Below, piece after piece: positions 1 to 64,000 of a stretch of DNA of 64,000 nt. The stretch is taken from NCBI GenBank assembly GCA_030615025.1, contig JAUXAB010000014.1, forward strand, positions 1 to 64,000, in the 5' to 3' direction. The number at the start of each line of letters is the position of its first letter. The first letter of the stretch is position 1. The notes below the pieces were generated by a model. That model made no database searches and was not told where the DNA came from. It worked only from the letters and a program-made list of their open reading frames with translations. Both the position numbers and the translations under genes were made by a program. Source of the DNA: Phycisphaerae bacterium. Lineage in GTDB: Bacteria > Planctomycetota > Phycisphaerae > Sedimentisphaerales > Anaerobacaceae.

Positions 1-195
1 ATAGGCCTTTTGCCGGACGTCCCGGCCGAAAGGATTCATTTTGTCGGCAACGCCGCCAGTGCCGGCGCGCAGATGCTACTACTTTCTCAGCGGTGCCGAG
101 ATAAAGCCTGTGAGTTGGCCCGCAAAATAGAATACGTTGAAATCGCCCACGAGCCCGACTTTCAGGCTGTCTTTGCCGATTGTATGTCATTTTGA
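1..195 (+). CDS. C-terminal fragment of a RACo/DUF4445-type ASKHA-domain protein (corrinoid-activation-like), truncated by window start
   Basis: Open from the window edge; ends ...ERIHFVGNAASAGAQMLLLSQRCRDKACELARKIEYVEIAHEPDFQAVFADCMSF, typical of the C-terminus of RACo-like ferredoxin/ASKHA proteins. Confidence 0.7.
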   Translation: MGLLPDVPAERIHFVGNAASAGAQMLLLSQRCRDKACELARKIEYVEIAHEPDFQAVFADCMSF

Positions 196-317
196 ACCGC
201 GGATTGCACAGAGAAATATAGCCACAAAAAGGCACAAAAAGCACAAAGAAAAATTAATCGCGGATTACGCGGACTGACGCGGATTTGTGGATGGTGAGTG
301 GTTAAGTGGAGGCACTT

Positions 318-890
318 ATGTCCTTTATTAAGAACATGGTGCAAAAAAGCAAAAGCGAGAGGATGTCGGACTGGCACTTCAAGTTTATGAACCTGCTCTT
401 TCATCTCATAGACTTCATATACCCATACATAGACAAACGCGTCAAAAAGTTCGGACTAAAGCCGGGTATGACGGTCGTGGATTACGGCTGCGGGCCGGGC
501 AGGTATGCCACGAGGTTCGCACGACTCGTAGGCCGGCACGGCAAAGTCTTTGCGGTCGATATTCACGAACTGGCTGTCGAAGCCGTGAAGGAAAAGATTG
601 ACAAATATGGATTAACAAACATCGAAGCTGTATTGGCAAGCGGATATGACAGCACGCTGCCCGACACAATAGCAGACGTAGTATGTGCTCTTGATATGTT
701 CTTCATTATCAAAAAGCCCGCAGAATTCTTAGCTGAGCTAAAAAGGATAACTAAAAACTCCGGCTGTTTAGTAATTGATGATGGCCATCAGCGACGCAGC
801 GTTACTAAGGACAGCATCCTGCAATCCGGCCATTGGGACATCTTCGAGGAAACCCGCGACCACCTAAAATGCAAGCCGAACTATACGTAA
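318..890 (+). CDS. Class I SAM-dependent methyltransferase
   Basis: VVDYGCGPGRYATRFARLVGRHGKVFAVDIHELAV (motif I/post I); GTGGAGG upstream of ATG 318. Confidence 0.85.
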   Translation: MSFIKNMVQKSKSERMSDWHFKFMNLLFHLIDFIYPYIDKRVKKFGLKPGMTVVDYGCGPGRYATRFARLVGRHGKVFAVDIHELAVEAVKEKIDKYGLTNIEAVLASGYDSTLPDTIADVVCALDMFFIIKKPAEFLAELKRITKNSGCLVIDDGHQRRSVTKDSILQSGHWDIFEETRDHLKCKPNYT

Positions 891-1087
891 AGTGGGATTG
901 CAGACATCAAGACCGCTCACGAGCCGCGAGCGACAAGATACGAATTTAGTTGACGGGAATTAAGGTTTTTGATGCTTGGGGACCTGTTACTCATAGACTT
1001 AAGTGGTTGACAGAACAGGGATTACAAAAATAATGAAAAAAATTGAATTTTTTAACAATTTTGTTAAAACTTGGTGGAAATATGTCG

Positions 1088-1181
1088 TATAATATAAAGA
1101 GAATTAAAACCCCGAGGTTGCCGTAAGGCAGCGTAGGGTAATTAAATTTTGCCGCCTCCAGCAGTGGGGGCGGCTTTTTTT
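1088..1181 (+). ncRNA. Candidate small RNA: TATAAT -10-like box, GNRA-capped hairpin, intrinsic terminator
   Basis: TATAAT at 1088-1093; AATTA..ACCC..GTTGCC-GTAA-GGCAGC..GGGTAATT hairpin at 1102-1144; GCCGCCTCC-AGCAGT-GGGGGCGGC-TTTTTTT at 1151-1181. No ORF. Confidence 0.4.
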
Positions 1182-1738
1182 CTAAGACAATCTTTCAGCA
1201 TTTCCTTGTTGAGGCTCACAAATACGTCACAGGAGCTAACAAGAGCATCAGCCCTATCCTTAGGGAAGAAAGCATTTTCTACACGTTTACCCATTTTCTT
1301 AATCTCATCCAAGACCGGAGCAAAATCCCCATCGCCACTAACTAACATCACGGTGTCGTAGCCATTCAGATATGCTCCTGTCAACATATCTGTTGCTATC
1401 AAGATATCAATACCTTTCTCCCATTTCTTTTCTTTGTCCGCTGAATACCGTAAAGGGCGAGTTCTGACCGTAACAAAGGGCAGATGCTTGACCGCGCTTA
1501 AAAACCTTTGTTGGTTCTTGGCCCCATCATCCCACTCTGGATTAAGTTCAGAGATATAGTAATTTATCCGAATGATTTTGCGGCCGCCCACCAATTTAAG
1601 TCCCAATTTGTGATAATCGATAGTATGGTCGGGAATTTCCTCTTTCATTGCTTCATACAAGTTTGCGCCGTCAATGAAAACCTGTACCCTCTCATTGGGG
1701 TATTTTTTCGTAAAGTCAGAAAACTCAGTAAATTTCAT
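1142..1738 (-). CDS. NYN domain (LabA/DUF88-type, PIN-like) putative RNase
   Basis: VQVFIDGANLYEAM..., KGIDILIATDML..., VMLVSGDGDFAPVLDEIKKMGKRVE signature. Confidence 0.85.
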   Translation of the reverse strand: MKFTEFSDFTKKYPNERVQVFIDGANLYEAMKEEIPDHTIDYHKLGLKLVGGRKIIRINYYISELNPEWDDGAKNQQRFLSAVKHLPFVTVRTRPLRYSADKEKKWEKGIDILIATDMLTGAYLNGYDTVMLVSGDGDFAPVLDEIKKMGKRVENAFFPKDRADALVSSCDVFVSLNKEMLKDCLRKKAAPTAGGGKI

Positions 1739-1796
1739 ACTTATTCTCCTATCTGCTCAACTGGACAAACTGTCGACCGCCGCCGGGCCGCCCGAA

Positions 1797-2072
1797 TTAC
1801 TTATTGTTTTTGCTCGGCTTTTGGCTTTTTGCTACGAAACCAAGTATAAACCACTCTAAAAATTTATAACTAAACCAAATACTTAAACCACCAACCGCTG
1901 CCCCAACTATACTCAGAACTAAATTAGCAACCCACCATCCCGGGCTCCACTGCTTTAGTATTTCGTCGTAAAAAAACGTCTCCGCCAAACGAAGACCAAA
2001 AAGCCATCCGCAAAAAGCAGCCACAATAGCCAAGCCCTTCCCTATTTCCCTAAATCTTTTTTTGCAATTCAT
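1797..2072 (-). CDS. Small hypothetical membrane protein
   Basis: 91-aa ORF with two hydrophobic segments, same strand and next to the NYN gene. Confidence 0.5.
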   Translation of the reverse strand: MNCKKRFREIGKGLAIVAAFCGWLFGLRLAETFFYDEILKQWSPGWWVANLVLSIVGAAVGGLSIWFSYKFLEWFILGFVAKSQKPSKNNK

Positions 2073-2216
2073 AATCCAATCTTCCTTTCACTCCACTATT
2101 TTACCGAATGCGTGTCAAAACCGCAAGCGAGTTCGTGGTTCGTAGTTGGGTGGAATTTCAATCCAATCAGCAGGGCTTTGGATTTATTATTTTCTATTGA
2201 CTATTGATTATTTTTT

Positions 2217-2247
2217 GAGATTGCCGCGCTGCGCTCGCAATGACGGC
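2217..2247. repeat. Dispersed palindromic intergenic element, copy A (GAGATTGCC...CGCAATGACGGCG)
   Basis: Same GAGATTGCC / CGCAATGAC arms at 23098-23130 and 32724-32762. Confidence 0.6.
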
Positions 2248-2314
2248 GTAATCGTGAGGCTTATGAAATGCGGTGATACTCACCACTCACCAATTACCAA
2301 TCACTAATTACCAA

Positions 2315-4054
2315 TTAAAAAGCTTCGGGCAGAATCTTTCTTGCGGCGTCACGCAGATAGTTCGAAATCTGCCTTTCAGAGTTCATACCAAGTATTGTTC
2401 TGGCCAGGTTGTTGCAATCCTGCACCGTAACAGAGCGAATAATCTGCTTTATCTCCGGTATCATCGGCGGAGTAAGTGAAATCGTTCTAATGCCCATGCC
2501 CAGCAGCAGCATAATGTACTCCGGCTCAGAAGCCATCTCCCCGCAAACGCTAACGTCTATCTGCGCTTTGTGCGCATCTTGAATAACGGTCCTGATAAGC
2601 CGCAGCACCGCAGGGTCTGCTGCCGAGTATAATGTAGAAACCAATTCATTGCCCCTGTCAACAGCGAGAGTATATTGAATAAGGTCGTTTGTACCGATAC
2701 TTAGAAAATCGGCGTCTCTTGCAAGGGTAGATGCCGTCAAAGCCGCCGACGGCGTCTCAACCATAATCCCCACCTCGACATCCTTATTGTATTTTACAGA
2801 CTCCTCATTAAGGTCGTCCATAACATCGCGCAAAATCATCGTGGCCTGCTTCATTTCCTGCAGATTGCTGATCAACGGAAACATAATCTTGACATCGCCG
2901 AGAACGGACGCTCGCAAAATTGCGTGCATCTGCCTTTTGAACATCGTAAGGTTCTGCAGACAAAATCTGATGGATCTCAGCCCCAAAAACGGATTCGGCT
3001 CAGGTGCAAAACGCTTGCTTTGAGTATATTTATCGGCGCCAAGGTCGACAGTCCTTATTATCACAGGCCGATGCTTGAAAACGCCGATAGTCTCAGCATA
3101 GGCCTCGTAATGCTCCTGTTCCGTAGGTTCGCTCTCACGGTTAAGATACAAGAATTCCGTGCGATATAACCCTATGCCCTCTCCTCCTTTTTGCAAAACC
3201 ATCTCAGCCTCGTCCGGAAACTCGATATTGCCCAGCAATGTTATCTTTACGCCATCCCGTGTTACGGCCGGCTTTTCCCTTATCGCATCAAGTTTATGCT
3301 CAAGCTGTGCAAATTCCTGGGAATATTCTTCATACTGCTGGATTGTCTGTTCATCGGGATTTACAATGACAATACCGCGATTTCCGTCGATGATGACGGT
3401 ATCCCCACCGCTGACGCATTCTGTCAGGTCTTCGAGAGCGACCACGGCCGGGATACCTAAAGACCTGGCAACAATAGCGGTATGACTGGTTCTGCCGCCG
3501 GCATCGGTAGCAAGGCCTTTGACAAATTTCCTGTTAAAGGCGGCAGTTTGCGTAGGGCTCAATTCGCGAGCAACAACCGCAACTTCTTCGGTCAGATGCT
3601 CAACATCCTCACGCCTGCCGCCAAGAAGCTGTTTGAGCAAACGTCTTTCAATATCGTACATATCTGCCGCTCGCTCGCTGATATAAGCATCTTTTTGCTT
3701 AGCAAAATGTGATGCGATCTCTCGCATCGTCGCCGAAACTGCGTACTCTGCGGTTACCGATTCCGAGTAGACCAAATCCGTTATTCGCTTTCGCAGGCTC
3801 CTATCGTGCAGGAAGCGCAAATGCACGGCAAAAATATCCTTTATCTTGCCCCCTTCGGTATCATCCTGTGCCGCCTCAAACTCAGTCAACTCCCCAATTG
3901 CAGCTTTAAAGGCATCCCTTACGTGCTGAATCTCCATCATTCGCTGCGAAGGCTCAATTTGGCGCCGAGGAATTCGGTAATCTTCGGAATCGATAATCAG
4001 CAACTTGGCAATAGAAATGCCCGGCGAGACAGCTATTCCTTTTTTTATTTCCAT
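2315..4054 (-). CDS. ptsI: Phosphoenolpyruvate-protein phosphotransferase (PTS enzyme I)
   Basis: GGRTSHTAIVARSLGIPAVV (phospho-His site), GIGLYRTEFLYL, DFLSIGTNDLIQYTLAVDRGNE. Confidence 0.97.
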   Translation of the reverse strand: MEIKKGIAVSPGISIAKLLIIDSEDYRIPRRQIEPSQRMMEIQHVRDAFKAAIGELTEFEAAQDDTEGGKIKDIFAVHLRFLHDRSLRKRITDLVYSESVTAEYAVSATMREIASHFAKQKDAYISERAADMYDIERRLLKQLLGGRREDVEHLTEEVAVVARELSPTQTAAFNRKFVKGLATDAGGRTSHTAIVARSLGIPAVVALEDLTECVSGGDTVIIDGNRGIVIVNPDEQTIQQYEEYSQEFAQLEHKLDAIREKPAVTRDGVKITLLGNIEFPDEAEMVLQKGGEGIGLYRTEFLYLNRESEPTEQEHYEAYAETIGVFKHRPVIIRTVDLGADKYTQSKRFAPEPNPFLGLRSIRFCLQNLTMFKRQMHAILRASVLGDVKIMFPLISNLQEMKQATMILRDVMDDLNEESVKYNKDVEVGIMVETPSAALTASTLARDADFLSIGTNDLIQYTLAVDRGNELVSTLYSAADPAVLRLIRTVIQDAHKAQIDVSVCGEMASEPEYIMLLLGMGIRTISLTPPMIPEIKQIIRSVTVQDCNNLARTILGMNSERQISNYLRDAARKILPEAF

Positions 4055-4072
4055 TGTACACTTCTACAAATT

Positions 4073-4420
4073 CTAACGCTTCTTTTGATTGCTCGGTGTC
4101 GGCTCATCGAAATGCTTCTCTTCCACAAGCCCTCGCAAAGCATCGACTGCTTCTTGAGCATCTGCGCCTTCAGCTTTAATTTTTAGTTTGGTGCCGCAGG
4201 TTGCGGCAAGCATACTCATCTGCATAATACTCTTGCCGTCCACAGTATTTTGGTCATTGCTGACGGTAATATCGCAATCAAATTTGCTTGCAATGTCAAC
4301 AAACTGCATTGCGGGGCGCATATGAAGTCCCTCTGCGTTTTTTATCTGAACCAACGCTTCACAAACCACTTTCTGGGGTGAATCTTGTTCTGTCTGCATC
4401 ATCAGGCCCGGTTCCGCCAC
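4073..4420 (-). CDS. ptsH: HPr family phosphocarrier protein
   Basis: NAEGLHMRPAMQFVDIASKF and VDGKSIMQMSMLAA: His-15 and Ser-46 type sites. Confidence 0.92.
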   Translation of the reverse strand: MAEPGLMMQTEQDSPQKVVCEALVQIKNAEGLHMRPAMQFVDIASKFDCDITVSNDQNTVDGKSIMQMSMLAATCGTKLKIKAEGADAQEAVDALRGLVEEKHFDEPTPSNQKKR

Positions 4421-4443
4421 CTTGCATCCATAAATTTATATTA

Positions 4444-4917
4444 CTAAAACTGCGGATTTTCATCGGCTTCTCGCAGAAGCCCTTCAATATGTTCGGCCGT
4501 CTGGGACTGTCTGAGAAACTTGCGGAACTTTTCCTGCTGCAAATGCTTGAAAACATGCTCCATCGTTTGTAAATGTTTGTCGGGATTGTCCATCGGGCTG
4601 ATTAAAAGTATCACCGAATAAACCGGCTGTTTGTCGAGGGCGGAAAAATCGATGCCGGCACTGCTGCGCCCTATCGCAGCAACTACAGCTTTAACCGCCT
4701 GGTGTTTGACATGAGGGACAGCAATACCTTTGCCCATTCCCGTACTCGCTTCTTTTTCCCTTTTAATCATCGCCTTGGTAATCTCTTCACAGTTACCTTT
4801 CCCGAGCCGCCCGGCTTTATCAAGTGCCGAAACAAGCTCCGCTATCGCGCCGTTACGGTCTGCGGCTTTTAGCTCGGGAATTATCGCCTCAAAACAGACA
4901 AAATCCGCAAATCCCAT
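4444..4917 (-). CDS. ptsN: PTS EIIA (fructose/nitrogen type)
   Basis: EKEASTGMGKGIAVPHVKHQAV active-site region of PTS IIA type 2. Confidence 0.9.
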   Translation of the reverse strand: MGFADFVCFEAIIPELKAADRNGAIAELVSALDKAGRLGKGNCEEITKAMIKREKEASTGMGKGIAVPHVKHQAVKAVVAAIGRSSAGIDFSALDKQPVYSVILLISPMDNPDKHLQTMEHVFKHLQQEKFRKFLRQSQTAEHIEGLLREADENPQF

Positions 4918-5024
4918 TTTATCTACCCAAAATCATCACATTGGTCGGCCTACCCGGCCAAATCAAAAATACAAAACGACAATCATAAGTGCACAGGTCA
5001 TAAGTACGTTGTATCCCCGTGCCC

Positions 5025-5354
5025 TTATGCCCTTATGTTCTGCTCTACACCGCCTGTGTGTTTGTTGTCCCGTTCTTTGCCCTTTTTTCTTCTGAGCTGC
5101 CGTTCAAGCTTGTGGACGGCTAAATCAATACACCGGTAAGCATCTTCACCTATTTCGGTAACAATGAAGACCTTGCTGTGTTCGCCCCTTGCAATTATCT
5201 CCACGCTGACATTGCCGCTCTTACTGCCGTCGATAATTACCTCAACTTGATTGATGCTATTGTAGTATTTGGGAAGCTTTGCAGACTTTTGCTCTGCGTG
5301 TTTTCTAATAGCTTCGGTTATGTCGACATGTTTGCCAGTAATAGTAAAAAGCAA
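5025..5354 (-). CDS. hpf: Ribosome hibernation-promoting factor / RaiA family (short form)
   Basis: MLFTITGKHVDITEAIRKHAEQKSAKLPKYYNSINQVEVII...AYRCIDLAVHKLERQLRRKKGK. Confidence 0.92.
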   Translation of the reverse strand: MLFTITGKHVDITEAIRKHAEQKSAKLPKYYNSINQVEVIIDGSKSGNVSVEIIARGEHSKVFIVTEIGEDAYRCIDLAVHKLERQLRRKKGKERDNKHTGGVEQNIRA

Positions 5355-5392
5355 AATTGTTCTCCTTAACTAAATTCCGACAAAATCCGTTT

Positions 5393-6112
5393 TTATTCTT
5401 CTTTATTTTCCGCCTCAGCCCTCGGCAAAGCGGCTGCCCGCTCCCTGTCCGGTGCTATAACGCCGGCGCTGACTGCAAATCTAAGCGCCTCTTCTATTGT
5501 CATATCCAGCTCTATTGTCTGCTTTTTCGGCACCATTATTACAAAGCCGGTAAATGGTGTCGGCGAAGTGGGTATAAGAACAGTAAGAAATTCCTTTTTG
5601 ACGTTCTCTACAACTTTCTCAATGCCGGAGCCCGTAACAAAACCAATCGACCATATACCCTTTCGCGGATATTCAACCGCAACAACCCTTGAGAACATTT
5701 TTTTCTGCTCTTCCTGGGTAAGCAAAAAATCGGTAATTTGTTTTATATAAGGGTAGACCCTTCTTAAAAACGGCGTGTTCATTATGAACTTTTCGATCAT
5801 TCGCCAGAGGGCTCTGCCCACCACACTGGCCAATATTGCACCCAGGACACAAACACTAACCAGCGCTATAAGAAAGCCTGCTATGGAATGCCATCCTTTC
5901 AGCCAAAATTTTTCCCACACCTCTCTGGCAACTTCGTCTTGATAGTCAAGGCCCTGAGCTAACACTGTCAACCAAACCAGACCCTGATTTATATGGATAC
6001 TGATATTGTCCTGGATAAAACTGTACCCCCAGACGAATATCCAGATCGTCAGAATGGTCGGCAATAGCACCGCCAATCCACGCAGAAAATAGCTCTTAAA
6101 GCGTCCTGCCAT
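5393..6112 (-). CDS. DUF502 family membrane protein
   Basis: FLRGLAVLLPTILTIWIFVWGYSFI; IPTSPTPFTGFVIMVPKKQTIELDMTIEEALRFAVSAGVI. Confidence 0.88.
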   Translation of the reverse strand: MAGRFKSYFLRGLAVLLPTILTIWIFVWGYSFIQDNISIHINQGLVWLTVLAQGLDYQDEVAREVWEKFWLKGWHSIAGFLIALVSVCVLGAILASVVGRALWRMIEKFIMNTPFLRRVYPYIKQITDFLLTQEEQKKMFSRVVAVEYPRKGIWSIGFVTGSGIEKVVENVKKEFLTVLIPTSPTPFTGFVIMVPKKQTIELDMTIEEALRFAVSAGVIAPDRERAAALPRAEAENKEE

Positions 6113-6213
6113 CAGTATGCCCTTAAAAAACAGTCTTTTGCCGTTATCAACTTGCTAATTTTTGTTCTATTGAAGCTCCTTAAAAAAGCGCATCTTATGC
6201 AGAACACTATAGC

Positions 6214-7299
6214 TTAATTTACGGGCTTCTTATAGTCAACAAAAAAGTCTTTCCTTTCCAGACTACGTTTGGGGTCCCCCGGCAAATGTGCACCGGCCAA
6301 ATGTATCGCCGCCCCTGGTAAAGAAGCGAGCATCCATACAGCCCGCTGACACAGCGCCAGCGCCGACGCCGGCTCCTCACCGACACCGGCAAACCTGATA
6401 AACAGGGAGGCAAGAAAAAATTCCACCACTACCGCACCGCCGATACTAATAGGAATCGCGCCCAACACCCACGTCAGGGTGAAGAAGACATAATAATACA
6501 CGATGCTGGCTTCAATGCCGAGATTCAGACCAAGAAGCCAGAAACCGGTGATTGTCAGAAGCTGTAAAAAAACTGTCATGGCAAATACGACAAGAATTGT
6601 TCCGGGTTTGCTGCAATAAATAACGATCGCATCCTTAAGCTTGGCAAACATCCTCAAGCTGGACAGGCGGATATATGAGCAGGCCTTTGCCAGAATCGAG
6701 CGGCTTTTTTTGTGTAACAGGAGTATGCAAAAAATCACCACTATGGCCGCAAACACCCAGAGAAGAATCCCCTTGTACTCCGCGACGGATTCGAGGAAAC
6801 CGCTGCGGTCGGTGGAAGTTATTACAGGCCCGCGGCCTCGTAGAAAAAGCAAGTAGAAGAAAATAGCGATTGCCAACGTGCTTAACAACCCAATTACCCT
6901 GTCGACAAATACACTCAAAACCGCTTCGAACTTTTTATCGGTGTGCTTGGTAACGTACCAGGCACGAAGCAAATCACCACCCACCGAGCCGGGCATAAAA
7001 TTGTTGTAAAACCACCCCAAAAGATACAGTCTGACAACAGCCCAAAAATTTATGAAGATGTGTTGACTCCTGAGCAGCAGCCACCAGCGCAGGCCTATTA
7101 TTATCTGGCTGACGATAAAGATACCGAGAACAGCGGCGAAAACACCGATATTCATTTGACGGAAAATCTCCGCCAACCTGTTCCATCTCTGCTCCCTGGA
7201 GACCCAAAATATCCCCCCAATAATGCCACACAATACGACGGCAATACGCAGAAATACGAATATGCGTTTACTTTTCTTGGCTCTCGGTTCGGGCATTAA
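6214..7299 (-). CDS. Lysylphosphatidylglycerol synthase TM region / UPF0104 flippase-like membrane protein
   Basis: LRWWLLLRSQHI...YLLGWFYNNFMPGSVGGDLLRAWYVTKHT...FVDRVIGL signature. Start probably near MPEPRAKKSKR. Confidence 0.85.
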   Translation of the reverse strand, partial: LMPEPRAKKSKRIFVFLRIAVVLCGIIGGIFWVSREQRWNRLAEIFRQMNIGVFAAVLGIFIVSQIIIGLRWWLLLRSQHIFINFWAVVRLYLLGWFYNNFMPGSVGGDLLRAWYVTKHTDKKFEAVLSVFVDRVIGLLSTLAIAIFFYLLFLRGRGPVITSTDRSGFLESVAEYKGILLWVFAAIVVIFCILLLHKKSRSILAKACSYIRLSSLRMFAKLKDAIVIYCSKPGTILVVFAMTVFLQLLTITGFWLLGLNLGIEASIVYYYVFFTLTWVLGAIPISIGGAVVVEFFLASLFIRFAGVGEEPASALALCQRAVWMLASLPGAAIHLAGAHLPGDPKRSLERKDFFVDYKKPVN

Positions 7300-7367
7300 C
7301 GTATTTTGCCTTAAAAAACTTGTTTTCGCAAATAATAACGGGTAAAACTGCTCCCGGCAAGGAAAAA

Positions 7368-7415
7368 CCCCACACTTACGTGTGGGGAATGGATACCACA
7401 CACGTGAGTGTGTGG
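7368..7415. repeat. Two adjacent perfect hairpins upstream of hisI
   Basis: CCCCACAC-TTAC-GTGTGGGG (7368-7387) and CCACACAC-GTGA-GTGTGTGG (7396-7415). Confidence 0.75.
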
Positions 7416-7453
7416 AGGGAAGAAGCGCATATACGCATAGAAGGAGCAAACAA

Positions 7454-7867
7454 ATGTCAGCAAACAAAACTATTGAAGAAGGTTCGGAATTTAGTCCGAA
7501 ATTCGATGAGAACGGGCTGATACCGGCTATTGCCCAGGACGCAAAGACCGGCCAGGTCCTGATGACAGCTTATATGAATCGGGCGGCACTGGATTCGACA
7601 ATTCAAACCGGCTTTGCTACATACTTCAGCAGGTCACGGCAGAAATTATGGAAGAAGGGCGAAGAAAGCGGCCATTTTCAAAAAGTGGAGCAAATACTCG
7701 TGGATTGCGACCAGGATTGTGTTATCCTCAAAGTAACCATCGAAGCCGGCCAATGTCACGTCGGCTACCAATCCTGTTTTTACCGTGCGTTGAAGAAGGG
7801 CAGCGACAAAAACTTAGAATTCATCGCCGAGAAGGTCTATGACCCCAAAAAAGTTTACAAAAGGTAA
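7454..7867 (+). CDS. hisI: Phosphoribosyl-AMP cyclohydrolase
   Basis: GLIPAIAQDAKTGQVLMTAYMNRAAL, TYFSRSRQKLWKKGEESGH, VDCDQDCVILKV; AGAAGGAG upstream of ATG 7454. Confidence 0.96.
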   Translation: MSANKTIEEGSEFSPKFDENGLIPAIAQDAKTGQVLMTAYMNRAALDSTIQTGFATYFSRSRQKLWKKGEESGHFQKVEQILVDCDQDCVILKVTIEAGQCHVGYQSCFYRALKKGSDKNLEFIAEKVYDPKKVYKR

Positions 7868-7967
7868 GGGCGAACCAAAACGCTGTACGAACATATCTCT
7901 CTGCTACAAAAGAACTTACCGGTCTTACACTCGGCTTACCTGCGAAGCGAATACTTAATGGTCCCGA

Positions 7968-8033
7968 TAATTTCCTTGACTTCAATCTGACAGCTCGGTA
8001 AAATAGGTAAGATTAAATCCTAATTTTAGTGAG
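7968..8033 (+). promoter_or_regulatory. Duplicated sigma70-type promoter block, copy 1
   Basis: TTGACT (7976-7981) - 17 nt - TAAAAT (7999-8004); ~66 nt repeated almost exactly at 10152-10217. Confidence 0.75.
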
Positions 8034-8145
8034 GTTGCCAAGATTGCTTTTTTCTTTAGCGCTGTTTCTTTAGCTTTTCACCCTTTATAAAATGCAGGAG
8101 AAGGGGCAAACCAAAACACGTATCTTTATGTAGGAGGATTCAATT

Positions 8146-10077
8146 ATGAGAAAACCGAATCTGAAATTGCTGACTGTTTGTATTGTTGCAGGCTGTCTTG
8201 TAGCAGCGGGGCCGGTTTTTGGCAGGACCCACTTTAATATTGACTGCTCCGAGCAATGGCGGGAAGCATTGGGGCCGAATGTTCGCCCGCTGATGCCCCA
8301 CGAGTGGGAGGAGTATATCGCCACGTGGTACGACCCGGCAAATATTATAGAGGGCGAGCCCTATCCGAAGACCATGTTTCGGCCGCCGGAATTGTACGTG
8401 TACGAAGGCGGTGGTTCATGGGAGGGCTCTAACTATCCGGAAGAAGCCGGGCTGGTGATGTACTGGGGAGATGCAACGGTGCCGGAAGGTGAGAACGCCG
8501 CCGCTGCCTGGGCATACGAGTATGGTGAGGACCCTGATTTAAGTCGGGCGTTAATAAAGGTCCAGATATACGCGCCGCAACTTAGTCCGTTTGGCCTGCC
8601 CGGTCAGATTACCCAGATCTCCCTGGGTATTCAGGACCAGAACTATCAGCGCCAGGCGTGGTACTGGAACGTCGGGCCAGGAAAAACCATCCAATGGAAC
8701 ACCTGGACACCGATAACTGTCAATCCGGCGATTGCCGGCGTAAACGCAACAGTCCCCAAGGCTGACTCATTCGCAGGCTCGCCGGCCTTTGACGTCACAA
8801 AGGTCACGATTATGATTTTCGATGAGAATGGTCGCTGGGTACCGGGAAGCATCAATGTTCCGCCACCCGGGCAGCTGGCACCGTACCACTTATGGAACTA
8901 CTGGAACTACCTGATGGTTGTGCCGAACCCTAACCCGCCGACGCAGACTCCTGGTCCTACGCCCAAGTACACGGGCAAATACCATATTAAATGGAGCCAG
9001 CCACCTGAGGTCATCGACTCCAATGTCCCCCAGAAGATATTAGGCTGGGATGAGAGGTCCGACTACAAAAACCCGCCGATAATGGCTGATGACTGGCTGT
9101 GCAAGGATGACAGGCCCGTCACGGACATCCACTGGTGGGGCTCTTTCATCGGTTGGGGTCAGCCCTATCCGCCGCCGGTATTGCCACGGGCCTTCCACAT
9201 CGGTATCTGGACGAACGTCAAGGCAGGTGTGGACGCGCATTTCAGCCATCCAGGTATTCTGGTCTGGGAAAATTTCTGCGACAATTGGGTATGGAACTTC
9301 TTCGGATATGACGAACACCCGGAGCAAGTGGATCCCGACTACAAAGAGACCTGTTTCCAGTTCAACCAGCTTTTATCCGAGGACGAATGGTTCTACCAGG
9401 AGCCTAACGAGCCAAACACCATCTACTGGCTGAGCATTGCGGCGATTTATGACCCGAATAAGCCCGATCCGACTTATCCCTGGGGCTGGAAGACTCGACC
9501 GCACTTTTTCGAGGACGATGCTGTACGTACGTGGGCGGCTTTAAATCCTGATGGTACTCTGTGGCCGCCGACCTTAAAGATTGGTGCTACATGGCAGGCT
9601 GGATATCCCGTGTTCTGGCCTGACCCGGACCACTCGTGGGACCTGTCATTTGAGCTGACAACCATTATGCCTGATCCGCATCTTGATGACACAGACCCGC
9701 CCGGTCCGGGCCCGATAGACTGGGACGTGCCGCCGCTGGGCGTCTCTCCAACCGTAATAACAATGACCGCCAACACACTTACAGACGAAAGCGGCGTCGA
9801 ATACTTGTTTGAGGAGATGACCGGCAATCCGGGCGGTGATGACAGCGGCTGGCAGGACAGCTCCGGCTATACCGACAGCGGTCTTGACCCGAACACGGGG
9901 TACGCATACCAGGTTAAGGCCCGCGACAAGTCAGTCAACAAGAATGAAACCGGCTGGTCACCACCAGGTACAGCTACAACCCCGTTCCCAAGTCTTGTCG
10001 ACTATAACGCCGACCACATAGTTAATTTCAAGGACTTGGGCTTCTTTGCCAACCGGTGGCTGACAAGCGGGCCGTAG
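8146..10077 (+). CDS. Secreted protein with C-terminal single-F-hand dockerin-like tag
   Basis: Signal peptide MRKPNLKLLTVCIVAGCLVAAGPVFG; fibronectin-III-like TDSGLDPNTGYAYQVKARDKSVN; C-term VDYNADHIVNFKDLGFFANRWLTSGP. Confidence 0.8.
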   Translation: MRKPNLKLLTVCIVAGCLVAAGPVFGRTHFNIDCSEQWREALGPNVRPLMPHEWEEYIATWYDPANIIEGEPYPKTMFRPPELYVYEGGGSWEGSNYPEEAGLVMYWGDATVPEGENAAAAWAYEYGEDPDLSRALIKVQIYAPQLSPFGLPGQITQISLGIQDQNYQRQAWYWNVGPGKTIQWNTWTPITVNPAIAGVNATVPKADSFAGSPAFDVTKVTIMIFDENGRWVPGSINVPPPGQLAPYHLWNYWNYLMVVPNPNPPTQTPGPTPKYTGKYHIKWSQPPEVIDSNVPQKILGWDERSDYKNPPIMADDWLCKDDRPVTDIHWWGSFIGWGQPYPPPVLPRAFHIGIWTNVKAGVDAHFSHPGILVWENFCDNWVWNFFGYDEHPEQVDPDYKETCFQFNQLLSEDEWFYQEPNEPNTIYWLSIAAIYDPNKPDPTYPWGWKTRPHFFEDDAVRTWAALNPDGTLWPPTLKIGATWQAGYPVFWPDPDHSWDLSFELTTIMPDPHLDDTDPPGPGPIDWDVPPLGVSPTVITMTANTLTDESGVEYLFEEMTGNPGGDDSGWQDSSGYTDSGLDPNTGYAYQVKARDKSVNKNETGWSPPGTATTPFPSLVDYNADHIVNFKDLGFFANRWLTSGP

Positions 10078-10104
10078 TTTATCAACGGTGACTCATACGA
10101 TGAT

Positions 10105-10140
10105 AAAGGGCTGGGGGCCAGAAAGCCCACAGCCCTTTTT
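10105..10140 (+). terminator. Intrinsic terminator
   Basis: AAAGGGCTGGGGGCC-AGAAA-GCCCACAGCCCTTTTT. Confidence 0.75.
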
Positions 10141-10151
10141 CTTTTTGCTTG

Positions 10152-10217
10152 TAATTTCCTTGACTTCAATCTGACAGCTCGGTAAAATAGGTAAGATTAA
10201 ATCCTAATTTTAGCGAG
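10152..10217 (+). promoter_or_regulatory. Duplicated sigma70-type promoter block, copy 2
   Basis: TTGACT (10160-10165) - 17 nt - TAAAAT (10183-10188), near-identical to 7968-8033. Confidence 0.75.
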
Positions 10218-10308
10218 TCTTGTGGAGGAGATGAAAAATGACAAGAAAAGTTAATTCAATGATTTATGGATGGCAGCGAACAGCAAGCTGCAGAAAGGAG
10301 GTGCGGTG

Positions 10309-12576
10309 ATGCGCACGAAACTATTATTAGCCTGTTTATGTTCTCTATTTGTTGTGTCGGTGCTTGCCGACGGTATAGCCGAGGCGGCCAAGTGGAACGA
10401 AAAGATATACAACAAGAGCCCGTCGGGAGCCTATGACCTTACGTTCATCCTCCGAGGACGAAAAAAGGTTGCGGTGATCTGCAGTCCTACGGACTGGCAG
10501 CCGAAAGTTTCCCATACTACGTACCAGGGGCAGCGATGCACACAGGTTACCTGGGCTGCCAATCCACCCTCAAGTTATATCCGCCCGGGTAGCTTTGCCC
10601 ATTTTGGAATATTCGATAAGGGCTGCTGTGCCGAAAGGATTAAGACAGCGTATTGGACCGACCTTAACGGCAATCGAATTCCCGGCAGCGTCGTCTGGAA
10701 GCCCAGCAAGAAGAAGCGGTTCATTGAGATTGGCCAGAACGAGAAGGAAGTTATAGTCCGTTTTATCAACGAGATTCACGACCCTGAGGTTCCGTTACGT
10801 GATATAATGCTCACCAACATCCGGTATCGAATCTTCGACGAAGAAGTTCCGCTTGAAGCGCTTAACGAGGAGAATGTTGAATTGAATAGCTCCCTGCTTC
10901 TGGCCGAGCCTGGCCCCTTGGTGATTCCCCCGGATGGCACAGTAGATGTAGTACTACCAGAGCATGCCGAGCCCGGTCAATGGGTCGTTATACGGTTTGA
11001 CAACTTCGCGCCTGAAATTGAAGGCTCTAGCGCCACAGAGGTGGTCGACTGGATGGAATTTGTGGTGGAACAGGCTCCGCCCGGCTACTATGTCGCCGCG
11101 GATGTTTATAACTTTGGGCCCGATGCTACCGGGCTTACTGTGGCGGTGGAACCGGCCATAAGGGTAATTGACCACACAGACGAGGGCTTCGCCCAGTTTA
11201 TCGCAGAAGATACCGGCACCGGCCAAACTCAACTAAAATGGTCCGGGCGGTCTGCACCACCGGCAGCCTTGCCAACCTCGGATTCTGCTCATGTCGTCTG
11301 GACAGCGGACAGGCCCCACAAGATTGTGGATGCCTGGTGGACTGATGCAGCCGGACAGCGTTTCCCCGGGACCAACAGCGTCATTTACAATGCAACCACC
11401 GAAGGTTTCTACAGAGAAGGCCAGTACCGTGTTAAGCTCACAAATGCAACCCAGCCCACCGACCCTGGTATTCCGCCCCGCCCGATGCAGCTCACTGATA
11501 TCATGTACGCTATCGAGAAGAAAGAGGGCATCTTAGTTCAGCACCTCAACAATGAGAACCGCGAGCTTATGGCTGCCTTGACAATGCTTGAGCCCGGCCC
11601 GGTAACCATTGCCCCGGGGGACTCGATAGAGCTGGTAATACCCGGACCGGTCGAAACCGACGACTGGGTTAATCTGGTCGCTACGAGCACCGTGACAGGC
11701 TCAACCATAAGCCGCGTAATTAACTATAGTCAAATGCAGGCCAGGCTTAGAGCGGACTTTAACTACGACGGGATTGTGAATTTTAAAGACTTTGCAGTAG
11801 TTGCGAATGAGTGGCTCCAACCTGCCGCAGGTGTTTGTACAGACATGGACGGAGATGGTTACGGAGATCCGGCAAGTCCTCTCTGTACGTACCCAGAATT
11901 AGATTGCGACGATTATAATCCAAGTGTGCATCCAGGAGCATCTGAGGTCTGCGATGGCCTGGACAACGATTGTGATGGCGTCATAGATGAAGGGGCCAAT
12001 GCTCTTTGTGATGACGGCGATATCTGTAACGGAGTAGAGGTTTGTGGTGGTGCTGCGGGCTGTCAACCGGGAACTCCTTTATTTTGTGATGATGGCCTTA
12101 TCTGCACAGACGACTACTGCGACAGCGAAATGGGTTGTATTTTTGTCCCTAACTCAATCGCATGTGATGACGGTCTACCCTGCACTGTAAATGATCAATG
12201 CATCGGTGGAGCATGCATCGGCCAACCGATAGACTGTTCTGCATTTGGCGATCAATGTAATGATGGGATTTGTGACGAAGCAACTGGTACGTGTGTAGCC
12301 CAACCGAAACCTAACGGAATAGCTTGTGATGATGGAAATCCTTCAACTGTAAATGATATGTGTATTAACGGCGTGTGTGCCGGAGAACCGGCTCCAATCT
12401 GTGGTAATTGTATTGTTGAAGCTGATGAAGAATGTGATGATTGTAATACTGATGATGGAGATGGTTGTTCGAGCACCTGTCAAATTGAATATGACAGCGG
12501 GACTCCCGTTGTTAACAACAGAGATTGGCAGTATGTTGCCCTCTTTGCGAACCGGTGGCTGGCAAGCGGGCGGTAA
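10309..12576 (+). CDS. Secreted protein with internal dockerin-like motif, MopE-type metal-binding motif and Cys-rich (DUF4215-like) C-terminal region
   Basis: Signal peptide MRTKLLLACLCSLFVVSVLADG; ADFNYDGIVNFKDFAVVANEWL; DCDDYNPSVHPGASEVCDGLDNDCDGVIDEG; CGNCIVEADEECDDCNTDDGDGCSSTCQ; AGGAGGTG before ATG 10309. Confidence 0.82.
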   Translation: MRTKLLLACLCSLFVVSVLADGIAEAAKWNEKIYNKSPSGAYDLTFILRGRKKVAVICSPTDWQPKVSHTTYQGQRCTQVTWAANPPSSYIRPGSFAHFGIFDKGCCAERIKTAYWTDLNGNRIPGSVVWKPSKKKRFIEIGQNEKEVIVRFINEIHDPEVPLRDIMLTNIRYRIFDEEVPLEALNEENVELNSSLLLAEPGPLVIPPDGTVDVVLPEHAEPGQWVVIRFDNFAPEIEGSSATEVVDWMEFVVEQAPPGYYVAADVYNFGPDATGLTVAVEPAIRVIDHTDEGFAQFIAEDTGTGQTQLKWSGRSAPPAALPTSDSAHVVWTADRPHKIVDAWWTDAAGQRFPGTNSVIYNATTEGFYREGQYRVKLTNATQPTDPGIPPRPMQLTDIMYAIEKKEGILVQHLNNENRELMAALTMLEPGPVTIAPGDSIELVIPGPVETDDWVNLVATSTVTGSTISRVINYSQMQARLRADFNYDGIVNFKDFAVVANEWLQPAAGVCTDMDGDGYGDPASPLCTYPELDCDDYNPSVHPGASEVCDGLDNDCDGVIDEGANALCDDGDICNGVEVCGGAAGCQPGTPLFCDDGLICTDDYCDSEMGCIFVPNSIACDDGLPCTVNDQCIGGACIGQPIDCSAFGDQCNDGICDEATGTCVAQPKPNGIACDDGNPSTVNDMCINGVCAGEPAPICGNCIVEADEECDDCNTDDGDGCSSTCQIEYDSGTPVVNNRDWQYVALFANRWLASGR

Positions 12577-12609
12577 TCTACATAAGAGCAGATTGACTTA
12601 TACGATGGC

Positions 12610-12645
12610 AAAGGGCTGTGGGCGAGAAGGCCCACAGCCCTTTTT
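12610..12645 (+). terminator. Intrinsic terminator, homologous to the one at 10105-10140
   Basis: AAAGGGCTGTGGGC-GAGAAG-GCCCACAGCCCTTTTT. Confidence 0.8.
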
Positions 12646-12889
12646 CTTTGCCCCGTTAGAAATCCCTGTCGAAAGCAAACGAGATGCCTTTGGCTCGTTA
12701 TTTCTAACGGGGTTTGCCCACAGACCGCCAGGCTGGGTCAGTTGGCCCATATACTCGCCAGAGAATTTTCTCGACTTTATTTTGATAACATGGTAGACTT
12801 TCTGCCAGTTGGATACGCTTGCAGCCACTGCCGCAGAAAAACTTATAACGCGTACGTATTCTTTAACCTTTTTTTTGGAGGATTTAATC

Positions 12890-14494
12890 ATGGAACAACA
12901 GATAGGTGGAAAAGAAAATCATTCGGACCATGCAAAGCACGTCTCTTGTCGCTGCTGCTCTCACGGCGTGCCGAATATCGATGAAAAGGGCTTCTTCGGC
13001 ATGTCTCGGCGGGATTTTCTCATGGGGCTCGGCGCGGCGGGCGCGGGAGCGATGGCATTGTCTTCACGACAAGTGCAGGCGGCTGTGAGAAAGCCCATTG
13101 CCGGGATGGGTCTTCGGATAGGCTCGGCAGTCAGAGTGCAGCCGGCTCTGCTCTATGCGTTCCATAAAAGAAGAGAGGCGTGGAGCTGGCGGCCCTGGGG
13201 TGGGCTGCACAATCAAAATGACATCGACAAGGAGATAGCGACAATCGACAAAGAATTGAAAAAGCTGTCGTCTTCGGCGGACTTTCCTATGGAAATCCTG
13301 CCCCTGGCGAGGGTAAATAACGGTGGACAGGCTGCTGCTGTCAGAGATGCCGATTGCGATGTGATTCTGGTCTTCGCAGCCGGCGGTGCGCAAGGCTGGC
13401 TCGAAACAATCGTTTCCTCCAAGCAGCCGACCCTTATGTTTCTGAGACACAAGTCCGGGCCTGTATATCTGTGGTATGAAATCGTTCATCCCCGCTTCCT
13501 GCGAAAGAATTCCGACGACTACAAGCAGCCGGGAATAGATGTCTGGGACATTGTCGTGGATGACTACGAAGAGATTCTCTGGCGACTGCGTTCGCTTTAC
13601 GGTTTGAAGAACACGTTCGGTACGAAAATCGTCGCTATCGGCGGCGCAGGCGGATGGGGAGCCGGCTACCAGTTCGGACCCAAGAACGCACGCGAAATCT
13701 GGAAACTCGATATAAGGCCTGTAGAGTATAAAGAGCTGGAGCCGATGATTAAAAAGCTCCTGGGAGATAAAAAAGCCGTCGCACAAGCTGAGCGAGAAAC
13801 GAACAAATATCTTGCTGACAAGGGCGTGTCACTGCACTGCGACAGGAAGTTCCTGGTTAACGCCTTTCTGCTCAATAAGGTCTTCAAGCAGCTTATGGAA
13901 CGAGAGGATGCTCCTGCCATAACCGTTCATCACTGCATGGGGACAATCATTCCGATGTCACAGACCACAGCCTGCATGCCCTTGACCTTTATCAATGATG
14001 AAGGCTTGATGGCGTTCTGCGAATCCGACTTTGCGGTCATCCCTTCAGGAATCCTGCTGCGTTACATATCCGGCAAGCCGTCCTTCCTGCAGAACCCGAA
14101 CTTTCCGCACAAAGGCATTACCACTCACGCGCATTGTACGGCCCCAAGGCGAATGAACGGCAAGGATTATGAGCCGGTAGAAATCCACACGCACTATGAG
14201 TCCGATTACGGGGCAGCTCCCAAAGTCAACATGCGCAAGGGTCAGATTATTACGGTCCTTGCTCCGAGTTTTAGCTCAAAGAAATGGATAGGCTATAGGG
14301 CGAAAATCATTGACCATCCCTTCTATGATATCTGCCGGTCACAGCTTGATATAGAAATCGACGGAGATTGGAAGAAGCTGGTGGAAGACAAGCAGGGATT
14401 CCATACTATGATTTGCTACGGCGATTACCTCCGCGAAGTCGGATATGCCCTCAAGAAGGTCGGAATAGAATGGCAGAATATCACGACCGGTTGA
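12890..14494 (+). CDS. Tat-exported protein related to the L-fucose/L-arabinose isomerase-like superfamily
   Basis: Twin-arginine signal MSRRDFLMGLGAAGAGAMALSS; C-terminal half resembles the fucose-isomerase C-terminal fold (FCESDFAVIPSGILLRYISGKPSFLQNP..., THAHCTAPRRMNGKD...); TTGGAGG before ATG 12890. Confidence 0.65.
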   Translation: MEQQIGGKENHSDHAKHVSCRCCSHGVPNIDEKGFFGMSRRDFLMGLGAAGAGAMALSSRQVQAAVRKPIAGMGLRIGSAVRVQPALLYAFHKRREAWSWRPWGGLHNQNDIDKEIATIDKELKKLSSSADFPMEILPLARVNNGGQAAAVRDADCDVILVFAAGGAQGWLETIVSSKQPTLMFLRHKSGPVYLWYEIVHPRFLRKNSDDYKQPGIDVWDIVVDDYEEILWRLRSLYGLKNTFGTKIVAIGGAGGWGAGYQFGPKNAREIWKLDIRPVEYKELEPMIKKLLGDKKAVAQAERETNKYLADKGVSLHCDRKFLVNAFLLNKVFKQLMEREDAPAITVHHCMGTIIPMSQTTACMPLTFINDEGLMAFCESDFAVIPSGILLRYISGKPSFLQNPNFPHKGITTHAHCTAPRRMNGKDYEPVEIHTHYESDYGAAPKVNMRKGQIITVLAPSFSSKKWIGYRAKIIDHPFYDICRSQLDIEIDGDWKKLVEDKQGFHTMICYGDYLREVGYALKKVGIEWQNITTG

Positions 14495-14527
14495 ACCACC
14501 TGAGCTCCAGATGACCAGGGCAGGTTA

Positions 14528-15562
14528 TTAGAAGAGGTATTTGACGGGCTGTTTTTTGAGCTCCTTCGCGGTCGGTAATAATTCGAACGAATCTATTTTT
14601 TCAGCTTCGATAAATCTGTTTATGACGTGCTGGATTTCGCCCATACTCCGGGCGTGCATCATCGCAAACAGATTGTACGGCCAATCTTCAAAGGTCTTCC
14701 GCTCGTAACAATGGCTCACAATCCTAAAACGAGCCAATCTTTCGCCGGCCTCGACAATCCTGTCCTGTGGAACCTGGCTTGCAAACAAGACGTTAGCCGT
14801 AAATCCGAGCTTGCGATGGTCGACAACAGCCGCTATCCGGCGGATGACACCGGAATCAATCAGCTCCTGTATGGTTCTTAGTAAATCTTCCTGTCCAAAG
14901 CCTTCACTGCATAAAAAGGCGAAAGGCTCCGAGGTCAAGCGCAGCTCTTCCTGCAATCCTGAGAGAATTCCTTTTTGATTTTCGTTCAACTCGACAGTAC
15001 CTGCTTGCGCGGGGACGAGTTTACTGGTGTGTAAGTCGGGGTCCTTCGGGAGGTGCGCGACATCCTGCAATAATCCGCCAGTGGCCCCGCCAGCGGCGGG
15101 TTCGCTCTCAGCATCAAAGCGGACATCAAGCTTAAAAACACGCTGAACAGGCAGACTGTGAAAATCAATGTCGAAACGGCCGGAAAGATTCGACAGCGTA
15201 AGCTCAATCTGTTTCCCCGTCTGCGCTTGTAAGGTAAACCATAAATTGTAGTAATGCTTCCTCAGGTAATTATGAGAGACATTCTCGAGAGCGTTAACCG
15301 CCTCGGCAACGGCCTGCAGACAATCCTGCGGAACATGGGCGACAACCAGAGTGCTTATCATACCGAGCGCTCGATAATTTATCAGCGCACAAATCCGCCG
15401 GATAACCCCCAGCTTTTTTAGCTGCTCGATTTCCTGCAGAACCGTCTTTTCATCGCTATTCAAATATTTCGCTAAATCGTCAAACGGCTCTGCACAAATT
15501 GGCAAGCCGTCCTGAAGTTCGTTGCATAATTGTTTTTGGAATTTTGTTAAACGCAAAGCCAT
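14528..15562 (-). CDS. ahbAB: Siroheme decarboxylase AhbA-AhbB fusion (Lrp/AsnC-like, NirDL-type)
   Basis: Two tandem HTH+AsnC-like modules: N-term ...NVSHNYLRKHYYNLWFTLQA (AhbA-like) and C-term ...SHCYERKTFEDWPYNLFAMMHA (AhbB-like). Confidence 0.85.
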   Translation of the reverse strand: MALRLTKFQKQLCNELQDGLPICAEPFDDLAKYLNSDEKTVLQEIEQLKKLGVIRRICALINYRALGMISTLVVAHVPQDCLQAVAEAVNALENVSHNYLRKHYYNLWFTLQAQTGKQIELTLSNLSGRFDIDFHSLPVQRVFKLDVRFDAESEPAAGGATGGLLQDVAHLPKDPDLHTSKLVPAQAGTVELNENQKGILSGLQEELRLTSEPFAFLCSEGFGQEDLLRTIQELIDSGVIRRIAAVVDHRKLGFTANVLFASQVPQDRIVEAGERLARFRIVSHCYERKTFEDWPYNLFAMMHARSMGEIQHVINRFIEAEKIDSFELLPTAKELKKQPVKYLF

Positions 15563-15809
15563 TTTCGTATCTCGTGAAGGTTATTTAGAGAAAAAAAAAC
15601 GAATATTAAGAACCAAATATAAGAATTACAAATCAAAATTTCAAGCAAAAACACAAAAAGGCACAGGTGTAAAAACCTGTAAAAATCAATCAAAAGCACG
15701 CCGTCCGCTAATCGTCAAACGCATCAGCATTTTTTTGCCTTTGTCCCGCCACACTGATGGCGGACAAGCATTGGGTTTGATCCGGCTTCGCCAGAGGCTA
15801 CGCCGCGAC

Positions 15810-15910
15810 AAGTTGGGTTTAATTGGCTTTGTTTGGCTTTGTTTTGGGTTTGTATTGGCTTTGAATTGGCTTTGTATTGGGTTTGAATTGGGTTTGTATT
15901 GGGTTTGTTT
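15810..15910. repeat. Low-complexity intergenic repeat, degenerate TTGGGTTTG / TTGGCTTTG tract
   Basis: ttgggtttaattggctttgtttggctttgttttgggtttgtattggctttgaattggctttgtattgggtttg... Confidence 0.7.
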
Positions 15911-16680
15911 TTCCCGCGTTGACCAAGTGTCCTTTTTTCATAAGCATTTGTTAATACTTTATTTACGTTCATTTGACTTTTTCGGAAATTGGCTTTGTTT
16001 TGCATAAAAGGTCTAATTTGTAGAGGTCTCTCGACAGATGTAATGATATCTCGACAGATGTAGAGGACATAAGTGCATAAGGCACAAGTACTTAGGGCAT
16101 AAATTCGGGCTTTGGTGGCCATGATGGGAGCCTCCAACGGCAACAAGAATTTCAAATCTCAAATTTCACATTTCAAATTGCTAATCGCTATCCGATAAAT
16201 GCTCCCTCTATAATTAGACGGAAGCGCACGTTTGGTACGAAATTCGGGGGATTTTCCACCCTGCCGATTGACCTAAGTGCTTACGCAGAAAAGAGTAAAA
16301 AAAATTTTATTTTTTTGGGATTTTGGTGCTAACTATGCCCGGTTTTGGTCGCGCCTTTTTGCCTATTTTAACCCGCCAAACGGCGTGGCGGGCAAGCGCA
16401 GAGAAAGCCGCAATGTCAACTGATTTTGGCGCGGATTAACGCTGATTACACAGATTTATTGCCACGAAAAAGCAAAAAATGCACAAAAAGAAGAAAAAAA
16501 TGACCAAAAAAGTGCTTTATAAGCACATAAGTAGCTGGATCCCTGCCTAAAGCATGCAGGGACTCGGGCAGGCGGCGGAAGACCAATTAGTCGTTAGTTG
16601 AAAGAATTATGGCCGGACACCTTTAATTCTCGTAGTTTTTCTATTTTTTAGTTCTATGCCACCCGTGAGTAGCCCGCAGA

Positions 16681-19674
16681 CTATGTGCGTACTATCCGCG
16701 TCACACTGAAAATGAGTAGTGTTACTACCACCCAGCCGGCTAAGGTCTCAATGATGAGCCAAGCGCGAACAAAGCTGCCCTTAACCGGGAAGCCACGCTC
16801 TTCGGACAAAGAGAACCAACCATTCTTATTAGCATTAGGCTGCCAATAACTGCGCTGGTGCAGGTCGACCAGTGGGATAAATACGTCCAGGGAATACAAT
16901 AAGGCAGAGAATGCTGGATAGTCAGGGGAGATATGGCGGCCTTTCTCAGTATCTTCACTAACGTAGGCGGATTCTCTGACTGGCGTCATGACTTCTGTGC
17001 ATTCTGCCGCCCAGAAAACAGGCCAGCCGAGGAAGAGCAAAATAAGGCCGAATACGGCAGCTCTGAAGGGGCGATAGCCATAGCCAACAAAGAATCCCAG
17101 TAGCCGAAGCCCAAATCTATTGAGCCACGTCAAATTGGCGAATCTGAGTCTGTCTTTGTTCTTCGCAATGAGCAATTTTATGGCACCGGCATCGTCTCCA
17201 CTGGATAGGAGGACCTTCGCCAATTGCTCATAAGGCTGTGGCCAGAACTCTGTTTTAGCCTCCTCATTCTTGTCATTATATTGTCGCCGTATCCAATCGA
17301 TCCGTCGCTTGGCATCCCTGGGCACTTCCTTTACGTTGTGGATTTGGTCATAGACCAGTCCGTGAAGATATAATTGCCCCTTGTTTGGCCAACTCTTTTC
17401 ATCGTCTCGAATGGTTCCAATTCTGGCGTAACGAAGGTCGAGTCTTACTCTCTCCGTTGAGGTGATATCAGACCAGTAGAACATGCCTTTGATAATTGCA
17501 TGAACCAGGCTCACCTCCCCCTGGACCGTGAAGTCTTTGCGAAGAAATACAGATCCCTCGACTGTTAAGTTGTTGGCGAATAGAGCGATCCTCTTTTTCT
17601 CTTCGTTGTCTTCTTTATTTTCAGTGCTGAAATGCCCCGTTGTACAATCAAGCTTTCCGCTTATTGTGGCCCCTTGTAGAATGACCCCACCCTTCGCTAT
17701 AAAGCCGTTGCGAAGAAAAACGCTTCCTCGAACCTCGATGTTGTCAGCGATTAGAGCGTAGCCGGATTCATTTCTGAAGTGGCCCTCGTCACACTCAAGA
17801 TTCGTGCCGATCATAGCAGCCCGTAGGCGGACCTCTCCATCGGCCTCAAGGCCTTTAAGGAAGACTGCCCCCTCGACCTTCACGCCATCGGCGGCCAGGG
17901 CTTGGGCTTTTTCATTGCTGAAATGACCCTTCGAACAGTCAAGAGTTTTGCCGATCGCGGCCCCCAGCAGCCTAATTCCTCCCTTGGCCACAGCGTTGCG
18001 AAGAAACACGTTTCCCTCAACCTTCAAATCATCAGCGATGAGCGCACTGATGTCTTCGTCGTTATTCTCGGGTTCTATGGTGTTAATAAAATGGCCTTTA
18101 TCACAATCAAGGCTCCCATATATCGAAGACCCCACCAGCCAGACAGTGCCTTCAGCCTCAAGCTCTTTAAGAACGACGTTCCCCCCCACTTTCACTCGGT
18201 TCGCCGACAGCGAAGCGCCACCCAGATTGATGAACTTCCCCCTATAACAATTAAGGTCGCCGCCGATCGTTGCTCTAGACAATCTCACTCCTCCCTCAGC
18301 GATCAACCTGGCCTCTGGCTTCTCTTTCTCTTCGGGTTTGAACCGGCTGCTGCACAGCAGGACGGAACCCCCAACATGCACACCTTCCGCGAATATCGCT
18401 GGTCCATTTTGAGAAGCAAAATGACCACTATCAACGCTAAAATTAATCCTGATTCGACCACCAGCAATGCTAACAGTCCCATGAGCCATGAAGCCATGAC
18501 ATAAGAAAACACTGCCATTCACCTCCAACTGATTCGCGTCAATGGCAATACCATCAGGATTGATAAATTGGCCTTTTGTGCAATCAAGATCCCCACCAAT
18601 TTGGGCCCCAATTAGAACTACTCCACCCTGACTCTCGAACCCATCGCGAAGAAACACGCTGCCTCTTATGTCAAGCGAATCTGCGTTAATTGCGTACCCG
18701 TCAGGATTCACAAAGTGCCCTTTATCACATTCGAGGCTCTTTTCGATTTTCGCTCCCGAGAGGTACACTTCACCCTCAAAGGAACTCTTCAGGTGCATGC
18801 TCCCACCAACGTTTAGCGCTTCCCCGTCAAAGGCAAGTCCATCCCTGTTGGCAAACTGTGCCCCAATAGTCTCTAAGTTCCCACCGATTGTGGCGCCAGC
18901 CAAGCACACTTCCCCCATAGCCTGGAAATTGGTCTTCAGGAAGACATCTCCACCACACTTCAACAAGCTGAAATCGACAGCTCTACCACTCGGATTATCA
19001 AAATGCCCACCAGAGCAATGTAAGACACCTCTTATGCTAGCGCGGCATAAACTCACACGCCCATGTGCTTCAAAACCTGAGTCCATAAAACAGTTTCCCA
19101 TGATTGTGGAGTCATTCGCATTCAGAGCTGTTCTTTCCGCGTTTACAAACTGAGCGGCACAGCAATCCAGGTCGCCTTCGATCTGAGCGCGCATCAACTG
19201 AACTTGCCCTTCGGATCTGAAACCGTTCCGGAGCAATACGCTACCCTCAACTGTAATCCCATCCGCATTTATATCCCTCGTGTGACTACCCTTCAAACAC
19301 AGATCTCTTACGGTACCACAATGCAACTCGATTCTTTCTGAAAAACAACATCTTTCAAATTCAAGGGGAAATCGAACTTTGACGTACGGCATAAACAACT
19401 CCGAATCAAATCGCGCTCCCTTCACTACAATACCCCTGAATGTCACTAATTGTGATGCTTTTGCATCTGCACAGAGCCAAACAATTCGGTCTGCCTCAAT
19501 TACGCGTTCCGCACCCCAATTCTTTGCATCTGACGGATCGTTTTTCTTCTCATCCGGGTCGCTATAGTCAGCCAACGCTCCCGTTGCGACAGCTTTAAAG
19601 AGTGCCGTGTCAGCTTCCGTAAGAGTGCGAAACATTTCCGTGGCCAACTCAAGTAATTTCGATGTGTTGTCCAT
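16681..19674 (-). CDS. Large beta-helix repeat membrane protein with C-terminal TM signature
   Basis: More than ten ~45-aa repeats of the form GSVFLRxGFxAxGxVxLxGAxIGGxLDCxxGxFxNxxGxAxxADxxxVxG; C-term ALLYSLDVFIPLVDLHQRSYWQP...GWVVVTLLIFSVTRIVRT. Confidence 0.8.
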   Translation of the reverse strand: MDNTSKLLELATEMFRTLTEADTALFKAVATGALADYSDPDEKKNDPSDAKNWGAERVIEADRIVWLCADAKASQLVTFRGIVVKGARFDSELFMPYVKVRFPLEFERCCFSERIELHCGTVRDLCLKGSHTRDINADGITVEGSVLLRNGFRSEGQVQLMRAQIEGDLDCCAAQFVNAERTALNANDSTIMGNCFMDSGFEAHGRVSLCRASIRGVLHCSGGHFDNPSGRAVDFSLLKCGGDVFLKTNFQAMGEVCLAGATIGGNLETIGAQFANRDGLAFDGEALNVGGSMHLKSSFEGEVYLSGAKIEKSLECDKGHFVNPDGYAINADSLDIRGSVFLRDGFESQGGVVLIGAQIGGDLDCTKGQFINPDGIAIDANQLEVNGSVFLCHGFMAHGTVSIAGGRIRINFSVDSGHFASQNGPAIFAEGVHVGGSVLLCSSRFKPEEKEKPEARLIAEGGVRLSRATIGGDLNCYRGKFINLGGASLSANRVKVGGNVVLKELEAEGTVWLVGSSIYGSLDCDKGHFINTIEPENNDEDISALIADDLKVEGNVFLRNAVAKGGIRLLGAAIGKTLDCSKGHFSNEKAQALAADGVKVEGAVFLKGLEADGEVRLRAAMIGTNLECDEGHFRNESGYALIADNIEVRGSVFLRNGFIAKGGVILQGATISGKLDCTTGHFSTENKEDNEEKKRIALFANNLTVEGSVFLRKDFTVQGEVSLVHAIIKGMFYWSDITSTERVRLDLRYARIGTIRDDEKSWPNKGQLYLHGLVYDQIHNVKEVPRDAKRRIDWIRRQYNDKNEEAKTEFWPQPYEQLAKVLLSSGDDAGAIKLLIAKNKDRLRFANLTWLNRFGLRLLGFFVGYGYRPFRAAVFGLILLFLGWPVFWAAECTEVMTPVRESAYVSEDTEKGRHISPDYPAFSALLYSLDVFIPLVDLHQRSYWQPNANKNGWFSLSEERGFPVKGSFVRAWLIIETLAGWVVVTLLIFSVTRIVRT

Positions 19675-20721
19675 AAATAGATTCCAAACTAACACACTGG
19701 CAAACTAGGCAAACTAGGGATCGTAATCTATCAAATCTACACTACACCGCATTATCAAAATACGAATCAACCAAACAATTTCATATCTCATATTTAGTCG
19801 ATAGTCGTTAGTCTTTAGTATTTAGCTTGCAAAGATATCGCAGTTAATCCATCCCGCCAGTTGTCCATGTATAAAATAGCGGAGAACTTGAAAAACGTCA
19901 ATTTAATTTAGAATTGAGAAGGTAGAAGTCAGAGATAAGCAGCAAGGAGTAAGAATTGGGGATGGAGATTTCCGCTGTGCAGAAATGACAGCATGGGCTA
20001 AAGCCCATCCTACGCAACTTTCTTGCGAAAGCAAGAACGGGGGCTCCGCTCGAAATGACAGAAGTAAATAATGGTGGGGCAAGCCCCACCCTACCGCTCG
20101 ATGCTGGATAATCGTTAGTGAAGAGTGAGCTAAAGTGCCTAAAGTGAGCTAAAGTTGGATTCTCGATGCTTGTGAGTAGTTCATTGTTCATAGTTCGTAG
20201 TTTCCTTTGGCTTTGAACTTTTTAGGCGTGCCCCGCACCAAATTCGCTTAGGCTCACGCCTAATTGGTGCGGGACGATACGTGCGGTTCTCCGCTAAACC
20301 TTCGCCTGCTGGCTTCTGGCGTTTACCTGCTGGTAAACATACAAGCATTTTAACATATTATCAAACAAAAGTCAACAAAAAAATGACCAAAAAAAGCCTT
20401 TTTTGACCATACCCGTGAACCTGCCCTCGACTCCGATCGAGGGTCCCTGCATGTCGTAAGCAGGGAACCAGAATATTTAGCAGCGGTCTTTGGCCGGGTG
20501 TGCCAACGTAAGGAATGCTCTGCCCTCCCCCCTCACCTCCGGACGTAGGCATGTACTCTCTCTGAGTTTTCTGTACACTCTTGAGATTAATATGCCTAAT
20601 TCGAAAACCTTGATGGAAAAAGATTTGACAAATCTTCTTAAATCACGCAGAATCCACTTTTGACTTTATACTATACTCAGAAGAGTGTTGAAAACACCTT
20701 AATTTCAAAGGACACATTAAA

Positions 20722-21798
20722 ATGATAACAGATGTTCTGATTAGAAATTTCAAATGCTTCAAGAGCCTCACTGTTCCCGAACTTGGCCGCATAACACTGA
20801 TTTCAGGCCGAAACAACGTAGGCAAAACTGCTCTGCTCGAAGCTCTTTTTCTTTTCTGGGATATGCGCAATCCTGCCGTGACTATCCACCAATACGGTCG
20901 GCGCGGAATTGAACGGGTTACTCTAACAACAGAAGCAATGTGGGGACCAATATTTCGCAATTATGATATGGATGGGGAAATTCTTATTTCTTTAACTATA
21001 AATGGCAACCCTGAACAAGTAACATTTCGGTTTAATCGGGAATTTGCACCTCTGCCTCCAACGACGGTCCAAGCTGAAGAACAGCAAATTTCTACTGAAG
21101 AGGAACTTACTGCTTTAGCTATGGACATCGAATATATCACCAAATCAGGTGAAAAAATCACTTTACATCATTTCCCTGACCCCAATAACAAAAACCGTCC
21201 CACCATACAAACTAAAACAAGTCCTGCAAAAATATCACTGCCTCCGGCCGGTTTTTTTGCAAGCAAAAAACATATTCAGGCAAAAGGAATTGCAGAACAA
21301 TTCAGTAAATTAGCGCAACAAGATCGGGAAAACGAAGCTGTTGATTTTCTTAAGATCATCGAACCCCGCCTTGAAGGTCTAAAAATCATCAAAGAAGGCG
21401 CAATTTCGACTGTTCATGGCAAATTGAAAGGCATTCCACGAACTATTCCAATCAATTTTATGGGTGAAGGCATGGAAAAACTCCTGGCTCTTATGGTTGG
21501 TATCGCACATTCAACTAACCACATCATTTTTCTCGATGAGATGGAAAACGGTCTTCACTATTCTATTATGCCCAAGATTTGGGAGGCCCTCGGTAAGGCA
21601 CTTCGCAAATATGACTGCCAGCTTATCACCACAACCCACAGCTACGAATGCCTTCAGGCAGCATACGAAGGTCTTTCTGAAATGCAAGAGGACTTCAGAT
21701 ACATCCGCCTCAACCGAAAAGGCGAGGATGTATCTGCCAAGCTGTCAAACTATGAGATGATCGGCACTGCAATAAAAACAGAACTGGAGGTAAGATGA
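20722..21798 (+). CDS. AAA (SMC/OLD-like, AAA_15/AAA_21) ATPase
   Basis: FKCFKSLTVPELGRITLISGRNNVGKTALLEAL (Walker A); HIIFLDEMENGLHYSIMPKIWEAL (Walker B); QLITTTHSYECLQAA. Confidence 0.88.
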   Translation: MITDVLIRNFKCFKSLTVPELGRITLISGRNNVGKTALLEALFLFWDMRNPAVTIHQYGRRGIERVTLTTEAMWGPIFRNYDMDGEILISLTINGNPEQVTFRFNREFAPLPPTTVQAEEQQISTEEELTALAMDIEYITKSGEKITLHHFPDPNNKNRPTIQTKTSPAKISLPPAGFFASKKHIQAKGIAEQFSKLAQQDRENEAVDFLKIIEPRLEGLKIIKEGAISTVHGKLKGIPRTIPINFMGEGMEKLLALMVGIAHSTNHIIFLDEMENGLHYSIMPKIWEALGKALRKYDCQLITTTHSYECLQAAYEGLSEMQEDFRYIRLNRKGEDVSAKLSNYEMIGTAIKTELEVR

Positions 21799-21799
21799 T

Positions 21800-22417
21800 T
21801 TGCCCAAGCCAGAAACGATAACCCACAAAAAGCTTCTACTTGCAGAAGGCCGAGACGCCGAGTTATTTCTTGTATGGGCAGGTAGACACTTCCGTCCTGA
21901 GATAGACTTTCAAGTAATGGACTTTGGGGGCATTAAGGAGCTAACTAATTTTCTCAAATTGTTAGCTAACGACGAATCTTACGACAATGTTGAAACCATA
22001 GTAGTAGCTCGTGATGCCGAAACGGATGCTAAAGCTGCAATAGAGAGCATTCAAAATTCTATGAGGTTAGCAGAGATACCGGTACCTGAAAAACCTTTTG
22101 AGTACACACAAGAATCTTCTTTTAAAACCGCATTTATGATTTTTCCAGGCCCCGAAAACCCAAGTGGTCGGTTAGAAGACCTCTGTCTTTTGACAGTCGA
22201 AAGTGATCCTTTATTGGAATGTGTGGATGACTATTTGGAATGTGCAAAGGCCAAAGGGGAGCAACTTCCTCGTATTCACAAAAGCAAACTCCATGCTTTT
22301 TTAGCGGGTAAAAAAGATTATGCTGGTTTGCCTATAGGATTAGCTTCGCGTGAAAAGGCTTGGGATTTTGAACACCCTTCCTTAGAACCATTTAAGAGGA
22401 TTATCCAAGAAATGTAA
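21800..22417 (+). CDS. DUF3226 domain protein (Toprim-like)
   Basis: LLLAEGRDAELFLVW (E-G-x-x-[DE]), ETIVVARDAETDA (DxxxD), GLPIGLASREKAWDFEHPSLEPFKRI; TTG start just after the ATPase stop. Confidence 0.75.
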   Translation: MPKPETITHKKLLLAEGRDAELFLVWAGRHFRPEIDFQVMDFGGIKELTNFLKLLANDESYDNVETIVVARDAETDAKAAIESIQNSMRLAEIPVPEKPFEYTQESSFKTAFMIFPGPENPSGRLEDLCLLTVESDPLLECVDDYLECAKAKGEQLPRIHKSKLHAFLAGKKDYAGLPIGLASREKAWDFEHPSLEPFKRIIQEM

Positions 22418-22455
22418 TACCATTGACCAATCCTTCTTCCTCAAAAATGAATCTT

Positions 22456-22529
22456 CCTGCGGCAAGCCGCAGGGTATCTAACTTCAATAAGGAAATATAC
22501 TTGTTTTCACCCTGTGGCAAGCCACAGGG
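22456..22529. repeat. Two hairpins sharing a GGCAAGCC core with different complementary arms
   Basis: CCTGCGGCAAGCCGCAGG (22456-22473); CCCTGTGGCAAGCCACAGGG (22510-22529). Confidence 0.75.
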
Positions 22530-22618
22530 AATTATCAAGTTAAAACTCGCACAACGCGTTATTCACTAATTACCGTACCGACATGGGCGCAGGTGCGGGC
22601 ACATGTTGTTCGTTGCCG

Positions 22619-22819
22619 TCAGTCAGCTACGATTCGTTTCAACAACTTGCTCTTGATCTTCTCGTAATCAGCTTGCTCGATAAGTCCTTCGTCGAGGAGC
22701 TGCTTTGCTTTGAGCAGTTCTTCCTTGGGATCCTTTGCATTCTTGAGTTTGTACAGATTATAGATCAGTACTGCTACGATCAGAACTATCCACGTTATTG
22801 CTTCTGACCAGTCACACAT
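22619..22819 (-). CDS. SHOCT-domain small membrane protein
   Basis: N-terminal TM then DPKEELLKAKQLLDEGLIEQADYEKIKSKLLKRI. Confidence 0.75.
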   Translation of the reverse strand: MCDWSEAITWIVLIVAVLIYNLYKLKNAKDPKEELLKAKQLLDEGLIEQADYEKIKSKLLKRIVAD

Positions 22820-23097
22820 TCCGGCCTCCTTTCATCTTCATAGTCGGCCAACTATGTATATATGGTTTCTGTATCTCACATTTCCCATTTAACCGCTCAA
22901 AGAACATAATTTCATCCGTTCGATGTCACTAATTCTACCCCAATCGCTCTCGAATTCCAATATTTCTTCAACCCTAACTCTCTCGCCCTAAGCTGCGACC
23001 AAGTCAGCTAACCAAAAGCGTGCTGGCGATGCACACAAAAGAAGGTAAAAGTCAAAGGGAAAAATAGATTTATTATTTACTATTGATTATTTGGTTT

Positions 23098-23130
23098 GAG
23101 ATTGCCGCGGCCTGCCGGCCTCGCAATGAC
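23098..23130. repeat. Dispersed palindromic intergenic element, copy B
   Basis: GAGATTGCCGCGGCCTGCCGGCCTCGCAATGAC; shares the preceding TATTGATTAT run with copy A. Confidence 0.6.
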
Positions 23131-23166
23131 ATCGAGCATCGAGAATCAAGCATCGAGTATCAAGAG

Positions 23167-24156
23167 CTAAATCCGTTTTGCAACATCTTTTGCAAAATAG
23201 CTAATAATTATATCAGCTCCTGCCCGCTTAATCGCGGTGAGCATTTCGAGCATTGCCGGCCCTTTATCTAATAACCCTGCCTGGGCGGCGGAGTTTAGCA
23301 TCATATACTCGCCGCTGACATTATAGGCAGCTATCGGACAATCGAAACGCTGCCGCGCTCGACATATAATGTCGAGGTAAGGAAGTGCCGGCTTGACCAT
23401 AACGATATCGGCACCTTCTTCTATATCGAGTGCAATCTCGGCCATCGCCTGGTCGCTGTTTGCGGGGTCCATCTGATAGCTCTTGCGGTCGCCGAAGGAA
23501 GGGGCGGATTCGACGGCGTCCCTGAACGGCCCGTAAAAAGCAGAAGCGAATTTTGCTGCGTATGACATAATTGCTGTCCCGTGGAAGCCGTTCTGTTCGA
23601 GGGTCTGGCGGATGTAACTTACGCGGCCATCCATCATGTCCGACGGAGCAACTATATCAGCACCGGCTTGGGCGTGTGACAGTGCCATCTTGGCCAGCAG
23701 CTCGCAGGTGGAGTCGTTATCGATTTTGCCGTCTTTAATCATACCACAATGGCCATGTTCGGTGTATGCACAAAGGCAAACATCGGTAATAACAAGCAAT
23801 TCGGTAGCGGCTTTTTTGATTTCCTTAATTGAGCGCTGGACGACGCCGGCTTCGGCCCAGGCTTCTGAGCCGGTCTCATCTTTTTTGCCCGGCAGGCCGA
23901 AAAGAAGCACCGCAGGTATCCCCAGAGAAGCAACTTCGGCGGCCTCGGCGGCGACCGTGTCCGGCGAAAAGTGAAAACAGTCTGTCATCGATTTAATCGG
24001 CTCCTTGAGACGTTGGCCATCGCGGACAAACAATGGATAAACCAGATCATCGATACTTAAAGAAGTTTGGCGCACCAATCTTCGCATAGCGCTAGTTGAG
24101 CGCAGCCTTCGCATTCTAATTTTCGGAAAAGCCATGATAAAACCCCTTATCTCCAA
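23167..24156 (-). CDS. hemB: Porphobilinogen synthase (delta-aminolevulinic acid dehydratase)
   Basis: [72 protein letters not shown]. Confidence 0.97.
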
Positions 24157-24157
24157 C

Positions 24158-25690
24158 TTACGTTTTACGTTTTTCGCTTCTCTCTATAGCATCAAGTAAT
24201 CCATCAATAGTATGTTCGGTGGCCTGGACGTCAACCTTGACACCAAGATTTTTCAATTGTTCAGAAGTGACCGGCCCAATCGACGCGACTTTGACATTAC
24301 TTGAGTTTACTAAATCGGCCTGGATCTGTTCAAGAAATCCCTTCGCCGCCGAAGGACTTGCAAATGTGAGCCAATCAATCGCCCCGCCGCTAATTTTCTC
24401 TGTCAGCCAGGCACAATCACTTTTTGCCGTTACCGCAGTATAGATAGGGACATTGTCAACTTCGGCACCGGCTTGCTGCAAGAGGTCGGCAAGCTCGTTG
24501 GAAGCAATCTGTGAGCGTAAGAGCAAAACCTTTTTGCCCTGCAGATTGGTAAAGCAAATCAATTGTTTGGCGAGGTCTTTGCTTGTAAAGATGGTGGAGA
24601 CAAAATCGGGCCTTGTGCCGAATTCAGCGAGTCTGTTTGCGGTTTGTCTGCCGATTGCGGCGATTTTAGCGGAAGCAAAGACCCTGGCGTCCTTATCAAA
24701 ATCCCGCAGGCGATCGAAGAAAATGTTTACGCCGTTTGCGCTGGTGAAGATTATCCAATCGTAGTCAGGGAGTCTGCTGAGCGTCTGCAGGAACTTGTTC
24801 GTCTGTGTCAAAGGTTTGATTTCGAGCGTTGTAAAATCGATTGGGCTGCCGCCCTGCTGAATGATCTTAGCGGCAAAGTCGGCGTTGCCACGACGGTCGC
24901 GAGTTACAACAATACTCTTTCCAAACAATGGTTTCTTCATAAACCAGCTCAGCTTTGTGTCGCTGTCTGCTGCATTACCAATAACCACTATGGCCGGCGG
25001 TTCGATCTTTTCCTGCTTGCACTTATCAGCTATCAGCCGAAGTGCAGCTTTTGTTGTTCTTTGAGTGGGCATAGTGGCGTCAGCAATGACTGCTACAGCG
25101 GTGTCATCTTTCATTCCATTTTTTATAAGCTGTTCAGCGATGAACTGGAGAGTGCCCATAGCCATATAGAAGACTATAGTACCGCGAAATTTTGCAAGCA
25201 GGTGCCAGTCGATATTGGTGTCTTTTTTTCCTTCCGCTTCATGGCCGGTGATGAAAACGACCTGCGAGCTATAGTCTCTGTCGGTGAGCATAATGCCGGC
25301 GTACTCAGCGGCGGCGATTGCAGCGGTTACGCCAGGTACTATCTCGAAATCGATTCCGGCTTCAGCAAGAATTTTAGCTTCTTCAGCACCTCTGCCGAAG
25401 ATGCAGGGGTCGCCGCCTTTTAGCCGTACAACCGTTTTTCCGCTGGAGGCCTTTTCAATCAGCAGCTTATTGATTTCTTCTTGCGTGAAGGACCGTCCGC
25501 CGATGCGTTTAGGGACGTGGATAATCTCGGCATCTGCGCCAGCGTAATTCAACAAGGCCGGATTGGCCAGCTTATCGTAGATTATGCAGTCGGCTGACTT
25601 TAGAACCTCTGCCCCGCGGACAGTAATCAAATCCGCCCTTCCGGGGCCGGCACCGACGAGATATACCTTACCTTTATTTCCTTGAGACAT
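24158..25690 (-). CDS. cobA-hemD: Uroporphyrinogen-III C-methyltransferase / uroporphyrinogen-III synthase fusion
   Basis: [53 protein letters not shown]-terminal HemD module [35 protein letters not shown]. Confidence 0.95.
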
Positions 25691-25766
25691 TAAACTCGAA
25701 ATCCGAAATTCGAAGCACGAAACAAATTCGAATTATCAAATGAACAAATATTTCAAACAGATAAAA

Positions 25767-25792
25767 CCCCCAAATAAATTTGGGGGCTAAAC
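25767..25792. repeat. Hairpin element with GCTAAA tail
   Basis: CCCCCAAATAAATTTGGGGGCTAAAC. Confidence 0.65.
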
Positions 25793-25852
25793 ATTTAACC
25801 AGAATACCAAATATATTTTGAAATTGCCAGTACTTGCGGCCTTTTCAGGCGG

Positions 25853-26776
25853 TCATCTTTCTAATGCTTCTAAGATCTTACTGCCGCCGGAGGAGAGGAG
25901 CTGTTTGGCGATATTTTCTGCGAGGCTTTCGGCCTGTACGGTTGGGCCGGTGATTTCTCGCTTAATGAAATTTTTGCCCTGCAAATCGGAAATAAATGCG
26001 GTGATTTTTATATCATCTCCAGCAATCTTCGCAAAGGCCCCTACCGGGGCGTGACATCCGCACCGCATTGTCACCAGGACCTGCCTTTCCGCAAAAGTAA
26101 CCGTTCTGATTTTTTGGTCGTCTATGGCGGCGATGAGCTGGCACGTCCTGCTATCATCGGTCCTTGTCTGAATGGCCAGCGCGCCCTGAGCGGGGGCGGG
26201 AATGAACTCAGTCGGGTCGAAACAGAAAGAGATTTTATCAGTCTGGCTGAGCCTCTCCATGCCGGCGCGGGCCAAGACAATGGCATCAAATTTTCCCTCT
26301 TGGAGGCGTTTTATTCGCGTTAAGACGTTGCCTCTAATATCGGTCGGCTGGAGGTCAGCCCTTATATATCTTAGCTGAGCGGCCCGCCTTAGACTCGAAG
26401 TGCCAATTTTGGCAGCGTGGGGAAGGTGTTCGATTGAAGTGACCGAATCAGCGGCTATCAGACAATCTTCGGCAAATTGCCGCTGACATACGGCAGTGAT
26501 GGTCAGTCCATCTCGGTGACGGGTGGGCAGGTCCTTGAAACTGTGGACGGCAAAGTCGGCATCTGCCGCCAGTAGAGCATCTTCCAGCTTCGAGGTAAAA
26601 AAGCCGGTGTCCTTTAGATGCCATAAAGCCGTGCGTCTGTCCCGGTCGCCTCTGGTAGTTATTTTTCTAATTTTGACCAGCAAGCCCGGATGGATTTTTT
26701 TCAGCAAAGAGGAGACGATCTCAGTTTGAGCAATGGCGAGCTCGCCGCCACGAGTTGCAACAGTAAGAACCTTCAT
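25853..26776 (-). CDS. hemC: Hydroxymethylbilane synthase
   Basis: VATRGGELAIAQTEIV; FAVHSFKDLPT; GTSSLRRAAQLRYIRADLQPTDIRGNVLTRIKRL; VTMRCGCHAPVGAFA (dipyrromethane Cys). Confidence 0.96.
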   Translation of the reverse strand: MKVLTVATRGGELAIAQTEIVSSLLKKIHPGLLVKIRKITTRGDRDRRTALWHLKDTGFFTSKLEDALLAADADFAVHSFKDLPTRHRDGLTITAVCQRQFAEDCLIAADSVTSIEHLPHAAKIGTSSLRRAAQLRYIRADLQPTDIRGNVLTRIKRLQEGKFDAIVLARAGMERLSQTDKISFCFDPTEFIPAPAQGALAIQTRTDDSRTCQLIAAIDDQKIRTVTFAERQVLVTMRCGCHAPVGAFAKIAGDDIKITAFISDLQGKNFIKREITGPTVQAESLAENIAKQLLSSGGSKILEALER

Positions 26777-26778
26777 CG

Positions 26779-26916
26779 TCAGCTGCGCTCATCTTCTGAA
26801 AGGAACATTTTGTTTATCAACTCAACCGGCTGCAGCTGGTCTGCGGTAAAGGCAACCTTTTCGCACAGATGCGCGGGGCAATTACGATAAGTTATTATAT
26901 TGGCAACAAGCTTCAT
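26779..26916 (-). pseudogene. hemA: Truncated N-terminus of glutamyl-tRNA reductase (hemA remnant, 45 codons)
   Basis: MKLVANIITYRNCPAHLCEKVAFTADQLQPVELINKMFLSEDERS aligns without gaps to the HemA N-terminus (compare [28 protein letters not shown]); stop lies 2 nt before the hemC ATG. Confidence 0.6.
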
Positions 26917-27104
26917 TTGTATCGCTTTTATCTGGATTATTTTGCGATTGTAATAAATTGTAAGCAAAGCAATTATAAATATCAAGTGCAAACACACAAT
27001 AGAGACAATTTCCGCCAACTTATGATTTTCGCACAACAATGGTATCACGTTTGGCGAATATGCTTGTAAATAACCGTCTTTTTGGCATAATCAGTGTTGT
27101 AGTC

Positions 27105-27192
27105 AGTCGTCGCCATGCCGGCGACGGCTAAAGGAACCCCCGGCAGAGGGGGCTAAACAAGAAGGAAGCCCGCAATAAATTGCGGGGCTAAA
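27105..27192. repeat. Three consecutive hairpins each followed by GCTAAA
   Basis: CGTCGCC-ATGCC-GGCGACG-GCTAAA; CCCCC-GGCAGA-GGGGG-CTAAA; CCCGCAA-TAAA-TTGCGGG-GCTAAA. Confidence 0.65.
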
Positions 27193-27204
27193 TCCTACGA
27201 ACCG

Positions 27205-28221
27205 ATGAGCAAGTTCAGAAACACTGTAATGTGGGCCGGCCTAACGCTGATCATAGCGTTGATTTTTCTTTCTATCTATGGAGCATTTCTCGGGGCCGAG
27301 CGCGCGCAAAAGCTCGTCAATTCCCTGCCGGTGTCGGTTTACTGGTTAGCCTTCATACTTATACTAACTGCCGGGCTTGCAGTATTTCGTCGACTGGTCC
27401 GCGTCCCCGCACTTTCTCTGATACACTTCGGCTGTGTGCTTATTCTTGCAGGGAGTATGTGGGGCTCGGACGCCGGGCACAGGCTCCAGAGTCAGCTCTT
27501 TGGAATCGACAAGGTTCGAACAGGGCAAATGGTCATCTATGAGGGACATTCCGAGAATCTTGTCGCCCTGGAAGACGGTGAACAAATCAAAGAATTGCCT
27601 TTCTCGATAAAACTTAAAGACTTTAGGTTGGAACATTATAAGCCGGAGTACCTCCGGGTCCAAACTCGCAACGGCGAAAGCTGGAAAGTCCCGGTTGAGG
27701 TGGGGACAGAATTTTATCTGGGTGAGGACTTCGGCACGGTGACAATCTTAAGAGCGTTCGAGAATTTCCAGATAAGAATTGAAGGAGAGGAGAGAATAGT
27801 CACCGACGAGCCACAATCGGGGTACAATCCGGCACTCGAGGTTGAAATTAAGCACCCAGACGGTGATGTGGCAAGCAGGTACGTCTTTGAGCGTTTCCCC
27901 GGACATATCCACCCTGAAGATGAGTTCCTGCTGCGCTACCACAGAATCATCCGCGATTACGTAAGTGAGCTCGACATCATTGAAGAAGGCAAAGTTGTCG
28001 CGGCGAAAAACATCGAAGTGAACCACCCTCTCTACTTCGGCGGATACCATTTTTATCAGCATTCTTACGATGCCGAAGCCGGGCAGTACACTGTTCTGAT
28101 GGTTACCTCCGACACAGGTCTGGGTCTGGTCTATGCGGGATACGTGATGCTGTGTGTCGGGGTTCTCTGGCAACTGTGGTTCAGAGGCGTATTTGCAAGA
28201 ATGAAATTGAAAAGCAAATAG
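27205..28221 (+). CDS. resB: Cytochrome c biogenesis protein ResB-like
   Basis: N-terminal TMs, periplasmic domain ending NHPLYFGGYHFYQHSYDAEAGQYTVLMVTSDTGLGLVYAGYVMLCVGV. Confidence 0.82.
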   Translation: MSKFRNTVMWAGLTLIIALIFLSIYGAFLGAERAQKLVNSLPVSVYWLAFILILTAGLAVFRRLVRVPALSLIHFGCVLILAGSMWGSDAGHRLQSQLFGIDKVRTGQMVIYEGHSENLVALEDGEQIKELPFSIKLKDFRLEHYKPEYLRVQTRNGESWKVPVEVGTEFYLGEDFGTVTILRAFENFQIRIEGEERIVTDEPQSGYNPALEVEIKHPDGDVASRYVFERFPGHIHPEDEFLLRYHRIIRDYVSELDIIEEGKVVAAKNIEVNHPLYFGGYHFYQHSYDAEAGQYTVLMVTSDTGLGLVYAGYVMLCVGVLWQLWFRGVFARMKLKSK

Positions 28222-28288
28222 ATTTGCATGGATTCCTGCCCCTGCCTTCGCAGGGGTGACAAGCTTGCGCAGGAATGACAGAGAGAAG

Positions 28289-29080
28289 ATGGAAATTAAA
28301 TACACAGTTCAGGGCCTGTTGATTTACGCTGCTATGGGCGCGTATCTGGTCGCGTTCGTGACAACCTTGCTGCGGCGACGAAAGACCGGGCAGACGTTGT
28401 ATCTTTTAGGCTTTGTAATCGCTGTTCTGTCTTACGGCTATCGCTGGTATGATGTTCGGCATGTACCGCTGCAGAATCTCTTCGAGGTTTTTCTGTGCAT
28501 GGGGATGATTTATCCGGTAACACTATTTTGCTACCGTATCCTGCGGGTAGGCGGTGGCTGCGGGGACATGCTTATAGGAGTGATAGTGCTTTTCCCGGCG
28601 GGTTTTGTTTTTAACGCTGAGCCGCAGCGACTGCCGCCGGCGCTTCAGAGCTGGCTGTTTGTGCCGCACGTTGCGGTCTATATGCTATCATATATCTTTA
28701 TGGCCAAAGCTACTTTCCAGGCGATTTCCCAGCTCACCGGCAAATCGTATGACAGCGATGAAAAACTCCTGCCGCCTGAAGAGGCAACGTACCGGATGAT
28801 TTGTGCCGGGTTTGGTTTGCTGACACTTGGGCTTGTGCTCGGCAGCTGGTGGGGGAAAGTCGCGTGGGGTGACTACTGGGGCTGGGACCCTAAAGAACTC
28901 TGGTCGCTGGCGTCGTGGTTAGTTTATGTTGGGTATTTTCATTTCCGCTATATGTTTGGTAAGAAACAGCAGCGTATTAACAGCACCTGGGCCATTGCAG
29001 GGATGGTGGTCATTGTTGTAACTTTGCTGTGGGTAAACCTGTCGAGGCTGTTCTCCGGTCTGCATAGCTACGCGACGTGA
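28289..29080 (+). CDS. ccsA: Cytochrome c biogenesis protein CcsA (haem handling)
   Basis: WGDYWGWDPKELWSLASWLVYVGYFHFRYMFG: WWD-type motif. Confidence 0.92.
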   Translation: MEIKYTVQGLLIYAAMGAYLVAFVTTLLRRRKTGQTLYLLGFVIAVLSYGYRWYDVRHVPLQNLFEVFLCMGMIYPVTLFCYRILRVGGGCGDMLIGVIVLFPAGFVFNAEPQRLPPALQSWLFVPHVAVYMLSYIFMAKATFQAISQLTGKSYDSDEKLLPPEEATYRMICAGFGLLTLGLVLGSWWGKVAWGDYWGWDPKELWSLASWLVYVGYFHFRYMFGKKQQRINSTWAIAGMVVIVVTLLWVNLSRLFSGLHSYAT

Positions 29081-29331
29081 TATCCAACTTTTTTTCGCCG
29101 TTTTAGTTTCCGATTCCAACGCCACCGACCCGAAAACAGGTTAAACAACCCCCCAAGACAGAATTTGGCGGCGAGGTTACCCCTCCCTTACGGTCGGGGC
29201 TCTGTGGGATGGTTTGCAGAGAAGAAAATTTAACAATCGCTAAACGTTGCTTGAAAAAAACAAGAATACTATGGATTTTACATGCCGGATAGATAAAATT
29301 TGAAGGAGGCAAAGTCAATGAGGCATTTTAT

Positions 29332-30837
29332 ATGAAATACGTAAATCGAAGAGAATTTATCAAGACAGGAATAAGCGCGGGTCTAATGAGCAGCACGGGA
29401 CTTATCGCGAGCAAAGTTTATGCAATAGGAAAGAGAAAATCGAAGCGGCCGAATATACTGTGGATTATGATGGACGATTGCCGAGCCGACGCCCTTGGAT
29501 GCTACGGCAGGGACTGGGCGCAAACACCCAATATGGATAGTATTGCAAATCAAGGCGTTCGTTTCGCAATCGCGATTGTGCAGAATCCGGTCTGCGTTCC
29601 ATCGAGAAAATCAATGAAATCGGGGCAGTACCCTCATACGCTCGGAGTTATGGCTATGGGCAAGCCAGCCAATGTCCCTGGTGCCTATATGAAAAAAGCC
29701 AGGCTGAATGTTGTCAACCTGGTGAATTCCTGGAAACAAGTTGGAATTAAACCTGTCAATGTCGGGAAACGCCACGCCTATCAAAAAGACTGGATAAGCA
29801 AGGGTGACAGAGGCCCCAATTTCAATAACAACGGTAAGCCAAGACGACAGAGCATTAAATTGAAATTAGAAAAAAGCGGCAGCCGGTATCCCGAGGTCAT
29901 TACGAAAACCCATAAGTGGGCAATCGGCGGCACGGTTCCGCTCGAACCCGAAGAGATAAGCACCTGGAAACTCGGCGACCTTGCGGTGGACGCCTTAAAG
30001 GAACTGATAGCAAACGATGAGCCATTTTTTCTGCGTGTTTCCTTTCACGCACCTCATGTCCCCTGCCGGGTGCCGACCTCCTATTTTATTGACCCCGAAA
30101 AAATCACTCTGCCTCTGCCGACCGAAGAGGAATTAAAAAACAAACCGCGATTTGAAAGGGAGAACCTCCATATTTATGCCGGGGGCCTCGACCTGACAAA
30201 AGAACAAATTAAAATTGCGAGGGGCACCTATTATGGAATGGTGTCACTTGTCGATACGCAAGTGGGTAGATTAGTGGGGTGCCTGAAGAAAGCCGGTTTG
30301 ATAAATAATACCATCATTGCCATCAATTCGGACCAGGGTTTTCAATTAGGTGAGCACGGCCTCTGGAAGAAGCGCGTTTTTTACGAACAAAACGTATGTG
30401 TGCCTTTTATTATTAGCTGTCCGGAGCTTCTCGGCTCAAGTAAGGTTGTTGATGAGCCTGTCGAGATGGTGGATTTTCTGCCGACCTTAATGGAGCTGTG
30501 CGGATTAGATGTGCCGCATTCAATCAGCGGGCGGAGTCTCATGCCGCTGATACGAGGTGACATCAAGCGATGGAGGCCGGCCTGCTTTTGCGAAATCGAC
30601 CACGGTATGTCTATGTATGAAGAACTTCGCAAAGGGACCGGCCGACGTGTTATGGTGCGAACAAAGGAATGGAAAATGGTTTATTTTATGGATGAACGCG
30701 TCGCGGACAAGGACGGGGCCCTTTATAATCTGAAAATAGACAGGGACGAAAAAGAGAATCTTTACAATAAACCACAATATAAGCATATAATAAAGTATCT
30801 TGAAGGTCTGGCAGAAAAATGGGACCAAAAAAATTAA
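29332..30837 (+). CDS. Sulfatase (Cys-type formylglycine site), Tat-like signal
   Basis: NRREFIKTGISAGLMSSTG; RPNILWIMMDDCRADALGCYG; QNPVCVPSRKSMKSGQYPHTLGV (C-x-P-x-R). Confidence 0.9.
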   Translation: MKYVNRREFIKTGISAGLMSSTGLIASKVYAIGKRKSKRPNILWIMMDDCRADALGCYGRDWAQTPNMDSIANQGVRFAIAIVQNPVCVPSRKSMKSGQYPHTLGVMAMGKPANVPGAYMKKARLNVVNLVNSWKQVGIKPVNVGKRHAYQKDWISKGDRGPNFNNNGKPRRQSIKLKLEKSGSRYPEVITKTHKWAIGGTVPLEPEEISTWKLGDLAVDALKELIANDEPFFLRVSFHAPHVPCRVPTSYFIDPEKITLPLPTEEELKNKPRFERENLHIYAGGLDLTKEQIKIARGTYYGMVSLVDTQVGRLVGCLKKAGLINNTIIAINSDQGFQLGEHGLWKKRVFYEQNVCVPFIISCPELLGSSKVVDEPVEMVDFLPTLMELCGLDVPHSISGRSLMPLIRGDIKRWRPACFCEIDHGMSMYEELRKGTGRRVMVRTKEWKMVYFMDERVADKDGALYNLKIDRDEKENLYNKPQYKHIIKYLEGLAEKWDQKN

Positions 30838-30874
30838 ACGTGGAAGATGCTTTTTCGTTAAAGGAGGTCATGTC

Positions 30875-32677
30875 ATGATGTTACAAAAAGGTAAAATTGC
30901 ATTATTGTTTGCTGTTGTTGTCTTTTTCTGCTTGTGTCTTGCTGTACACGCAGATGCGTTAACGATTGCAGAAGACGGTGTGGCCAAGGCGGTCATAGTA
31001 ATTGCACCGGACAGCACTGAGCCGGAGCGGCACGCGGCGGCGGAGTTGGCTGAGTTTCTGCAGCAGATAACCGGCAGCAAATTTACAATTTCGCACGTGG
31101 CTTTGTACGGCAGGTCGCAAATTCTTGTGGGGCCTAAAGCCGCTAAGCTGGCTGCTTCGGATTTTTCCACGGACGGACTTGGCAGCGACGGCATAGTCAT
31201 CCGCACAATGGGAAACGTTTTGATTCTGGCTGGGGGACACCCTCGCGGCACGCTCTATGCGGTTTATACATTCCTTGAAGACCATCTCGGCTGCCGCTGG
31301 TGGTCCTCGAAAGTCAGTAGAATTCCGAAAAGAGCAACGCTTAAAGTAGACAAGCTGGACGTCCGCTATGTGCCGCCGTTAGAATACCGGGAGTCGTTCT
31401 GGTTTGACGCCTTCGATGGGGACTGGGCGGTACGGAACAAGAGCAACGGAAACTCTGAAAGGCTGGACGCCAAACGCGGCGGCAAACATAGTTATCAAGG
31501 ATTTGTACATACTTTCTTTCCGCTGATTCGGCCTCAAACATACTTCAAGGACCATCCCGAATGGTTCAGCGAAATCGATGGTAAGCGCAAACATGAGCGG
31601 GCGCAACTTTGCCTGACAAACGAGGAGATGCGGAAGGAATTAGTCAAGAACCTAAAGGGGCGGCTGCGGAGTAATCCTGCGGCGACCATTGCATCGGTGT
31701 CGCAAAACGACTGGCACGGTTACTGTCAATGCAGCAAATGCGCGGCTGTCGATAAAAGAGAAGGCAGTCCGGCCGGGTCGCTGCTGCATTTTGTCAACGC
31801 GGTTGCCGCCGATATCGAGGAGGAATTTCCAAATGTAGCAATCAGCACGCTTGCGTATCAGTACACCCGCAAGCCGCCCAAATATGTTAAGCCACGGCAC
31901 AACGTTATCGTGCGGCTGTGCAGTATAGAGTGCTCGTTCAGTAAGCCGCTGAGCGATGAGCGGAACAACAAGTTTCGGGACGACATCATCGGCTGGTCGA
32001 AAGTTTGCAATCGACTATACATCTGGGACTACACGACGGATTTTAGACATTACGTTATGCCGCACCCAAACCTGCGGGTATTGGGGCCGAACGTTAAATT
32101 CTTCGTAGACCACAACGTTAAGGGCATTTTCGAGCAGGGAGCATATCAATCGTATGGTTCGGAGATGGCTGAACTGCGTGCGTGGGTGCTGGCTAAGCTG
32201 CTGTGGGAGCCGAAGCGCGACAGTAAAAAGCTGATCGATGAGTTTATCGGCGGTTATTACGGGGAGGCCGGGCCACATATCAAGGCGTACCTGAAGGTAA
32301 CACATGATGCGGTCGAAGCGAGCGGTGAATGGCTCGGCTGCTTCTCGCAGCATACGGCGAAATTCCTTTCGCTTGAAACACTAAGTAAAGGGTGGGGACA
32401 TTTAAAGGCCGCCGGAGAAGCTGTAAAGGATGAGCCAGACTTGCGTTTTCGCGTTCAGGTTGCACAGCTTCCCGTGATGTACGTTTTTATGATGCGGTGG
32501 GATGAGCTGCGAGATAAGGCGCGGGCAGACGGCGCGGATTGGCCGATGCCAGAATCAATCAAAACAACCTACGAGCAGTTTTTGGAAGTCGCCAAGAAAA
32601 AGAACATTACGCGGCTCAATGAATGGAGTCAAGGCTTCGGCGTGCTGGAAAAAGCGCTGGAACGGGCTAAGAAATAG
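30875..32677 (+). CDS. Secreted DUF4838 domain protein (glycosidase-like)
   Basis: Signal peptide; APDSTEPERHAAAELAEFLQQITG alpha-glucuronidase-like N-domain; QNDWHGYCQCSKCAAVDKREGSPAGSLLHFVNAVA. Confidence 0.82.
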   Translation: MMLQKGKIALLFAVVVFFCLCLAVHADALTIAEDGVAKAVIVIAPDSTEPERHAAAELAEFLQQITGSKFTISHVALYGRSQILVGPKAAKLAASDFSTDGLGSDGIVIRTMGNVLILAGGHPRGTLYAVYTFLEDHLGCRWWSSKVSRIPKRATLKVDKLDVRYVPPLEYRESFWFDAFDGDWAVRNKSNGNSERLDAKRGGKHSYQGFVHTFFPLIRPQTYFKDHPEWFSEIDGKRKHERAQLCLTNEEMRKELVKNLKGRLRSNPAATIASVSQNDWHGYCQCSKCAAVDKREGSPAGSLLHFVNAVAADIEEEFPNVAISTLAYQYTRKPPKYVKPRHNVIVRLCSIECSFSKPLSDERNNKFRDDIIGWSKVCNRLYIWDYTTDFRHYVMPHPNLRVLGPNVKFFVDHNVKGIFEQGAYQSYGSEMAELRAWVLAKLLWEPKRDSKKLIDEFIGGYYGEAGPHIKAYLKVTHDAVEASGEWLGCFSQHTAKFLSLETLSKGWGHLKAAGEAVKDEPDLRFRVQVAQLPVMYVFMMRWDELRDKARADGADWPMPESIKTTYEQFLEVAKKKNITRLNEWSQGFGVLEKALERAKK

Positions 32678-32723
32678 GCAGATAATATCGAATATCGAAC
32701 AAGGAATGTCGAATAACGAATTT

Positions 32724-32762
32724 GAGATTGCCACGGCCTTTTCAGGCCTCGCAATGACGGCG
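32724..32762. repeat. Dispersed palindromic intergenic element, copy C
   Basis: GAGATTGCCACGGCCTTTTCAGGCCTCGCAATGACGGCG. Confidence 0.6.
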
Positions 32763-32928
32763 CTAAGGCCAGATGCTTCGTTTCGCTCAGCATGACAGAA
32801 ATCGTTGGCCAGATCCTGTATTCAAAATTTTTGAATACAGCGTCATTTTTTGCGCACATTTTGGGGGTGGAAATACACTATTATATAGAAGCTGATATCA
32901 GTGAATCCTTTGATTTGGCAGGCGTAAG

Positions 32929-33486
32929 ATGACATTAAAATCGCAAGAAAGCTGCGACGAAGCGTTGGTTGAAGCTGCCCAAAGCGGCCATTTGGAAAGC
33001 TTCGGCGCTCTTTACGAGCGGTATCACAGCCCTATGATGGCATTAGCTTATTCTATGCTCGGCGACAGAGACCTTGCCGAGGATGCCGCACAGGAGACGT
33101 TTGCGATAGCCTGCCGCGACCTGCTAAGTCTGAGGCACAGTGATAAATTTGCCGCCTGGCTGGCCAGTATATGTAGAAATGTTGCCCGGAGCAATCTTCG
33201 GTCGAAAGGTAAATCTGCGGCTGTGAATTTTCAGGAATGCGTAGAAAATCAAAATGACGAAGATAATCGCCGGGATGCGATTAGGGAAGCTGTTTGGAAA
33301 CTGAGGCCTGCCGAGAGAGAGTTGATAGTTTTGCGTTACTACGATGGATTTTCTCAGGCACAAATTTCCAACGTTCTTGATATTTCGCCTCAGGCAGTCA
33401 ATGGCCGACTTTTCAGAGCAAAGCGAAAGATTGCAAAGTACTTAAGACGCAGCGGTTTCACGGGAGAAAATTATGGAACGGTTTGA
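32929..33486 (+). CDS. ECF sigma factor (cassette 1)
   Basis: DRDLAEDAAQETFAIACRDL (region 2) and LRPAERELIVLRYYDGFSQAQISNVLDISPQAVNGRLFRAKRKI (region 4). Confidence 0.93.
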   Translation: MTLKSQESCDEALVEAAQSGHLESFGALYERYHSPMMALAYSMLGDRDLAEDAAQETFAIACRDLLSLRHSDKFAAWLASICRNVARSNLRSKGKSAAVNFQECVENQNDEDNRRDAIREAVWKLRPAERELIVLRYYDGFSQAQISNVLDISPQAVNGRLFRAKRKIAKYLRRSGFTGENYGTV

Positions 33487-34750
33487 AGATAAAAACTGGC
33501 TTGATGAAGCACTTACCGAAGCGATTTGTTCGGAAGGTAAGAAGCCGGACTTCGAGAAGTGGAAACAGGAACACCCGGAAGCCGTTGAAATGTTGGCCTC
33601 GCGGGCGGATGGGAAACCATCAGCACCCACACGCCCGCTCAATATAGGGAGAATAATTATGAAGAGTCCAATCACAAAATTAGCCGCTGCGGCGGTGATA
33701 ATTATAGGTGTGCTTGTATCAATACATCTTTGGGACAGGTCAATACCCTCAGCATCCGCGGCTCAGTTGCTTCAGGACGCGATTGATGCGGTATCCGACG
33801 TGTGGTCGGTGTATATGAAGGCCCGAATGCGTACACTTCCAAGAGACAACTTCTCTAACATTGGATTAAACTACGACTTTGTTGATATCGAGATGTGGAA
33901 ACATACTAACACAAATGGACAGATGCAATGGCGTGTGGAAAAATCCGGGCGTGTACTTCTTATGGACGGCCACAAAACTATAATGCTCATACGGCCGAAT
34001 TACGGCGTCTTAAACAAACGCCCCTTACCCCTGGGCTGTTACGACAGTTGGTCGGGCCGCTTATTGAACGTGCACGATTTGTTGGACAATGAGTTACAAA
34101 ACGCAAAGAATAATCCCGACCGTGAAGTCTGTCTCAGGCACGAGGAAGTTGAAGGAACGGATAAAATCGTACTTGAGGTCAATGTAACAACATCCGTTCC
34201 TGAGAATGACTATCTTAGAAATAAATTTATCCAGGAATCCGACCATGTGAAGGTATATCAGTTTGATGCGAAGACAAAATTACTGGAAGCTCTTCAGGTG
34301 TATGTACACACGACAGATGAGGATGTTCTGATTTTTGAAGTAACTGACATCGAATACAATATAGAGATTGACGATAGCGTATTTACGCTGGATTTTCCGG
34401 AAGATATGATTTGGAGAAGAGAGCCGGAGATACTGCCGGATAACAAGCGATATGAAAAAATGACCCCGACGGAGGCAGCAGAAACATTCTTCAAAGCCTG
34501 TGCAGAAGAAAACTGGGAAGAAGTGTTGAAGTTCTGGACGGCCTCACGTATTGACGAACGCTTGAAGGCCTACCTCGGCGGTCTTGAGATTATATCCATA
34601 GGTGAGCCATTTCAATCCAAAGGCTACAGTCGCAAAGGCTGGCTTGTTCCTTATGAGATTCGTCTTAAATCCGGTGGTGTCAAGAAACATAACTTAGCAA
34701 TACGAAAAGACAATGACGCCAACCGTTTTGTAGTTGATGGTGGAATTTAA
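33473..34750 (+). CDS. Membrane protein with N-terminal cytoplasmic segment, TM and extracytoplasmic LolA-like domain; putative anti-sigma/sensor (cassette 1)
   Basis: Overlaps sigma gene by 14 nt; NIGRIIMKSPITKLAAAAVIIIGVLV; NIEIDDSVFTLDFPEDM. Confidence 0.75.
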   Translation: MERFEDKNWLDEALTEAICSEGKKPDFEKWKQEHPEAVEMLASRADGKPSAPTRPLNIGRIIMKSPITKLAAAAVIIIGVLVSIHLWDRSIPSASAAQLLQDAIDAVSDVWSVYMKARMRTLPRDNFSNIGLNYDFVDIEMWKHTNTNGQMQWRVEKSGRVLLMDGHKTIMLIRPNYGVLNKRPLPLGCYDSWSGRLLNVHDLLDNELQNAKNNPDREVCLRHEEVEGTDKIVLEVNVTTSVPENDYLRNKFIQESDHVKVYQFDAKTKLLEALQVYVHTTDEDVLIFEVTDIEYNIEIDDSVFTLDFPEDMIWRREPEILPDNKRYEKMTPTEAAETFFKACAEENWEEVLKFWTASRIDERLKAYLGGLEIISIGEPFQSKGYSRKGWLVPYEIRLKSGGVKKHNLAIRKDNDANRFVVDGGI

Positions 34751-34789
34751 CGAAGCAACCTGATTATCTTATTAACCTTGTGTCCCAAA

Positions 34790-34822
34790 AAGGCTGAGCT
34801 TTTTGCTCGGCCTTTTTTTTTT
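34790..34822 (+). terminator. Intrinsic terminator after cassette 1
   Basis: AAGGCTGAGC-TTTTT-GCTCGGCCTT followed by a T run. Confidence 0.8.
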
Positions 34823-34954
34823 GTGGTTTTTTCATGTGAATAATGGCATTTTGGAGTAAATGGCGTCGAATTTCGATAAAAATTTATACCCAAAACAGTA
34901 ACTCAGTTGTGTTATAAGTGACGGTCATCCTGGGCCTGGGAAAGTAACTGACTG

Positions 34955-35500
34955 ATGCTCGAAGATAAAGTGCTCATATGGAAGTTTAAGTATGGGAGCA
35001 GTGATGCTCTCTGCCGTATTTACGAAAAGTACAAAAAAGACTTATTGAAGCTTGCGACTATTCTTTTAAATGATGTTAGTGATGCTGAAGATAGTGTGCA
35101 CGATGTCTTTTTATCATTTACGCAATCCGCGGATAAAATAAAGCTCAGTGGGAACCTTAAGAGCTATTTGCTGACATGTGTTGCTAATTGCGCCCGAAAC
35201 AAGAACCGAGCAAATCAGCAACGTAAAACCGTCGGGCTGGACAAAGCAGAACCAATTATCTCACATTCAAAGACACCTGTGCAATGGATTATACAAAGTG
35301 AAGAATTGAGGCGATGGAGCGATGCACTGGCACAACTTCCATATGAGCAGCGAGAGGTGGTAATCCTGCACCTGAGAGCTGGAATGAAATTCAGACAAAT
35401 AGCCAAGTTACAGGATATTTCAATCAATACAATCAAAGGGCGTTATCGATATGGGCTGGATAAGCTGCGGTCCATCTTAAATCGTGGGGCAAAAAAATGA
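34955..35500 (+). CDS. ECF sigma factor (cassette 2)
   Basis: DVSDAEDSVHDVFLSF; LPYEQREVVILHLRAGMKFRQIAKLQDISINTIKGRYRYGLDKLRSIL. Confidence 0.92.
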   Translation: MLEDKVLIWKFKYGSSDALCRIYEKYKKDLLKLATILLNDVSDAEDSVHDVFLSFTQSADKIKLSGNLKSYLLTCVANCARNKNRANQQRKTVGLDKAEPIISHSKTPVQWIIQSEELRRWSDALAQLPYEQREVVILHLRAGMKFRQIAKLQDISINTIKGRYRYGLDKLRSILNRGAKK

Positions 35501-44770: not shown

Positions 44771-46066
44771 ATGGTCATTGAAAAAAACATTAACAATAAT
44801 CAATTGAAAATAATCAATAATCAATTGATTCGGATAGCCCCTCTGCTTTTGCTGGTAATTCTCGGCGGCTGCAAGGCAAGGCAGCTGGCCAGACCCACGC
44901 CGCAGATGGATATCGAAGCGCAGTTCTGGGTAAGGGTCTTACTTCTCGATGATGTCACGGACTGCAAACTAAAGACCCGCTCGCCTTTCAGCATTGGTAC
45001 CAGGGACAACTCAATAGCAACCAGACAGCACTTTGGCCAGGTCAATGTGCCGATAAACGTTAGCGTATCCGGCGGCAGAATTACAATTGGCAGCCAACAC
45101 TTTGTAAGCAACGAAGTCATTATTTCGCCGGACGAGCCATACATCTTTAACCTGAACGGCAACGATTATCGCGGCAAATTAAAACTAATAACCAATCCTG
45201 AAGATAAATCCTTCGATGCAGTAAACCTTGTTCCGCTTGAACCGTATTTAGCCGGCGTAGTGGGAGCCGAGATGCCCAATTATTGGGAACCGGCGGCACT
45301 TCAGGCTCAGGCAATCGCGGCCAGAACCTATTGCCTGTACATGAAAAAACGTTTTGGCAGCAAGCGCAGCTGGGATGTCAAAAGAACGCAGGCAAGTCAG
45401 GTTTACCTCGGTGTCAAAGCCGAATCAGCCCAGGTCTGGGAAGCTGTCAACAGGACATACGGGCAGGTTTTAGTCTGTAAGGGACCCGGCGGTACTGAAG
45501 GTATCTTCCCTGCTTACTACAGCTCAGTCTGCGGCGGCTACACCGAAAACAGCAAGCACGTATTCGGCGATTTTTTCGAAGCACTGGCTGGGGTCGCCTG
45601 CCCGTATTGTAAGGATGTGGCCAAACCCGACTTTTTTTTCTGGCCTATGGTTCAATTTGATAAGGCCTATGTCACAAACAGGCTATTACGGAGGTACCCA
45701 AAGCTAAAGCGGCTTGGAGAAATCAGAAATATCAGAGCTGCCAAGCAAAGTGACTATCAAGGTAACTATGGAAGATATTCGCGATTGACGTTGGTCAAAC
45801 TTCTCGGCTCAACCGGCAAAAGCGATTTCCTGCGAGCTGAGGACTTTCGTCTGGCAATCGACCGAAGCGGGCGTAAGATAAAAAGCACGATTTGCCAAAT
45901 CGTCAACTGGGGCGATAAATGGGCATTTATGTCGGGCAGAGGTTACGGCCACGGCGTAGGGATGTGCCAATGCGGGGCTCAAGGGATGGCAAGAAAAGGC
46001 AAAACAGCAAGGCAGATACTTGGCTTTTACTATCCCGGCTCTAAGATATTGACAATTGACTATTGA
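44771..46066 (+). CDS. SpoIID/LytB domain lipoprotein
   Basis: PLLLLVILGGCKARQ lipobox; YLAGVVGAEMPNYWEPAALQAQAIAARTYCLYMKKRFG; GRGYGHGVGMCQCGAQGMARKGKTARQILGFYYPGSKI. Confidence 0.9.
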   Translation: MVIEKNINNNQLKIINNQLIRIAPLLLLVILGGCKARQLARPTPQMDIEAQFWVRVLLLDDVTDCKLKTRSPFSIGTRDNSIATRQHFGQVNVPINVSVSGGRITIGSQHFVSNEVIISPDEPYIFNLNGNDYRGKLKLITNPEDKSFDAVNLVPLEPYLAGVVGAEMPNYWEPAALQAQAIAARTYCLYMKKRFGSKRSWDVKRTQASQVYLGVKAESAQVWEAVNRTYGQVLVCKGPGGTEGIFPAYYSSVCGGYTENSKHVFGDFFEALAGVACPYCKDVAKPDFFFWPMVQFDKAYVTNRLLRRYPKLKRLGEIRNIRAAKQSDYQGNYGRYSRLTLVKLLGSTGKSDFLRAEDFRLAIDRSGRKIKSTICQIVNWGDKWAFMSGRGYGHGVGMCQCGAQGMARKGKTARQILGFYYPGSKILTIDY

Positions 46067-46225
46067 AAAATGAACAGTAGATTTTGGGTTGAGCCATTCC
46101 CAAACTGCATTCTTTCGGCTATACCTAACAACTTTTAAGCCACTCGCAAAGTCGGCATTTGGCAATTGATAGATTGCTCTTCCTGTGCTACAGTAATTTA
46201 TGCTATAATTTGAGCGAGGCCAATT

Positions 46226-46516
46226 ATGGGTTTAGATGAGATCAAAAAGGTTTTGAAAGAGTATAAATCGGCACTTAAAGATAAGTACCATGTAGATACT
46301 CTTGGTATTTTTGGTTCCTACGTGCTAAACGAACAAGCCGGCGACAGCGACCTCGATATTCTTGTTGATTTTACTGCTCCTATAAGTCTTTTTGAATTTA
46401 TTGATATGGAAGAAGAGCTTTCGGAATTATTAAATGTCAAAGTTGATCTTGTATCGCGCAATGCGCTTAAACCTTATATTGGTAAGCGTATTTTGAATGA
46501 GGTCCAGCTCGTATGA
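46226..46516 (+). CDS. mntA: MntA-type minimal nucleotidyltransferase (antitoxin)
   Basis: LGIFGSYVLNEQAGDSDLDILVDF: GSx10DxD motif. Confidence 0.88.
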   Translation: MGLDEIKKVLKEYKSALKDKYHVDTLGIFGSYVLNEQAGDSDLDILVDFTAPISLFEFIDMEEELSELLNVKVDLVSRNALKPYIGKRILNEVQLV

Positions 46517-46611
46517 AAGACAGAGACTTGCGAGATTACATTAATGACCCGATAGAAGCCTGTGAAGATATTCCATCCTTTACGAAAGGCAAAGGTATAA
46601 AAGGGAAATGA
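46513..46611 (+). pseudogene. hepT: Truncated HepT/HEPN toxin (32 codons)
   Basis: ATGA overlap with mntA; MKDRDLRDYINDPIEACEDIPSFTKGKGIKGK* matches only the N-terminus of HEPN toxins. Confidence 0.7.
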
Positions 46612-46671
46612 TGTGCACAGCAGAGTTTACTATCTACTGCTGGGGCTGCAAGATTGTAAATCCTTACTGAG

Positions 46672-47778
46672 ATGGCTGACTTGGAAATTCTCTTTCAGGA
46701 CTCCGGCTCTTTGGCGCGGCGAGGGTTATTAACGACATCGCACGGTAAGGTTGAAACACCCGCCTTTATACCTGTCGGCACCACGGGTGCGGTAAAAGGT
46801 ATCAGTCCACAACAACTCAAAGAAACCGGGGCCGACATTGTTTTGGCCAACACGTACCATTTGCTGCTTCGGCCCGGAGTCGAAGCGGTGGAGGCGCTTG
46901 GCGGACTGCACAAATTTATGGCCTGGAATGACCCAATCCTGACCGACAGCGGCGGATATCAAATCTTCTCACTAAGTGCGCTAACGAAGGTCGATGATGA
47001 TGGTGTTGAATTTTCCAGCCATGTGGACGGGGCAAAAATATACCTGAACGCTGAAACAGCAACAAAACTCCAAAACCGGCTGGGTGCGGATATAATAATG
47101 TGCTTCGACGAATGCGCACCATACGGTGCCAGCATACAACAACTAAAAAAAGCCGTGGAAAGAACTGTCCGCTGGGCCGAGCGTTGTAAACAGGCACACA
47201 GCAAGCCCAAACAGATGCTGTTCGCGATCGTACAGGGCGGAATAAACCTGGAGCTCAGAACACACTGCGCCTGCGAACTTGTCAAATTGGATTTTGACGG
47301 GTATGCTATCGGCGGATTAAGTGTTGGTGAAGGGCACGAAGATATGATAAAAACGGCTGCTCATACAACGCAGCAATTGCCGAAAGATAAGCCTCGCTAT
47401 CTGATGGGCGTAGGCAGGCCGGCTGATATTGTTGCCGCGGTGAAGGCCGGCGTCGATATGTTCGACTGCGTGCTGCCAACCCGAAACGGACGAAACGCCT
47501 TTGCTTTTGCCGAAAACGGCCCTGTGCGCTTGAGGAACAACGCTCACATAAACGACGCCAGGCCAATCGAAGCCGGCTGCGACTGCTACTGCTGTAAAAA
47601 TTTTAGTCGTGGGGCGCTGAGGCATTTCTTCAATGTCGGAGAAATGCTCGGCCCAATCTTAGTGTCGCTGCATAATCTAAGGTTTTACCAGAGATTGATG
47701 GCCAAAATAAGAGGGCTAATAGAAAAGAACGAATTTGCCGAGTGGTCAGACACACAATTAAAATCTATTGATTATTGA
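46672..47778 (+). CDS. tgt: Queuine tRNA-ribosyltransferase
   Basis: TPAFIPVGTTGAVKGISPQQL; DSGGYQIFSLSALTKVDDDGVEF; GGLSVGEGHEDM; GVDMFDCVLPTRNGRN; zinc site CDCYCCKNFSR. Confidence 0.97.
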   Translation: MADLEILFQDSGSLARRGLLTTSHGKVETPAFIPVGTTGAVKGISPQQLKETGADIVLANTYHLLLRPGVEAVEALGGLHKFMAWNDPILTDSGGYQIFSLSALTKVDDDGVEFSSHVDGAKIYLNAETATKLQNRLGADIIMCFDECAPYGASIQQLKKAVERTVRWAERCKQAHSKPKQMLFAIVQGGINLELRTHCACELVKLDFDGYAIGGLSVGEGHEDMIKTAAHTTQQLPKDKPRYLMGVGRPADIVAAVKAGVDMFDCVLPTRNGRNAFAFAENGPVRLRNNAHINDARPIEAGCDCYCCKNFSRGALRHFFNVGEMLGPILVSLHNLRFYQRLMAKIRGLIEKNEFAEWSDTQLKSIDY

Positions 47779-47851
47779 TAAATGATAACTTAACATCTTA
47801 TCAATAGTCGGTAATCGATAATTGACAATCAATTACGAAGGGAAAATAAAA

Positions 47852-48262
47852 ATGAACAATTTATGGATATTGGCTCAAGCAGAAGCTGACGAGGGACCTT
47901 CCGGCATCAGCTCAGAGCCGGTCACAAAGGAAGGTGAAGCAGTTACGCTTGTGCCGGACTCCAACAGGCCTCAAAGGCAAACACAAAAGCGAGGATTCGG
48001 ATATTCCCAGTTCATCTTGCTTGGTTTGATGTTCGTGGTGTTTTACTTTCTGCTTTTTAGAGGGCCTCGAAAAAAACAACAGCAGCACAAGCAACTGGTT
48101 CAATCGCTGCAAAAAAATGACCGAGTCAGAACAATCGGCGGAATTATCGGAACCGTAGTCGATATTAAGGGCGACGAGGTTACGCTAAAAGTCGATGAGT
48201 CGACTAACACAAAAATAAAAGTTGCCTCTTCAGCAATCGGAAAGAATTTGTCGAAAGAATAA
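47852..48262 (+). CDS. yajC: Preprotein translocase subunit YajC
   Basis: GLMFVVFYFLLFRGPRKKQQQHKQLVQSLQKNDRVRTIGGIIGTVVDIKGDEVTLKVDESTNTKIKV. Confidence 0.95.
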   Translation: MNNLWILAQAEADEGPSGISSEPVTKEGEAVTLVPDSNRPQRQTQKRGFGYSQFILLGLMFVVFYFLLFRGPRKKQQQHKQLVQSLQKNDRVRTIGGIIGTVVDIKGDEVTLKVDESTNTKIKVASSAIGKNLSKE

Positions 48263-48322
48263 TAGTTCATAGTTCGTAGTTCATAGTTCGTAGTTCATAG
48301 TTCGTAGTTCATAGACTACGAA
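48263..48322. repeat. 3.7 x 14-bp tandem repeat TAGTTCATAGTTCG ending in hairpin TTCGTAGT-TCATAG-ACTACGAA
   Basis: Direct reading of the yajC-secDF intergenic sequence. Confidence 0.9.
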
Positions 48323-48357
48323 TTAGGCGATACTCGATACGATATACGAGGGAAGTT

Positions 48358-51300
48358 ATGGGCAAGAATCCGACGCCGAAAATCGTTATAATTATTGTTT
48401 TAGTAGCCGTTGCAAGCTGGACTTTATATCCGCCAAGCAAAACCTTAAAGCCCGGACCGGACCTTGGAGGGGGAACAAGTCTTATCTATGAAATTGACAC
48501 GCAGGGGCTCGAAGAGTATGAAAAGAAAGATCTGGCGCAGAGAATGATAACGGTCCTGCGCAGGCGAATAGACCCTGCTAACATCCAAAACCTTATATGG
48601 CGGCCTCAGGGCGGCACCCGCTTCGAAATACAAATGCCACTGGCAAGCGCAGAAACGCGCGTGAAACGGCAGAACTTCGAGAAAGCCAAGAGCGATTTGC
48701 TGGCTGAAAATATAAACCCGGCAAGAATTATGTACTCTCTCAAGAAGCCGGTAGAAGAGCGAGCGGCAGATTTCAATGATTTCACCCAGGAAGATCCTAA
48801 TAGATTAACAATTCTCGAGACCCTTGCCAAAGCTTATGACGAACGCAAGGACCTGCAAAATAAAAGAGACAAACTCCTTGCGGAACTCGAAACCGCAGAA
48901 AAAGAGATGTCTTCGGCCGGTATCGACCCCAACGAGGTGAAACTAAATGTCGGCTCGTGGAGCAAGCTCGATGCGAAACTCGAAACCGCAGAAAAAGAGA
49001 TGGCTTCGGCTGGTATCGACCCCAACGAGGTGAAACTAAATGTCGGCTCGTGGAGCAAGCTCGATGAGAAAGAGCTTGCAGAATCACTGAAGGAGTTCGC
49101 CGATGCTAATGAACATGTTGAGGAGCTGCTTGGCAAGTATGTAAACAGAGAGAAAGAGCTTGCAGAATCACTGAAGGAGTTCGCCGATGCTAATGAACAT
49201 GTTGAGCTGCTTGGCAAGTACGTAAAGAAATATTCCACCTGGGCGGATGTCGTTAACCAGCTAACCGATGAAGAATTTGTCGAAAAATACAAGAATGCAA
49301 AAAAGGCCCTCGATAAATTAAACCTGACCGAAGACCAGATAAAGAATGTGCTTGATATGAAGGCCAAATCGCAAAAGAGAAGGGAGGCAATCGAGGAGCT
49401 CAAGGCAGGATTTCCAGAGCGGGCGGGAAAAATCGAGGCCGTAGTGGCGATGTTCGACGAGTACCGTCCATTCCGAGGCAGACTCGACGACCCGAAAGAC
49501 CTGCAGCGCATGCTAAAAGGCGCTGGCATATTGGAGTTTAGAATACTGCCGACGATTGATGAGACGGATGTGGATGCCGACGAGATGGCCAGGCAAGTCG
49601 AACTGCTCAGGACAAAGGGGCCTAAATTTGCTTCGAACGCCTCAAAGGGCAAATATGTATGGTGCGAAATAGAAAATATCAAAGAATGGAAGGTACCTAA
49701 CTCGATTGCAGCGCCATTTGGCGAGAAGTATTTCGTGCTGGCAAGTAACACAAAAAATGAAACGCTGCTGCATAGCACGGAAGGGCCAAGGGCGTGGAAA
49801 CTCGAAAGGGCCAGACCATCCACGGACGATATGGGCCGAAGGGCCATCGGTTTCTCACTTAATGAAAAAGGCGGACTGCTATTCGGCAAGCTTACCGGAA
49901 ACAATATTGACCGGCCGTTGTGTATTCTGCTGGATGGTGTCGCAATAACCGCTCCAAGCATTAATGAGAGAATAGGGGCCTCCGGCATAATAAAGGGGAG
50001 CTTCAATCAAACAGAAGTTGCCGATATGGTCGATAAGCTGAACGCCGGCTCTTTGCCGGCCAGGCTGATAGAGCAGCCGATCTCGGTAAAGACAATCGGC
50101 CCGTCCATCGGGGCGGACAACCGCGACAAAGGTATCAAAGCCGGTTTAATCGGCTTGTGTCTAGTGCTGCTCTGTATGCTGACTTACTATACGCTGGCCG
50201 GCTCAATCGCGGATGCGGCACTGCTTATGAACCTGCTGTTTGTGTTGGCCATAATGGCGCTTGCGCGAGCAACGTTCACATTACCGGGCATCGCCGGCAT
50301 GATACTAACGATTGGTATGAGCGTTGACGCAAACGTGCTTATTTTTGAGAGAATCCGCGAAGAACAGCAGCGAGGCTCGTCGCTGAGAATCGCCATAAGA
50401 AACGGCTACCAGCGAGCATTTAGAACCATTTTAGATGCCAACCTCACCACCTTCATCACGGCTACGATTCTTTTCTGGGTCGCTTCGGAAGAAATAAAAG
50501 GCTTCGCCCTCGTTCTTATGCTCGGTATCGCCTCGAGTATGTTCACCGCACTGTTTGTAACGCGGGTGATCTTCGATCTTCTTTTAAGGCGGCGAATTAT
50601 CAAAGACCATTTGATAATGCTGCATCTGATACGCAAACCAAACGTAAACTGGATGGCATCGAGACCAATCTTCCTGTGCATATCAACTGTTCTTATTGCA
50701 GCAGGCCTGTTTGTGTTCTTTACAAGAGACGATGCAAAGAACAATAAATACGGTATCGAATTTACCGCTGGAACAAGCGCCCAAATCAACCTAAAAGATA
50801 ATGTCAATCTTTCCAGACAGGATGTCGAAGATAGAATACGCAAAATGGGAACGGACCCGAACAACCCCAACCCGGCCCTTGCAGCGGCAAGCGTCTACAG
50901 CGTCGGAAAGCCAAAGCCGCCTAAAGAAACTCCAGAGGGAGAAAAAATAGAAAAAATATACAAACAATATGAAATTAACACTACTGAAACGAACAAAACG
51001 GCCACTACTATTACTTTCCCGGAACCGGCGCAGCATACCGTTGAAACCATTACTTCAGCAATTAAAAAAGCTGAGGATGAATTCGGAGGCAGACTAAATA
51101 ATTTGCTCGTAACAGAACAGAGCAGCACCGCTGCATTTGTCATAACGACAAGCCAGATGAACAAATCCCTGGTAAGAAATGTACTGACGAGAGCTTTTGC
51201 TGATGCTAACGTTTTTGCTGATGCTAACGTCGGAGAACCGCAAGTCGATGAGGTCGTCAATGACGCGATACTCAAGGCTTTCGAAGGTGAGCTGGAAATC

Positions 51301-52281
51301 CAGCAAAATCTTGAGCCCAAAATCGTCGCAGAGGAAAAAATGACCGAAGAGCTTATTGATTCTTACCCCGAACTTGCCGAGTTTCTTGGCGGTATTAAAA
51401 TCAGCTGCGAAATCGAAAGGGCCGCCACGGCAGAAGAAATCATCGCTCGATTGGCGGATTTGCAATACAAGCCGGATATGCAAAACCTTAATCGGTATCG
51501 CCACAAAATCCTCAGTTCGGACTTTACGCCAATGGAACCCAATGAGCCGGCAAATTCCTTCGTGTACCTGAGCGTCGAGCCGGAGGCAGGCTTCCGCGAA
51601 CTAACCGAGGATGAATGGACGCGGTTCGTTGAAAACGAAAGAACGAAAGTCTTAGCTGCAACGAGACTTGAAACGTCACTTCCGCGAGTGACACAGATAG
51701 ACCCCTCAGTCGGCGCAGAAGCAAAGACACGGGCACTGATTGCTATTGTCCTGTCATTATTCGCAATCGTTACTTATGTCTGGGTCCGCTTCGGCGATGT
51801 CCGGTACGGCCTTGCCGCGATTGCAGCACTGGTGCACGATGTGTGCATTACATTAGGTGCCATCACGGCCTGCACGTATATCGCAGGTACGGTGATAGGG
51901 GAGAAACTTTTGATAGGAGATTTCAAAATCAACCTGGCAATAATAGCGGCACTACTGACAATCATCGGATACTCGCTTAACGATACGATTGTCGTTTTCG
52001 ACCGTATTCGTGAAAACCGGCGGAAGGGCCAGCTCAATCCGCAGATAATTACCAATAGCATTAACCAAACTATCTCCAGAACCATCTTAACATCGTTCAC
52101 AACATTTATAGTTGTGCTGATAATGTATATCTTTGGGGGGCAGGGACTAAGAGGCTTTACCTTCGCAATCGGTTTCGGCATTATCATAGGTACGTATTCG
52201 TCCATTGCGATAGCCGCACCGATGCTGCTGCTCGGAACGAAAGCCAGGAGTGAAAAAGAGCGTAAGAGCAGAAAAACATAA
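48358..52281 (+). CDS. secDF: Fused SecD-SecF translocase (1307 aa)
   Basis: GPDLGGGTSLIYEID; GMSVDANVLIFERIREE; SecF half EFTAGTSAQI, IVVFDRIRENRRKG, SINQTISRTILTSFTTF. Confidence 0.96.
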   Translation: MGKNPTPKIVIIIVLVAVASWTLYPPSKTLKPGPDLGGGTSLIYEIDTQGLEEYEKKDLAQRMITVLRRRIDPANIQNLIWRPQGGTRFEIQMPLASAETRVKRQNFEKAKSDLLAENINPARIMYSLKKPVEERAADFNDFTQEDPNRLTILETLAKAYDERKDLQNKRDKLLAELETAEKEMSSAGIDPNEVKLNVGSWSKLDAKLETAEKEMASAGIDPNEVKLNVGSWSKLDEKELAESLKEFADANEHVEELLGKYVNREKELAESLKEFADANEHVELLGKYVKKYSTWADVVNQLTDEEFVEKYKNAKKALDKLNLTEDQIKNVLDMKAKSQKRREAIEELKAGFPERAGKIEAVVAMFDEYRPFRGRLDDPKDLQRMLKGAGILEFRILPTIDETDVDADEMARQVELLRTKGPKFASNASKGKYVWCEIENIKEWKVPNSIAAPFGEKYFVLASNTKNETLLHSTEGPRAWKLERARPSTDDMGRRAIGFSLNEKGGLLFGKLTGNNIDRPLCILLDGVAITAPSINERIGASGIIKGSFNQTEVADMVDKLNAGSLPARLIEQPISVKTIGPSIGADNRDKGIKAGLIGLCLVLLCMLTYYTLAGSIADAALLMNLLFVLAIMALARATFTLPGIAGMILTIGMSVDANVLIFERIREEQQRGSSLRIAIRNGYQRAFRTILDANLTTFITATILFWVASEEIKGFALVLMLGIASSMFTALFVTRVIFDLLLRRRIIKDHLIMLHLIRKPNVNWMASRPIFLCISTVLIAAGLFVFFTRDDAKNNKYGIEFTAGTSAQINLKDNVNLSRQDVEDRIRKMGTDPNNPNPALAAASVYSVGKPKPPKETPEGEKIEKIYKQYEINTTETNKTATTITFPEPAQHTVETITSAIKKAEDEFGGRLNNLLVTEQSSTAAFVITTSQMNKSLVRNVLTRAFADANVFADANVGEPQVDEVVNDAILKAFEGELEIQQNLEPKIVAEEKMTEELIDSYPELAEFLGGIKISCEIERAATAEEIIARLADLQYKPDMQNLNRYRHKILSSDFTPMEPNEPANSFVYLSVEPEAGFRELTEDEWTRFVENERTKVLAATRLETSLPRVTQIDPSVGAEAKTRALIAIVLSLFAIVTYVWVRFGDVRYGLAAIAALVHDVCITLGAITACTYIAGTVIGEKLLIGDFKINLAIIAALLTIIGYSLNDTIVVFDRIRENRRKGQLNPQIITNSINQTISRTILTSFTTFIVVLIMYIFGGQGLRGFTFAIGFGIIIGTYSSIAIAAPMLLLGTKARSEKERKSRKT

Positions 52282-52334
52282 GGGCATAAGAGCATAAGTA
52301 TTTCGTTCAGCTTGACCAGTTATAAGAGGCAAAA

Positions 52335-52733
52335 ATGCCAAAGGATTTCAAAATAGGAATGTTTCTGGGTTTGGTACTGGTAATCGGTGCTGCGCTGTGG
52401 CTCTCTACCCATCCGAGCCTAAGCACAAGAGCAAGAATGTTAGGCCCTGAGAACGCCGGAGCTGAGCAGGAAATTATCGGGCAGCCGGGCCTTGAGCCGA
52501 ACTGGTCAGACAGCCGGTCGGCTGTAGCAGAGACCGAGAGTGAACGAAAAGAAGTGAAAGTTGTAGAAGGGCCAAGATACCATACGGTGCGTGAGGATGA
52601 AACCCTATCCGGCATTTCGTATCAATACTACGGCTCTGAAAACAAATGGCAAAAGATTCGTGATGCCAATCGCGAGATAATAAAAGACGTGAAAAAACTC
52701 AAGCCGGGTACGAAATTAATCATCCCCGAGTAA
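52335..52733 (+). CDS. TM-anchored LysM domain protein
   Basis: IGMFLGLVLVIGAALWL; YHTVREDETLSGISYQYYGSENKWQKIRDANREIIKDVKKLKPGTKLIIPE. Confidence 0.88.
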   Translation: MPKDFKIGMFLGLVLVIGAALWLSTHPSLSTRARMLGPENAGAEQEIIGQPGLEPNWSDSRSAVAETESERKEVKVVEGPRYHTVREDETLSGISYQYYGSENKWQKIRDANREIIKDVKKLKPGTKLIIPE

Positions 52734-52849
52734 ATTTAAAACGTAAAAGCATCTAACAAAGCCCTCTATGTCGCCCTGAGCGTAGTGAAAAGTATCTTGG
52801 CCAAAACAATGGCATTCTTTCCCGGTGTGTCGGGAGGGCCTGCATTAGT

Positions 52850-53800
52850 CTATTGGAAGCAATTGGGATCGAACGGGTTTCCGCATTTAAGCCACTCGTC
52901 CATCAGAGCGGCAAAGTCTAAGAAGTTAACGACACAATCACCGGTCAGGTCGGTCTTCAGCGTGCATTCGTATATCGTAAAGGCCGCGTCACTGGTATCG
53001 CTGATGTTCGGGTCATCAGCGTCAATAATCCGAATCAGAGACTGGTCGGAATTTATCGAGGGTACCAGCCAGTCATACGAGCAGGTGTTGGAAACGGAAT
53101 TTGAGTCTACCGGAATCCAGTTCTGGCCGTTGTCGGCCGAATAATCCAGAAGATAGTCGCCCGGGCAGTTACCATCGCTTCTAAAATCCGTCCAGTTGAT
53201 TGAGTGTGTGGAGCCTGCCGGCAGAGACTCACCGCCATTGGGGCTTGAAAGCTTAAGGGCACCTTCGATTATCAGGTAGGCATCGGAAATGTCAGCCGAT
53301 GGCCATTCAATGATAACCACTGTGGCTGGGATAAGCGCATCTACTATGACTGTTACCTCGGCCTGACCATCCAATAAAAAGTCCCAACTGGGCTCTCGAC
53401 ATTTGCTACGATAGAACCACCGAAATGGCTGCTCAACGCTAAAAGAACGTGGACTGTTGAAGTAATCTGTTTCTATATCCCACCAACAAAGAGGTGATTC
53501 CGATGCGAACATATAACTCCATAGATATGCACTCAGGTCAAAATATACCTCTGGGTTACAGAGATCATAGCCCAGGCCTGGATAAAACGTTCCGCTTAAT
53601 TTAATGCGAACTTCTCCAACGTACGCAAGAGGCGCACCTAAATCAAAAGACGCGGTTCTTTCTTCCCAAAGCACTATGTTTGGCCCGACGACCTCAGGTA
53701 AAGGAACCGTTATGGTTTCACCTGATGTACATTCTGCGCTCACTATTAGCACTGCTGCCAATACAATGATTGCCCGCCTTATCATTTTTTTCCTTTCCAA
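52850..53800 (-). CDS. Secreted protein with C-terminal dockerin-like tag
   Basis: Signal peptide RAIIVLAAVLIVSAECTSG; C-term LTGDCVVNFLDFAALMDEWLKCGNPFDPNCFQ. Confidence 0.75.
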   Translation of the reverse strand: MERKKMIRRAIIVLAAVLIVSAECTSGETITVPLPEVVGPNIVLWEERTASFDLGAPLAYVGEVRIKLSGTFYPGLGYDLCNPEVYFDLSAYLWSYMFASESPLCWWDIETDYFNSPRSFSVEQPFRWFYRSKCREPSWDFLLDGQAEVTVIVDALIPATVVIIEWPSADISDAYLIIEGALKLSSPNGGESLPAGSTHSINWTDFRSDGNCPGDYLLDYSADNGQNWIPVDSNSVSNTCSYDWLVPSINSDQSLIRIIDADDPNISDTSDAAFTIYECTLKTDLTGDCVVNFLDFAALMDEWLKCGNPFDPNCFQ

Positions 53801-53818
53801 ATATATTGTAGCATCTTT

Positions 53819-54091
53819 TTGCTTCGTGTCAAGAAAAAAGGGGTATTTTCTTATCTACGGCTTATACTCAGCCACCCGGCTGGAGCAGACACGAAGAGTG
53901 AGCAAAAACAAGCGAAAGATGTAGAAGGGCCAAGATACCATACGGTGCGTGAGGATGAAACCCTATCCGGCATTTCGTATAAATACTACGGCTCTGACAA
54001 TAAATGGCAAAAGATTCGTGATGCCAATCGCGAGATAATAAAAGACGTGAAAAAACTCAAGCCGGGTACGAAATTAATCATCCCCGATTGA
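53819..54091 (+). pseudogene. Partial duplicate of the LysM gene lacking a recognisable TM segment
   Basis: 53921-54087 matches 52563-52729 with about 4 differences; weaker homology extends upstream. Confidence 0.6.
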
Positions 54092-54104
54092 AGCCGACAT
54101 ACGG

Positions 54105-64000: not shown

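What the first reader, a model, noticed from the sequence alone, without database searches (positions are those of the whole stretch)
20722..22417. Two-gene ATPase + DUF3226 (Toprim-like) module, candidate anti-phage system
Seen: OLD/SMC-like ATPase (GRNNVGKT, FLDEMENGLH) directly followed by a DUF3226 protein with EGRDAE and RDAETD acidic motifs. Established: PARIS pairs an AAA ATPase (AriA) with a DUF4435 Toprim protein (AriB), and OLD/Gabija systems combine ABC-type ATPases with Toprim nucleases. Inference: this is a split OLD/PARIS-like system using DUF3226 as effector. It sits alone between hairpin-rich noncoding stretches.
Basis: partly seen in the sequence, partly recalled or inferred. 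Interest (0 to 1): 0.7.

Follow-up and report, generated by a model that had tools for sequence, protein, structure and literature searches.

The report
Mobile ATPase–Toprim nuclease defence cassette
Two neighbouring genes, a sensor-like ATPase and a Toprim-type nuclease, travel between unrelated bacteria as a bare 1.8-kb unit and most likely form an anti-phage suicide system of a kind already catalogued as a candidate but apparently never tested.

Summary
In detail: an OLD-type ATPase gene (20722-21798) is followed after one base by a DUF3226 gene (21800-22417). AlphaFold models and fold comparison show that DUF3226 is a Toprim domain closest to OLD nucleases; the OLD two-metal catalytic residues have counterparts (E16, D19, D72-x-E74, E126, K161). 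The pair is near-obligate: 76 of 79 testable ATPase-first loci and 27 of 27 testable DUF3226-first loci. It is patchy (24 of 392 genomes of the phylum), moves horizontally as a roughly 1.81-kb unit (20610-22419) with unrelated flanks, and relatives are carried by 3.8-4.2-kb enterobacterial plasmids (DUF3226 relative in 144 of 72,556 plasmid records). It is not PARIS (no DUF4435). It matches PADLOC's unpublished candidate PDC-M38, with an AbiL-type ATPase. So it is a new member of a known, apparently untested kind. What I did not find described: gene trees of the ATPase and the nuclease conflict strongly, with breakpoints at the gene junction, so sensor and effector are reassorted naturally. 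Best mechanism: the ATPase holds the nuclease inactive and releases or activates it on infection (inferred). No phage protection has been shown.

The parts
20610..22419 (+). transferred unit: the stretch shared with relatives whose flanks are unrelated
   Evidence: blastn of window 16000-26000 against 10 relatives: G007 shares exactly 20610-22419; most others start at 20556-20625 and end at 22327-22447 (distant G012 and L061 match only in pieces); outside it only two short repeat-like matches
20625..20653 (+). promoter-like site TTGACA-17-CAGAAT, conserved
   Evidence: 10 of 12 consensus matches, though the scan found as many sites as in shuffles; TTGACA kept in 9 of 9 aligned sequences, window included
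20722..21798 (+). OLD/AbiLi-type ABC ATPase, 358 aa (Walker A 29-36, DE-x-ENG-x-H 272-279, TTHS 304-307, C-terminal E-x-R)
   Evidence: Pfam AAA_15/AAA_21; PADLOC AbiLi 2.5e-56, PDC-M38A 9e-51; model pLDDT 89.8; fold matches
21800..22417 (+). DUF3226 Toprim nuclease, 205 aa, TTG start one base after the ATPase stop
   Evidence: Pfam DUF3226 4e-20; PADLOC PDC-M38B 1.9e-6; model pLDDT 96.6; folds PH0156 Z 12.2, OLD Toprim Z 9.6; catalytic positions conserved
21799..21806 (+). gene junction where identity between relatives changes abruptly (recombination breakpoint)
   Evidence: break after 21802 for G046/G007, G046/G129 and L054/G007 and after 21806 for window/G046; none of 2000 permutations reached the observed value

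Best explanation
A two-gene immune cassette of the ABC-ATPase plus Toprim-nuclease kind. The DUF3226 protein is a two-metal Toprim nuclease and the harmful effector. The OLD/AbiLi-type ATPase is the regulator and presumed sensor: it assembles into a multimer, holds the nuclease inactive, and on a phage signal releases or activates it; cleavage of a nucleic acid (by analogy with AriB more likely RNA such as tRNA than DNA, unsettled) then stops growth before phage release. Shown here: pairing, Toprim fold, conserved catalytic residues, ATPase motifs, patchy distribution, horizontal transfer as a bare unit, carriage on minimal plasmids, reassortment of the two genes. Inferred: defence, toxicity, sequestration, trigger, substrate.
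For: Toprim fold and active site: model against OLD Toprim, GajA and the PARIS complex entry; E16, G44, D72 and E126 in 59 of 59, K161 in 58 of 59, D19 in 51 of 59, residue 74 D or E in 59 of 59, in the order of BpOLD E400, E404, D455, D457, E508, K562 (PMC6755086, passages). Obligate pairing: 20 of 20 regions of the order; 76 of 80 ATPase-first loci, one more cut by a contig end; 27 of 28 DUF3226-first places above the cut-off, the last at a contig end. So the nuclease was never seen without the ATPase, while the ATPase stands alone in 3 of 80, as expected if the nuclease is harmful alone. Defence-like spread: 24 of 392 genomes above the cut-off; closest relatives lie in other genera (DUF3226 89, 86 and 83% in G146, G007, G129 against 61 and 29% in congeners G080, G112) although their HemB-like protein is more distant (78, 78, 76% against 83-84%). 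Minimal plasmids. PADLOC match of both genes. Some relatives next to Type III restriction (L108) or DpdF (L107). Relatives with function: FnuAbiLii is toxic in E. coli (PMC3985639, passages); two AAA + TOPRIM_OLD pairs are among neutralisation-validated toxin-antitoxin pairs (PMC10440598, passages); AriB is a tRNase held by AriA (PMC12409363, passages).
Against: No phage protection is known for this pair. The window's locus is not a defence island. The neighbourhood comparison is weak and not properly controlled. AbiLi of F. nucleatum did not neutralise its AbiLii, and deleting ariA was not toxic in the B185 system, so an antitoxin role is not general. The ATPase fold alone is as close to SMC/Rad50 heads as to PtuA or GajA. 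An archaeal OLD protein, Cran1, is a cell-cycle factor and not a defence protein (PMC12796447, passages).
Confidence: 0.72

Rival explanations
1. A plasmid- or element-stabilising toxin-antitoxin pair: the nuclease is the toxin, the ATPase the antitoxin, and the benefit is persistence of the carrier rather than defence.
For: The DUF3226 gene was never seen alone; relatives are the main cargo of small plasmids; AAA + TOPRIM_OLD pairs scored as toxin-antitoxin.
Against: The chromosomal copies of the window group are single bare units without replication or transfer genes. An ATPase with full Walker, signature and H-loop motifs is more than an antitoxin needs. Some copies are broken in place (ATPase frameshift in L033, stop in the DUF3226 gene of L028) without evident harm. 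The two functions can coexist.
Confidence: 0.15
2. An anti-plasmid or DNA-restriction device: ATPase and Toprim together recognise and cut foreign DNA directly, as Gabija or Wadjet do, without killing the cell.
For: The OLD Toprim domains nearest in fold are DNA nucleases; the ATPase fold resembles SMC/Rad50 heads.
Against: Relatives are themselves carried by plasmids; no helicase or loop-extruding partner is adjacent; the best-studied split relative, AriB, cuts tRNA.
Confidence: 0.08
3. A housekeeping DNA-repair or cell-cycle pair of the RecF/SMC/Cran1 sort.
For: ATPase fold; the archaeal OLD protein Cran1 precedent.
Against: Absent from 368 of 392 genomes of the phylum at the curated cut-off, no conserved neighbours, horizontal transfer, broken copies.
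Confidence: 0.05

Closest known systems
PADLOC candidate PDC-M38 (PDC-M38A + PDC-M38B)
   Same: Both proteins match: ATPase 9e-51 over its full length, nuclease 1.9e-6; 45 of 45 related ATPases and 50 of 59 related DUF3226 proteins match M38A and an M38B model.
   Different: Nothing structural. PDC systems are unpublished candidates found by guilt-by-embedding and mostly untested (PMC12988326 and PMC11811056, passages); no held paper names PDC-M38 or DUF3226.
AbiL (AbiLi + AbiLii), Lactococcus
   Same: The ATPase matches the AbiLi model best of all (2.5e-56, whole length); two-gene order of ATPase then Toprim effector.
   Different: The effector is DUF3226; the AbiLii model matches it at only 5e-4 and 3 of 59 relatives at 1e-3 or better; AbiLii is described as RloB-like.
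PARIS (AriA + AriB), class 4 OLD
   Same: Split ABC ATPase and Toprim nuclease; ATPase matches AriA at 3.7e-22; fold match to 8ux9_A, Z 6.5 over 165 residues.
   Different: No DUF4435; the AriB model matches 3 of 59 relatives at 1e-3 or better and not the window's own protein; trigger and assembly unknown.
OLD class 1, Gabija GajA and retron OLD nucleases
   Same: Same Toprim fold and order of catalytic residues; related ATPase.
   Different: There both domains are in one polypeptide; here two genes, and no GajB helicase among the adjacent genes.
PH0156 (PDB 2p62), Pyrococcus horikoshii
   Same: Nearest solved structure to the DUF3226 model (Z 12.2, rmsd 3.5, 189 residues).
   Different: Deposited as a hypothetical protein; its gene neighbours were not examined here.

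Membership tests
PDC-M38 | ATPase matching PDC-M38A | tested here: met
   9e-51, residues 1-358 on 1-383 of 383; 45 of 45 relatives
PDC-M38 | adjacent partner matching PDC-M38B | tested here: met
   1.9e-6, residues 44-205; 50 of 59 relatives. PADLOC's own system rule and cut-offs were not run
PDC-M38 | protection against phage | not testable with these tools
   needs phage challenge
AbiL | AbiLi-type ATPase | tested here: met
   2.5e-56 over its whole length
AbiL | AbiLii (RloB-like) partner | tested here: inconclusive
   AbiLii model 5e-4 over residues 53-168, 3 of 59 relatives; Pfam lists DUF3226 and no RloB among hits at E up to 1
PARIS | AAA_15 or AAA_21 ATPase above Rousset's score limits | tested here: met
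   78.1 bits (limit 32) and 65.4 bits (limit 27)
PARIS | DUF4435 partner of at least 27 bits | tested here: not met
   no DUF4435 among Pfam hits at E up to 1; rule from PMC9122126
PARIS | AriA hexamer holding three AriB; Ocr as trigger | not testable with these tools
   complexes cannot be modelled here
OLD classes 1-3 | ATPase and Toprim in one polypeptide | tested here: not met
   two genes, one base between them
Gabija | GajB UvrD-like helicase next to the nuclease gene | tested here: not met
   next ORFs downstream are a 66-aa SHOCT protein and a 329-aa HemB-like protein (HemB named from recall)
Toprim nuclease | invariant glutamate, glycine after strand 2, DxD motif | tested here: met
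   E16, G44 and D72 in 59 of 59; second acid is E in 34 and D in 25, so DxE in the window
Toprim nuclease | metal-dependent nucleic-acid cleavage | not testable with these tools
   needs purified protein

The most novel reading that the evidence does not exclude
A naturally reassorting sensor-effector immune cassette: recombination at the junction of the two genes swaps the Toprim effector under one ATPase (G046 against G007), and recombination inside the ATPase swaps the sensor core over one effector while the C-terminal part of the ATPase stays with it (G146 against the window). If real, the ATPase C-terminal region is the effector-contact module and the rest the phage-sensing module, and minimal plasmids of about 4 kb carry the cassette as dedicated defence plasmids.
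Probability: 0.4. Interest if true: 0.65.

Novelty: new member of a known kind. Interest (0 to 1): 0.48.

Why it matters
DUF3226 is still called a protein of unknown function, and no paper in the held library uses the name. The structural and conservation evidence makes it a Toprim nuclease effector, which can be tested with a handful of point mutants. The pair is small (about 1.8 kb), self-contained and already lies on natural enterobacterial plasmids, so a laboratory E. coli test is straightforward. The observed exchange of sensor and effector halves, if confirmed, would give natural chimeras for mapping which part of an OLD-type ATPase senses phage and which part controls the nuclease, an open question for PARIS, AbiL and their relatives.

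Tried and rejected
PARIS membership: rejected for lack of DUF4435. Gabija and retron: rejected, no helicase or reverse transcriptase recognised among the adjacent genes (neighbours recognised partly from recall). A noncoding RNA partner: nothing in Rfam, and the hairpins lie partly in repeats of the whole genome.

Viral origin: no relative of the DUF3226 protein in viral contigs with the single-protein scan. The ATPase profile found 5 viral contigs, 1 with a DUF3226 partner (L133) and 4 near-identical ones with the ATPase alone. No match in 50,697 phage records for the window's two proteins or the plasmid DUF3226 protein. The window's own DUF3226 protein finds no plasmid; the plasmid relatives came through the ATPase.

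Defence-island test: weak. In 22 loci, 93 near genes (of 120 found within 2.5 kb in 29 loci; the rest left out for the 50,000-residue limit) matched 79 PADLOC models at 1e-15; 97 far genes (of 120 sampled out of 139) matched 35. These are counts of models, not of genes, many models are redundant, and near genes are longer. Of 8 near genes then scanned one by one, 3 were clear defence matches in two loci (L108 Type III methyltransferase and restriction enzyme; L107 DpdF), 1 had only weak helicase matches and 4 none. The BREX-like hits were not traced to a locus. I draw no enrichment claim.

Structure: the sequence search of the PDB with P0002 alone gave nothing; with the profile A5, PH0156 at 6e-4. 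Foldseek ranked only one entry at E 0.001 or better, an OLD Toprim domain (6njx, 6e-4). Flavodoxin-like folds (succinyl-CoA synthetase, Z up to 8.8) also score, so the Toprim call rests on PH0156 and OLD covering the whole chain plus the residues, not on Z alone. I had no access to model coordinates, so the active-site geometry was not measured.

Recombination: the pairs tested were picked after seeing the identities, so the AU and permutation values are not strict probabilities; all sequences are from metagenome assemblies, and chimeric contigs are not excluded, though several independent assemblies agree. Across the wider family the two genes still track each other (distance correlation 0.87 over 40 pairs, 0 of 2000 permutations as high), so swapping is a local event.

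Literature: no match for DUF3226 or PDC-M38 in the held open-access library. The search on small plasmids listed 8 papers, seen as a listing only. The preprint behind the PDC names and the ABC-ATPase classification (PMC7544218) are not held and were not read. All papers cited were seen as found passages only.

Full report
What is there. Pfam gives AAA_15 (1.3e-21) and AAA_21 (1.2e-17) for the first and DUF3226 (4e-20) for the second. The window lies in a 3.9-Mb, 79%-complete genome assembly; named near relatives are planctomycete MAGs (Sedimentisphaerales, Phycisphaerales, Anaerohalosphaeraceae), so I take the host to be one of these (inference).

What the second protein is. With 59 relatives as alignment, AlphaFold2 gave a model of pLDDT 96.6. 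Its nearest solved folds are PH0156 of Pyrococcus (Z 12.2, rmsd 3.5, 189 residues), then the OLD Toprim regions 6nk8 (Z 9.6, 161 residues) and 6njv (9.3, 169), with T7 primase (9.3, 115 residues), GajA (7.0) and the PARIS entry 8ux9_A (6.5) lower down. Unrelated flavodoxin-like folds reach Z 8.8 over 113 residues, so fold alone is not proof. The residues settle it: E16, G44, D72 and E126 are invariant in 59 of 59 rows, K161 in 58, D19 in 51, and position 74 is E in 34 and D in 25. The order and spacing follow the catalytic set of Burkholderia OLD (E400, E404, D455, D457, E508, K562; PMC6755086, passages); E404 lies four residues after E400 where D19 lies three after E16, and K161 lies closer to E126 than K562 does to E508, so those two matches are looser. 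I infer a two-metal Toprim nuclease; cleavage itself is untested.

What the first protein is. Model pLDDT 89.8. Foldseek's best hits mix Rad50, PtuA, OLD, retron ATPases and GajA; by Z the SMC/Rad50 heads lead (20.1), with PtuA 18.7 and GajA 18.4 within two units. Invariant in 45 of 45 relatives: G29, N31, G34, K35, R61, D272, E273, E275, N276, G277, H279, Q300, T305, H306, E309, R329; the chain ends in E-x-R (E356 44 of 45, R358 43 of 45). It is a compact ABC ATPase with no room for SMC coiled coils. PADLOC's AbiLi model matches it over its whole length (2.5e-56), then PDC-M38A (9e-51) and AriA (3.7e-22).

The pair is the unit. In 20 of 20 fetched regions of the same order the ATPase directly precedes the DUF3226 gene (in one, L033, the ATPase is split in two frames). 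Of 80 loci fetched from GTDB genomes by the ATPase profile, 68 pass a strict adjacency rule, 7 more overlap further only because of the first-start ORF rule, and L117's partner is DUF3226 by Pfam (7e-8): 76 of 80. L120 is cut by its contig end, and L071, L073 and L087 have the ATPase alone. Conversely, of 28 DUF3226 places above the curated cut-off in the phylum, 27 have the ATPase beside them and one lies at a contig end. So the nuclease is not found without the ATPase in these samples, while the ATPase can stand alone. Record titles name Planctomycetota, Armatimonadetes, Desulfobacterales, Chloroflexi, Lachnospiraceae, Acidobacteria and an ANME-2c archaeon among the hosts (some MAG labels look wrong).

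It moves. DUF3226 is present above cut-off in 24 of 392 genomes of the phylum and 25 of 148 of the order. The window's copy is nearest to copies in other genera (89% G146, 86% G007, 83% G129), while congeners G080 and G112 have only distant copies (61%, 29%) and G065 none (G148 not searched). Two conserved genes of the window show the expected order instead: the HemB-like protein 83-84% in congeners against 76-78% in G146, G007 and G129, and the ORF at 46672 80-91% against 65-76% counting partial pieces. DNA similarity with ten relatives is confined to about 20610-22419, apart from two short repeat-like matches; G007 shares exactly that stretch. It carries a conserved TTGACA box at 20625 (9 of 9 aligned). 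No integrase or transposase is part of it. Relatives also sit on tiny plasmids: a 3793-bp Salmonella plasmid annotated with ATP-binding protein plus DUF3226, and 4167-bp Klebsiella plasmids, where the DUF3226 gene spans the record start of the ColRNAI-typed one examined. In all, 144 of 72,556 plasmid records hold a relative of that DUF3226 protein, 138 of them Klebsiella, and 153 a relative of the ATPase. I examined the pair in two records directly; in rows that I compared between the two listings (NZ_CP040727, NZ_CP024435) the two matches are adjacent.

The site. In the window the cassette lies between a siroheme-decarboxylase-like gene (14528-15562; Pfam) and a haem-synthesis block (HemB-like and two more, named from recall). 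In congener G080 the same two flanks enclose about 7 kb of other genes, among them an FRG-domain gene (PADLOC PDC-S15, 1.6e-66) and a nucleotidyltransferase/HepT pair (PDC-S09, 1.9e-37). The other three congeners have the haem block without the cassette beside it, but their contigs or gene order do not show the other flank. So the interval is variable and in two of two comparable genomes carries defence-candidate genes; two cases are an anecdote, not a statistic.

Sensor and effector are reassorted. G046 and G007 are 92.3% identical up to the junction and 70.1% after it, with the change after 21802; G046/G129 and L054/G007 break at the same base. The window and G146 are 63.8% identical up to 21606 and 90.0% after it, so there the ATPase core was replaced and its C-terminal part kept with the effector; their first 60 bases are nearly identical again. 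Control pairs are much flatter: G007/G129 (88.9 and 83.8%; 165 of 2000 permutations as high) and window/G144 (95.9 and 87.8%, break elsewhere; 7 of 2000). Gene trees conflict accordingly: in the ATPase tree G046 groups with L054, G007 and G129 (100/99), in the DUF3226 tree with G080, L054 and G018 (100/99), and the window joins G144 in one and G146 in the other (both 100/99). Holding window and G146 together in the ATPase data costs 200 log units; holding G046 with G007 and G129 in the DUF3226 data costs 165. The groups were chosen after the fact. Over 40 pairs of the wider family the two genes still co-vary (r 0.87).

How it most likely works. By analogy with PARIS, where an AriA hexamer holds three AriB and releases the tRNase on sensing a phage protein (PMC12409363, passages), and with AbiL-type pairs, whose Toprim half can be toxic (PMC3985639; PMC10440598), I propose that the ATPase multimer restrains the DUF3226 nuclease and frees or activates it on infection, stopping the cell. 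Shown: fold (predicted), residues, pairing, mobility. Inferred: restraint, trigger, substrate, cell arrest. Probability that it is defence of this general kind 0.72; that the substrate is RNA perhaps 0.5.

Known or new. Both genes match PADLOC's PDC-M38, one of the candidates from guilt-by-embedding that remain mostly untested (PMC12988326, passages). In the held library no paper uses DUF3226 or PDC-M38. It is not PARIS by rule, and AbiL only in its ATPase.

Noticed in passing
L150 (NZ_CP070894.1) 2579-4167 and on across the record start; L151 (NZ_AP026957.1) 535-2289: Relatives of the pair are the main cargo of 3.8-4.2-kb enterobacterial plasmids; 144 of 72,556 plasmid records hold the DUF3226 relative, 138 of them Klebsiella. 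In NZ_CP070894.1 the DUF3226 gene runs across the record start and is missing from the gene table.
   Followed up: partly
window 16681-19695: 1004-aa repeat-rich protein with a hydrophobic C-terminus beside the cassette; Pfam only weak bactofilin (0.0048), no PADLOC match, found in 1 of 5 genomes of the genus, its own.
   Followed up: partly
window 32929-41164: Four consecutive sigma-factor-like genes each followed by a longer partner gene (ORF starts 32929, 34955, 37439, 39375), looking like tandem paralogues by eye.
   Followed up: no
window 20095-20408: Dispersed repeat of the genome: most of the 48 matches of the upstream kilobase in the own assembly fall here.
   Followed up: partly
L149 5977-12905: Congener's version of the interval between the siroheme-decarboxylase-like gene and hemB holds an FRG gene (PDC-S15) and a nucleotidyltransferase/HepT pair (PDC-S09) instead of the cassette.
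   Followed up: partly
L071 9001-10086, L073 1736-2767, L087 4860-5936: Related ATPases without any DUF3226 partner; in L071 the next gene is a MutS-like 859-aa ORF.
   Followed up: no
L033 8008-9118; L028 9086-9640; L047; L174; L180: Broken copies: split ATPase in L033, in-frame stops reported in the DUF3226 gene of G144 (L028), L047, L174 and L180.
   Followed up: no
window 1142-1738: NYN/LabA-like nuclease gene matching PADLOC HEC-09 (9.9e-20).
   Followed up: no
L061, L067: MAG labels look wrong: a locus titled Actinomycetes carries a cassette nearly like the planctomycete ones, and one titled Bordetella parapertussis carries a distant one.
   Followed up: no
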